Assembly (NCBI GenBank): GCA_028532985.1
Contig: JANCIK010000011.1
Coordinates: 1,984,001-2,048,000 of the forward strand
DNA from: Stropharia rugosoannulata
Lineage: Eukaryota > Basidiomycota > Agaricomycetes > Agaricales > Strophariaceae
Length of the DNA: 64,000 nt
Direction: 5' to 3'
This document shows, in pieces, positions 1 to 64,000 of the stretch (position 1 is its first letter; each line of letters begins with the position of its first letter). Both the position numbers and the translations under genes were made by a program. The notes below the pieces were generated by a model that ran no database searches, was not told the origin of the DNA, and saw only the letters and a program-made list of their open reading frames with translations.

Positions 1-1165
1 ATGTGCAAATAACTCACCATAGTTTCCGTGCCCATAGCACACACGAGCATATCAATGTTTGATTCTGACACCTGCAAGCCGTCCAACTGTGATGTGCTCC
101 TCCTGCCCCTGGACTGCATCTGCTTGAAAGTACCATAACTCCAGATCCTGTTTATCTTTACTCTCAATTCCTTTTGCACCTTCAAGAGCATTTGAGTCCT
201 CTACAAACCGTCTGCAAGATCATGGCAATCCATCCTGTATTTGTCAAGTACCATCTTATAGATATCAAGTGCCCCCAGGACACATTTTCCCTCATATATC
301 TGTCAATACCTGGCCAAACAGTATGATTTTTGCATTTCCTGATTTGTCTCATTGATACCTATCCAGCAGTACCATTCACTGCACAATCTGGTGAGTTTAT
401 GAGCGACCTCAATCTGGGTGTCCTCCTTCCCCTAGATGGGACAAATTAATTCATAGGTGCGCTTCTAGATATTCTGAGTGCTCAAACTTTGGTAAAACTT
501 ACTCGACTACATTAGGTACCTACCCCTGCGATGGCTCTATTTTTGGGGCAACGAAGCATCCTCCATCTCAAGTTGTTGGTTAACTTTGGAGTTTTGATGT
601 ATTTCATTGATTCTGATATAGGTTCGTCTCACATCTCTTTAATTCTTGGCATGCTGAATTCATCTTGATTGTAGCTTTCCAACGAGCCCTCAAACACTTT
701 ATATTGTTGCTTGGAACCCAAAAAGCCACCATGTGGTCCTCCTCCCCCTCCCCCCTCTTGGTAAAGTACTTCATATCTTGTGTTTCTGTTCATATTTTTG
801 CCTAATTCTTTTTGGTGTCTTTTACTATAGATATGTATCAACTAATCGACCAGTTTATGGCGTCCGATACGCCCTCAATATCCGATGTCCCTAATGACCA
901 TATGACTACTATTGCAGACTTGAATATCATCTCCCTCCTTCAATTTTCAACAAAGGCTTTCGCAACTTGGCATGTTTATTCACCATTTATGTGGGGTATG
1001 AACGTGTTCCTTACACAGATTTTGAGACTGCTGGATGTCTGTGAGTAGCCATGTCCTCCTCCATCTCCCTGTCTTGGACTAATTTTGCTTTAAGTCAAGA
1101 ACAACTTCTTCAATTAAGCACTCACCTGGTTCCGAAAACTTACTATTGGTAATGTCTGGCAGCCT
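1..1165. other. AT-rich DNA with no supported gene, interior of a partial KDZ-family element
   Basis: I see no intact gene here. Short open frames on both strands are not joined by convincing splice sites. The minus strand between about 60 and 420 keeps short protein-like stretches broken by several stops, so it may be decayed coding sequence. The stretch probably belongs to the KDZ-family element whose right end lies at 2859. Confidence 0.4.
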
Positions 1166-1169
1166 GAGG

Positions 1170-2340
1170 CAGCAGACAGGTGCACTACAAGTCATGTATT
1201 GAGGTTGGGGACCTGATAATTAATTAAACAATCTTTATTCTTTGTAAATCCATGTTTCAATCTTTTCTACTTGTAAAAATCAATTTTTGTGCTCAAAAGC
1301 CGCCGGAAATTTGTTGGCCATACAAGACAGCAGCCAGGTGCACTACAAGACGTGTAAAAAATCCGCTGGACCTCACAATCAATTAAACAATCTTTACTTA
1401 ATTTAAATCTGAGTTTTAATCTTTTCCAACTATAAAAACAATTCCTTATGCCCAAAAGCCGCTGGAAACCTGTTGGCCATATAATACGGCGGCTAGGTGC
1501 ACTACAAGACGTCTAGAAGAGCTGCTGTACCTCATGATTAATTAAACAATTGTTATCCTTCTTAAATCCAGCCTTCAACCTTCTTTAATTGTAAAATTCT
1601 TTTTATACTCATAGGCTGCCAGAAATCTGTTGACCATACAAGTACGCAACCAAGTAGTACCCAAATGCACTATAATGTGTGTAAAAAAGCGGCAAGCCAT
1701 CACAGATAAGTAAACAATATTTATCTTTCATAAATCCAGATTTCAATCTTTTCTACTTGTAAAAATCATTTTTTGAGCCCAGAAGCCGCCGGAAACTTGT
1801 TGTATTTATAGGTTGGCAACTAGGTATTGAGCAGGTGCACTATAAGGCATGTAAAAAAGCCGCCGGACCTCAGAGTTAATTAAACAATATTCATTCTTCA
1901 TAAATCCGGGTTTCAATCATTTCTGATTGTAAAAATCATTTGTTGTGTCCAGAGGCTCTTGAGGACTTGTTGGGAATAAAATCCGGCGGCCAGGTGCACT
2001 GCAAAACATGTATCAAAGCTGCCAGACCTCACAATTAATTAAACAATCTTTATCATTCATAAATCTGGCTTTTAATCTTTTATAATCATAAAAATTATTT
2101 CTTAACCCAGAGGCCACAAGAGACTTGTTGTCTCTATAGGCCGGCGGCCTGGTGGTGCCCAGGTGCATTATAAAGCATGTACAAAGGCATACAAACCTCA
2201 CAATTAAATGAACAATCTTTATCCTTGATAAATCCAGGTTTCAATCTTTTCTACTTGTAAAAATCATTTCTTATGCCCAGAGGCCACTGGAGATTTGGTA
2301 CCTCTATAGGCCTGCACCCTGGTACATCAAATAAATGTAC
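1170..2340. repeat. Subterminal tandem repeat, about seven units of ~165 bp
   Basis: Diverged units recur every 160-170 bp. Each has a CAGGTGCACTA-like start, then a block like AATTAATTAAACAATCTTTAT, then AAATCCAGGTTTCAATCTTTT, then a CAGAAGCCGCCGGAAACTTG-like block. Starts fall near 1330, 1492, 1660, 1829, 1990 and 2160, with partial units on both sides. The units often contain CCGCCGG or a one-base variant. They probably form a subterminal array of the KDZ-family element. Confidence 0.8.
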
Positions 2341-2675
2341 CATAGTAATTTTAGCTGCCGGACTTCACAATCAAAAATTTTTAAATGCTAACTATACAAT
2401 ATCTACTTTTTTACAAATCAAAAAGTATAATCAAGTATTTGAATTCTACTGACCCATAAAAATAATTTTAAATGCACAAATCGGTGGCAACAAAGTACTA
2501 AATTTATACTATACCATCTATCTGGCGGAAATATTCAAAAACCGGCGGAAATATTAAAAGTCATCAACTACAATCCATTATCTCGCTCTGCACACTAATT
2601 CCGCCGGATTTGCTTCAAAAATATATATATGATGCTACTGCAAGTTGTTTTTCCGTCGGATTTACATCACCTATA

Positions 2676-2859
2676 TATGCGGATGCCATTTGTTGAAAAT
2701 GGCCCCGTGAAACACAGTACTAAGATAGGTTGCCATTAGCCCCGTAGATCACGGTATTATACTAGGTTGCCATTTGTTGAAAATGGGCCTGTGATCTACG
2801 GTATACTAATAGTTTACTGAAGTCCCATATACTACGGTACCCAGCCACTGTCCTATGTG
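2676..2859 (+). repeat. KDZ-family terminal repeat (right end of the partial element)
   Basis: This is near-identical to 19195-19378 and, inverted, to 3770-3953. It contains short direct repeats built on TGCCATTTGTTGAAAATGG followed by a GTGATCTACGGTAT-like segment. It ends in CCTATGTG, the exact end of the complete element's TIR. Confidence 0.85.
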
Positions 2860-3008
2860 AGGTAGCAGTGTTGTACACACATACACACATATATATATAT
2901 GGAACAATATATTAGGCATGTTTGCTATATTCAGACTATCTGAAATTTTGAAAATTATAATTGGTCTACTATCATGTGGACCAGATGTAACTATATCACA
3001 ACCATGGT
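2860..3008. other. AT-rich spacer with a CA/TA microsatellite
   Basis: An ACACACATA/TATATA run lies at about 2875-2900. No gene is visible. The spacer separates the end of the partial KDZ element from the 3' end of the LINE. Confidence 0.6.
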
Positions 3009-3010
3009 AT
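3001..3010. repeat. Probable LINE target site duplication, 3' side
   Basis: ACCATGGTAT here recurs at 24642-24651. The exact length is ambiguous by 1-2 bases because a T run follows. Confidence 0.55.
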
Positions 3011-3374
3011 TTTTTTGTGTTAATTATTGTCTATTCAGTTTACACTATTATAGACATTGGCTAGTGTATGTGCTACATGATTGAGGTGGGTGGGGCTCCT
3101 TGGTCTTGATCTATGCCGCTGGCGCGGGTTATCGGACCCGGGTTTTGCTGGGACGGCTGGACGTCCGTTTCTTGATTTGTGCCCTGTTACGCCTGAGCAT
3201 AGGGAGAGAGGAATAGATGGTCTCTGATTGCAGAGTACGTTCTGAGCACGCCTCTCTAGGCCAGGGATTAGCTTGATGTATGTTAGTTGGTGGTGATTAA
3301 TGGTATGATGTAGTAGGATTATAGTGGATTATGGGTGTGATATATTCCGACTTCCTGTCGGTTTGCAATGTTTT

Positions 3375-3769
3375 CTAGTGTCTTGCTGTTCCGGTTCTCC
3401 AGCATCCCGTTGATTTGAAGAATGTTAGAATGGCCTTGGCCTTGTCGGGGTCGCTGAGATATTTTCGGGGATGTTTAAGTCCTCTTGCGAAGACTGTCTT
3501 CTTGAGTGCCTTTCTTTGCGTCTTGTATGCTGGGCATGTTTGGGTGAGATGTTCGATGGTTTCTCTGAAATGTAGGTTGCAGGCACGGCAGTATGGAGAG
3601 TCTTCTAGACACATTCTGTGTAGTTCTGCTTGCAACAGTATGACCCCTGTCCTGAGCTGGGTTAAGAGGCTCGATGTGTTTCTGTCTAGAGTTTTAGTGA
3701 TTTTGAAGTACGATGTGTATGGGAACTCAGCATCTATTTGGTCCATAGCTTCTCTTCTGGCCTCTGTCC
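3375..3769 (-). pseudogene. LINE ORF2, C-terminal fragment with CCHC motif
   Basis: This frame encodes the end of the LINE polyprotein downstream of its RNase H domain. It has the cysteine/histidine cluster CRACNLHFRETIEHLTQTC (C-x2-C-x8-H-x4-C type) typical of the C-terminus of LINEs of this group. It aligns with the same region of the intact-frame copy at 41.3-41.65 kb. It is not an independent gene. The reading frame continues from 19386 onward once the KDZ transposon and one copy of the 7-bp target duplication are disregarded. Confidence 0.85.
3763..3769. repeat. KDZ target site duplication, left copy (TCTGTCC)
   Basis: TCTGTCC directly flanks the left TIR and recurs at 19379-19385 directly flanking the right TIR. 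Dropping one copy with the element gives a continuous LINE reading frame across the junction. Confidence 0.9.
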
Positions 3770-4600
3770 CACATAGGACAGTGGCTGGGTACCGTAGTAT
3801 ACGGGACCTCAGTAAACTATTAGTATACCGTAGATCACGGGCCCATTTTCAACAAATGGCAACCTAGTATAATACCGTGATCTACGGGGCTAATGGCAAC
3901 CTATCTTAGTACTGTGTTTCACGGGGCCATTTTCAACAAATGGCATCCGCATAAATAGGTAGGTAAATCCGGCAGAACCAGAAAGTCAAATAATTAAAAA
4001 GCGGTAAAATCGGCGGCGATGTGCGTAAAAAGAGGTAAATTCGGCAGCATTATAATTTTCACAAAATGAATTCCAGCGGTTGTACTGAAAACACCATTTC
4101 TATCCGGCGGATATAGTCACATGATTTTCTCAAATTTCACGGGGCTAGTGGTAAATATTTTAATACCGTGTGCTATAGACTCATTTTCAACAAATGGACT
4201 TGTGAGAGTTTCGATGAGCCGGCTGGAAAAAATCCGGCGGCGAGCTGATGGTGGATGAGAATGGCCTGTCACTCCTCTCCGACTTATCCAAAGCTGATGG
4301 AATGTACCCAAACTGCCCAAAATACTTCCACCCAGCTATCCTTTACGGAGTGGACCAATTGGGTTACCAGGGGCATGTATTCCTTGCCTGGAACAGGGAA
4401 TCATTTTAGCAGGTGAAGCTAAGCGGTCTGCCAATCCAGCAAACTGGCTTTGTCCGCCGGTGAATGCGATATTCCCAGCGAGAACCTGGCGCAATTCAGC
4501 GTCACAGGAGCGAAGAGAGTCGGTCACCAGCATCATAAGGGTTTTTGGAAGATTTGGATTTGATGCCTACAACGGAGACATAACTCCAAATGTTACCCCA
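3770..4600 (+). repeat. KDZ left terminal inverted repeat (~830 bp)
   Basis: The reverse complement of 18548-19378, with coordinates summing to 23148 throughout, so no indels between arms and only scattered substitutions (for example near 4423 and 4490). The outer ~185 bp hold direct repeats of a TTGTTGAAAATGG-containing unit. The open frames within it are mirrored in the other arm and are not genes. Confidence 0.92.
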
Positions 4601-5345
4601 TGATGGGTGTTTGTTCATTGCAAAACACCCCCAGCGACCAGGTGGAGCTGCCAGCCAAACAGCGCAAGTAGGCGGGGGCGGGGGCTCAAGGGGACCAAAA
4701 GGCGCAAAGCGGCGGGGTCGGGGGGGCGCAGAGGACCAAAAAGCCCAAAGGGGCGGGGGCGGGGGCGCAAAGGGGACCAAAAAGCCCAAAGGGGCGGGTG
4801 CGGGGACCAAAAGGCGCAAAGGGGCGGGGGCCGGGGCCCCAGGGGCGGCGGAGCCGCCGGGGGCCGGCGGCCAGGGGCCCCAGGGGGGGCGCGAAGGAGC
4901 CGGCGGCCGGCGGCCATAGGCGGGGGCCTCCGCCCCTTTGGGCCTTTTGGCCCCCCTTGGGCCCCCGCCCTTTTGGGCCCCATGGCCGCCGGCCGGCTGC
5001 TCCGCCGCCTGGGCCCCTGCCTCGCCTTTGCGCCTTTTGGTCCCCGCACCGCCTTTGGGCTTTTGGTCCCTTTGCGCCGCCCGCCCCTTTGGGCTTTTTG
5101 GTCCTCTGCGCCCCCCCGACCCCGCCGCTTTGCGCCTTTTGGTCCCCTTGAGCCCCCGCCCCCGCCTACTTGCGCTGTTTGGCTGGCAGCTCCACCTGGT
5201 CGCTGGGGGTGTTTTGCAATGAACAAACACCCATCATGGGGTAACATTTGGAGTTATGTCTCCGTTGTAGGCATCAAATCCAAATCTTCCAAAAACCCTT
5301 ATGATGCTGGTGACCGACTCTCTTCGCTCCTCTGACACTAAATTG
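4500..5345. repeat. Large GC-rich palindrome inside the left subterminal region
   Basis: The inner end of the TIR (4500-4600) is repeated in inverted orientation at 5255-5345. The DNA between is itself inverted about a centre near 4930. The arms are built of GGGGCGGGG and GGGACCAAAAGGCGCAAAGG-type purine-rich units on one arm and their complement on the other. The region could fold into a ~400-bp hairpin and has G-quadruplex-type runs. All open frames across it are mirror images of each other and low complexity, so I call none of them a gene. Confidence 0.85.
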
Positions 5346-5895
5346 TGCCAGGTTCTTGCCAGAAATATTCTACTGACACACGGAGATAGATGGCCCTGCT
5401 GTGTCAATGGGTGCACATGCGTGCAACACATCCGGCGGTTTCGCCGCCGGATCCATCGCACCTTGACCCTTCCCTGATGTGAAACAATTCTGCAAATGCT
5501 TTTACTACTTCTGTCCTTTCCTACCTCAGCATCCTTTCCATACACCCTTGCATTATTTACTTAGGTCAAGCAAATCACTTTCAATGTTACCTCAAGATGC
5601 AGCTATTATCAGTAATAATCGAGCTTTGTTAACACCTTATTGGTGGGGCTGATATAATGTAGGCCGGTGCATTATATGACGCCAGGATGTGGCGCTGAGA
5701 TCACGTAAGGCCGGCGGAAAGTGAACTTTAAATGTTCGAGCTATGTTGATTGGTGCCGTGGGAATGTTTGCTATTCTTTGTACAATGTTGAACTTTATAA
5801 TAGCTCTAGGCGATCACCGGTTGTTTTCTTCTCTCCCACACCTTCATACTCTAAAAAAATCCCTCTCCTCCTCATTTTTCAAGTCTCGTCATCAA
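5346..5895 (+). promoter_or_regulatory. Upstream region of the zinc-cluster gene
   Basis: No separate gene is supported. Three CCGCCGG/CCGGCGG motifs occur, two as a close inverted pair near 5431-5450 and one near 5710. An upstream in-frame ATG at 5743 would extend the next protein, but it adds a hydrophobic segment of non-conserved look, so I prefer the start at 5896. Confidence 0.4.
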
Positions 5896-8420
5896 ATGGC
5901 CACCACATACAGCAACATGGAGCTCCGAGAGGCAATTCTCGCCTTCCACTTTGATTGCATCAAGGTTTGGGAGGGTGGGGAGCAGGTATACCTGCAGGAG
6001 AGGAAGAGGTTATGGAAGGCATTTGTGAGTATTGATTTCATTTATTATTGGATACTTACATTCTGTGAATAGATTGAACTTCGAGAACGCAAGAAGACCG
6101 CTGCCGGCCCTCGAATCGGGTGGACGCTGTACAGCTATATGCTGAAGCTCGTGTCGTCGGACTCGCCGGCGGATGGAAAGGAGGCGGAAGGTGTGAAGTG
6201 GGAACAGTGGAGAGGAATGGTCGAGGGAGGGCTGTATGTCCTGAGGCGAGAGGACCAGGCCAAGGTTGAGGTTGAACAGTCAAGCCTCCCTGTCATTAGT
6301 AAGTCCTGTTTCATTGCTTAATACATTATACTAATCGTCGCATAGAAAAACGGCCAGATATTGTGAAGGCCAGGGCACCACTTCCGGCGGCTCAGCCGGC
6401 GGCGCAACCGACTGCGTTTCCCGCGCCAGTCCCCATCCCAACCCGTGCACCAGTCCCAATCCCTGCCACTGTCCCTACACCTGCGCCCGTGCCAACGCCC
6501 GCGCCCACTCTGCCTGCAGCGCCCGTGCCAACCCCCGCCCCTATCACGGCCCCAGCGCCTGTGCCAATGCCTGCCCCTATCCCGGCCCCAGAGCCCGTGC
6601 CAATGCCCGCTCCCATCCCGCCCCCAGCTCCCGTGCCAACGCCCGCTCCCATCCTGCCCCCAGCTCCTGTGCCAACGCCCGCTCCCATCCCGCCCCCAGT
6701 CCCCGTGCCAACGCCCGCTGAGCCTATCCCGTCCCCGGCCCCTGCACCTATCCCACCTCCAGCGCCCGTGCAAATGCCCGCGCAAATCCCGGCCCCCGCG
6801 CCCGTGCCAATGTCCGCACCGGAGCAACCCTTAGGTGCAGCGCATGTCTCCCCCTCTCCACCGGCCGTAATCCGCCGGCCAAGAAACAAGAAACTGGCGG
6901 TGAGGGAGAAGACCCCATCCCCAACCGGCGCACATCCGGCAGCATTCCAAGATGTTGTCCAGTCGCAGAAGAAGGTGGTGGTCGAGCTGCCCAAGGGCAA
7001 GAAGGCTCAGGGGAAGAATGCAAAGGGACCCGCAACGCAGCCGGCAGTTGCGGGTCCCTCCAGACTTCCGCCGGTTCGAGCAAGCGAAACCTTGAGTGAT
7101 GACGACGAAGACCCGCCCCTCGCTCGCACTGTGAAAGTCAAGGGAAAGGGAAAAGGAAAGGCAAGGGCAATGGAGGTGGATGAACCCAGCCCGCGGGCGG
7201 CGGCGACCCCAGCCAGGAGAAGCAGGAGCAGGAAGACCGAAGACGAAGACAGCGACGTTCCGGCGGCCGCCGGCAAGGGGAAAGCAAAGGGCAAGGGCTC
7301 GCGTTCGAAGGGGTTGCCCATCCCTGAGGGCTGTTATGCAAGCCAGACTCCCTGCTGGTCTTGCATCAACCGCGGGACGACCTGTCACGTCGAGTCGCCG
7401 GAACACGAGGCCGCCATGCTCGAGGACCCCATCAAGCCCTGTACGACATGCCAGCTGTACAAGAAGCCTTGCTTGAAGACGGCGGGCGCGATCACCCTCG
7501 ACGACAAGGTCAAGCCGTGGGTAAAGCACCTCACGCGATTCATCACCCCAGATGGGGCACGGGCGTTCCCCACACCGACAACTGTGGGAGATACCCTCCT
7601 ACTGACTCTTGAAGCGGCGCAGAAGGCAGTGTCAGGCCTCGAGAATGGCGTCGACGAAATCAGCACCGAAGTTCAGGCGGTGCAGAAGCAGCACAAGGCG
7701 CTATCGAAGAAGTTTGAAGATGGTGTCATCGCGATCAAAAACGTCGAGGACAAGGTCGAGACGGTGGAGAAGAAGGTGGAGACGATGCAGGCGGCGATAA
7801 CAGAGCATGGTGAGATGCTCCTCCACATTGTGGAGGGGCAGGCAGCCATTGTGACGCTGTTGAGGGCTTTGGGGCGAAAGGTGGGCGGAACCGATCCCGA
7901 GTTCTGCCGGGAAGACGATGGCGCATCGAGACAGGACAACTTGCAAAAGTTGTTCCCAATCTCAATGGCAATATTCCAGCGTCATGACGCTCATGCCGCC
8001 GCCGGACGTACACCGGCGGATGCAGGCACCATTCCCCCACCACCACCCATTGCTGCCCCGACACCACCCGCCCCCACAACAAAGGCAAGGTCAAGTTCAC
8101 CACCGGCACCATCTGCTCACAAGGATATGGAGGAGGATGACAATGAGGAGGATGAGCTGGAACAGGATGGCGAGGATGACGACGACGATGACACCGCCGG
8201 CGAGGACGACGGACAAGCAGAGGAGTCAATTTCGCGGGCTGGCAAGAAGGCCCTGCAAGGGAGTCCGAAGCACACCCGTAGTAAGACAAAGGCGAAGGTG
8301 AAGGCAGCAGCAGTGCGTGTGCCCAAGGCGAAGGACACTGCCGGGAACAAACGTGCGCATGAGGAAGGTGACGCTGATCCGCCAGCGAAGAGGGTGCGAG
8401 GTCGTCACGCGAACAAGTGA
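5896..8420 (+). CDS. KDZ-element accessory protein with C6 zinc-cluster-like motif and coiled coil
   Basis: Three exons (5896-6024, 6073-6298, 6346-8420; GT-AG introns) give 809 aa. Visible parts in order are an N-terminal folded-looking segment; a long Pro/Ala region of PVPTPAPIPPPA-type repeats; Lys/Glu-rich low complexity with nuclear-localisation-like runs; a cysteine cluster C-W-S-C-x6-C ... C-T-T-C-x6-C at about 7350-7470; a heptad-like coiled coil at about 7600-7870; and an acidic then basic tail. The cysteine spacing (C-x2-C-x6-C, ~16, C-x2-C-x6-C) resembles the fungal Zn(II)2Cys6 cluster, a family that typically reads CGG triplets. I infer a nuclear DNA-binding role on the element's own CGG motifs. 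Function is unproven; the gene lies wholly within the transposon. Confidence 0.75.
6410..6830 (+). repeat. In-frame proline-rich coding minisatellite
   Basis: About ten diverged ~36-bp units encode 12-residue Pro/Ala/Val repeats of the PVPTPAPIPPPA type. Indels in multiples of 3 keep the frame open. The minus-strand frames over it are shadows. Confidence 0.8.
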
Positions 8421-8589
8421 TAGATTGCCTGTTCCCTGTCCGGTCTCTTGTGGGCATTTGGCCCTTTTTTTTATATTACATTTTGTTCTTGTAGTCAGTT
8501 GAGCTCTTGACCCAGAGTCAAGGGCAAATTCATATTTTTGTGTTTGGAAGCGAATATAAGTCAATTAAGTCAATTAAGCACAAGCAACA

Positions 8590-10840
8590 TTAACTTCTAG
8601 CAGACTTCTTGTTGCTAGACTTGGTCATACTTCGTGTGCGCAATCCATCCGCCGGAATTTTCGTGTTTGAACGTGTTGAACGGCGGAAAGTCTTACCAAC
8701 TACAATCTCTCGCCTGCGTCGCTTCCCCCTGCCTTTGTTCTCCTTGTCATCATTCTCTTCACCACCTGCTACTTTCTTCGCCTTCAATTTGCTTTTCCCT
8801 CCGATATTGGATACATCACGAAGTCCAGGTGGTCTACCCCTTCCCCGGCGGAATATCGATGTCCCCGGCAGCTGTTGCAGACTTGGGTGGCTCAGGTGGT
8901 TTTGCATTCTCTTCAGCATTGCTGTCTTGCACACTTGAATTGGTCTGCTGGTGAGGACCCATGGATACATCGCTATCTGCATTAGACTCTGTGGTAGCAG
9001 CTTTCTCTTTTCCCTTATCTTTCTTTGGCTTCAAAATGAAGTTGGTCGCCACAAAACGCTTATGGACCTTCTTGACCTTTTTCCGCCGGCTCGATTCCGT
9101 CCCTGAAGTATCGCTATCACGAGGTTTAATCTCATCTTTCCGTAGCAGTCGACGCCTGGGTGAGGGTGCGATCTCATCATTTGGCTGATCATCATCATAA
9201 ACAGGATCGGCCGGTGGAATTTCTTCCAATGATGATGATGACGAATATAATGATGAGTTTTCTGCATAGTCTGCCTGATGCTCCAGCTCGGAAAGTCCAA
9301 TATCCTCTTCTACCGGCCTACCCATGTCCGGCGGAGGAATTGAGAATGTTGTAAATATATCTGCGGGATAGACTGCAGGGATACAAGTCATCTTCTCACC
9401 AATAACAGCTTTGAATTTAAATGGAATTTGATCAGCAGCCTGTCGCCGGCAGATAAGATCGAGAATTGCAAATGCCGTTTCCCTGGTGTACTTGGACGGA
9501 TCTTTGAATGCCACCCCACGAGGCATATAGAGTGGGTCTACTAAATCTTGCCAAGCATCAGCCTTTGCCAGATGTGTATAGGGTGGTCCCCTCGACGACT
9601 GTGTTGCTAGACCTGTGACAGGTTAGACTATCATCTCCCCAACAAATAAATATGTGCTTACAGTAATGTAAACCATAATATTTTCGTATCATTCCTTGCA
9701 TGACCCTGACACTTTCCTTTCGTACCTTCGGATTGTATGACAGCACCCAAGGGAGACCAGATGGATGTGTATTACTCCTACCCCCTGTATGGTTAGGGTC
9801 GCCGGCGGAGCTACGTTTGAGTTCAGTGATGTGTTCAATATATTTGATATAACTGGCCCGGATGCCATCATATGCAGCCGGATCAAATTCTTGGAAGCTT
9901 GGGAAATGCATTGGCGCATTGGGCTGCACAACCTGTGTGTCATAACTCGAAGGCAGTCAGGGCCTAGTGCATATATGTAGTCATAATTATTACATACACT
10001 GTGAATGTCGCATTTCCGTCAGGTTTGGTGAATGTTGTGATCCAGAAGGAGCGTACACCCATGCTATCAAACATCTTCTTGTCAACCTCACGACAAATGT
10101 CTGCACAATGTTTTACAGCCTGTCTAAAAACATATCAGAATGAAGCCGCTGCTCAGACAATTCACATACTTGGCTTGGACATCCGGCGGAACACCCTTTG
10201 CTTTCCACTCCGAGACCTCATTTTGATACTCGGCTCGCTCCTCTTCCGTAAGCATTTCCTTGATATATTTCTTCGCCCCTGCATAGTACCTGATCCAGGA
10301 TCGGCTGCTATAGCCAGCACCAAGGGAGGCGGTCTTGGCGTCATCATCGCCAGATTCCGCCGGATCGTCCGCCGGATCGGGAATGAGATCTTCATCAGAA
10401 TCGGCAGCTGCCTCTCGCGCTCGACGCTTTGCTTCTTCCTCAATCTCCTTGCTTTTGTGCGCTATCAGTACTGAATCGAAAGTGACTTCCATATTAAAGC
10501 CTTTGATTTTCATACGTCTGGAGGTCTTTCCATTGTTCTTAAACCAATTAAATATTGACTGAAAGTATCGACATTGAGTAATGTGCACATAATATAATAT
10601 TGTACTTGCCTTTTTCTTCTTCTTCCACTCTTCCTGGACCTTATCGTTGAAATCTGGATTGTTTCTCTGGTACCTTGTGCCCCACAGTGCCTTGATCATT
10701 TTGATAACCTTCTCAGCAACAAATGTTCCCTTTCTCTCCTTCACCTGTGCACGATAACCCTCAACATTGCTTCGTAGAATTTTCAATTCTTGTGCAGTCC
10801 AGATGTATGTCGATGCAGCAGTTTCTACCGGTGGTGTCAT
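8590..10840 (-). CDS. KDZ-element accessory protein of unknown function, with a possible C-terminal frameshift
   Basis: Five exons (10840-10610, 10558-10170, 10123-10000, 9932-9662, 9612 to 8834) give 597 aa with consistent phases. The first intron is GC-AG (AG/GCAAGT). The N-terminal ~95 aa are basic with a WFKNNGKTSRR-like segment. A charged region with acidic runs follows, then a conserved-looking middle region rich in aromatics (YYGLHYC, RGPPYTHLAKADAW) and a basic Lys-rich tail. Near 8840 the frame ends at a TAG just after a CCGCCGG motif and G runs. A second frame with a plausible basic C-terminus runs on to 8590, so an indel or an unseen intron may be present. I do not recognise the family. 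It is divergent from the transposase gene, sharing a 172-bp spacer, and convergent with the zinc-cluster gene. Confidence 0.65.
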
Positions 10841-11012
10841 TGGAGGAGGGGTATAAATTGGTTCGATGAATGGATGTCACAATGGTATACGCAGTATATA
10901 TATACATACAGACATGTGTATCGATATCGATTATTATGAAGCAGTACACATGTGCCATTGGTTTCTTAATATAAGGTCGAACACCAAATGCACATGCAAC
11001 TGTCTACTCCCA
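10841..11012. promoter_or_regulatory. Shared divergent promoter region
   Basis: 172 bp separate the start codons of the unknown minus-strand gene (10840) and the transposase gene (11013). It contains TATA-like stretches (GGTATAAAT near 10849 and GTATATATATAC near 10895). Both genes are probably transcribed from it. This is an inference from geometry. Confidence 0.5.
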
Positions 11013-14000
11013 ATGCGCCGTGTCCGTATAACCCAGCACAATGTTCCCAATCAAGCTGGTGGCATCCAGATAGAAGAGCGGGACCATAGAGGAAAGGTCA
11101 TCACAAAGAAGCGTAAACGTGGTGGTGAACCTGTCGCAGAGAATGTAGCACCGACTATTCCTGCTATTCCTGCTATTCCAGACGTTCCACCAGGCTTTGA
11201 ACCACAGGAAGTACCTGACCGTCTTGACTATGCTGGAGATATAACTGAGGATCAGGTTATCGAAAACCTACAAAACTTGGATTTACCAGTATACAGAGGC
11301 AAGGTATGTTGTATCACCCACATGAATTGCACACTGCATATATTAAATCGTGCAGTCGCAAAACGATTTTCTTAGAGAATGGCTTGTCAGAAGGGATACC
11401 CACTTGAAGATTGTTATGGCATCCCATGCACCTGCCAGAGGGATCGATACATGCAATGCCTGCAATGCACCTGCTGCCAAATGGAAGTGTAAGGAATGTT
11501 TTGGAGGACGACTCTTATGCACGATATGTTGCCGGCGGACTCATGATTTCATGCCATTTCATCGTATTCTTCGTTGGGATGGTAGTGCGTTCACACCGGC
11601 AGCGCTATGGCAGGTCGGTGTAAAGCTTCATCTTGGCCATCAAGGAAATAGATGTCCTAATACAATGGTGGACTACAATGATATACAAGAAATGCAAGAG
11701 GCGCAGTATGGCGATGAACATGAAGGCGATATCCGCCGGGCTTACAATGCTGGTCTGCAACCTGAAGCCGAGGAAGCCGCCGATGAATATATTGATGAAG
11801 ATACCATTGTATTTGATATTGATGTTACTTACCCTCGAGTCTTACCGAGGCCAGCCCAACATGATACCCATGGTAATCCATTTGTTACGATTGTCGAAGT
11901 AAATGGAATCCATCACCTGCCGGCTGTCAAATGTCACTGCCACAATCAGCCGCCGGAGGATAACCAATACATGCAGCTGGCACTATTCCCAACCTCTTTC
12001 GATGTTGTCAAGACTGTCTTCACATTTGCTGTTCTTCGAGACTTCAGGCTGTCAAACCTGGAATGCAAGACATCAGCATATCAGTATTACACGAAGCTCC
12101 GCCGGTTGACCTGCCCAGCCTTCCCACAAGCAGTACTGGATCGATACCGTGAGCTCCGCCGGCTTAGTAGACAGTTTCGGAACATGAAGATGTGGACCAT
12201 GCATGGCCGAGCTCATGGACTATGGCGCCCAAACCCTGACCCACCAGCTATCCCGGAAGTGCGGATTCTTGCTGATAATGAAATACCAAATGAGGATATT
12301 ATGCCTCCACCAGTTGCAGAACAGTCTGAATCAGACAGTGAAGATGGGACACCAGAAGACGCCGCCGGTACCTCCGCCGGAGGGATTAAAATGACACCAT
12401 CAATGTACGGCGATATACTGGCTCTATTTTGCCCTGCTTGTCCTCAACCAGAAATCAACCTCCCTGAAGACTGGAAAGAGAATGACAAGAAGTTTCTTTT
12501 TATCCGCAAGTACTGTGCTGATGGGAACTTCAAGGCTGACCATTTAAATCAAAAGAATGCCCATGACGATATTGATTTGACAGCCGGCCAGGCATTCATG
12601 ACAGCCGCCGGTCCTTACCAGGAGCATTTGAAGGATGCAACAAAATATTCCAGGAATTTCAAAGAGCCGCCGACTTGCCATTCTCATCGTGCACAGCTGG
12701 ACAGTGAAAAGGTTGTTTCTGGCCGCCGGGTGAGAGGGATTGGTGTACAGGCATGTGCAAGACATGGCTGCTTCTGTCCAGGCAGTCTCGTTGACTTTGA
12801 ATTGGGCGAACGTCAAATGTGCATGGACTACAGTATTTCTGAAGCACTCAAGCATACCAACACCGGCGGCATCGAGACTGTCATGTTCATTTATGACATT
12901 ATGTGTCAGTTCTACAAGAATATGACTAGGCGATTTCGACTAATGAAGGGTCTCACTTGGCCACAAAGACTTCGATGCATACGCGCAGTCGGTCTCTGGC
13001 ATGTACATGGCCACAAGACAGAATGTCTATATAGATGGGCATCTACCTATATCCCAGGTGTTGGCATGGTAGACGGAGAGATTCTGGAAACACTATGGAG
13101 CCTGCTAAACAAGACATCTCGCAGTGTTCGGACTGCGACCGCCGGCCATAGAGCTGAAGTACTCGATGATCACATGGGCGATTCTAATTGGAAGAAGACG
13201 GTCAATATGCCATCTACAATTATCAAGAAATATATTCGAGCAGTGAATCATGAAATTGATTCCATTGTGTACTATAACGATATTACTGCAAGTATGCCGG
13301 CGGATAAGCTCCCAGACTGGTTGGAACAGATCGAGGCTGCTGAACGCCGGCGAGATGAGGAGCCAGAAGCAATGGACATTTATCGACCGGCTGTGCAGAA
13401 GGCTGCAACCATGCGAGAAATTGAGGTGCAGCTTTCAGAGAATGAAATTCGAAATGGAGAGACCGGCGGTCGAGCTGTTTGGCTCTCACAGGGTATTCAA
13501 GCAGAGCAATTGCAGTGAGTAGTATCAATCATGATTACCAACCAATTTATTCATTATTTAGAAATGAATTGCGGTCCCACGTCCGCCGTATGCCTCGAGA
13601 TCCTACAGTCGCTCAGCGTCAGGATCTTGTACGCCGCCGGCACACACTTCGCAAGCAGCTAGACAAATTTGCACGCAATGCTGTCGACATCATGGGCATT
13701 GACATTGTGAATGCCTTTAATGATGAGCATGAAGTTGCCATTCTTGATGGTGCACAAACAGATGAAGAAGCAGAGGTGGCTAATGAAGCAGTCAGTTATG
13801 CTGACCCTGAAAGGCAGCTGATGGCATTCCCTTCAGAAATCACTGAAGAGATTCTGACAGCCGCCGGTGCTTCTGCCCAGGATAAATCTGTTCTCCGCCG
13901 GTTGCGAAAAACAGAGCTAAAGATCAGAAAAGCTCATGCTGATGATTTATTAGAATCAATTCGTGGTGAAATCATTCAGAAATCTTGGCTATATGCATTT

Positions 14001-14716
14001 GACGTCAGGAGGACAGATGGTGCACATCACACCAGAGCTCAGGATCGTGTGGTCGTGTTGGCACAGGCAACCAGTACACACCGGCGGAAATATAATGAAA
14101 ACAGATTGTCAATGCTACGCCTTGCAAGGGATGACACTGATAGGGCTGCCATTGATCAACAATTCCCCATCATGTCAAAAGCTGATACTAATACTAGTGC
14201 ATCCATAACTGAGCCGAATGCAAGAGGGGGTAGCAGTTCTCGAATGTCTTGGATATGGAGAATTGAACATAATATGGAGCCGCCGGTTGGCAATCCGCCG
14301 GTCGAAGGAAATCTCAATCGGGAGAGAATCAATGATTGTACGTTTCATTGATACTCGTCGAGCTATGACTAAATACAATTAAAGTCTATCGTATTCATTG
14401 GCTACGAGCAAGAGCACAGAAAATGCGCTGGGAGGAAGAGGTTGTGCTATGTCAGCATGAAATGGACTGGACAGTCCGGTTCTATGTGCATATGGCAAAT
14501 ATGTGGAAAGACCGGCGGAACGTCTGGGCAGATGCAGTGACCGCCATTCAAAACCCATCAAATGACGCCGCCGGCCAATTTAATGCTCACCCACTAGGTT
14601 TCCAAGCTTACGCGCAGGCACAGATCAACTTATGGAATGAGTTAGGTAGGGTAGCGGACGCTAGATTTAGTAAGGCACATGTCAATTATATAAGCCACTG
14701 GTATCATGTGGCCTGA
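11013..14716 (+). CDS. KDZ (Kyakuja-Dileera-Zisupton) transposase with CxC2 cysteine cluster
   Basis: Four exons (11013-11303, 11356-13514, 13562-14337, 14385-14716) give 1185 aa, in frame throughout. The N-terminus is charged. At about residues 127-185 lies the CxC2-like cluster (CNAC, CKEC, CTICCRRTH and a GHQGNRCPN element) that accompanies KDZ transposases. The core has the hallmark segments YDIMCQF, GLWHVHGH, DGEILETLW and EVLDDHMGDSNWKK in the usual order, giving the expected acidic residues of the RNase H-like fold. The C-terminal region ends with the IHWLRARAQKMRW and EMDWTVRFYVH segments typical of the family. It would cut and move the element at its TIRs. There are no internal stops, so it may be functional. 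The motif CCGCCGG recurs about 20 times in the gene, read in three frames (PP, RR, AAG). Confidence 0.93.
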
Positions 14717-14817
14717 GAAATGAATACATGTGACCTTATCGATCTGCGATCAACATCAACAATCCTCCAAAATTTCTTCTTCGACACTCCTAACACCTTG
14801 TCATCATCTATCTACTA

Positions 14818-16774
14818 ATGTCCTCCTCCATCTCCATTGAGAATTCCACGGCCGGGACAACCGAAGACTCTCTCATTGACAAGATTCAATGCAACATCTT
14901 TTTGTATATTTGCATGGTACGAATCCGCTGCGCCCTCCGCTGCCATCCCACGCCCCAAGACATTTCACCAACGGACATGTTTTCAAGGCTATTCCTGCGA
15001 GAAATTGTAGGGAATATTTATGATATTGGTGTATTATTAACTAAAAAACCATCATTTCAGGAATTGACTCTCATGCACATCGGTGCTTGCAATTTGAAGG
15101 GATATCAGATGTGCAAACCGTATCTTCTCGATCAAATCACGGCCGCCGGATATGGCGTCGCCCGCCGGCCAACCATCTTCCCACTTCCAGCCACCTACGA
15201 TCCCGAATTCATGCAAAGGGAAGACATTATTCACATTGCTGTCACAGATAATGTGCCCACGTGGTGGCTAATGGATGACAATGAGCTTTATGACCAAGAT
15301 GTCACCTGGGACGACCTTCACGATCATTTCTGCAAATTCTTGGAGGTCATGCGTGACATGTACAAGGATACAAAGAAAATCCCTGACTTGCTAGCCGGTT
15401 GCGACTACCCATACGAGTACATTCCTGGGCTCGCAGAACGTCTGCCGGAATTAGCTCTGCCAGTTACAATGTGCCTCTCATGCCAGTCCTACCAGAAGAA
15501 AATTTGGTGGCTGAAGTTCTACCATAACATGATGGAAGAAGAATTCGATAGGGAGCCATGTGTTCAGAGAAGCGAGCCAAGAGAAGTTTTGTGGGAAATG
15601 AGGGAGGAACCTGCGGATATTCCGCCGCCGGAAATGAGCATCCATGACATTCTCCCAGGGTGTCTACTCATAAGGTATGTAAATTCACTGTCAGATCCTT
15701 ATGTCATCCCATCTCCCTCGCTTTAAAGACACCAACATATCAAACATTTGCCGTCTCCGAGCAAATCAGATAATCAAATGGGTATGATAAGTCGATCTCC
15801 CTCTCCCTTCCACCCAAAACGGAGTCGTTCCGCCGGTCCATCCGGCGGCATCGCCCGACCCATTCCCAGAGTCACAAAACCAGGGCATGCGTCTGAAGCC
15901 GAAATGCAGGCAATGTATGCTGCACGCTACCGTCGTTGGAGCCCATCCCCGGAAGTATCCCTGCCTCTGGTCGACTATTCAGTGCCCTGCAACAGGGATG
16001 CACCAATATATATTTCATCAGACAATGAGGCGCCCGATGACGCACCCGCCGGCAAAGAAGACAGCAAATATGATGCCCCCCTTGATGCACCGGAGGGTAC
16101 ACAGCAGACAGAGGACAGAGACAGCATTGCACGTGATGGTCCTGATGAAGAAGAGGAAGCCCCCCTCGATGTCACAGTAGGCTCTCGGGATACTGACGAT
16201 CTGCCAATGGATGAGCAGCCACCCCATGCATCCGCCGGCGAAATGGAAAACGATGATGATGCCCCCCTCGATGCGACAGAGGGTAAACAGGGAAGCGAGG
16301 GACCATTAAATGTTCCCGGGATTGATAATGAAGATGAAGAGGCCCCCCTCGATGTCCCAGTAGGCTCCCAGGTTACTGACGATCAGCAAATGGATGATGA
16401 GCCTCCCCACACATCCGCCGGCCATCAGCATGACAATGATGATGCCCCCCTCGAAGCACCAGCGGGCACACAGGAGAGGGAGGGTCCTGATGAAGATGAA
16501 GAGGCCCCCCTCGATGTCCCAATTGGCTCTCAGCCTACTGAGGATGAGCCTATGGATGAGGATGACGCCCCTCTGAATGTTTCCGCCGGATCGGACAATG
16601 ACGACGATGCACCACTGGGCAAGTCTCTCATTTATTACCTATATATTACATACTAATAAATAGACACTAGATGTGCACAATGACGAAAATATGGATGACA
16701 TCAGCTCGGTATGCACTTCTATTCCCAATTCCTGGAGCCCCAACTCAAGCTCCAGTTCTGACTTTTCTGATTAG
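14818..16774 (+). CDS. KDZ-element accessory protein with acidic APLD repeats
   Basis: Four exons (14818-15006, 15061-15674, 15729-16618, 16671-16774) give 598 aa; the last intron is GC-AG (GG/GCAAGT). The N-terminal ~270 aa look folded, with Trp/Tyr-rich segments and a possible C-x2-C pair (MCLSCQSY). The second half is disordered and strongly acidic, with about eight copies of an (E/D)APLD(V/A) motif spaced 25-45 residues apart. Splicing at 16618/16671 regenerates one more such repeat, which supports the model. It starts 101 bp after the transposase stop on the same strand and is convergent with the TET/JBP gene. I do not recognise the family. The acidic repeats suggest a histone- or protein-binding or activation role, which is inference only. 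Confidence 0.75.
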
Positions 16775-16983
16775 GAGGCCAATGCGGATGGCGAAAGCGA
16801 CACTGAGATGTGACGCAGACGGCGGGATTAATTTTTGCTTGTCATTGAATCCGCCGGCCTCATCTATTTTTCCATTTTTTTTCGTTTCTTGTCGCCTGCT
16901 CAAGTCCTTTAGGCCTTCGTAATATCTCAATTGTAATGTGTTTGGCCTGCTGGCCAATTTTAATAATAAAAATTATAATATTT
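16775..16983. terminator. Convergent 3' region between the acidic-repeat and TET/JBP genes
   Basis: A 209-bp spacer between two facing stop codons. It has an AATAATAAAAATTATAATA stretch near 16960 that could serve as a polyadenylation region on either strand, and one CCGCCGG motif near 16851. Confidence 0.45.
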
Positions 16984-18226
16984 CTACTCTATCTGTCTAA
17001 ACATATTTACATTTGCCCAAGTGCTAACAGTGTCAGTCAAATCTGATATTGCAGACTTTGAGTGAAAAACTAAACAAGTCCTGTCACCTTCACAGTGAGC
17101 ACTGTGAACCACTAGCCTACTAGTCAAGGCAACAAATGTTCCAGCCTTATACTCTAAATCCAAACCCAACCCTGGGAGAGCCATTTTACCTGTTTTGTAA
17201 GGACCCAAACTAATGATGATATCAAACATTGAATGGCTTCCGCCGGAATCTCGATGCGGTGGCGAGTCTCTATTGTTGATGACCGTAAGCACCCCAAATG
17301 GAACACTCCAATGTTCAAGTAGTCCCTCCAACTCTGGACCATGCCGCACTTCATCAGGGTGATCACTTAGCCAGCTAAGCATTTTCAGTCCGGCAGCATA
17401 CTGGCTGGGGTTGACAATACTGAGGAGACCGCCGATCAGCGCAAAAAAATCCTTTTGCTTCTTTATCCATGCTCGGCCGCCGGACATCCTAAGTTTGCGA
17501 CCAACAATGGGTGGCCCAAAGCACTAGTTTTTGTCAGACACAGTATTTATTTCTTCCGCCGGACGTACCCCATGCCCCATCTCAAACCATGCAATCGCAA
17601 GGCTAACATTGCCCGCCTTTCTCCACCCATCTCTCTGATGATAATGATCAAGCCCGCTTCTCCAATTTGCTTTACATTTGGTGGTCTTCATCAAGCATGT
17701 TAGTTCGTCCACACTTCGCCATAGTTCCTCCTTTCTCTGCTGGTTAACTGTCTAGGCCGGCGGAGAAATGACGCAGTCTTACCTGCAGATATGACATTAT
17801 TGCATTTGGAAGGTACCATACTAATATGTTGCCCTCCTTGTCGGTCACCAAGCAAGGCTTCCTTAAATGCCGTGTCTCCGTAAATATTGGCGGGTACTTC
17901 TTCAGCATTTTATTTTCAACATTTTCATTCTTCCCTGTTTGTTTACTCGACATGCTCTGTTTGTAGTCATGGACACTCCAAGATGTTGAATCTGATTTAT
18001 TTTAGTAACACTTATATTGATCATCTATTAATGTCTTACATTTGTTCTTGAACGCTGTCACCAGAGAGTCAATAATATGCTCGCATTCCCATGTCAAATG
18101 TGCTGTCAATGCTTTTGGTGACTCAGGGGGGCTGGTCTTGTTGACATGGCACAAGAATGAGGTATGCATATATGCAGCCACAACCTCTGTCATCTCTCTT
18201 GGGCTATATGAAAATTTGGGAGTCAT
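16984..18226 (-). CDS. TET/JBP-family 2-oxoglutarate/Fe(II) DNA dioxygenase
   Basis: Four exons (18226-18040, 17991-17783, 17739-17569, 17523-16984) give 368 aa with matching phases. The N-terminal half contains a GNILVWYLP segment. The C-terminal double-stranded beta-helix shows the iron-binding HxD (PPHRDSGG) and, ~65 residues later, a distal His followed by the 2OG-binding Arg region (VVHSAHCEGDRTCLVFH). The wording and layout match the short fungal TET/JBP enzymes that oxidise 5-methylcytosine. No stop or missing ligand is visible, so it may be active. Location inside a KDZ transposon fits the known KDZ-TET/JBP association. Likely role: oxidising CpG methylation on the element or elsewhere. 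CCGGCGG motifs lie inside two of its introns. Confidence 0.85.
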
Positions 18227-18289
18227 GGTTGATTGAAGGAAAGAGGTGTGTTGATCATGTGATTGAAATATTTCTGGATTTTCTCATCA

Positions 18290-18470
18290 GGTATAGGGGG
18301 AGGGTGCGAGGGCGGGGACCCAAAGGCGGCGGGGGCCCAAGCGGCGGAGTATGCCGCCGGCCATTCGGCGAAAGAAAACGCTCAAAAGTCCCGCAAAACG
18401 CCCCAAGGGGCCTCAAAGGGGCGCAAGGTGACCCAAGGAGGAGCAGGTACGCGTTAGCCGCCGTCTCCAT
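18290..18470 (+). repeat. GC-rich right subterminal tract
   Basis: Purine-rich, G-run DNA (GGGGGAGGGTGCGAGGGCGG and similar) that resembles in composition one arm of the left palindrome but is not a perfect copy. No gene is supported. Confidence 0.6.
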
Positions 18471-18547
18471 ACCAACCTCTGGTGCCTCTTCAACGGTCTG
18501 CGCTGTAATGCTCTATGAGTATTTTTTCTAATGAAGACAGACCAATC

Positions 18548-19378
18548 ATGGATAACATTGGGAGTTATGTCTCTGTTGTAGGCATCAACTCCAAATCTCC
18601 CGAAAACCCTTATGATGCTGGTGACCGACTCTCTTCGCTCCTGTGACGCTGAATTGCGCCAGATTCTCGCTGGGAATATCGCATTCACCGGCGGACAAAG
18701 CCAGTTTGCTGGATTGGCAGACTGCTTAGCTTCACCTGCTAAAATGATTCCCTGTTCCAGGCAAGGAATACATGCCCCTGGTAACCCAATTGGTCCACTC
18801 CGTAAAGGATAGCTGGGTGGAAGTATTTTGGGCAGTTTGGGTACATTCCATCAGCTTTGGATAAGTCGGAGAGGAGTGACAGGCCATTCTCATCCACCAT
18901 CAGCTCGCCGCCGGATTTTTTCCAGCCGGCTCATCGAAACTCTCACAAGTCCATTTGTTGAAAATGAGTCTATAGCACACGGTATTAAAATATTTACCAC
19001 TAGCCCCGTGAAATTTGAGAAAATCATGTGACTATATCCGCCGGATAGAAATGGTGTTTTCAGTACAACCGCTGGAATTCATTTTGTGAAAATTATAATG
19101 CTGCCGAATTTACCTCTTTTTACGCACATCGCCGCCGATTTTACCGCTTTTTAATTATTTGACTTTCTGGTTCTGCCGGATTTACCTACCTATTTATGCG
19201 GATGCCATTTGTTGAAAATGGCCCCGTGAAACACAGTACTAAGATAGGTTGCCATTAGCCCCGTAGATCACGGTATTATACTAGGTTGCCATTTGTTGAA
19301 AATGGGCCCGTGATCTACGGTATACTAATAGTTTACTGAGGTCCCGTATACTACGGTACCCAGCCACTGTCCTATGTG
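18548..19378 (-). repeat. KDZ right terminal inverted repeat (~830 bp)
   Basis: The reverse complement of 3770-4600 with no indels. It ends CCACTGTCCTATGTG directly before the target duplication. Confidence 0.92.
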
Positions 19379-19385
19379 TCTGTCC
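19379..19385. repeat. KDZ target site duplication, right copy (TCTGTCC)
   Basis: Identical to 3763-3769. Confidence 0.9.
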
Positions 19386-22300
19386 TGGAATCCCTCTCCT
19401 TCCACCACTTTGTCCATGTCTCCGTTCACTGCCTCTTCGCTTCTTGGCACAGTACTGAGGCGCTAATTTTCAGTTTTTTGTGGAGGATTTTCGGTAGCCA
19501 TATAGTGGGGGTAGCTCTCTGGAGTGCGGCTTCTTTGGCCTCTGCATCTGTTTGCTCGTTTCCTGGTACTTTGCTGTGCGCAGATATCCAGTGAATTGTA
19601 AACCTTGTACGTTGGAGGATGGGGTTCTTTAATGTGTTGGTGATGGTACGGAACGCAGCCATGACATGCTGTCCCGGTCCTTGGGTGTCTTTCGAGGCTG
19701 TTGTTATGACACTTTGGCAGTCTGTGAAGATCTCGATTTTTCCGTTTGCCTGGTTGGAAGCGTCCAGTCATTTGATGATGTGAGCAGCCAATATTAGGCC
19801 CACTCCTTCTGTGTCGTATGTTGAATATTCATGACTGGGGCCGAGGTAGTACCGAAGTGTATTTGAGGGTGTGTTATGATCTTTCCTGTACATCACTGCA
19901 GCTGCGCCGACGCCTCCTTCGTAGCCCGATCTGTCTGTGTAGATTCTTATGTCTGCTGTAGTGGAGGTCTCATATTCAATTGTGTCGTTACGGTTGCTGG
20001 CAGTGCAAGTGCTGAATCGAGGCTTGGCTGATGGGGATTGAGTGAACGGTCTGATCTTTTCGACAGTTGTGGGTTGAATGTTGAACATACGGATTAACTT
20101 GGTCACTTGGGTCTTGTTGGATGTGGGTTGCGTGGGTGGTGATTGCTGTATTAGGGGGTAGTTTGGGTGGGATTTCGGTAATGTTGCCATTCGGATGGTT
20201 GCTCTGTGGCATATGTGCTGCAGTAGCGCCTTCATACAGGGTATGTTTGCGTGCGCTTCTGCAATGTCGCCAGCTGTATTCCCCATGGCTCCTGTGATTG
20301 CAATGCTTGCCAGTCTCTGTATGCTCGACATGCGCTTTTTTGCTGCTACTGAGCCTGAGTTGTGAATTCGGCCTTCGTTCTTGTTCATGGGGGTGTACCA
20401 TACTTCTAGTGTGTATGTTAGTTTTGGTATGCCTACTGTTAGATATAGTTGTTGCATTAGGTTCAGCTTGACCCCTGTTGACAATCGTGTTAGTCTTTTG
20501 AACATAAGGACCCATTTTAGTGCTTTTTCGGTTGCTCGTTGGAGTTGAGCCTTCCAGCACAGTTCTGAATCTATCATCACCCCCAGGTATTTGTATGTCT
20601 CGACCACTGCAATAGCCTCGCCCTTTACTATGAGCGTTGGTGCCGTGTGTCGAAGTTTTGATCTTTCTCCTGTACCTGGGTCCGTGTACATCTTTTTTGA
20701 GAAGTGCATTACTGCTACTTTGCTGATTTCGAAGCGTGAGTTATGTGTTTCTGACCATTCGATCGCTCCTCCCTCTCGTTCCATCATGTTGCGAAGCGTT
20801 TCAACTGTGTCCTTGAAGGTGTCACCTATTGCTATCATGACTGCATCATCTACATATTCTATTGCGTCTTCGTGAACAGTACTATTGGGGATTTCGATAA
20901 GGTCAGTGTTGTATAATATGTATATTATCATGGATAGTGGGCATCCTTGCCCCATTCCGTTGTTCATTGTGATGAAGGTTGATAGGAAGTCGTCGAATCG
21001 CAGTTTGGTTTGTCTTCCTTCAAGCATCTTCTCTATTAGTCGTACGTATTGTTCTGGTATTTGTCGTTTTCTCATATTGTGTATGACACGATCCGTGACT
21101 GCATTGGGAAAGGCACCTTCGACGTCTAGGAATAAGACAGATATGACTTTACCTTTCTGCCAGGCTTTGTTGATTTTTGCTGTTAGGTAGTGTAGTGCAT
21201 CTGTTGTGGTACGTCCTGGTCGTCCTCCGAAATGGTTATTAGGTAGTAGTTGGTTGGTCTCGATGAGATAGGACATGTCCTCGGTGATTATTGCTGATAG
21301 TAGTTTGGCAGTGGTGGAGAGAAGTGCAATGGGCTGATAGGCTTTTGGTTGTTGGTAGTCAGGTTTTCCTGGTTTTTTTAGCACGCATGTTATGGACTCT
21401 TTCCAGCTCTTGTGATACCAGCCGTGTTGGATTGCTGCGTTGAATATCTTAGTTAGTATATCTGATATCATGTCTATAGTTTCTTGGAGAGCAATGTTAG
21501 GGATGCCATCGAGGCCTGGTGCTTTGTATGGTGATAGCGATTTTAAGTGACATTTTATTTGTTCTGTGTCTAGCGGTGTCGCGGGTGTGAGTGGTTCAGG
21601 GTACTGTTGGTTTGGGGGTATGGATGAGTTCGTCGGTTTGGGCAGGAAAAAAGACTTAGCTAGTATTTCAGCTTTTCCTTCATTGGTTGTGATGATCTTG
21701 GTTGTGCCATTGTTGAGTTTCTCTTTGAGTGATGGTATTCGTGGTCTTCCTCCGTCGCCTACTGGCTCCTTTATGTATTTGTTTGCTATCCACATTTCTC
21801 GCTCAGATGCCTCCTCGAGGAAATCCGCCCAGTGGTGTTTCTTGGTCTCAGCTATTTGTTTGGCATATATCGCCTGGTGCTCTTTCCATTGTTCATGAGC
21901 TTCGTGGTGCGGCAGTGCTTGGAATTTGTAAGATAGACGACTTAGCTTGCTCCCCTTTTTCTTCATCTGTGTCAGTTCAGTTGTCCACCAGTGTTTGGAC
22001 GAGGGGAATGGTCTTGTCATTGGGACAATAGCTTCGATTGATTCTTGTAGTTGGTGGGTAAGGTCTTCTACCGCTTTGTTGAAGGATGATTCACTGGTGA
22101 TATCTGCTGTCCAGTCAGTTTTCGATGTTTTGAGTCGCTTTGTAAGGTCGGCTCTGAAGGCCGTCCAGTCTGTAAGCCGGAAGTTGCGTCTTGTTTCTTG
22201 GTTTGATGAGGTCTTGGAGATGTCTAGAATTGTACCTATGGGGTAGTGATCAGTTTTGGGTGGTCAGAGATGTGGAAGTACTTCACATTTGATTACTAAT

Positions 22301-23007
22301 TTGTCTAATCCCACTGATCCGAATATATTGTCAGGTCTTGAGAACGAGCCTGTGGCCCAGTGCTGTAGAGTGGGTAGTCCTTTTGGTAGTAGCATAGTCA
22401 TGTTCCACTTAGCTTGTAGTTCTATCAATCTCTCCGCATCCTCTATTGCTTTGCTTGTGAATAGCCTTGTGCTGTCCGCATCATTGGCCCATAATGGGTG
22501 ATGGCGATTGAAGTCGCCGCACCATAATACATGCTTGCCTGGTCTGTAAAGGTCATTGAGGTTTTGCTCGATGAAATTGTCAAGGGCTGTTTGAGCATTG
22601 TCGTTGTTACAGTCATTGTAGGTGTTGAAGATTGTGAGAGTGCCCGTTGTCGTGTCAAGTTGTATTGCTGTGACGTCTGCTGTGTTGGGTATGGTTAGTG
22701 CTCGCCATGAATTTGTACTTATCTCTGCATTAACCCATATTGCTGATTGTACTCCTTTCTGTTTTCGCAGTTCTCCTTCTGGGTATACCTGATGAAAGCC
22801 ATTCAGTGTTGATACATTTTTGTAGTAGTTGACGTGCGGCTCCTGGATTAGGAGCACGTCCCATTCGTCTTTGAGGGCGTCATTGATTAGCGCGAGATGC
22901 GCATGTTGCGATTTACATAGATTTGCCTGTAGTATACGTAGATTAGTGGATAGGTAATTTATATTAGGTTGTACATTGTTGTTGTCGTTTTGGTTGTGAT
23001 TATTCAT
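19386..23007 (-). pseudogene. LINE ORF2: endonuclease, reverse transcriptase, RNase H (three nonsense codons)
   Basis: A single frame from the ATG at 23007. An apurinic/apyrimidinic-type endonuclease is at about 22960-22260 (ILQANLCKSQHA, LLIQEPH, WCGDFNRHHPLW, SRPDNIFGS). The reverse transcriptase is at about 21700-20500 with FLDVEGAF and the catalytic EYVDDAVM. A second-domain RNase H is at about 19950-19430 (YTDRSGYEGG, a Glu in the DTEGVGLILA helix, TDCQS, HSKVPGNEQTDAEAKEAA). The frame is interrupted by TGA at 22264-22266, 19768-19770 and 19426-19428 with no frameshift, then by the KDZ element at 19378. The C-terminal part is at 3375-3762. It would have copied LINE RNA into target DNA; now inactive. 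Confidence 0.9.
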
Positions 23008-24491
23008 TGTGGAGTGGGGGGTGGTGGCGTTGATTCATACCTGCTGTCGTTCTCGTTGGGAGAGGGGGGGCAAGCATAGGTGGGGTTCCCTGTGGGATGT
23101 GATGGTAGGTCTGGAAAGTCTCTGCCTGTCCATGTCCATGGTGCATTTGTTGGGAAGAATGGCATTGAATTGCTGGGGTTTCTCTGGTCGTATTCTTTGC
23201 ACTTTTTCCTGAAGATGGGGCAGGTGTGATCCGTTGCTGAGTGGCCCTCTTTGCCGCATGGTTTACAGTGTCTGCTGGTTTTATTAGTACATTCACTGCT
23301 ACAATGATTCTGCGCACAATATTTGCACGTTTCGTGTGTCTGCTTGCAGTCTCTGGCGAAGTGACCGTAATATTGGCATTTGTGGCATCTGGCTGGTTCT
23401 GCTTTCAGTTTCTCTGCGGGGCGTCTCGCTGAATGAACGAGCAGCCCTCTTGCTGTGAGGTAGTTGGCTCGTTCCTCGTTGGTGAGTGTGAGTAGTACAT
23501 TTGCGACTCATTGTGTGTTGTTTCTGCGTCCTACAGCTTTCATCCATTTGATCTCGTGGACCATGTCCTCTGTTAGGTTGTTGTCTTCGAGGATGTCGTC
23601 CCGTTCCTTTTCCAGGTCGCATGTTATTGGGACGAATTTGACTACGAGCTGGTACTTCTGTGGTGTGTATTTGATGCCCCATCTCTTCGTGATTTCCTCC
23701 GTACATGTCTGTTGTTTTAGCCAGTCTGCTCCGTCCTCTGTCGTCATTTCAATTAGGATTGTTTTGAATTTGACACTTTTCTCTACGTGGTAAACCTTAA
23801 AATCTGTGTTAGTGAGTTCGTTAATTGTTTGTTGGATTACCTGTTTCATTGATTTGTTGTCCTGTTCGATTTTCAGTTCTCCTTGGTCTCCTTCTAGTGT
23901 TATTTTCACTTGTCTCGCCGCAATGGCTGCCTGTGCGGCGACGATTGGGTTCGCTTTAGCCAGGGCTCCGCTGGCCGCTGCTATCTCGCTCCATGTCCTT
24001 GGCCCTTTGCTCATGGCGGTAGGTTGCTGCTTCGTTTGTGAGTTGTGGTGGATCGAGGTCCAGGTGTCCATTGCATCTTTGAGTTGGGCTTTGATCATGT
24101 CTTCTGTCACCGCTTTGATCATGGCAATCTCTGTTTGTAGCGATGTTGTGACGTCGGTTTTAATTTGTGCTGCCACTGAGGCAATCGACGTTTTAATGAT
24201 GTCTTCGGTGTTACCCCGAGCCGTGAGCATTTCCGTCATCACTATTGCTATTGCTGAGATGGTGCGTTTGTAGTCGTTGTTCGATTTAGCATCTGTCGAT
24301 GTTTCTGACATGGTGAATGTTCTGAGTGCTGCCAGGAATGTTTCGATGTTGGTAATGTTATCATTTTGGTTGATTATGTTGAGTCTTTCTAGTATTTCCG
24401 TCACTTCTTTCGTATCCCGTGGTAAGTATAACTCGCTTCGTGTACTCGGTCGCACCATGTTTTGTGGCAGCGCCCCGTTTTTGGGTGGCAT
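23004..24491 (-). pseudogene. LINE ORF1 with three zinc knuckles (one nonsense codon)
   Basis: The frame runs from ATG at 24491 to TGA at 23006-23004, with a premature TGA at 23508-23510. The N-terminal part is helical/acidic. The C-terminal part has three zinc-knuckle-like motifs (CHKCQYYGHFARDC, CKYCAQNHCSSEC, CKPCGKEGHSATDHTC), as in LINE ORF1 RNA-binding proteins. The ORF1 stop overlaps the ORF2 start as ATGA, so ORF2 could have been translated by termination-reinitiation. Confidence 0.88.
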
Positions 24492-24641
24492 GTATTGGGT
24501 TATTGACGATTGAATATTGGTTTATTGTGCTTCTATGCGTGTATAAATGTTGTATTATATGCTACTATGATGCTCTACATGTCGCTGAGGGCCTAATGTG
24601 GCTGTGCAACGTCATGGTATGAGATCAAAGAGCCTTTTAGT

Positions 24642-24651
24642 ACCATGGTAT
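24642..24651. repeat. Probable LINE target site duplication, 5' side
   Basis: ACCATGGTAT matches 3001-3010. Confidence 0.55.
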
Positions 24652-25660
24652 TACCCTTGTATTACTCAGATAGTATGAGCAATGATACTAAATAGAAATA
24701 TATGTTGTTATGGGACATTATATTCTTAGACCTATTAGTATGTGTTTTAGACTATATAGCAATTATGATTTAGAGCTCAATTACATATATCAGGACTTAT
24801 AGAAACTTTTTGATAATATAACAGCTTTATATATCTCTATAAATATTACACCTCATGTTATGATCAGGTAAAGCTAATTACTCTTTACATAGTGAGAATA
24901 GACAATCCTATACATCCTCATTTGTCATCTTAGTTGCCAATTATGAGCTATGGGGGAGATATTCCCTCTAGAAAATTTGACAAAATTAGAATTTTGTACC
25001 CTAAGATTTGAAACTTCTCTACACACTGTTCTAGTAATGGGATACTGTATTCAGATCCTTTGTCTTTGACACCTGTGTGTACATCTTCTCCACTGTGTCC
25101 CCTTTCCTGATCAGGGTTGTATACCCCTGTTTACCCCTTTGTATCTACAGTATATATACTGTAGATACTCATGTACATAGTGTTGCCATGGTTTGACTTG
25201 ACTGCGGTTGAGTCAGTAAGTCAAGCCATTTTTAAGCTGCTTTAACCGAACCACAACTTGACAGCTTGAGCCAGTTAAGTCACGGTTAAGCCGTTTGGTA
25301 TTGTCCATATTTGGACATTAAGCTCTGAGGGCAATTGGGGCACTCTATGGTACTTAAAATACAAATTTATGGCTCTGTGAGCCATGTCATACTGTATACA
25401 GAAAAAAATAACTCTGATAGAAGTATCTGAAGCCTGAATTTACCTATATGTGTCCAAGTGGTTGTGGTGTAGCTGTGACAGCCTGGATCTGTGACACATC
25501 TGTGACATGTGACACATTTTGCCTAGGGCAACCTACCTTTGTTGCAGAAGAGTGTATTGCGGGCAAGGGACTAACAAAACAGCATTTCTAAGTAATTGCT
25601 TGCCATTATGGAGAGGTGTACTGACATATTACACTGAGTTTCTATGTAAATAGCATGGAA
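24652..25660. other. AT-rich intergenic DNA with no supported gene
   Basis: I see no coding potential or paired repeat. There is a short TATATATACTG stretch near 25151 and a run of GTGACA-type repeats near 25490-25515. It may include the far end of the decayed Gypsy element, but no second LTR is available to compare. Confidence 0.4.
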
Positions 25661-25666
25661 TTTGCG

Positions 25667-27617
25667 CTACAACCATTTTTTCCCAATCAGTATATTGGAA
25701 GAAACAGCTAACCAGTCAAAGCCAATGCAACTCGGTCTGACTTCAAGGCAATGGGACAGCTTCTTTGAGGGGCAGGCTGTGTGGATATCCGATGCATCAA
25801 GGTAGACCTTGTCACCTGGCTTGTAGACTGGCAGAGGGTCACATCGCCAGTTGTAGAAGCAAGCCATGTTGTCCTTGGCTTTAGCCAGTGCTGACTTGGC
25901 CTCCTCCAAGGTGCTGGCCATTCGCTCCTTGAACTCGTTCACAGTCTCCAGAGACAATGGGGCCTGGTGAGGTTCAAAGCCCATCCGAGGGTGGTGTCCA
26001 GTATCAAGCATGAAAGGTGTATGCTGGGTGGAGGCATGGACATGGTTGTTGTATTGGAACTCAGCCAGCAGCAAGAGGTCCTCCCAGTCATCCTGGCACT
26101 TGTTCACGAAGACCCACAGGTACTGCTCCAGCTCCATGTTGACATGCTTGGTCTGACCATCTGTCTGGGGGTGATAGGCCATGGACGTTGCAAGATGGAT
26201 TCCCAACAGTCAGTAGAGCTCCCTGGTGAACTCTGCAATGAACTAAGGACCATAGTCTGAGAGAACAATGTCAGGAAGACTGTGATGGTGCCAGACATAA
26301 CTGAGGTAGAGCCATGCAGCACCAAATGTGCTAACTGTGGTGGTGGTGGTGGAGATGAAGTGAGCTTGCTTGGAGGCTGAATCCACCATGTTCATCACAG
26401 CATCATGCCCATTGGAGAGGGGAAGTTCCACAATGAAGTCCACACTGATAACTGACCAGTGCTGCTCAGGAACTGGGAGTGGGTGAAGCTCACCAACCAG
26501 GTGGTGCTGCTGGATCTTGGTGTGGAGGCAGAGTCACAAGGTCACAGGTCTTGCAATACTAGCTGATGTACTGAGACATCTGGGGCCACCAGTAGTTGCA
26601 CAACACAAGCTCTAGTGTCTTCCAGCGTCCAGCATGACTGCCCACCTTGGAATTATGGTGTAAGGCGACAATGCAGCGGCATAGGTTGGGATTGTTGGGC
26701 ACATAGATCTTGTCCCTGAAGCTGAGGAGGCTGTCTTGCATCCTCCACTCCGAGGATTGCACGGAGTGGGCTCCACTGCTCAGTAAGCCCTTTGCAGCCT
26801 TTGCCACCATCTCCTCCTGCTTCCTGTCCTGGTTCCCTTTCCAGATCTCCCTGAGCAGATCCCTCTCTTCGCCAACCAGCTCCACAGCCTCAAGTGCCTG
26901 GATTGCAAAGAAGGCAGGCCTGAGGAGTATCATCTCAGTGTTGTCCCCAGCGCCATCTCCATGGTCTGCACATCGTGAGAGGGCGTCTAGCTTCCCCATG
27001 GACCGACCAGGGCAGTGTCAAAGCATGAAGTCAAAGCAGGAGAGATAGAGGGACCAGCATGCCTGTCTGTGGTTGAGCTTCTTGGCCATCATGAAGTACT
27101 CTAGGTTCTTGTGATCTGTCCAGATCTCCACTGGGTGAGCTGCACCCTCCAGGAAGTGTCTCCACTCCTCCAAGGCTCGGATAACTGCCAGCATCTCCTT
27201 GTCATGGATCTCATAGTTGCGCTGCACGGAACTGAGGCTCTTGGAGTAGTAAGTGACTGGGTGCCACTTCCCATCTTCACAGGACTACTGAGAGAGCACA
27301 GCACCCATAGCAAAGTCTGAGGAGTCCGCCTTGATGCAGAATGGGAGCCGAGGTCACCGCAGTACGCAGCATGTCAAAGGCAGCCTGAGCATCAGAGGAC
27401 CAGGACCATAGGGTGTCCTTGCACATCAGGTCAAACAGTGGATGCACGTGGTGAGAGAGGTCCTCAATGAAGTGATGGTAGAAGTTGACAAAGCCCAAGA
27501 AGCTCTGTACCTCCTTGTGTGACTTGGGTACTGGCCACTCTGCCACACCTGCAATCTTGACGGGATCCATCTCCACCTGGCCCTCCGAAATAATGAGCCC
27601 CAGGTACTCAATACGGT
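25667..27617 (-). pseudogene. Decayed Ty3/Gypsy pol (reverse transcriptase thumb, RNase H, integrase)
   Basis: Read on the minus strand from about 27600. The end of the reverse transcriptase (MDPVKIAGVAEWPVP, QSFLGFVNFYHHFI) is followed by RNase H (HDKEMLAVIRALEEWRHFLEG, WTDHKNLEYF), the zinc-binding HHCC region (ALHHNSKVGSHAGRWKT, YYWWP-like NYWWPQM) and the integrase core (SVDFIVELPLSNG; second Asp in DIVLSDYGP; YHPQTDGQT near the Glu). Reading requires several frame changes and crosses stops, so it is dead. The 5' part of pol and the gag are absent: the sequence is cut at 27618 by another element. Confidence 0.85.
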
Positions 27618-27845
27618 GAGAGGTCTACTGCATAGCTAGACTTGAAATCGCGAAACACAACACACACACACACCCAGTGGAGCGAGATCCTATCCCTTAG
27701 ATCAAGTGAATGCCCTCAACTAAATGGCTAGTATAATCTATGCTCTGCTCTGGTTCCCATTCAGGGCATGCGATGCACGCACCTTGTGTCCTCTAGTCTT
27801 TGTAATAGCAAGTAGTGCCTGCAAGTTCATTTGTAAGGAAGGGTT

Positions 27846-28537
27846 TAATTCTAGTAAATCTCAGATAGAGTCCGGTTGCTAGTGGCGTGCACTAGGCAAA
27901 ATGATAAATGAAATAAGTTGTTTTTAGCAAACAGCTTTGCTGTGTGCACTTCCAGGTCCGGTGACCTCGTGCGATGTGCAGACTCTCCAAAGTCCAGAAA
28001 TCCAAGACTCTCCAAAGTCTTTCACCCAGCAGTGCAGTCTCACAGTCTAAACACTACAGTGTGAGTTTCTGTACACGGTTGTACTGACTCCTCACTGAGC
28101 TCTCCAAATGACCCGGTGGCCAGAAGCTATCCAAAACTTCTATAATTCACAAATACTTCACAGTTAAGACCCTAACAAAAGCTAAACACAGCCCGCTGAC
28201 GGCCTGGGACAGAACCCAGCACACAGATCTAGTGGGTAGACAATTGCTTAAATTACTATAGACAAGGATACAGGTTTATATGTGATGTGTGAATGTGTAC
28301 TAATGATAAGGTAAAGTAAATACTAGCAATGTGCGGCCAAAGGTCCGCGCATCGCATCCGGGCTTCCCTCTAGTGTTCCAGTCCCCTTGGCACTCGCCAC
28401 GCGCATGTCATTTGTTCCCTCGGGCTTTTGCGCGTCTTTTTGATGTGCGCCGCCACAGTCACATGATGTGTGGACTTGGGCAAATTCTGCCTTTGCGATG
28501 CGTGCACATGAGGTGCGCACATAGCCCTTCACACCGC
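27846..28537. other. Interior of the split TIR element
   Basis: No gene is supported. There is a short direct repeat of AGACTCTCCAAAGTC near 27980-28020. The 69-aa open frames on both strands near 28323-28540 overlap each other and look incidental. Confidence 0.4.
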
Positions 28538-30348
28538 TGAAGGACCTTGTTTGGGTCTGGTCAAGTGCTCAGTGATGGCCTGTTTGTATGTCCTGCTAGA
28601 AATGATCTAACACAACACAACCAACAACCACAACAAAAACACACAACCAATCTCAAACAAATGCTTCTTTAATGCAAAGTCAGGGGTCTATGTACAAAAG
28701 AAAGACACAGTTGTCTTTTATAATATAAGCTGGGTAAACGTTTTCTTAACACAAAGACTCAGCCCAAGGGGCGTGGTAGTGTAGTGTGATAAGTGTAGTT
28801 TGTGTGCGTATAACGCGAGGTGCTCGAATGAGACTTAGTCTGACATGATGATCAGAAAGAGAACTGAAAACTGTTTAACCGCTCCAGGTGTGTGCATGAC
28901 AACACTGCCTGCAAAATTAAACCGCTCCAGGTATACATTAAACATTGCCTGCAAAACTGCTTCCAGACTCAAGACTTAGTCAAGTAATCCATCAAAAGCT
29001 TTGAACTCTCTCTAAACTCGCAGTGAGGACTTTAAACCATATATATTCACTCTGGGTAAATCTACTCAGGGGAACCTCCTATTCTATGTTACATGCTGGG
29101 GTATTTATACATTTCTGGGAGATGGGTTTTCGTAGGCGCCCGGAGACATTCTCTACTAAAACCTCGCACCTAATTGGTTTGTAGGTCCATATGGTTCTGC
29201 CTGTTTAATTACATTTTAGATGTTCTAGATGAGTGGAGTAAGAATTTGAAATAACTGAAAAAAGATAGATTCTGGGGGCTTGTCAAGTACGAGCCTATTT
29301 TTAGAACAGTTAAACTGTCTTTTGGTGCCTGGGTGCCTGCCTGCCTCCTAAGTACAGTCAGTTTTACTATGCCTTGGCTTTTTGGAATATAAGCCGGGAC
29401 AGAGTTACCCCACTGGTGAGTCACCTTGCCTCCGACTGTACCCACTTTTCAGGGTCTATCAGGCTCCTGCCAAATAGCCCGCTATATTCCCTCTGTATGG
29501 CCAGTACGAGGCCTCGCTAATTAGCCCAGTAGAACTGTCTAAGTTTATTAGCCCGGCTTATTGACCTTTGCTAATTAACCCGGTATAACATTCAATCAAA
29601 CAGCCCAGTATAACGACTAAGTCATTTAGCCCAGTATAATGCCCAAGTCAAATAGCCCGGTATAATTACTCGAGTTAAATAACCCGGCATAATGACTTGC
29701 TTTTCCTAATCTCTCGTTTTCAATGGCTGGTTTTTAGAAGACTGACCCGCTATAAGTCTCTAGTCGAGTTTTGTCGTTATGGTTGGTGTCATTTAACCCG
29801 GTATAATTTAACCCAGTATAATGCCTCTGCCTTTGCACTCTGTTTAACCCGCTTATCTGACTTCCTTGAAATTGAAGACATTACTAAGTGTATTTCTTGG
29901 GTAGTAACTTTACATTTGGCCTGGTATAATTATACCAGGTTAAATGTAAAGCATACCTATGCTCTCCTTTGTGCCGGGCTTATTATTATTTTAACTTTAA
30001 GCTGGTCAGATGCACTTATAAGCCATACTGGTCCTGCGACTAAGTCCAACCTTAAAGGTTTATTAACCTGCTTGTTTAAAGTCTCTTGGTTTACTCTCCA
30101 GTCAAGTTCTTTAATGTGGACAGTTACTGTCGTCACTTTTACTTAAGCTTTTAGTGTGGTTTCGCTTATAGTTAAAATAGCCCGCTTAATTGATTAAGTG
30201 GAGGTCTACACCTGTCTTTGTTATTCTCTGTCTCTCATTGGGTCATACTGAAGTCTTTAATACGACTTTGATAGTCTAGACTACTGAAATGATAGGATTT
30301 ATAGTAAAATCACAAAATTTCATGGCCAGGCACTTAGGTGCCCTATCA
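28538..30348 (-). repeat. LTR-like repeat, copy 1 (1,811 bp, minus orientation)
   Basis: The exact-length inverted partner of 33017-34827 (coordinates sum to 63365). It begins and ends with the TG...CA dinucleotides typical of LTRs. Read in its own direction it has a long upstream part with many CCCGGTATAAT-like motifs, a TATA box (TATAAATA, 29109-29102) and a downstream part with an ATTAAA-type polyadenylation signal, the order of U3-R-U5. Flanking pentamers ACCGC and ACGTA do not match. The 149-aa and 78-aa frames in it are mirrored in copy 2 and are not genes. Confidence 0.7.
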
Positions 30349-30944
30349 ACGTAGCACGTGAGAATGGCAAGCTGATGCAGTGCAAGATTATTTTGAGCGT
30401 ATGAGAAGAGAGGCATGCAAAGCGATTCTGAGACGTTTTTACGAGTGAGCGAGCGAAGGCAAGACGGAGGTGATGCGAATTCGAAGAGGAGGGTAGCTAA
30501 TCCAACTGGCATTTTCCGTTGTATTTACATGGGTTTTATACTACGAAATCATGGTCTGTGCGTCTAGCTAAATTTTAACGATTGTGTATGTAATTATTAA
30601 GGTACATGAAAAGTGGAGTGGTTATCGTATGGCAAGGCAGATAGTTGGGGGGTGTGGGATGAGGGAGAGGGTAAAGGCGTGTTGCGAGCATGTGGACCGG
30701 CGCTTGTGGCTTGGCCTTGGCGTGATTGTTGGCTCAGTTGTCTAAAAATAGCTGATTGGTCGGTGCAGCGTCGTGTAGTTTCTGCATGTGCGGGTCGTTT
30801 TTGTTGCTGGCTCTGTGTCGTGGCCCATTGCTGTCGGTTGCATGTGGATCATGCGTGCGATGCACATGCAGCTAGGCGGGTGGAGCGCGTGTGTGTTTAG
30901 TGAGACAAGTGCATAATCTGTGCTTAGACACGGATCCGCCCTTA
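30349..30944. other. Interior of the split TIR element, right half
   Basis: GC-richer DNA, with a 95-aa frame at 30613-30900 that has no recognisable features. No gene is supported. Confidence 0.4.
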
Positions 30945-31232
30945 TACCCCCTCCTTACAAACAAACTTGCGGGCACTACTTGCTATTACAAAGACTAGAA
31001 GACACGAGGTGCGTGCATCGCATGCCCAGAACGGGAACCAGGGCAGAGCATAGATTAAACTAGCCATTTAGTTGAGGGCATTCACTCAATCTAAGGGATA
31101 GGATCTCGCTCCGCTGGGTGTGTGTGTGTGTTGTGTTTCGCGATTTCGAGTCTAGCTACACAGTAGACCTCTCAATGTGTTGGTCATACTATAGTTGACA
31201 GAGACTGCAAATTAGTCATGTAAGAGGACCCC

Positions 31233-33014
31233 AGATAATCCCCTTGGAGGTCAGTTAAGAAAATTGGGGTTTTTCGACCTATTCAGGTGGACAGATTTTG
31301 AGCAAAATTTGGCCTGTTCTGGGTGGATTTCTTATCTAACCTCCCAAAATTTGCTTCTTGGGTGGACGAATTTTTCTGACCTTGGCAGGTGCCACATTAT
31401 TTACATAATACAAAATTAACTTATCAACTATGTAAGCTGGATTTCATACCACTAACCATCAATAACTTGCCTATCATTCCTCCTCACAGTTGTCTCCTTC
31501 ATTGTGCCCACCTCTCTTCCTCCTTACAAGCAGTTGGTTGACCACCACAGCTAGCTGAAGAAAAGCAGCAGCAGGAAGGTGTGAGTAACAAAGTAAGTTT
31601 AAATTTCCTTCCACTGAGAAAGTTTGAACTTTGGATGAAGAACTCAATGTAATTAATTAGATTGGTGTTGGACATATAGATAGAATTATAGATAGAGTTG
31701 GAGGTAGTGTTTATTATTTAGGCTGATAGTAGACTGGAGAAAATATATTATAAGGTAGAAGACACACATAAGCGGCCAACGTCACATGCCTAATGTGACA
31801 CTGTCCCAATTTGTAAATGTCTGGTCAGTTACTGACAGATTTCAGACAGATAGCACTTTTAAACAACATCTAGGACAGTTATGAAAAATCGGCCTCAAAC
31901 ATTTTGTAGACATTACCTGTTCAATTCTAATAGAAGTAGTTTTTCTTTACTAAACTGTTTTTCACCAAAGATATATCAAAAATAGGTGCACTTGCATGGT
32001 TAGCATGAGGCTTGTGATCATAGAAACGAGGCCAAGTGAATATTGGCACATTTACCGCTCTTGAACCATAACATCCAGCTTGCTGCACTCTCTGATACAT
32101 TATCAGCATGGAAAAACAGAAGAAATGTGTCGAAAAACAGATGAATAATATGAAAAGTTCTGAAAGTCCAATCCATCACCACCACCTTTGGACCGAGTTC
32201 AACATGTGGGAAATCCTGCCTTTGAAAGCATGCAATTATCATTTCAGCTTGGCGGATCACAATCTCTAGTTAAAGGTGCACCTATCCAACACTTTCTTGA
32301 GTTCTAAATTGTGAATGAGCCCTATGATAACATGGAGACACATATTCCAGACTCGGAAACTGATCCAAATGATTTTTTGGAAGAAGATGCAGGTGAATCT
32401 AGGGCAAATCAGTACTAGATATGTACTATACATCTTGATAAGCATATAACTTGCCAGCTTCAATACCTCCCATCTCCGATTTTAGTAAAAATGACTATAT
32501 CCATGTATAACTACAACTTGTTCAAGCCCGATTTTTTGATAAAGGGTTGGATGAATGTAAAAGTGAAGTCCATAGTTTTTCCGAGCCTTACTGCAACTGC
32601 CTTTTCTGGATTTGGACGGAAATGTCACAGAAAAGTAACACCATGTGATGTTGGCTGCTTATGTTTGCCTTTACCTTACAGAAGAATGTAAAGTACACAC
32701 TATTAGATAAACAATGCATTGACATTCATCCAGAATGGCCTGGCAAAGAATGATCAAATAATAGATAATGTTTAAGTGGTGTGGTCTCCAGGTCCCGACA
32801 AGCATTGGACAAGTGGTCTCGGCCCTGGGCAAGTCCCAGGTGGACATTTCTAACATATGGGTACACTATGTCCTCCCAGGTGGACAAATTTGTCTAACTA
32901 CAGGCTCCAAAATCCAGGGATTTTGGGTGGGCACTGATGAAAAATTTTCTGACCTCCCGGCCTGCCGGCTGCAATTTCAGATGGACTTTTAACTGACCTC
33001 CAAGGGGATTATCT
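31233..33014. mobile_element. Non-autonomous TIR element (1.78 kb)
   Basis: The first 26 bp (AGATAATCCCCTTGGAGGTC plus six more) recur inverted at 32989-33014. Just inside both ends there are further loosely inverted GGTGGAC/AAATTT-type segments. No transposase frame is visible; the small frames inside are AT-rich and unrelated to one another. The second LTR-like copy begins only two bases beyond its right end. Confidence 0.65.
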
Positions 33015-33016
33015 AG

Positions 33017-34827
33017 TGATAGGGCACCTAAGTGCCTGGCCATGAAATTTTGTGATTTTACTATAAATCCTATCATTTCAGTAGTCTAGACTATCAAAGT
33101 CGTATTAAAGACTTCAGTATGACCCAATGAGAGACAGAGAATAACAAAGACAGGTGTAGACCTCCACTTAATCAATTAAGCGGGCTATTTTAACTATAAG
33201 CGAAACCACACTAAAAGCTTAAGTAAAAGTGACGACAGTAACTGTCCACATTAAAGAACTTGACTGGAGAGTAAACCAAGAGACTTTAAACAAGCAGGTT
33301 AATAAACCTTTAAGGTTGGACTTAGTCGCAGGACCAGTATGGCTTATAAGTGCATCTGACCAGCTTAAAGTTAAAATAATAATAAGCCCGGCACAAAGGA
33401 GAGCATAGGTATGCTTTACATTTAACCTGGTATAATTATACCAGGCCAAATGTAAAGTTACTACCCAAGAAATACACTTAGTAATGTCTTCAATTTCAAG
33501 GAAGTCAGATAAGCGGGTTAAACAGAGTGCAAAGGCAGAGGCATTATACTGGGTTAAATTATACCGGGTTAAATGACACCAACCATAACGACAAAACTCG
33601 ACTAGAGACTTATAGCGGGTCAGTCTTCTAAAAACCAGCCATTGAAAACGAGAGATTAGGAAAAGCAAGTCATTATGCCGGGTTATTTAACTTGAGTAAT
33701 TATACCGGGCTATTTGACTTGGGCATTATACTGGGCTAAATGACTTAGTCGTTATACTGGGCTGTTTGATTGAATGTTATACCGGGTTAATTAGCAAAGG
33801 TCAATAAGCCGGGCTAATAAACTTAGACAGTTCTACTGGGCTAATTAGCGAGGCCTCGTACTGGCCATACAGAGGGAATATAGCGGGCTATTTGGCAGGA
33901 GCCTGATAGACCCTGAAAAGTGGGTACAGTCGGAGGCAAGGTGACTCACCAGTGGGGTAACTCTGTCCCGGCTTATATTCCAAAAAGCCAAGGCATAGTA
34001 AAACTGACTGTACTTAGGAGGCAGGCAGGCACCCAGGCACCAAAAGACAGTTTAACTGTTCTAAAAATAGGCTCGTACTTGACAAGCCCCCAGAATCTAT
34101 CTTTTTTCAGTTATTTCAAATTCTTACTCCACTCATCTAGAACATCTAAAATGTAATTAAACAGGCAGAACCATATGGACCTACAAACCAATTAGGTGCG
34201 AGGTTTTAGTAGAGAATGTCTCCGGGCGCCTACGAAAACCCATCTCCCAGAAATGTATAAATACCCCAGCATGTAACATAGAATAGGAGGTTCCCCTGAG
34301 TAGATTTACCCAGAGTGAATATATATGGTTTAAAGTCCTCACTGCGAGTTTAGAGAGAGTTCAAAGCTTTTGATGGATTACTTGACTAAGTCTTGAGTCT
34401 GGAAGCAGTTTTGCAGGCAATGTTTAATGTATACCTGGAGCGGTTTAATTTTGCAGGCAGTGTTGTCATGCACACACCTGGAGCGGTTAAACAGTTTTCA
34501 GTTCTCTTTCTGATCATCATGTCAGACTAAGTCTCATTCGAGCACCTCGCGTTATACGCACACAAACTACACTTATCACACTACACTACCACGCCCCTTG
34601 GGCTGAGTCTTTGTGTTAAGAAAACGTTTACCCAGCTTATATTATAAAAGACAACTGTGTCTTTCTTTTGTACATAGACCCCTGACTTTGCATTAAAGAA
34701 GCATTTGTTTGAGATTGGTTGTGTGTTTTTGTTGTGGTTGTTGGTTGTGTTGTGTTAGATCATTTCTAGCAGGACATACAAACAGGCCATCACTGAGCAC
34801 TTGACCAGACCCAAACAAGGTCCTTCA
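33017..34827 (+). repeat. LTR-like repeat, copy 2 (1,811 bp, plus orientation)
   Basis: Same length and structure as copy 1 but reversed. TG at 33017, CA at 34826-34827, TATAAATA at 34256-34263, ATTAAAG near 34693. Flanking pentamers TCTAG and CCAGG do not match each other or copy 1. Best read as a solo LTR of an otherwise absent retrotransposon. Confidence 0.7.
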
Positions 34828-35268
34828 CCAGGGTCCTTATGTAAGTGTATACCTGCCTATCACCTGATGTTTAACTGACATATACAAGACATATACATGA
34901 TTTTTGGATTTACTGAGCATCACCCCTCATATAAGAGGTGATGAGAGCTTTGCTATTAGAAATTTCTGGTTTGCTTTTTAAAGTGAGCTCAGAAAGCAAA
35001 CTTTAAAAGGCAAACTTGCATGTTCAAGTTCATGTTTGACCATGAAAGTTCACTTTTTTCCATAAGTTCACATCTCACATTCTGGTCATCTCAAGTTCAC
35101 TTTCTCAAACCAAGTTCTCTTTTTGGTTAGAGATTTATTATGTTTCTTATTTGCAGACCAAATATTGTTATTGTCAAGCAAATTCAGTGGCACGGCTATG
35201 TGGGCCATGGCCATGTTGTGGTGCACTTGAGTGCTTATTGAGTGGCACATTTGCAATGGAATTAGTAT
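34828..35268. other. AT-rich spacer with no supported gene
   Basis: Only a small hairpin (CATCACC ... GGTGATG, 34918-34943) and short repeats of AAGTTCA-type words are visible. Confidence 0.4.
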
Positions 35269-36258
35269 CATCAGGAAAACCACTTTTTGGAAAAGAGACT
35301 TTTTGAGACATCTATGTGTCTCTTGGGAAATTTAGTGTCTTTTTGAGACATTAATATGTCTTTTGGTGAATTTTATGTCTTTTTTATACTTTTAAAGGTC
35401 TCCTAGAGACTTTAGGGAAATATGTAATTCTTCCAATGTCTTTTTAAGTCTTTTTATGTCTTTTAAAGTCTTTCAATTTTTCTAAACATTTAAATGTATT
35501 TGTGTAATTGTATAAATCTTTTTATGTCTCTAAAAGATTTTTAAAATGTCTCATAAAGTGTATTAAAAAGCTACAAAAAGACTCAAAAAGACATTTAAAG
35601 ACATAAGAACCTGGGAAAAAATTGACTTATGAATAGCTATTGTCAACTAATACTTGTAATCTACATTGTAAATCTTATATAAAATACATCTGAACATGAC
35701 TAAATTCAATGACTTGTGATGTAATAAATTAATGTAGTCTAGAGCATTACCATCATATTTGACCTGCAGTTGAATTATATACACAGGCACATGGTGTAGG
35801 GGAAAGTATGCTGGTTTTAAGTCATGTATGAAGCTGTTGGTTCAATTGCTGGCTAATGCAAATTATTTCCACAACATACATTCCTCTTCCCATTGTACCC
35901 AAGTTAATGTGATGGTTTATTTGACATTGTATGTCTATGTAATGTGCTGACTAATATAGTTACTTCATGATAAATCTTAAGTACATTTAATTATACCTAC
36001 TTACAAATACACTTACAATCTAATCTATGTAGTAGGGATTTGGCTAAGGTAAGGTCATATTTTTAATGTTTTTATCAAGCAAAAATGTAACATTAAAAGA
36101 CATTTAGAGACATCTAGAGACATTATGAACACATAAAAAGACATTAAAGAGACTCCTAGAGACATAAAAAAGTCTTTAAAAGTTTGATACCTGGAGACTT
36201 TGCTTAGTCTTTTTAAAAAATTAAAAGACTTTTTTCAAAAAAAGTGTTTTTCCTGATG
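35269..36258 (+). mobile_element. MITE-like element, copy 1 (990 bp) with tRNA-like A and B boxes
   Basis: Starts CATCAGGAAAA and ends TTTTTCCTGATG. It is an inverted, closely similar copy of 38936-39907. Both subterminal regions are dense in GTCTTTTT/AAAAGACAT words. In the middle, TGGTGTAGGGG (35792-35802) matches the pol III A-box consensus, and GGTTCAATTGC (35839-35849) matches the B box at ten of eleven positions with tRNA-like spacing. No coding sequence is present. Confidence 0.75.
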
Positions 36259-38081
36259 CAGGGCATCCTTTCCATAGCATTGACGTCAATTCACTATGCA
36301 ACGATGCCTTTGTGATCGGGCTGAATATATTGTTTTTCAGCATCCACTTCCGGGTGTGGCGGGCTTGAAAGGAGAACTGGTTGGAGGCATGCACACCGCC
36401 ATGCTTACGAGTGCTTTCAGAAAAGTGAAGAACAGTGAATTCCAGGTTGTTCTTGGGAAGACCTGCCTGGATCTCTTCCTGAGGACAAATGGTGATAAGT
36501 AAAGGCAAACTAAACTTGGAACAAGATTGACTGTTGTTAAGAACATGTATAGAAAGGAGTCCGTGTCCGGTGTCTCATCGAGAATTGTCAGAATAGAACA
36601 TGTCATGTGAGTTTCAGCGCTTCTTGCCATCGTGGGGCTAGGCTCAGGACCATAGTCTATGACTGGAGGAGGCAGAGGAGGACCAATGTTTATAAATGGA
36701 CCATAGTTCAGTGACATGTTCGCTTGGTTGGTGGTGGTTAGACTCAAGGGAATGTTGCCGAACTCGTCAGAGTACTTGGAGAGTGTTACCCTCCGAAAGT
36801 GCATTGAGAGTAAATACATATCAAATGTCAAGCCATCAGGGAGTTGTCCAGGAGTCATGCTGATACTATGATAGTAAGTCAAAATCGTCGAAAGTCTTAT
36901 AGTAATTCAATGAACACACCTGAGTTAACCTGACTGCTTATTGATGGAGAATCAGAAGCTCTCAGACCATAACGTGAGTCTGGTGCACGTCTAGTGAGCT
37001 AGAGGTGCGTTAATGAACAGAGTGACCTGCCACTGACCAGTTGAGCGTTAGAATCCTCGAGCCTTTGCTGGTTGAGAATATATGAATGCTAATATCATAT
37101 CAAAAATAGTTGTACAAATTTCCGTCGGAGGTGGCAGTATGTTCAATGCCACCTTCTAATTCACCATTCATCTCCACAAAGCTGAAGGCTGCAATGGTTT
37201 TTATACTTGCCTCAAGGCCTGGGATGTACTCTAACAAGATTGGGATGCCAAATTTCAACACGCTTCACACCAAGTTGGTTACATGCAAGTAGACTGGTGA
37301 CCGTTCCCTCTAAGAGGCAAGTCACGCCTGGAGGGACATTTTCTTTAGTGTGTTGCTTTTTATTTTGAATATGGCCTTATTATATGACTTCTTGTAAGCT
37401 GACATGGTGTTTATAAGCTGTAAGCTAGGTACAGGACGCCCATGCACGCTCTAGGTGACAACTGGGGTGCCATTGCTTTCCCCAGACTGTCTCTATTTTT
37501 AAAACAGCTCCTTTTAAGGGAATTCAGTGATTGCCTTGCTTACATTTTTGACTTGGTCACCGGTCTAACATGCAAGAGCACATTGGGAATGTATGTGCAA
37601 TGTATATAAGAATACAATGTAAGCCCCATCACCGACTGGGTCCATTAAATATGTCATTCATGATGAATATGCACAGCTCCATAGCACAGGAAAAGATGTA
37701 TTGAAGTCAGCCTATTTTACAGTTTCTAATATGATACAAGCCAGTTGAGTACCAACAAGCGCTACAACAGAGTGCAACTTAATATGAGTGGAGAGTCACG
37801 CCAGCGCCCAAAAAAAGCGGGTCTCTGAGGGGCAAGTGTCAAGGACAGCCAGTGATACTACATTAGTACATACTGCCACGTTGCCGAAATGGAACTCGTC
37901 TGTCACCTGTCTTGTCACCTCTTGTCACCTGTGGGTAGACCTGGGTAGATTTTTCTCTGAAAGAACCCCTGTGGCTGTATTATCCCCCGTGGCTATATTA
38001 TCCCAACTGTGATTACGTGTTCAAACAGTCAAGTCTCGACTGGTGACTACAAACAACCAAGATTGACTGCTTCCCCCAGAA
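36259..38081. other. Unresolved stretch with weak coding signal on the minus strand
   Basis: A minus-strand frame at 36882-36337 (181 aa) and another segment near 37290-37110 (GLEASIKTIAAFSFVEMNGE...) have protein-like composition and could be exons of one gene, but I cannot find a consistent set of splice sites or a known domain. The rest is AT-rich and empty. Possible gene remnant. Confidence 0.3.
36337..36882 (-). CDS. Hypothetical open frame, possibly part of a gene remnant
   Basis: 181 codons with no recognised domain. One hydrophobic segment is present (SFLYMFLTTVNLVPSLVCLY). It overlaps a shorter plus-strand frame at 36296-36502, and only one can be real. It ends close to the MITE at 36258, which may have truncated it. 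Low confidence. Confidence 0.2.
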   Translation of the reverse strand: MTYYHSISMTPGQLPDGLTFDMYLLSMHFRRVTLSKYSDEFGNIPLSLTTTNQANMSLNYGPFINIGPPLPPPVIDYGPEPSPTMARSAETHMTCSILTILDETPDTDSFLYMFLTTVNLVPSLVCLYLSPFVLRKRSRQVFPRTTWNSLFFTFLKALVSMAVCMPPTSSPFKPATPGSGC

Positions 38082-38935
38082 ATGTCCTCACATATCACTT
38101 CTGTCCCTGCCCATCAGACTGCTTCAATGTTTAATTCCACCCCTGCAGTATATAAAGAGCCTCATTGCGGATTTGGGGACCTGGCTTGCTTTGACCCCTT
38201 GAGTGCTAAGGAAGACCACAAGCCTACTGAATATCCCCACATGCAGCCTCCTTTGGACTCACTGCTACCTTCCCCTGCAATCTTTGACCGGGATAGCATT
38301 CGTGCATGGAGCACAAGTATGATTTCGGGTGGTGATGAAGATGGTTGGATGTTAGGATCTGCTACGTTTTACAGTTCAGAAGAACCAGAGCATCAGCCTG
38401 CACAAGTAAGAGCCAGATGAGCTTTATTCTTTCAGGCTAATAACTTAACATCAATGCTTTCAAGGAGCAGATAGACTATACCTCAGACGACAAAGAAGAT
38501 AGAGATTACAGCCCTCTACTCCTTTCTAGTGGACTCATGCAAAGTACAGATGGGACCATAGCTGCTCACCAGGCACTTGTACAAATGCAGAATGTGGCTG
38601 ATCCTGCTGAAGTAAGTGTTCTTTGTGTTGTGCAATGGAAAATGATTGAGCATGTACATTAGCTGCGAGACTATCTTTCTCGGTGCTCTGTCGAGGCCAT
38701 GGAAGACTTCTTTGTTGCCTCAACGGATGCCGCAAATGTGTTGACACTTTGTCAATCTGCTATAGTGCTCAACGTGGACTACTTGCTTCAAAAGGTCATC
38801 CCTCTGTTGCAAATGTATCGTGGGGCACCAGTAGCTGTCCCTTTTATATATGACAATATGGTAGTTGCCCAGACATATTCAAATATCCACAGGGGCAGTT
38901 GCCCAAGGCCTTGGGCAACTGTTGCTTGGTCTTTC
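38082..38935 (+). pseudogene. Spliced gene of unknown function, cut by a MITE
   Basis: Three exons (38082-38405, 38465-38611, 38663 onward) join in phase 0 with clean GTAAG donors and AG acceptors. The first two are Ser/Pro/Asp-rich and look disordered; the third is helical (LRDYLSRCSVEAMEDFF, LTLCQSAIVLNVDYLLQKVI). The frame then runs into a perfect 26-bp palindrome at 38896 and the MITE at 38936, where it stops at 38978-38980. Beyond the MITE an unrelated Copia integrase frame begins. I do not recognise the protein. Consistent splice sites argue that it was a real gene. Confidence 0.5.
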
Positions 38936-39907
38936 CATCAGGAAAAAGACTTTTTTGAAAAAAGTCTTTTAAATTTTTAAAAAGACTCAAAAAGACTTAA
39001 AAAGACCCCAGGAGACCTAGGTCTCTAGGAGACTTTTAAAGACTTTTTTATGTCTCTAGGAGTCTCTTTAATGTCTTTTTATGTGTTCATAATGTCTCTA
39101 GATGTCTCTAAATGTCTTTTAATGTTACATTTTTGCTTGATAAAAACATTAAAAATATGACCTTACCTTAGCCAAATCCCTACTACATAGATTAGATTGT
39201 AAGTGTATTTGTAAGTAGGTATAATTAAATGTACTTAAGATTTATCATGAAGTAACTATATTAGTCAGCACATTACATAGACATACAATGTCAAATAAAC
39301 CATCACATTAACTTGGGTACAATGGGAAGAGGAATGTATGTTGTGGAAATAATTTGCATTAGCCAGCAATTGAACCAACAGCTTCATACATGACTTAAAA
39401 CCAGCATACTTTCCCCTACACCATGTGCCTGTGTATATAATTCAACTGCAGGTCAAATATGATGGTAATGCTCTAGACTACATTAATTTATTACATCACA
39501 AGTCATTGAATTTAGTCATGTTCAGATGTATTTTATATAAGATTTACAATGTAGATTACAAGTATTAGTTGACAATAGCTATTCATAAGTCAATTTTTTC
39601 CCAGGTTCTTATGTCTTTAAATGTCTTTTTGAGTCTTTTTGTAGCTTTTTAATACACTTTATGAGACATTTTAAAAATCTTTCAGAGACATAAAAAGATT
39701 TATACAATTACATCAATACATTTAAATACTGAGAAAAATTGAAAGACTTTAAAAGACATAAAAAGACCTAAAAAGACATAGAAAGAATTACATATTTCCC
39801 TAAAGTCTCTAGGAGACCTTTAAAAGTATAAAAAAAGACATAAAATTCACCAAAAGACATATTGATGTCTCAAAAAGTCTCTTTTCCAAAAAGTTGTTTT
39901 CCTGATG
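38936..39907 (-). mobile_element. MITE-like element, copy 2 (972 bp, inverted relative to copy 1)
   Basis: Same TIRs (CATCAGGAAAA / TTTTCCTGATG) and the same internal AAAAGACAT-rich ends as copy 1. Its tRNA-like B and A boxes lie on the minus strand at 39366-39376 and 39413-39423. Small indels separate the copies. No matching target duplication is obvious. Confidence 0.75.
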
Positions 39908-39914
39908 CCCCAAG

Positions 39915-40907
39915 TTGCGCAACAACCTGCTTGCATGCTTGTACCTCATCAAGAGCTCTGGCATCCTGATTGAGATTGATGCAGCCAAGATGTACTTCAA
40001 CCACTCTGGAAAAACTATCTTCACTGCAACTATCAATGCATCGCACTCTGCCACTCTGGATGGTCTCACCCGCCCCATTTGCGAATCTGCATGCTCTGCT
40101 TTGTTGTTGTCTACTCTACCCCTCAATGCAGAGCTCTGGCATCGTCGTTGCGGACATCACAGCCATGCACACATCAACAAGCTGCTCTCCAAGGGTCTGG
40201 TCACTGGCATGCTCATAACATCAAAAGAGCAACCAGATCCGATTTGCGAACCATGCTTAGCTGGCAAGATGACATCTGGCACATTTCCGAGCTCAACTCG
40301 CAAATCAACCAAACCACTTGAATTGGTGCATTCTGACTTGCATGGTCCACTCTCAGTGCCTACGCCTAAGGGACATTGCTATTGGATCACATTCATCGGC
40401 AACTGCACTCACCTGCATGCTGTCATGTTCCTGAAATGCAAGTCGGATGCATTTAATGCATTCAAGGTGTACAGGGCATATGCAGAGAATCAGCTGAATG
40501 CAAAGATCAAGGCAATGCAGGATAACAAGGCTAGGGAATACATGTCAAACAAGTTTATCAGGTTTATGGAGCAATGCGGCATTCACAGACGACACAGCAC
40601 ACGCAATCGGCCTCAGCAGAATGGTGTTGCTGAATGCACCAACCGCACTATTGCTGAGCACATCACTGCAATGCTTGTAGAAGCAAAGCTCCCACTCTTG
40701 TTCTGGCAACTTGTAGTCATGGCTTACATTCACATGTGGAATAGGCTCCCTACGTTGTCTCTGACTGACTCTGTGCCCTACACTGAGTGGTATGGCAAGA
40801 AACCTGATATGAGCCATCTCTGTGTCTTTGGTTGTGCTGCATATGTCTTTGTGCAGAGGGACAAACACAAGTCACTGCAACCTGAGGGATGTTCTTGGAT
40901 GTGTTAG
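39915..40907 (+). pseudogene. Ty1/Copia pol fragment: GAG-pre-integrase and integrase core
   Basis: One open frame of 330 codons. The pre-integrase zinc region (LWHRRCGHHSHAHINKLL ... CEPCLAGKM) is followed by the integrase core with the first Asp in VHSDLHGPL, the second in QDNKAREY and the Glu in NGVAECTNRTI. It stops at 40905-40907 shortly after HLCVFGCAAYVF, before the reverse transcriptase, and begins abruptly at the MITE end. Truncated on both sides; no LTRs recognised. Confidence 0.88.
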
Positions 40908-40953
40908 AAACATATAAATAAGCTAAAGACGTACCAAAAAACCGCTTTATAAT

Positions 40954-40964
40954 ATGGTAAGTGG
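40954..40964. repeat. LINE-fragment target site duplication, left
   Basis: ATGGTAAGTGG recurs at 42115-42125 after the poly(A) tail. Confidence 0.85.
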
Positions 40965-41652
40965 GCCGGGCCAACATCTGATGAGTACCTTCCGCTCCAT
41001 CACCAACACTCTGAAAAACCCTATCACCCAGCGAAACTGCTTTACCATCAAATGGATTTCAGCTCACAGTAACGTAGCAGGTAACGAACGAGCAGATAAA
41101 GAGGCTAAAGAGGCAGCACAGAAACGAGCCACCCCCACAATATGGCTTCCCAGACAACTTCACAAAAAGCTACCAATCAGTGCTTCAACATTGCGCCAAA
41201 ATGCGAAGAAGCAGCGCACAGAAATTTGGCAAGAATGGTGGAAAGAGAGAGACTCAAAGAACGAATCAAGACGCATAGCAATGGACCAAATCGACGCTGA
41301 GTTCCCACATGTTTCCTACTTCAAAACTGCTAAAACACTCGACAGGAACAACTCCAGTCTTCTAACGCAGCTCCGAACAGGCATTATACCACTACGGGCC
41401 GAACTTCACAGAATGAGGCTAGAAGAATCCCCCCACTGTAGGGCGTGCAACCTACACCTGCAAGAAACCATCGAACACATGACCCGTACCTGCCCAGCAT
41501 ACGAGACACAACAAAAACTGCTAAAGAAGACAGTATTCATCAGAGGACTCAAACGGCCGAGAGAATGCCTAATTGACCCAGAGAAAGCAAAAGCTATACT
41601 TACGTTCTTCAAATCAACAGGCCGGTGGAGAACACGACACAACAGAGTTTGA
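40965..41652 (+). pseudogene. LINE ORF2 C-terminal fragment (RNase H end, CCHC motif), open frame
   Basis: Encodes the RNase H C-terminal segment (WISAHSNVAGNERADKEAKE) and the zinc-binding CRACNLHLQETIEHMTRTC. It lacks the endonuclease and reverse transcriptase, so it is a dead-on-arrival copy despite the open frame. At the position where the split LINE has TGA at 19426 this copy has an Arg codon (CGC). Confidence 0.88.
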
Positions 41653-42073
41653 CGAACATCGCAACCCGACAGTTAGTCGGACCACAACTACAATAATTCA
41701 ATATAATCACAACACCACCTAATATAACCCAATACCATACACCACAATAATCCCCGGCCTAGAGAGGCGCGAACAGGACGTCCTCTGCAATCAGAGACCT
41801 CCTTACCCTCTCTCCCTACGCCTAGGCGTAACGGGGCACAACACAGGGAAAGGATGTCAAGCCGTCCCACCACAAACCAATACCGATGACCCGTGCAGGC
41901 GAAACGGCGTTTCCGTGCCGGGCTTGTGGAGCTGCGAACACGGAGTGTCTGCTTCACAGGTGCACAGCCTGACGGTAAAGATCGGGGCATTGGGGCCCTC
42001 GTAGCAATCTAAAGTAATACATATAAACAGGATAATGTCTATGATAGTGTAAACTCAATAGACATAAATTAAT

Positions 42074-42114
<41 letters not shown>
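40965..42114 (+). mobile_element. 5'-truncated LINE copy with a pure poly(A) tail
   Basis: Same family as the split LINE. It starts within the RNase H domain (GPGQHLMSTFRSI) and carries the CCHC-type C-terminus, the 3' UTR and about 40 uninterrupted A residues (42075-42115). An 11-bp target duplication flanks it. The frame has no stops, and the pure A tail indicates a recent insertion, so an active source copy probably exists elsewhere in the genome. Confidence 0.9.
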
Positions 42115-42118
<4 letters not shown>

Positions 42119-42125
42119 TAAGTGG
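42115..42125. repeat. LINE-fragment target site duplication, right
   Basis: ATGGTAAGTGG, identical to 40954-40964. Confidence 0.85.
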
Positions 42126-43293
42126 TTCCAATGATAGGAAGCAATCTCTATAGGGGTAGGCCTATTCCATCCACATTTGCCCTTCTGACACAAATCCAAG
42201 CCCTATTCAGGATCTAACAAGGTAGCATGTACCAAGGACTGCCTGAGTAGAGTAGCGCCTAAGCATCCAAGTAAAGTTGAGAGGGGTGGGGTATATAAGA
42301 GTGAAGTGAAAGTGAAGTCCGAAGGGGACTTAGGATTTGCGAGCTTTGACAAGTCACGTGATAATTCCGGAGCAGTTGACTCTTAAGTCAATTCACCACT
42401 AAGGTACAATGACAGTATTTTCCCTGTATCTTAGTCAATTTTCAACCAATAATCTAGAAATTTTGGCATTGTAATGCTTAATTATATGGATACTGAATTG
42501 CATAACTTTCAAAGCTCAGATAAACACCCTTCCACCTGTATTAGATTGACTCTATTGTTGCTCTACTGGTATACTAAATTCAATAGTGCTAAGCCTAAGG
42601 TTTTTATGACTTATGAAGTAATATAACATACTATATAACAAGTATACTTTACTATATAGTGTTATGATACTATGAGCTATTATGAGCATAGCCTAAGTAT
42701 TATGTGACACTATGACATCAAGTGCTATTATTATGACATGCTATGAGAAAATGATCAGATTTGCTGATGCTAGTATTACCTAAACAGATTGTCAGTAGAG
42801 TATAAATACTGCCCTTCCTCATAGAGGAAAGGCAGACTTTAATTCAGCGATTTATCCTGTCTTTTGGTCGTTCCGTGTGTCAAGACTCGTGTTTCTCACG
42901 CCTTGTCACACTTTCCCAATTTGGAATGTGAAGTCGAGGGATTGGGCAAGTTCACTGGAGTCGACTTGGGGCCGTTCCCTGGACCGTGTCATAGGCCACA
43001 GTGTGGCGACGCTCCTTGCACGAACAGCTTAACTTATCAGGCTAATAAAGATGTATTTCTAGTACTGAAATAAGCATGGGAAAGTTTGGTGACATGGAAA
43101 CGAGCAACAGTCTGTAAGGACGGACAACGGAGCAAGCGACCAACAGAGCAGTGACATGGCCACGGCTGGGATCAAGTGATTCTCTCACTGAGTTCGTTAC
43201 CTCCATCTTTTCCTTTTCTTTCTTCTCTGTCGGCTTTACTTTCATCTTCACTCCTCTTTCCTTTCACTTGGTTCTTTCGACAAGACACCTAAA
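42126..43293. other. Intergenic DNA, possible solo-LTR-like promoter sequence
   Basis: The first 650 bp are AT-rich. Around 42797 GAGTATAAATACTGCCC resembles a TATA box, and AATAAAG near 43043 resembles a polyadenylation signal 245 bp downstream, so part of this could be an LTR remnant. The last ~200 bp are the likely promoter of the next gene. No coding sequence is supported. Confidence 0.4.
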
Positions 43294-44283
43294 ATGACGT
43301 TCTCTTACGTCGGGCGCATCAAGGTGACAGCGCAAGGTCTGTCTGGCATTGAGTACAACACAAGATAAGCAAGCAGCTGACGGAAAGGAAACGCACGCAG
43401 TTGCCTTTCTGGTTGTGGACGTGATCGTGCTCGGGTTGGCAGTGACGGTGAACAAGTTCCAGGACTACTTCTGTCCGTCCGTCTCCCATCTCACTGTCCC
43501 GGACTGACCCAGCCCGCACAGTTGTTGCAGACCTGTTCCCACTCGCGCTGTCGTTCATCTCGCTCGCAGCAGTCCTTACACAGTGCGTGCCATTCTCTTG
43601 TGCCCGTGTCTCTGCTGACGAGATCTCAGCCTGGCCGTGGACCTGTCTGGCTCGACGCGGTTCATCATCCGCGCACAGGCAGACATCGGCACATACGGTG
43701 TGCTCGCCATCCTCTGGCTCTGTCCGTCCTCCCTCCATCCTCCTCGTGCCCTTACTAACACTCCCCGCACAGCGTTCAACGCCTTCTCAACCGCACGCTG
43801 GCGCGACGTGCCCATGAACTGCGCCTCCATCCCCGCAGGTGCGTGTCCCGCCCTTCCGTCCCTTGCCTTAAAGCCTAACGACGTGCCTACAGAGTTCGCG
43901 GACGAGCGCGGGTGGTGCAGTGCCCTGCAGGCCCTCAAGGCGTTCGTCTGGATCGCCTTCCTCCTCAGTGCGTCCCTTTCTCCTATGCTCGTCTCCCTCG
44001 CTGACCTCCGTCCCTTGCGCCCCATCTTCCCCACACGCACACGCCCTCGTCCCATCCCATCCCACCCCTCCGCCCACACCACGCCCCAACCCACCCCACA
44101 GCCATAGGCATCTCGCTCTTCACCCTGCGGTACACGCTCTCCCAGTACCAGCGCGGCAACCGGCACATCCTCACCGCCTCCCTCGCCCGCTACTACCCCC
44201 GCCCGCCCGTCGAGTTCGAGCAGCCCTACCCCGGCGGCCGCTCCAGCGAGTTCCTCCAGTTCCCCGAAAAGTTCTCCTCTTGA
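43294..44283 (+). CDS. Four-transmembrane MARVEL-like membrane protein
   Basis: Seven exons (43294-43336, 43401-43472, 43522-43582, 43630-43721, 43773-43838, 43893-43967, 44102-44283) give 196 aa with consistent phases. Four hydrophobic segments are visible: around VAFLVVDVIVLGLAV, around LALSFISLAAVLT, around DIGTYGVLAILWL, and around ALKAFVWIAFLL through GISLFTL. A cytosolic Tyr/Pro-rich tail (RYYPRPPVEFEQPYPGG) follows. The arrangement matches the small MARVEL-type four-helix proteins common in Agaricomycetes. Probably at the plasma membrane; substrate and role unknown. The exact acceptor of exon 3 has a 9-nt alternative. Confidence 0.75.
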
Positions 44284-44992
44284 ACGCGTCGCGTTGGCTT
44301 GAACGTAGTTCGTGTCTTCAGCGTAATGTAATGTGTGTCGTGCCTTTGCGTATTCGAGGTCGTCCCGTTCCGTGCCCTCGTCCCATCCCTCCTTGCCCGC
44401 CCCCTCTTTTCGTGCCCCTTCCCTTGTACACTCCCATTTCTACTACCACAGACAGCAGGCCCGTCTTCCTCTTCCCTCTTGTACTTATCTTCCCTCTGCT
44501 TATACCTATTTATCCCCCCGCCCCGCCCCGCCCCTCGTTCGTTGCTCTTGCTCTCGTCCTCGCTACGGCTCTCGAGTATGTATGTAGATATCCAATATAC
44601 CAATTGTCTTTGTTTGCGTTTGCTGCGTCGTGTCGAGTTGCCCGTGCTGTTATTCGCGCGTCCGTCCGTCTGTCCTTCCGATCGAGCTCTGACCGCGCCA
44701 TTGTCCGAAGTCCGTTAGCACTTGCGCGCCCACCGCCCTTGCTCGTCCGCACCGAACACCACCCACCCAACCTGCACTCAACGCGAGCCACCTCCCACCC
44801 ATCCATCACACACGGACTCATCGAACATCGAGCATCCCGCCGAGCTGAGCCCAGCCCACTGCGCTCTCCCTCCCTCTCTCCACTTCCTGCTCACCACACC
44901 ACACCTTCCCCGCTCACCGCACCACCGCACCGACCCCTGCGCCAGCCCGCCTAACCACACCACACTACCACACCGCGTCACCATAAGCACAG

Positions 44993-45412
44993 GTGCTGCC
45001 TCCGGGCACGGGCACGGGCAAGGGCAAGAGCCAGGCGTACGCGCTGTCCGTGCCCATCTACGCCCCTCGCGGACGGCGCGGGATGCACGCGGGTATGCAT
45101 GCGGGGATGTACCGTGGACGCGACGCCGAGAATCCATTTCGCGGTGCCTACGAAAGACGCGCAGATGCGGCCGTGGATGACGTAGAGATCATGCGATGTA
45201 CCGTAGACGCGATGTACCGTGAACGCGACGCAATGAAGGACGAGCGGGGCGGAGGGAGGGGCGAGCGGGGCAGAGGGGCGGAGGGACGCGTTCGAACTCT
45301 CAGTCCAGATAGAGTACCCGTAGGGCGTAAACCTAAAAATCCAAGGGCGGGCGGGCGAGCAACAAAGTCAGATAGAAACAAGACAAAAACGCGTGCAAGA
45401 AGGGCCGATTGA
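44993..45412 (+). CDS. Hypothetical small open frame
   Basis: 139 codons, Gly/Arg/Lys-rich with an Ala/Asp middle part. A CAG acceptor-like site lies just before it, so it could be a 3' exon of an unrecognised gene. No domain and no homologue recognised; it may be incidental in GC-rich DNA. Confidence 0.15.
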   Translation: MLPPGTGTGKGKSQAYALSVPIYAPRGRRGMHAGMHAGMYRGRDAENPFRGAYERRADAAVDDVEIMRCTVDAMYRERDAMKDERGGGRGERGRGAEGRVRTLSPDRVPVGRKPKNPRAGGRATKSDRNKTKTRARRAD

Positions 45413-45787
45413 GAGCGCGTCAGGACCTGTGTCTACGTAAAACACATCCACATCCCGTCCTGTACAAAGACATGAGTACACCTCCACCAAAAGAAAATCA
45501 TTGAGCCGTCCTACCTCAAAGTCCACATAAACGTCCACTGACAGAACCCCACAGTCGAAACGTCCCACCCTTCTCTTGCATGCATCGTATGCAAGAATAC
45601 GCTCACCCCAGGGGCATGGCATGGTCTGAGCGGTGCAGGCTGCAGCTGCGCGGTCCAATGCACTCGCAAGCGTCCACCGAGTACGCGTCGCCGATGTCCT
45701 CGGCAGGGCGCGTTTCACAGCGGAAGGTAGGTAGGTACAAGATTCCAAAGGTCTTCGCACTTCTCAAAGTCCTGCAAGGTGTTGTTC

Positions 45788-45815
45788 GGGATAGGGATAG
45801 GGATAGGGATAGGGA
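45788..45815. repeat. (GGGATA)n microsatellite
   Basis: About four and a half GGGATA units in a row. The unit differs from the TTAGGG telomeric repeat. Confidence 0.85.
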
Positions 45816-46106
45816 CGGGGGTGGATCATGGGGAGCAGGACGGAAGGCATACAAGGCTCCTCATCTCGCAATACCACTTTACTTCACTTCGCAGTGGCAG
45901 TGGCGGTGGGTTATCCTTCCATCTCAACCTCAACCCAAACCTCACCTCACCACATACCTCATCTCACCACAGCCCCGACCAGACTCCAGAGAAGTACGCA
46001 AGTCCGAAACAGCCAGCGCCGAGCAGAAAGTTGAAACCCACAGCACCAAGGTCAACGGTGCCGCATGCATGCAATTAGAACCGCGATTTGGTGCAAAGGA
46101 AAGCAG

Positions 46107-46232
46107 TGAATGGCGAGCTTTGAATGGCGAGCTTTGAATGTCGAGCTTGGCCGTGAATGTCGAGCTTGGAAATTTGAATGTCGAACTTGACCGCGAACGT
46201 CGAACTTGGCCGCGAACGCGGATGTTGAACGT
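46107..46232. repeat. Degenerate minisatellite (GAATGTCGAGCTTGG units)
   Basis: Seven or eight imperfect 15-24-bp units of the GAATGTCGAGCTTGG(CCGC) type in tandem. Confidence 0.8.
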
Positions 46233-46610
46233 TGACCTCTGAACATCATGGACGAAGACAGACAAAGACTCAGCAAAGACGAGGACGGGCCGGGCAACAC
46301 GAGATTTTCGGGTGACCCAAAGCGGAAGCGCCCTAGGCCTCTTCCTCACTCCCGCTACCACCTCCTCACTCCTCACCTCGCCTCCCCTTCCTCCTCCCCT
46401 GCCCTACCCCTATCGACGAGTCACATCCCTCTGCATGCCGAGGTGCACACTGAACACCCAAACCGACTCGACCTACATCCGAGCACGAAACACCAAACGC
46501 ATTACCGCCTACTACTAATTAACTGATACCAACCTAACCTCCAAACCCACCAGCCAAGCTCTATTACTACTCGATCCCTGCCCACCCAACCCAAAAAACC
46601 AAATCAACCC

Positions 46611-49600
46611 ATGTCCCTCTCGCGCGCAACGCGCAAGCTAATAAACTCACACATCACCTCCGCAGTATGCTCCAACGGAGCGCTATGGGACGCGTTCGAG
46701 AGCAGCGTGGTCGACGCTGGCAAGCCGCCCTCAAGTAGCAAGGCGGCGGGTGATGGAGCAGGTTCGAGCGCTGGAGCAAGCTCAGGCTCAGGCTCAAGTC
46801 CGAACCCGAACCAGAACCCGAATCCGAATCCGACACCCAGCTCAAATCCGAGTCGCACCCCGCCCTCATCCGCGTCTGCGTCTGCATCGGCTTCACCACC
46901 TACCACATCCCCATCCCCATCTGTACCCACCACATTCAATGCACCAGCCCCATCCCCATCCCAAGCATCCACATCCACCACACCACCCCCCGCACCCGCA
47001 CCCACCTACCTCCACCCCGCGCTCCAGAACGGGCACCTCGGCCAGCCCCTGCGCTACCCATCCGCCCCCGTACCCACATCCTCATCCTCCTCGCTCGCAA
47101 CACGCGCCGCAGATCCTACATGGCCCAGCGCGGCACACTCGTCCGCCTCTGCTTCTGCTTCTTCCAGTGGCCCGTCTGCATCTTCCAACGCCCCGTCTGC
47201 ATCTTCCACCCCCACCTTTCCATTTTTACTCGCCCCCTTCCAAGAAGCGAAGCATAAAACCAAGGACAAAGACAAGGGCAAGGGCAAGGGCAGGGCCAGT
47301 GCCCGGGGCATCAAGCTCTGGGGCACCCAGCCAGAACAAAGGCAGGCGGCGGTCTTGGAGCACGACAGCCTGGACGCGGTCTCGGGGCAGAAAAGGTTCG
47401 ACACGCTCTCCGTACAGGACAGACAGGACGCGAAAGATGCACTCAGACATTACATGCTGAATCACTACCCAGAAGGTGTACCCAGGCGATACATCCCAGA
47501 CGATGCACTCGAGCAACGGTACAGCCCGGATGACCTACACGTGAAGCAGTACGACGCGTCCAAGCAGACCGAAAACTCACCAAGAAACTACCCCAACGCG
47601 CTTAGCCGGCACGACACAATCAACGCACCCCGGGAGCAGCAGCAGCAGCAGCAGTCCGACGACTGGGCGGCCGTAGCGAAGACTCGGAGGGCGACGGCGA
47701 CGGCGCCGTCTGACCGGCCGTCCCACTCCGCCGGGCATGCAGAGATACGCGAGACCATGGCGAGGGAGCAGGAGGAGGTGGCGAGGGAGCAGGCGGAGAG
47801 AGAGCGCGAGGTGTTGAGAGAGCGCGAGGAGGTAACAGCGGAGCGGGAGCAGGGCGCGGATGAGAAAGTTGCGAATGAGAAGGTTGCGAATAAGAGGGCA
47901 GCGAAGCAAAACACAGTCAAAGAGAAAGGCTCGAAAGAGGAGAAGGGCAAGCGCCCGTACATGTCCAAAACCGGACACCGGCTCGCGAATCTTGGGAACG
48001 TAAGTCCTACTCTCATCACCTCTCACTTCTTATGCGCCTCTCACTTCTCATGCACCTCTCACTGACTACGCTCTTTCCTGTCGCAGGTGCGCGTGACCCC
48101 GTCGACGACAGAAGTGCTCGAGGCGCGCAGCCGCGTCAAGGAAAAGGTGCAGCGCGTGATACGGCAGGCGTACGGACGGGAGTACTGGGTCGAGTTCTTC
48201 GGCAGCACTCGGTGCGTCTCTTCCTCCTCGTCGTCTTCTGGGCTATGGCCTTATATTGACCATGACTCAATTACTCACACTTCCCTCTTGACAGGTACGG
48301 CGTCTCGCACGTACGGAGCGATCTCGACATGGTCGTCCTCGTACGTCCCTTCTCTTCTATCCACCCCTTCTCGCTAACATTTTCAATCGCCTCCTTTTAT
48401 AAATATACTGTTCAACTTTACCCGAAACATGAAATGTCGCGCTCTGAACTACCCCATTCACCTCCGCGCACCTTTATTTACTTCGCCTCCAGGACCCGGC
48501 CCACGCGCATGGGTATATCAAGCTGAACATAAAGAAGCGTCAGTCCGCTTTGCCCTCTCTCGCGCGTACCACGCTCACTTGCCCATGCTCGTGTTGTAGC
48601 CATATATAACACCAGGTGAGCCCCTGGTTTAAAATACCTATGCCCTGTGGTCTTCTAAAACTCAAAAGACGAACATGGACTGACTAACCTCTCGCCTAGA
48701 TCCCTTGCGAACGTGCTCAAAAAGGCTGGGTTCACGAAGATTGAGAGCCGGGCGCGCTCTGCGGTCCCCATAGGTCCGTCCCTCTCCCACTCCTAGCTCT
48801 CCGCCCATGCTCAACCTCTCTCCCTCCCGTTCACCACCCACTCATCTCCTCTCACTGCCGTCCATGCACCCACGCCATCCGTGCCCACAGTCCGCTTCAC
48901 CGACAAAAACACGGGGCTCGACTGCGACGTGAACGTGAACGAGCGGCTCGGGCTAATCAACTCGGACCTGATCAAGACATACTGCCGCCTCAATCCACTC
49001 CTCCGCCCACTGCTCTTCATGATCAAAGAGTGGGCAAAGCAGCACGAACTCAACTCGCCCAGCACGCCGCGCGTCCCTGCGTCGTTCAGCAGCTACGCGC
49101 TCGCGCTCATGAGCATCGGGTTTCTCCAGGTGCGCTTTCCTCCTGTTTCCTTATTCCTTCTTTTACCGGTTGCTGATCATCTGTCCACGCGTGTGCAGAG
49201 CCAAGGCATGCTTCCGAACCTTCAAGACGGGTACGCGCCGCTCTCTTCTAAGGAAGAGATAAAGCAGCACTGTGTCTGGACGCAGAAGCCGCACCAGGGA
49301 TGGGACGTCCGCTTCCAACGCAGCCCACCCGCCTTCCCGGGAGCAGTCGAGATCGACCGCTACGACATGCTCATCAAGTGGTTCCGGTCAGTCCTCCCCC
49401 TCATATAAATGCTTACGCTTAGCAATCCCACCAGATTCTGGGAGACGTTTTCGTACACCGAGCAGAGCATCGACGTCCGCCGGGGTGGCGTCGTTCCACG
49501 GGAGCCGGTCGTGCCCTCCGAGGACAGCAAGCAAAAGGGCTCCGTGCGTGCTTCCTTTGTTCATCTATCGCTAGACTGACCTCTAACGCCAACCCAGGAG

Positions 49601-49888
49601 CCGCCGTCGCCCATCTGCGTCATAGACCCGTTCATCGTGACCAAGGTGCGTGCCCTCCGCTCTCGTGCAGCAGGCCGCGGTGCTGACCAAGCTACGTAAA
49701 ATAAACACACCCTCCTCGTCCACGTAAACGCGCATGCCGTGCAGAACACGACGCGCGCGATATCGAGCAAGGTGCTGCACAAGTTCGTGAGGCAGTGCAG
49801 GGTGGCCGCAGGCGAGATCGAAAAGATGGACGAGTTTGAGCGGGCGGCGCACTGGCCGATATACGACGAGGAGGTGGACAGGATGTAG
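46611..49888 (+). CDS. Cid1/TUTase-type non-canonical poly(A)/poly(U) polymerase
   Basis: Eleven exons (46611-47999, 48087-48211, 48295-48340, 48493-48538, 48600-48615, 48700-48773, 48891-49129, 49199-49386, 49435-49543, 49598-49645, 49745-49888) give 807 aa. The first ~460 aa are disordered (Ser/Pro/Thr-rich, Gln run, charged helix with Glu/Arg repeats). The catalytic nucleotidyltransferase motif is FGSTRYGVSHVRSDLDMVV (GS ... DxD), with the third Asp in LDCDVNV. Then come the helical core (LLFMIKEWAKQHELN, SSYALALMSIGFLQ) and a PAP-associated C-terminal part ending in WPIYDEEVDRM. It would add A or U residues to RNA 3' ends. All phases agree, including one 16-nt exon. Whether it prefers UTP or ATP cannot be told from the sequence alone. 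Confidence 0.85.
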
Positions 49889-50108
49889 ACACCCGCTGTT
49901 ATCTAGAGTAGTACTAATTTGATATGATGAGCCCGCGTTAGATTAAAAATCTTTCATTCCGCGAGTAGTATGGGACAAAGTTGGGTGTGGGGAGATCCGA
50001 GTCTGGATTTGGATGGGTGGGCCCGGGGGTCTCGCATCCCGCGCTACATTTATCACCATCACCACCATCGTCGCTGGCGGCATCCATCCCTCTCTCCCTC
50101 CCACAACC

Positions 50109-52373
<2,265 letters not shown>

Positions 52374-52903
52374 CCACCGTCTTTCCATCCCCCTCCCCAT
52401 CCCGGTACCCGGCCAGCTGGCCACTCTTCGTTATCCCACTCCTGCCGCTGCGCACCTCTTCGCTTTTCCCCGGTGCGCGCTGCCCTTCCGCTGCTGCTGA
52501 TGATGTCGATGGCGCCGCGCACGCCGCGCGCTGCGCCGCTGTCCACTTATCCCGCTTTGCTTTATTGTCTTATGGGTTGTTGTATTTATTAGAAACGTGT
52601 ATGCATGCGGAAGACTCTTTGTTATGTGATATTTTTTCTGCGGCGTGGATGTACATGCGTGTTGTGTACTATATACTCTGTGCTACTTAAGAGGCATAGA
52701 AACATGTACTTCTGAATAAGAGGCGTAAGGCAGCTATGGTGAGCGTTCACGGGCGCTTGTTTCGTAGATAAATTCAAGTATGTCTAGAAGAGGTTCGTAC
52801 AAATGCAACCTACACACAAGAAGCTGTTAGTTTCCTGACCATACAAATAATAAATCTCTTTAAACCGTACTACAATTGCCAATTGGTATGATATTCGTGA
52901 TCA
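52374..52903. other. 3' regions of two convergent genes
   Basis: The 3' UTR of the kinase (+) and of the coiled-coil gene (-). No other gene is seen. Confidence 0.5.
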
Positions 52904-53904
52904 CTACCATAAATCTTCCTTAGACGCTGGCCCTGTCTTATTCTTCCCTCCATGTTTAGGCTTCTTATTTCCCTTGCCTACGAGAGGCTGCGACACTTGA
53001 TTCTTCTTCTTATTGCTCACTTCAGGTTGCGTTGTGGAGGGACCGACAAGCCCGGCCTGGGGATCCTGCAGAGTCCTGCAATTTCGAGAGCCAGTGTCCT
53101 TTATGGGGCCTTTATCTTTAGCGTTGTACACCACTGACACAGAGGTACCCACAGCCTTCGCACCCCTCGCTGGCGGGCCCTGGCGTTGTGCACTATCATT
53201 TTTCTTAGACTTGCTGCTGGACGTACTTTCCTTCGTGTCCTCTTCTGCTTTTCCATCCTGCTCGGTCATGAGAGATCCCTGCTTCCGCCTATGCTGTCCA
53301 CGAGACACCGTGGACTGCGATTCTGGTGCCCATGGATACTGATTCGGATCTATGCCAACAAGTCTGACGATCCTCTCGAGTTCCTTTGACTGTCTGACCA
53401 TCTTTCCAAACTCGCTGCAAGAGCGCGCCGCCGCTTCACGGAACAGGCCGAGTTCTATCTCCACTTCTTCCCTCTTACCCTTCTCCTCCTCCAAGAGCCC
53501 GGTCGCAAGTATTCTGTTCTTCTGCTCTTCATCCCGTGCCTTACGAACCTGTACCAGGGCCTCATTCTGGGCCTTGACAGTCCGCATCAGTTCCGCATTT
53601 TTCGCTTTGAGTTTTGAAACTTCCTGCTGCTCTGCCGCTGCTGCCGCTGCCTGTCGAGTCTTCTCCAGCTCAAGCAGGCTCAGCTCCTTGTCCAACTCGG
53701 CGCAAAAAATGCGTTTACATGCAGCCATCTCTTCAGAAGCTGCCTGTATCTTCTCTTCAGCAGCCTCGGAAGTAAAGTAAGATGCATTCGGTTGTATACG
53801 CAAACGCCGGGAATACATACTTTCATCACTGCCATGAAATATGTCTTCATGTGCTCTCCTTTAGCTTCGTTTTGCCACTGTTGTGTAGTCTCTTGTGATG
53901 ACAT
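52904..53904 (-). CDS. Coiled-coil protein, tandem family copy A
   Basis: Two exons (53904-53821, 53764-52904) give 314 aa. The first exon is a 28-residue leader ending ...MAVMK, shared in type and intron position with three neighbouring copies. The second encodes a ~130-residue coiled coil (EEKIQAASEEMAACKRIFCAE onward) followed by a basic, Ser/Lys-rich disordered tail. A short QYPW segment lies in between. I do not recognise the family; function unknown. An upstream block at 53950-54060 resembles blocks upstream of the other copies. Confidence 0.65.
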
Positions 53905-54060
53905 CTTACTGTATAATATTATGTCTTTTTTGCAAAGACGAAAGTTAGAGCTGGAGGCAACGATGCGACCTACTAATCAATCAATCAGGCGCCCAACAAT
54001 CGATAAGGCTCTGAGTGTCTAATAATAGACACGGCACGAGGTTCTATAAATAAATACTAA
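53905..54060 (-). promoter_or_regulatory. Conserved upstream block of copy A
   Basis: Contains CAGGCGCCCAACAATCGAT (near 53980-54005) followed by a TGTCTAATAATAGACA hairpin-like stretch. Similar blocks with the same order lie at about 54975-55095, 55735-55845 and 57165-57300. Confidence 0.6.
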
Positions 54061-54845
54061 GAAAGCTTTATTATGAGACGAATAAATTCAGATGCTTGGT
54101 CGAATACAGGCACAATGATACAATTGGTACATAAGGGGCCTATGGCGAGATTTTGTGAACCTACACACGAGTCTTTTTATTCCTTGGTCTTAAAGTAATC
54201 AAGAAATTATATTCCGTACGACCATAATGTGCCTTTGCGATCGTAGCGAAGTTAGCCACCCCATGATGTAACATGGATTCAAACGAGTTATCGTCAAATG
54301 ATATCTCTCTGTGGCGGGGATTTATATGTGTGTTAATATACTCTATGCTCTACCTGAGAGGCACATAAGTATTTACTGGCGAATGTACTAGTATCTGGTA
54401 CATAAGTTAACTGCGATGACCAAGTGTATTCTACGAGCGCTTGACAAGGAAGAGAATGACGAGGATGAGAACGAAGATGCCTAGCCTATGTTAGATTAAT
54501 CATTGCACAATTCACATTTTATTTATGTGTCACAAATATTCCATATCAATTCTACTGCGGTGAGGCAAGAAAACTACATTGGCCTAAGTAGCCATCGTAC
54601 ATCTAAACATCTATAGTCATGTATTTATATATTGTGCTATGTAGCCTGAGTAGCACAGACTATGCAATGCTACGAGAGGCTACAACGTTGATATGTAGCG
54701 CGCAGTAGATCACGTGCAATGTTACAACGCCCCAGTATGCTTGGCGTATCACTACGGGGCCTATATAACGGGGGACCGTGCAACCAAGTTACTCACGCTA
54801 CAGAGGATGGGTAGGACTACATAAATCGGTTTTTTATTCTTGATG
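54061..54845. other. Spacer between family copies, with a hydrophobic exon-like segment
   Basis: Mostly AT-rich. On the minus strand at about 54483-54431 an acceptor-like CTAAC...TAG precedes codons for LGIFVLILVILFLVKRS and a stop, which would be a single membrane helix with a basic end. I cannot find its first exon. The first part (54070-54130) resembles DNA downstream of the copy D promoter block near 57300. Confidence 0.3.
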
Positions 54846-54847
54846 TA

Positions 54848-54932
54848 CGTCAAGCATTGTCATGACAAAAGTCTCGGTGAGCTCTTCTTCACAATTCCTT
54901 TCCCACTTGTCTATAATCCCTTGAGATAGCAT
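54848..54932 (-). pseudogene. Coiled-coil family copy B, remnant of exon 1
   Basis: Codes for a leader of the same type as the other copies (MLSQGIIDKWERNCEEELTE, then a ...MTML end). The conserved Lys codon and GTATGT donor are replaced by GAC GTACAT, and no coiled-coil exon follows. It has the conserved upstream block at 54975-55095. Confidence 0.55.
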
Positions 54933-55266
54933 TGGTTCCTGCTCTTTAAAGTGCAAAGCGAAGGTCGGTCCAAGTTAACAGGAGGCAACAAGGTGATCCG
55001 TAAATTAAGCGCCGAAACGATTGATGGATTTCATGTCTAAAAATAGACGTAACCCGTGCCACTAGGTAAGTAGCATACTTAGATAAATAAGATAAGAAAG
55101 TAAATTTATTAGAGGAATTTAAGGTAGCGATGATGAACATTAATTTAACGCCTGCCTTGCCTCTTTACGGACGAGTATAGATCCAACTGTGCGTCGCTCC
55201 TCGTCCTTCTCTCCTCTACCAAGCGGCGCGCGTAAACCTCCGACTTGACTCGTTTAGTCTGCAACT

Positions 55267-55667
55267 ATTTATCCCTCTCCTTAATAGTATAATCCTGATA
55301 GGTATTATGCAGCTTAACTCTTGAGACTTCTTCGACTCGTTTGGACACCTTTGAGTCCTCCAATCGATCGCACCTGGTCGTCCAGTTTTTCATTTTGTGT
55401 CGAGTCGAGTCCAGCTCAGATATGGGCAACTCCATGTTAAGCTCGGCACATACGACATTGTGTTTGCATGCATCCAGCTCATGAGAAACAGCCTTTATTT
55501 CTTCCTCAACGGGCTTAACAAAAGCAAGATGTTTTCTGTCGAGTGACCAGTTTGATATACAAGTAGAAGAAATATATTTGAATTTTAAGCATCGTCATGA
55601 AAAGGTTCTCGGTGAGCTCGCCTTTATCTCGCTCTTGCCTCTGTCGCATTATCTGTTGTGATAGCAT
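55267..55667 (-). pseudogene. Coiled-coil family copy C, broken splice donor
   Basis: Exon 1 (MLSQQIMRQRQERDKGELTE ... MTMLK, 55667-55584) ends without a GT donor: ATTCAA stands where copies A and D have GTATGT. An intact acceptor precedes a second exon (from about 55511) whose EEEIKAVSHELDACK segment aligns with copy A's EEKIQAASEEMAACK. It stops after ~80 codons at 55267. Unspliced translation meets a stop quickly, so it is probably non-functional. Confidence 0.6.
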
Positions 55668-56016
55668 TCCAACAAACTCAAATGCCCTTCTTTTTTTAAA
55701 AAAAAAAAGTAAAGCGAATATTAGGGTCGCAGTAAGCAGGAGGGAATGAGGTGATACATCAATTAGGCGCCCTACAATCGATGAGACTCGCTTGTCTAAA
55801 AATAGATCCGGCTCTAGTTAGTGCTACAGATCCGGTAAACAAGAAAGCTATATGTTTTATGTGATTGAAACCATCACAAGATACTCAGACGTTCTGTATG
55901 ATGTAGGAATGATATATTTTGTACATAAGATGGCACTAGTCATATTCCAATCAAGAGTCATTTTGAACTACAAATTACTATGCGTATTTGCGCCGATCAT
56001 TCACAAATCCTACCTA
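55668..56016 (-). promoter_or_regulatory. Upstream block of copy C and spacer
   Basis: Contains CAATTAGGCGCCCTACAATC at about 55760-55780 and TGTCTAAAAATAGA nearby, as in the other family blocks, and an A run near 55700. No other gene is seen. Confidence 0.5.
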
Positions 56017-57131
56017 CTACATACTGCCGTTCAAGTGTAGCAGTATAAGAGCAGCTATTTTGGCAGCTGTTTCATCGTTCAAAGACGCGCTGCTGGCGGT
56101 ATATACCGTTCTCTCCTCAATTTCAACTCTATCGTGACCATCCAAGACAGATCCCAGGCTTGCTCGTCTCACCTGCTCGCGCACAAGTTGCCCACGGAAA
56201 GCTCTCGACGACAGTGCTCGCGAACCTGCTAAGAGACCGCGTCCTCCCTGCGCAGCAATGTTTCTGATATGAAATCCTGTCCAAAGTTTGGTCTCTTCAG
56301 AGACGCGGCGGAGGTCAGCCTCCACCTCCACTCTCTTCCTCGTCTCCTCTCCCAAGAGTCGTAAGGCAACCTCCGACCTATGTTTCCTGGTCCGCAACAC
56401 TATTTCTTGATTTTCAACAGCCAATTCAAGCTCCTCATTGCGTTTTTTGAATCTTGAAATATCCTGCTCCCGCTTAGCTGCTTTTTCCCGACCGGTCCTT
56501 CTTTCTCTTTTGATCAGCTGCATATTATTCACCCAACGAAATTCGGTCATTTCCAGTTCTCTATCGCGGGCTTTCAGAGATCCTTTCAGACGATCATTGC
56601 ACCTTTTGAGAGTAGCCAGAGTTTCCTCTAGATAATAGCACCTGGCCTTCTGGACCTGTAGCTTGTTTTCACATACGGCGCGGCGGTCAGACTCCACCTC
56701 TCTCTTCCTGGTCTCCTCATCCAAGAGTTGCAAAGCAGCCTTCAACTTTTGGCTTCCGGTCCGCAGCTCTCTTTCTCGATCTTCAAGAGCCCGTTCAAGG
56801 TTCTCATTGCGTTTTTTTAACCCCCGCTCCCGCTTAGCTGCTTTCTCCCTACTGGCCTGCATATTATTCGCCCAACGAAATTCGGCCATCTCCAGTTCTC
56901 TATCGCGGGTTTTCAAAGATCCTTTCAGACGATCATTGCAGCTTTTGAGCCTAGCCGAAGTTTCCTCTAGGTCATCGCACCTGGCCTTCTGTGTTTGTAA
57001 CTTTTTCTGAGTCTTCTCTAATTCGTCCTTGTTCAAGAAACGAGTGAACGGTCTGATAAGCAAATGCAGGAAATACATACTTTCAGCATAATGATGATAC
57101 GTTTCTGCGCCATTTCTTCTTCTTTCTTCAT
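56017..57131 (-). CDS. Coiled-coil protein, tandem family copy D, with internal duplication
   Basis: Two exons (57131-57081, 57027-56017) give 353 aa. Exon 1 codes for MKKEEEMAQKRIIIMLK, ending at the same point as copies A and C. Exon 2 is a long coiled coil in which a ~115-residue block occurs twice: RCNDRLKGSLKARDRELEMT in one repeat and SCNDRLKGSLKTRDRELEMA in the other, both followed by EFRW. A less helical Arg/Ser/Ala-rich C-terminus follows. Function unknown. A longer frame starting at 57258 avoids splicing, but the conserved intron position favours the spliced form. Confidence 0.6.
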
Positions 57132-57418
57132 TTTCTACTGTTCCGTAATCGTTTGAATGTCGAGTCCCCTGCAACAGGGGAAGAGATGGCGATCGATCAA
57201 TTAGGCGCGCGTACAATTGATAAAGCCCACTTTCCAAAAATGGACAGAGGCTATTCATGCTGCTAGAGGTACCGGAAATAAGAAAGCTATGTTATGAGAT
57301 AAAGAAATACAGATGCTTGGTAGAATACAGTCATGATACAGTATGTATCCATAAGATAAATGCAGGAATACATCGGAGAGTCCACAAGGAAAGAATCATC
57401 ATCGCAATCGTCAAATTA
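57132..57418 (-). promoter_or_regulatory. Upstream block of copy D
   Basis: Contains CAATTAGGCGCGCGTACAAT (about 57198-57217) and more than 100 bp similar to the block upstream of copy A. It also holds the 3' end region of the myosin gene. Confidence 0.5.
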
Positions 57419-60400
57419 TCATCTGCGCGACGAACTCAACGCAGTGCCTGTGAACGTCCGTTCGACACCGGATATCGGCCGTTCAAGTCGACCTTGAAGC
57501 TTCTCAAGCTCGCGTTCCAAGCTGGAATTATGAAAATTAGAATGACAGAAGTGATCCAAAGTAAGATTATGCGAACCTCAGTACCCGCTGCTTGTAATCC
57601 ACAGCCTCACGTTCTGCGCGTCTTTTGGCCGCTTGAAGTTCGTGTTCTGCCGTTTGCTAAGTGAGAGCGTGAGTTAGTGTCAATGAGCGTAGCGGGACTC
57701 AAAGACACTAAATACCATAGAATCAATGCTTTGGCGCATACCTTCAATTTGCGTCTCGTATGTCTCGATTTTCGTCCGCTGACGCTCGGCATCCAGTGCT
57801 GAATCGTCCTGCATAGGTCGGTGGCGGCCGCTCGCTCTCCGCTCTTTCGTAGTTTGCTGAAGTTGGCTGGTAAGCTCCTCAATCCGGTTATCTAGGCGAC
57901 GAGAGCCGGGGAGACTAGACCTCGGCGCATTCGCGTAGGACTTCGTTTCAAGGTCGACAATCCGGACATTCAGCTCCTTGATCTGCTTCTCGAGATTTGC
58001 CTAACCCAGAGTCAAGCTCGTCATTAGCAAGAAGGGACGGGCACCTACGTTCAATTTGTCGAGCTCCGAGTTTTCCACCCGCACCTTGCCAAGTTCCATC
58101 TGGCATTCGTTAGCAAAAGCTTCAGCTTTTCTCAGGCGGTCATTTGCATGCGCCACGCGATCTTCCTGCTCTTCAAGAGAGCGCTCTAGATCTTGTTTCT
58201 TCAGTTGAAGCTTCTGGTATTCGCGATCTGTCGACATCTTGCCAGAGTCAATGCTATCGAGTTTGATCGTCTCGAGCTCAGCCTGGAGAGCGCGCCGCGC
58301 CTTCTGCAGCAGGGCACGATCCGCTTCAGCGTCATCTAACACCCCGCGAAGTTCGCGAACTTGAGAGTGCAGAGCCACAATTTGTGACTGCTGTTCTGCT
58401 TGAGCTCCAGTTGATGCCTCATAAGCGCGTTCGATATCTTGGATCTTCATCTCCATCCTTTCTTTCTCTTTCTTCCACGCACCACTGTTATATACCTCAT
58501 CGTCATACTTCAGTTGGAGGGAATCATGTTCTGAGCGAAGGTTTCTATTTTCTTCGCGAGCGCGGCTTAATGCGTCGCGTTGGGATTGAAGTTCTACAAT
58601 GAAACATCAATATTAAGTCAGCGTGTAATTGTGGTACTATACCTTCGCTTAGTTGTGCGAGTTCGGCTGTAGAGAATGAGAATGTCGTATTTAGTACTAG
58701 TGATGTCAAGCAGGTAAAATGGCTTACCTTGGTACTTTTTGCGCGTTTGGTCCATGGTGAAGTCACGTTCAACTAAATCTTTCTGGTGCTGCTCTCGTTC
58801 ATCTTCAAGCTCGGCAGCCAGACGCTGACTGAGCATGTTAGTTTCTGAAAATTCTCGTCCTTCCTTATGGAGTTCTTTCTCTAGCTCTTTAACCCTGCGT
58901 TCACTAGTCTTAAGAGCCTTTTTGAGATCTTCGGTCGACTTCGCGAGAGACTTTTCAGCATCAGCTAAGGCGCGGCGGGCTACGACTCCATGAACACATT
59001 ATCTAAAGCAATATGGGTATGTTCTCTTACCTTGCTGTTCCGAGCTGACGGCTTTCGCTCTTTCGATCTCGGCGGCTTCATAGCGTCCTTGCAGTACATG
59101 TTCATTGGTTTGCAGTGCTTCGATGACCGTTTTGAGCTCTTCGCAAAGTATTAGTACTTGCAACAACTCAACCTAATTAGGTCCCGCGCTCACCAGACAT
59201 TGCAACAGATGATGTAGTTTGCGATACCTCGTCCTGCTGTACGCGAAGTTGTAATTCTCTCTTAAGGTCTGCACAGCTGGTTAGTGTTATGCTAGCACTA
59301 CCCTTCTTTAGACTCACTAGTCGATTCTGTCCTTGTAATTTCCAACTGTTCCTTGACCTTAGACAACTCTTTCTGCAAATGCTTCTTGGCCTGGGAGGCG
59401 TCCCTCAGTTGATTTTTGTGTTCTTCGATCTCTGCTTGGGTAGTACGTTGTTGCACAACCTGAAAGGAGGTAAGCACGTAGTAAGTAGAAGTTGAGAACA
59501 GCATACCAGTGCTTTCCTAGACTCCTCCAGTCGCTGGAAATTCTCGCGTTCTTCCGTGATTGTCTTCTGGAATTTCGCCCACATAGCCTGCACTCCATCA
59601 ATCTGCGATGCCTCTGCTGTCCGCCGCGCGTCCGCCTCCTCTTTCAGGAGCTCAGAGAGTCTGGCGTTCTCCTGAACCAGGTGCGCCTTGTATCGTTCCA
59701 GAGACACCTTCGAGCCATCGCTCGCTTCAAGCTCTGCTGTCAGCGTACGGATGGAAGCCTCCAAATGCTGCCTCACGCTCTCAGACGCGGCCATGCGCAG
59801 TTCGAGCAGTTGCAGTTGCTGCTTCAGTGCAGCTACCTGTCGGTCAGTGTTCCTGGATGCCTCTGCATTTTCATCGGAGCGGAGGCCCGCCTTCACCGCA
59901 TTCATAGACTTGCGACTGGGTGTCGATTGGTTAGAATATGTTCGGAGCTCATTCGCACCACTCAAGCGGGGGTTTCTCGGTCGCACAGAAAGCTCCTTCT
60001 GCAGAGACTCTTCAGCCCGTTGGAATTCGCGCAGCAGCCGCGCGTGGAAGTCCGGGTCAGCTGGGCTACTTGAGACAACCAACTGGCGAATTTCTGCATG
60101 TTGACGCTCAATCTGTTCGCGGATCTTGGCAGACGTCGTTTTGGCCATCTCCGCTTCGTCCAGTTGGCTTTCTAGAAGAGCAATACGAGTCTCATATTCC
60201 CTTTGCACTTTGGCAACCGAGTCTCCACCACCTTCAATATCGTCAGCCAACCGCTCCAGTTCGTTCTCCAGGGCAGCCTTCGACCGTGTAGTGACTGCGA
60301 GCTCTTCAGCGAGCTCCTCCGCCTGCTGTCCCGTTTGCTGGAGTTCGCGCAAAACGCGGTGAACCTGCAGTTCCGCTTCTTCTTTGCTCCTTCTCTCTTT

Positions 60401-63400
60401 CTCAAAGAGCGCAAGGGCCTCCGCAGTCCTCTTCTCTTGAGCTCTCAGTTCTTGATCTTTCGCTCGCAGTTCCTTTTCATATTTTATAGACAAATCTTCA
60501 ACCTCCCCGGTCACCCTGGTCTTCGCCTGTTTTAGTGAGAGAATATAGGCCTGATTTTTCTCGAGCTCGATCTGAGCTTGCTGGAGCTGTTTATCTGTCA
60601 CACGCTTGGCTTCCTCTAGAACATGAACGTGCTCGACAATGGTCTTGTCTTGCTTCGACAGCAACTGCTTGACGTCCCACTCCCTGGCTTTGAGATCCGT
60701 CAAGGTCTTGTTCAGCTCTTTTTCGAGGTTTGTGTTGCGTTCTTTAAGCTTAGCCAGGTCGGCCTTCTGGGTAGATACAGTCTTCTCCAGCTGAGTGCGC
60801 TTGGCCGCCTCTGTTTCGAGCTGCTTTTTGGCAGTTTCCAGCTCAGCCAGGCGGGACTCCTGCTCACGCTCAAAGTTAAGAACAGTATCTTCAAAGTCCT
60901 GAAACTTCTCTTTGGCTGCAGTGAGCTGGCGCTCGGTATTCTATAATTCATGTCAGCCTCGCAACAAATGCAAATTTGGCTGAGACACGTACCTCTTTCG
61001 ACCTCAACGCTTCCGCGAGCTCCCCTTGCAAATCATGCTGACGAGCCTTTAGCGACAACATCTCCGACTCTAGGGTCCTCTTCGCTTTTTCCGTTTCCGA
61101 CAGATGCCCTTGCACCTTCGTTAACTGTGCTTGTGCGATGCGCTCCCGCTCGAGTAGTGAAGTATGGCTGCTATTGAGCGAGGCATGCTCGCGCGTTAGC
61201 TGCTCAAGCTCCACCTTCAGCTTGTTCTGGCTCTCCATAGAGGTCTTGCGCAGGTCAGAGAGCTCCTGATGGAGCGTACTGCTCTGCTTGCGGAGCTCGG
61301 CCAACTCAGCTTCTTTGCTCTTCTCTACCTCCGAGCGGCGCGTTGCCTCGCTCGTCTTCGCAGCCAGCAGTGAGCGCAATTCATCTCTTTCTCCCTGCAG
61401 CTTTTCGAGGGACGCGACGTCTCCGGCGTGGTCTTGTTTCTCCGCTGCAAGTTGTCCATCGAGGCTGTCGATGTCCGCGCGGAGGGCAAGAATCTCCACC
61501 GAAGCTGTCTCGTGTTCGGCTTTGAGACTCTCAACTTGCTCAGTGAGCGAAACAATTTGTTGTTCCTTCTTCTGAATCATAGTCGAGTACTCAGCTGCCG
61601 TACGACCAAGCTCAGCAAGCTGGGCCTTTGCCTGCCGCGCCTCGCTCTCGACCTGGTCAGACTTGTCACGGACCATTTCCCTAAAGAAAGAATGTGAGTT
61701 CGACTCCATTTTGATTATAGAAATACGCACTTCTGCTTGACCTCGATCTCCAGCTTGCCCTTCAGCTCCGCAACAGCATTATCCATGCGCTCCTTTGTCC
61801 GCACCAAGTCCTCTTCGCGCTGAACAGCGAGATTCCGGAGCTCTTCCGACACCTTTTGTATATCCTCGATGTCTTCATGCAGCGCCTCAATCTCTTCCTG
61901 CGCCTTGGCCAAGTCTGACGCAAGCTCGACTTCCCGTGTCGACCACGATTTCTCGCCCTGTTCCAGCCTCACAAGGTGTTCCGCAGCCTGATCGAACGCC
62001 TGCCGCAAGCTCTCGTACTTGTCCTCGCTCTCTTTCTGCAGCCGCATGGCGCGCGAAAGCTGCGAATCGAGCGTCGCAATATCGGTCTGCAGAGTAAGAA
62101 TCTCGTCCTCGAGCTCGCTCTCGCGCTGCTTGCTGCGCTCAAGCAGGGCGTCTTTATCAATGGCAAGGGCACGTTCTGCCTCCAGCTGGTCTTCCACTTT
62201 GCGCTTATCTGCTTCCAGAGTCATCTTCAGCTTTTCAAGGGCCGCTCGCTCTTGCTTATCACGTTCAGCTCTCTCCTTCACCAAAGCCAACTCCAACTCC
62301 TTCGCTCGGAGTTCTTCGTCGTTCCTGGTAGCTGCCAGCAACGGTCGAACCTATTATACATTAACCTCAAATCGCTGAAACAAAGCTCATCAAGGACATA
62401 CCTTAGTGTACAGTTGCCACCACGGCCACTCCCTTAGCTCGCCATAAATCCTCGCATTCCGCTGGATAGTGCGGATCGCCACCGCCCTATTCAATATCTT
62501 CTTCATTTGTCTCCGAGCAGTCCACATGCGCGCGGTCGCTTGGAGCCTTGAGAAGATATCAAACAGTAGAGAGTCCCGGCGCTCCTCAAGTTCCGCGAGC
62601 ACACCCGCTTTGAAGAAGATCTTCGAAGTACCAAGCTTGAATATAGTCTCATCAAGCTCCAGGCTGATAACCATGCGGCGGCACGCCTCGCGGCCGTCCA
62701 GGTAGCCCTTGGGCAGAACGCCGGGCGTCAGGATCTCGTATCGCTGGCGGAACTCGACGAACGGCAGGCGGTTAGGGTAGCCCAGGCGCGCGATACGGAT
62801 GCCCTCGAGCACACCGTTGCATCGCAGCTGGTCAAGTACAAGCGGGACATCCATCCGGCCAGGCTTCTTGAGGTTGTTCGGCACGATACAGCGCACGAAA
62901 TGCGGTTGCGTCGAGCGCAACTGCAGCATAAGACTTGACAACTGCTCTTTGTGGCGTTGAGCGACGGTGCGGAAGGCTCCCTTCTTCATCGTGCGCTTCT
63001 TACCCAGGCCAAAGGCAGATTTGGAAGTGATAGGCTGCTCCGCATATTCAGCAAAAAGGCCAGCGATGTATCGCTCAGAAGATGCCGCAAGGACTCGAGT
63101 GAGGTTGTCGTTCAGAGGATCCTTGTTCTTCTCGAGCCAGCCATCCGTGCGGTACTCGACTCTGGCAGCATAATGCTGGACGACGAAGCCTTGTTCAAAT
63201 CGCGAAGGCTCATATTTCAGGCGCCCCATATGCTCTTGCTCGTCGTCATTGACCGGCGTAGCCCATATGGCATTGAGCTTGTTCGTGAAAGTGCGATCGT
63301 CAGCTTTAGGCATTATGCATTCTTCGTCCAAGCAGCTGAGAATACCGATTGTGTTGCCACTCGATTCGATGAGGTCGATGGTCGGTTGTAGATCTAGCCC

Positions 63401-64000
63401 AAAGTTGACATAATCCCATTGGATGTTCTCTCTTGCATACTCCTCTTGCTCGAGGACAAACATATGGTGATTGAAGAACTGTTGTAACTTCTCGTTGGTA
63501 TAATTTATCAACAGTTGTTCGTAGCCGTTGACTTCGAAAATTTCGAAACCAGCGATATCCAGTACGCCGATGAAGGTTGCTTTGGACGATGGACGATCGA
63601 GTGCCCTGTTGATACGTTCCACAAGAGCCCCGAAGGATTTCTCGTACAAAGTTTTACAAAGCGCAGACAGTTCGTCTATTGCTTGTTGGCGCGTCCGGGC
63701 CTGAGTCACCCACTCACGGCCAGCGAGTGTTCGAGGACGAAGTACAGCTCGCGTGAACTCCGCAATCGGGAGACCAAGTAGATGGCAAACGCGTTCCGCC
63801 TGTGCGGTGTCTGGCATCATGGCATCGTCAGACCGCGTGGACGTGACGATGATATTTCCGATATGCAGAATAGCGGCTACAACGCGGAACAGGTCGAGTT
63901 GTTCTGAATCATCAAAGCCAACTGTATCAAGTGCAGCCTTGAAAATTGTTAATAATAGGGACAGAGTCATCAAAGAGATTTGAGTACCGTCAACGCGTTC
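57419..64000 (-). CDS. Class II myosin heavy chain (5' end outside the window)
   Basis: Multi-exon gene on the minus strand; the last codon is TGA at 57421-57419. The visible motor part (63937-62402) holds LDIAGFEIFE (switch II), a GLGKK loop, the actin-binding/SH region RCNGVLEGIRIARLGYPNR and the converter. One IQ-like segment (AIRTIQRNARIYGELREWPW) precedes the WQLYTKVRPLL junction of class II myosins. A very long coiled-coil tail over many exons (62350-57420) ends with a SLPGSRRLDNRIEELTSQL segment and a short non-helical end. An intron near 63938-63987 separates the motor exon from the next upstream one. This is the conventional myosin of the cytokinetic ring in fungi (Myo1/Myo2 type). 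No in-frame stop was found in the parts read. Confidence 0.9.

Follow-up and report, generated by a model that had tools for sequence, protein, structure and literature searches.

The KDZ element and its surroundings

The window, a 64,000-nucleotide stretch of the Stropharia rugosoannulata genome, contains a KDZ element at positions 3770..19378 (no strand assigned). The element is bounded by 829-bp terminal inverted repeats (TIRs) at 3770..4598 (+ strand) and 18550..19378 (- strand), which are 99% complementary, and is flanked by copies of the 7-bp target site duplication (TSD) TCTGTCC at 3763..3769 and 19379..19385 (both + strand). Its termini are CACATAGG on the left and CCTATGTG on the right, and this 5'-CA..TG-3' arrangement was present in all 11 end pairs. 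A 7-bp TSD was found in seven of these, including all five with the long TIR, and the remaining four showed no exact 7-bp match. Long-TIR pairs span approximately 12.8 to 28.5 kb. On the + strand lie a 705-aa ORF at 6303..8420, encoding a six-cysteine pattern followed by a long predicted coiled coil, the ORF of a KDZ transposase exon at 11347..13518 (PF18758, 4.5e-44; CxC2 PF18803, 1.5e-21), the ORF next 3' of it at 13519..14351 and two more ORFs of 310 and 309 aa at 14794..16656. The - strand carries a gene region at 8590..10876 (ORFs 8590-9030, 8834-9622, 9558-9956 and 10124-10876), ORFs resembling which were noted on visual inspection of families 2 and 4, and a TET/JBP dioxygenase exon ORF at 16984..17523 (PF12851, 5.6e-13, 48.9 bits against a cut-off of 34.9) with HxD within PPHRDSGG. 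GC and CpG content of the element exceed those of its surroundings on the repeat side. A second element end with the same terminus (191 bp, 98%) was present at 1209..2859 (- strand); this element extends leftward and ends at 2859, and no reading frame above 81 aa was found within 1-2859.

The combination of KDZ transposase and TET/JBP, the 7-bp TSD and the 5'-CA..TG-3' termini resemble those of TET-positive KDZ/Kyakuja elements of Agaricomycotina as given in the main text of PMC12730594. The two Kyakuja families that it describes from Laccaria lack TIRs, in contrast to the 829-bp TIRs of this element, which is filed here as KDZ and not as Kyakuja.

Number, position and constraint of CCGSCGG sites

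An earlier note on this DNA had estimated by eye 65-70 copies of CCGCCGG/CCGGCGG in the element, and exact counting gave 68 (43 CCGCCGG and 25 CCGGCGG), or 65 if the TIR is taken once, since each TIR holds three. Their first bases are at 4104, 4234, 4454, 4854, 4864, 4900, 4907, 4986, 5432, 5444, 5711, 6166, 6384, 6396, 6872, 7068, 7260, 7267, 7999, 8013, 8194, 8649, 8845, 9083, 9328, 9802, 10183, 10357, 10369, 11532, 11733, 11950, 12099, 12156, 12362, 12374, 12605, 12723, 12863, 13139, 13297, 13463, 13634, 13861, 13895, 14081, 14280, 14295, 14512, 14568, 15143, 15162, 15625, 15830, 15842, 16046, 16232, 16415, 16583, 16851, 17240, 17477, 17556, 17757, 18354, 18688, 18908 and 19038, so that the two sites placed by the note near 17560 and 17757 are indeed present. 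Also as described there, sites occur in TIRs, spacers and coding parts, in each of the three frames and in either orientation, with 47 of the 68 in long-ORF stretches: 9 in the 705-aa ORF, 8 in the tallied stretches of the 8590..10876 region, 13 in the transposase ORF, 6 in the ORF 3' of it, 9 in the two ORFs at 14794..16656 and 2 in the TET/JBP exon. The LINE (19400-24600) and the 24-43 kb repeats contain none, and the GC-rich host genes at 43-64 kb contain five (0.24/kb), again as the note had it. What the note had not reported is that the two 7-mers are the two strands of a single word, CCGSCGG, that sites form close doublets and a spacing of approximately 200 bp, and that seven further copies lie in the second element end (1300, 1786, 1860, 1983, 2141, 2542 and 2601), partly inside 159-170-bp tandem repeats. 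The CGG-CGG direct repeat proposed earlier is one reading of the motif, but CCG-S-CGG, two everted CGG half-sites, covers both words.

The 7-mer count proposed in the note ranked CCGSCGG first among the element's 7-mers by over-representation, with 68 copies against 3.5 expected from a Markov model (z 34) and 1.6 from genome background. Its density is 4.36/kb in the element versus 0.10/kb genome-wide, where the word is unremarkable (4871 copies in 48 Mb versus 5060 of the reversed word), and the reversed word has 10 copies in the same element DNA. The word is also sharply defined: the centre base is only C or G (A 0 and T 0, versus 1.4 expected each), single-base neighbour words number 0-13 each versus 68, and flanks are near random past one base, with C at -1 in 2 and G at +7 in 4 of the 68 sites.

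The argument of the earlier note that protein coding does not explain the sites is well supported. Synonymous shuffles of the transposase ORF, run as the codon-preserving control that could have refuted the note's claim, yielded 1.1 CCGSCGG versus the 13 observed, a number reached in 0 of 2000 shuffles; site 13463 was counted twice in this test, as it lies where the transposase ORF and a 301-aa ORF overlap. Fourfold-degenerate bases within the motif are 86-100% conserved between subfamilies, compared with 52-60% for those in CpG context and 59-74% for others, a difference seen in each of eight directed comparisons between five copies; the two for which a Fisher test was computed gave 0.0003 and 0.02. 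Conservation of the whole 7-mer relative to subfamily C was no different from that of GC-matched controls, in contrast to the fourfold-site test, which did separate them. Arg-Arg pairs encoded by AGA AGG, CGA CGC and similar codons in families 2 and 3 are CGC CGG or CGG CGG in family 1. Composition or codon bias was rejected as a cause on the Markov model, the synonymous shuffles and the rarity of neighbour words, and a micro-insertion or longer repeat was rejected since, besides the three TIR pairs, only two site pairs match at 16 or more of 24 flanking bases. An origin as a by-product of composition or codon use, of GC-biased gene conversion or of dispersed micro-insertion would fit the raised GC and CpG content of the element, but it is already contradicted by the shuffles, the far rarer neighbour words, the random flanks, the constrained fourfold positions and the scarcity of the reversed word, and is extremely improbable.

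Gaps of 150-250 bp account for 28 of 54, versus 11.8 expected (window-scan corrected P 1/3000), and the spacing distribution peaks near 200 bp with a second peak near 400. Decayed motifs were unconvincing as filler of the long gaps, 7 of 14 of which contain no variant at all. These two peaks would suit a host factor that binds CCGSCGG and phases nucleosomes, the element being filled with its sites, but the lack of genome-wide enrichment, the low density among the window's host genes and the absence of the word from sister families, which a host factor leaves unexplained, make such a chromatin organizer improbable.

Confinement of the word to one KDZ family

The sites stop at the element ends, with 227 in 54.3 kb inside and 5 in 45 kb outside across 30 ends (30 of 40 TIR matches being taken in), and four of the five outside sites belong to an adjacent element. 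CCGSCGG fills all nine stop-free transposase copies examined. ORF-poor relatives sharing only the common terminus, with longest frames of 75-144 aa, hold 123 sites in 27 kb without homology to the autonomous interior and have at least two sites at 17 of 18 ends. No CCGSCGG was found in six family-2 loci (L058-L061, L063 and L066, representing five places because L066 covers L059) or in one family-3 locus (L064), and the family-4 loci L065 and L068 have two and one, respectively; these counts rule out a general KDZ signal. The earlier note's expectation that other KDZ copies would share the motif thus held for copies of the same family and failed for related KDZ families, indicating a trait of the family rather than of KDZ elements. 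Family 4 has a different word, TCGGCC, as (W)TCGGCC(H), and that of family 2 is possibly CGGCGCC or GAAAGGTA, palindromic places being counted twice in the CGGCGCC counts. A shifted code in the relic L015, with nine CAGCGG, was considered and set aside, its TIR being CpG-poor and its CAGCGG stretch without homology to the element.

Known transposase sites cluster subterminally. CCGSCGG might be bound by the transposase or by an accessory factor, conceivably the zinc protein itself, so as to compact or to synapse an element of 12-28 kb for its excision, with no role in silencing, and the large size of the elements, the three sites per TIR, the sites in shorter relatives needing mobilization in trans and the lack of any requirement for TET/JBP, consistent with subfamily C, are all compatible with this. 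However, site density is similar in the TIRs (3.6/kb) and the interior (3.2-7.2/kb), unlike that subterminal clustering, and family 2 lacks the word even though its transposase is 56-60% identical. A transposition site is therefore rather unlikely, and the transposase site suggested in the earlier note has become less likely in view of sites spread throughout the element.

Motif CpG retention in better-preserved copies was 0.911 versus 0.813 (column permutation p 0.004), whilst in dead copies motif CpGs decay to TpG/CpA nearly like others (109/264 versus 267/566). No protection of CpGs neighbouring motifs was seen. Copies were sorted by hand into ten better-preserved, from which the consensus was built, and twelve decayed; among the ten, L040 and L044 each have one in-frame stop, stop-free L037 was placed with the twelve and L055 in neither group. 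Each site carries two CpGs 3 bp apart and the element has a TET/JBP gene, so that CpG-S-CpG could itself be preferentially targeted by this enzyme, or by a target-specific methyltransferase, without any additional reader. Against a direct substrate stand the TET/JBP matches of families 2 and 3, which lack the word, subfamily C, which retains the word with no TET/JBP domain detected, and the near-equal decay in dead copies, and we regard it as very unlikely.

A candidate reader and a possible self-address

The 705-aa ORF encodes C-x2-C-x6-C-x18-C-x2-C-x6-C at residues 351-390 (Cys 351, 354, 361, 380, 383 and 390), within a conserved Zn2Cys6-like domain at 7302..7560 (+ strand). The 18-residue loop between the Cys triads is long for Zn2Cys6. 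The pattern is kept in one subfamily-B and one subfamily-C sequence, in which the second triad has one additional residue; between subfamily A and B/C the zinc domain is identical in 48 of 72 columns, compared with mostly 36-41% in the long matches of the 505-aa stretch. The domain was found at 24 genome places at E<=1, 23 at 55-100% identity and one at 37%. Twenty adjoin a family-1 transposase match, one a subfamily-B TET/JBP match, one an intermediate copy near C5:1641737-1648940, whose transposase is 68% and zinc domain 37% identical, and two no transposase among the matches listed, and none of the 24 adjoins a family-2, -3 or -4 transposase among those matches; as 62 of 203 transposase candidates were scored, a transposase may also adjoin places where none is listed. 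Pfam Zn_clus (PF00172) scored 13.0 bits (E 0.12), below its cut-off of 21. Among the structural matches listed, drawn from the best 26 and 29 chains by Foldseek rank, 9 of 10 for a longer model were Zn2Cys6 domains, as were all 11 for the predicted domain model. By sequence, the zinc domain had no match in the PDB. Outside this genome the whole ORF had 38 matches, judged mainly low-complexity, and no homologue of the zinc/coil region was found. The likely reader is this zinc-cluster/coiled-coil protein of the element, found with family 1 only, and its role, proposed in the earlier note, is supported indirectly by this restriction, the conserved domain and the Zn2Cys6-like model.

Gal4, Leu3, Hap1, Put3 and Ppr1 typically bind paired CGG triplets, inverted, direct or everted, as coiled-coil dimers (PMC5559640, in part). 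The candidate resembles such regulators in its six-Cys pattern, coiled coil and predicted domain, which aligns with their structures, but differs in its inter-triad loop and sub-cut-off Pfam score and in the number of its candidate sites, dozens for each target where those regulators have one or a few per promoter.

On balance we lean towards CCGSCGG being a cis-acting recognition site that belongs to a single KDZ family, selected along the full length of the element including its coding sequence. The zinc-cluster protein would quite probably bind the everted half-sites, and with approximately 200-bp spacing and doublets could cover the whole element. Such coating may perhaps spare the element from silencing, a step we hold with rather less confidence, either by excluding silencing factors or, in subfamilies having one, by bringing the TET/JBP dioxygenase to methylated CpGs; recruitment of this enzyme by the reader is possible. 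Protection would then be restricted to DNA with the address of the family, and the word would act as a self-address against silencing like that of VANC in VANDAL21. That the word is a recognition site marking self, as the earlier note suggested, is well supported by the codon shuffles, the sharp TIR boundary, synonymous conservation and the nine stop-free copies. The lack of a detected TET/JBP domain in subfamily C lowers our confidence in the mechanism, in its silencing step and in a wider reading, tentative and on the unlikely side, whereby each mushroom KDZ family would write its own address code over its full length, ORFs included, through synonymous and amino-acid changes, to be recognized by a protein that the element itself encodes and that marks self against silencing, with TET/JBP directed to self DNA only where carried. 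With similar reserve, this reading would assign CCGSCGG to family 1, (W)TCGGCC(H) to family 4 and possibly CGGCGCC or GAAAGGTA to family 2.

The Arabidopsis VANDAL21/VANC21 system provides sequence-specific anti-silencing, and according to the passages of PMC5735166 used here it likewise has a dense short word limited to one transposon family with other words in sister families, an element-encoded DNA-binding protein, for which ours is a candidate, and a word in tandem repeats, which here holds partly and for the ORF-poor relatives. Most VANC words are in non-coding DNA, in one orientation and as tandem repeats (same passages), whereas CCGSCGG also occupies ORFs, on both strands, with random flanks and approximately 200 bp apart, being tandemly repeated only in an ORF-poor relative. 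VANDAL/VANC elements are MuDR-type (PMC12730594, main text) rather than KDZ, and the putative reader here, unlike VANC, is Zn2Cys6-like, some subfamilies have a TET/JBP enzyme and anti-silencing is inferred. We found no report of CCGSCGG in KDZ elements in the open-licence literature, judged by titles and abstract openings, and 'zinc', 'ccgg' and 'subterminal' do not occur in the main text of PMC12730594. According to that text, some mushroom genera have very many TET/JBP genes adjoining transposases, and an address word with a co-encoded Zn2Cys6-like candidate reader offers a mechanism that can be tested directly. This would also be an example of a DNA signal that moulds the genes of a selfish element, in view of the 47 of 68 sites in long-ORF stretches, and the anti-silencing reading, if it holds, would extend self-recognition of the VANC kind to a different kingdom, a different transposase and a different DNA-binding fold.

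Occurrence and spacing of the word

The window (1984001-2048000 of contig 11; genome 48 Mb, 20 contigs) contains a KDZ element at 3770-19378 that is bounded by 829-bp TIRs (termini CACATAGG...CCTATGTG) and flanked by a perfect 7-bp target site duplication (TCTGTCC). It codes for a KDZ transposase that carries a CxC2 domain and for a TET/JBP oxygenase; it also has a 705-aa ORF (6303-8420) with a zinc-cluster-like domain and a predicted coiled coil, and additional ORFs on either strand. The best named relatives of the transposase were from Flammula alnicola (53%), Galerina marginata (46%) and Psilocybe cubensis (42%), pointing to an agaric as the probable host. A large GC-rich imperfect palindrome with 310-bp arms (94% complementary), composed of CCAAAAAGCCCAAAGGGGCGGGG-like units, lies within the element at 4448-5389 and around 18309-18349, whilst 36-bp tandem repeats at 6425-6748, in the 705-aa ORF, encode Pro/Ala-rich units. 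CpG observed/expected was 0.61-0.93 in the element versus 0.16-0.24 and 0.04 in neighbouring repeats (25001-27000, 35001-36000, 39001-40000).

An earlier note put the copies of CCGCCGG/CCGGCGG in this element at 65-70, and the exact count was 68 in 15.6 kb (43 and 25, respectively). As the two forms are reverse complements differing at the middle base only, the word is CCGSCGG. It was the top enriched 7-mer of the element (3.5 expected), and its genome-wide density of 0.10/kb (2490 + 2381 copies; reversed word 2497 + 2563) predicts 1.6. Forms with a central A or T were absent (1.4 expected each). The commonest one-mismatch neighbour was the CpG-transition form CTGCCGG (13 vs 3.5 expected), with the remainder at 0-9 each and some moderately raised (e.g. 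CAGCCGG 9 vs 3.5, CCGCCGC 9 vs 2.8). T or G occupied position -1 at 62 of the 68 sites and G position +7 at four; flanks beyond these were near random.

Raw gaps were not more regular than random (CV 0.88 vs 0.98). When sites up to 40 bp apart were merged and compared with 5000 random placements, 28 of 54 gaps fell within 150-250 bp (11.8 expected; reached by 0/5000) and nine within 40-150 bp (19.4 expected), with a median of 214 bp and a CV borderline alone (P 0.047). The 150-250-bp excess, spotted post hoc in one element, persisted at merge distances of 0-60 and without TIRs, and a scan of every 100-bp window gave P 1/3000. Eleven neighbouring pairs were 7-19 bp apart (3.7 expected), five of them by exactly 12 bp.

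Coding constraint and selection

Protein constraint was discounted in the earlier note because the sites are read in all three frames, and synonymous codon shuffles of the window element ORFs (2000 per ORF) bore this out, giving far lower counts and ruling out protein constraint or composition as the source of the word. The transposase exon ORF held 13 sites (shuffle mean 1.12, maximum 6), the 705-aa ORF nine (1.45), the 301-aa ORF seven (0.64) and the 309-aa ORF six (1.17), none of these counts being reached in 2000 shuffles; the effect was weaker in smaller ORFs, with the observed count reached in 8, 5 and 1 of 2000 for the 310-, 262- and 250-aa ORFs and in 0 for the TET/JBP exon, which has two sites. 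When all 6- to 8-mers were ranked under the same null the word led the 6-/7-mer families in family-1 ORFs (7-mer 34 vs 4.45), and in three LINE ORFs no word exceeded z 4.6. Four conserved Arg-Arg pairs are encoded by CGC CGG or CGG CGG in the window element and by AGA AGG, CGA CGC, CGT CGC, CGT AGG and similar in families 2 and 3. Elsewhere the encoded residues differ too, site 12605 for instance giving AAG versus AAQ or AAL. Conservation to a family-2 locus (L066) was similar for motif-encoded (21/39) and other residues (372/662).

Compared with a subfamily-B copy (L040), the window copy shared 21 of 22 words and 24 of 33 other GC-only 7-mers; against subfamily C there was no advantage (15/23 vs 22/32). 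Fourfold-degenerate C or G third positions with the first two bases unchanged provide a cleaner test. Such positions were 86-100% conserved within the word, 52-60% in other CpG contexts and 59-74% otherwise, in all eight directed, non-independent comparisons among five copies. Word losses were, by eye, mainly CpG transitions. Motif CpGs were kept more often than other CpGs in ten better-preserved copies (0.911 vs 0.813, column permutation p 0.004) and in twelve decayed ones (0.568 vs 0.486, p 0.04), and CpGs close to sites were no better preserved than distant CpGs. Overall, the data indicate that the word is real, strong and under selection.

Distribution among KDZ families

The genome yielded 40 TIR matches, and 30 of these were analysed together with 1.5 kb on either side. 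The element side held 227 sites in 54.3 kb versus five in 45 kb of flank, four of the latter being part of the adjoining element in the window; the reversed word occurred 68 and 0 times. Two ends (L015 and L033) had no sites. Among 30 fetched of 81 transposase matches, nine stop-free copies spanning all 723 or at least 721 residues of the exon carried 2.7-4.6 sites/kb, and multi-stop copies as few as 0.2. L015 and L067 (contig 15, 1-10755) represent a CpG-poor family-1 relic with TET/JBP remains, and many AAAAGAC words are common to L067 and window 34-43 kb.

Eighteen ends have only a 208-bp terminus in common with the autonomous element, with no homology to it detected in their interiors, and held 123 sites in 27 kb (at least two in 17/18). 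Their longest open frames were 75-144 aa in the 1.7 kb examined per end; as pairs span 3.1-12.4 kb, ORF-poor describes the ends rather than whole elements. These ends have mutually related interiors and so represent one independent lineage. In the window's ORF-poor relative the word lies partly inside 159-170-bp tandem repeats (1209-2323), the reported mode of motif gain in VANDAL21.

The possibility that other KDZ copies lack the motif, raised earlier, does not hold for the nine stop-free family-1 copies and does for family 2 (0 in six loci at five places; long transposase matches of 56-60% protein identity) and family 3 (none in a single 10-kb locus). The two family-4 loci (L065 and L068) had two sites in 10 kb and one in 8 kb; being 98.8% identical to each other over 7.4 kb, they amount to a single observation. 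TCGGCC is family 4's own dispersed word, with 35 copies in 10 kb (L065:1-10000; 6.9 by Markov model) and 14 vs 4.8 in three ORFs (0/1000 synonymous shuffles), although AGGCCG led the all-word search of these ORFs. W preceded and H followed 27 of the 35, and WTCGGCCH, its flanks picked from the same data, reached 2.7/kb in family 4, 0.124/kb genome-wide and zero in the family-1 element. Close doublets were frequent (seven gaps of 7-19 bp, 1.5 expected); TCGGCA was also raised (27 vs 8.8), making the code less sharp. Family-2 ORFs held CGGCGCC (10 vs 0.8, palindromic places doubly counted), and GAAAGGTA occurred at five places, identical across five aligned loci (among L058-L061, L063 and L066); fewer and less evenly spread, these are possibly another family word.

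A putative zinc-cluster reader

TET/JBP matches occur in families 2 and 3, which lack the word, whereas in three subfamily-C copies (L042, L044 and L045) the word and the zinc protein are present with no PF12851 match, two having only a 46-residue match with stops nearby. TET/JBP occurrence does not track word occurrence, and since each is found without the other the partnership of this enzyme may be optional.

In Arabidopsis, VANDAL21 is enriched for the 9-base word of VANC21, and VANC21 localisation accompanies CG methylation loss (PMC5735166). The anatomy of the KDZ element supports the proposal that its zinc-cluster protein would coat family-1 DNA via CCGSCGG, separating self from host. 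By analogy with VANC21 this coating would block silencing, in some subfamilies perhaps through recruitment of the TET/JBP oxygenase. Unlike in VANDAL, the word in this autonomous element occupies ORFs as well, lies on both strands and forms no tandem repeats. An intermediate KDZ copy is present at C5:1641737-1648940 (transposase 68% and zinc domain 37% identical), and its word could show whether reader and word co-evolve. We propose that CCGSCGG represents a variant of sequence-addressed transposon self-recognition, with the zinc-cluster protein as candidate reader and a putative effect modelled on the Arabidopsis case.
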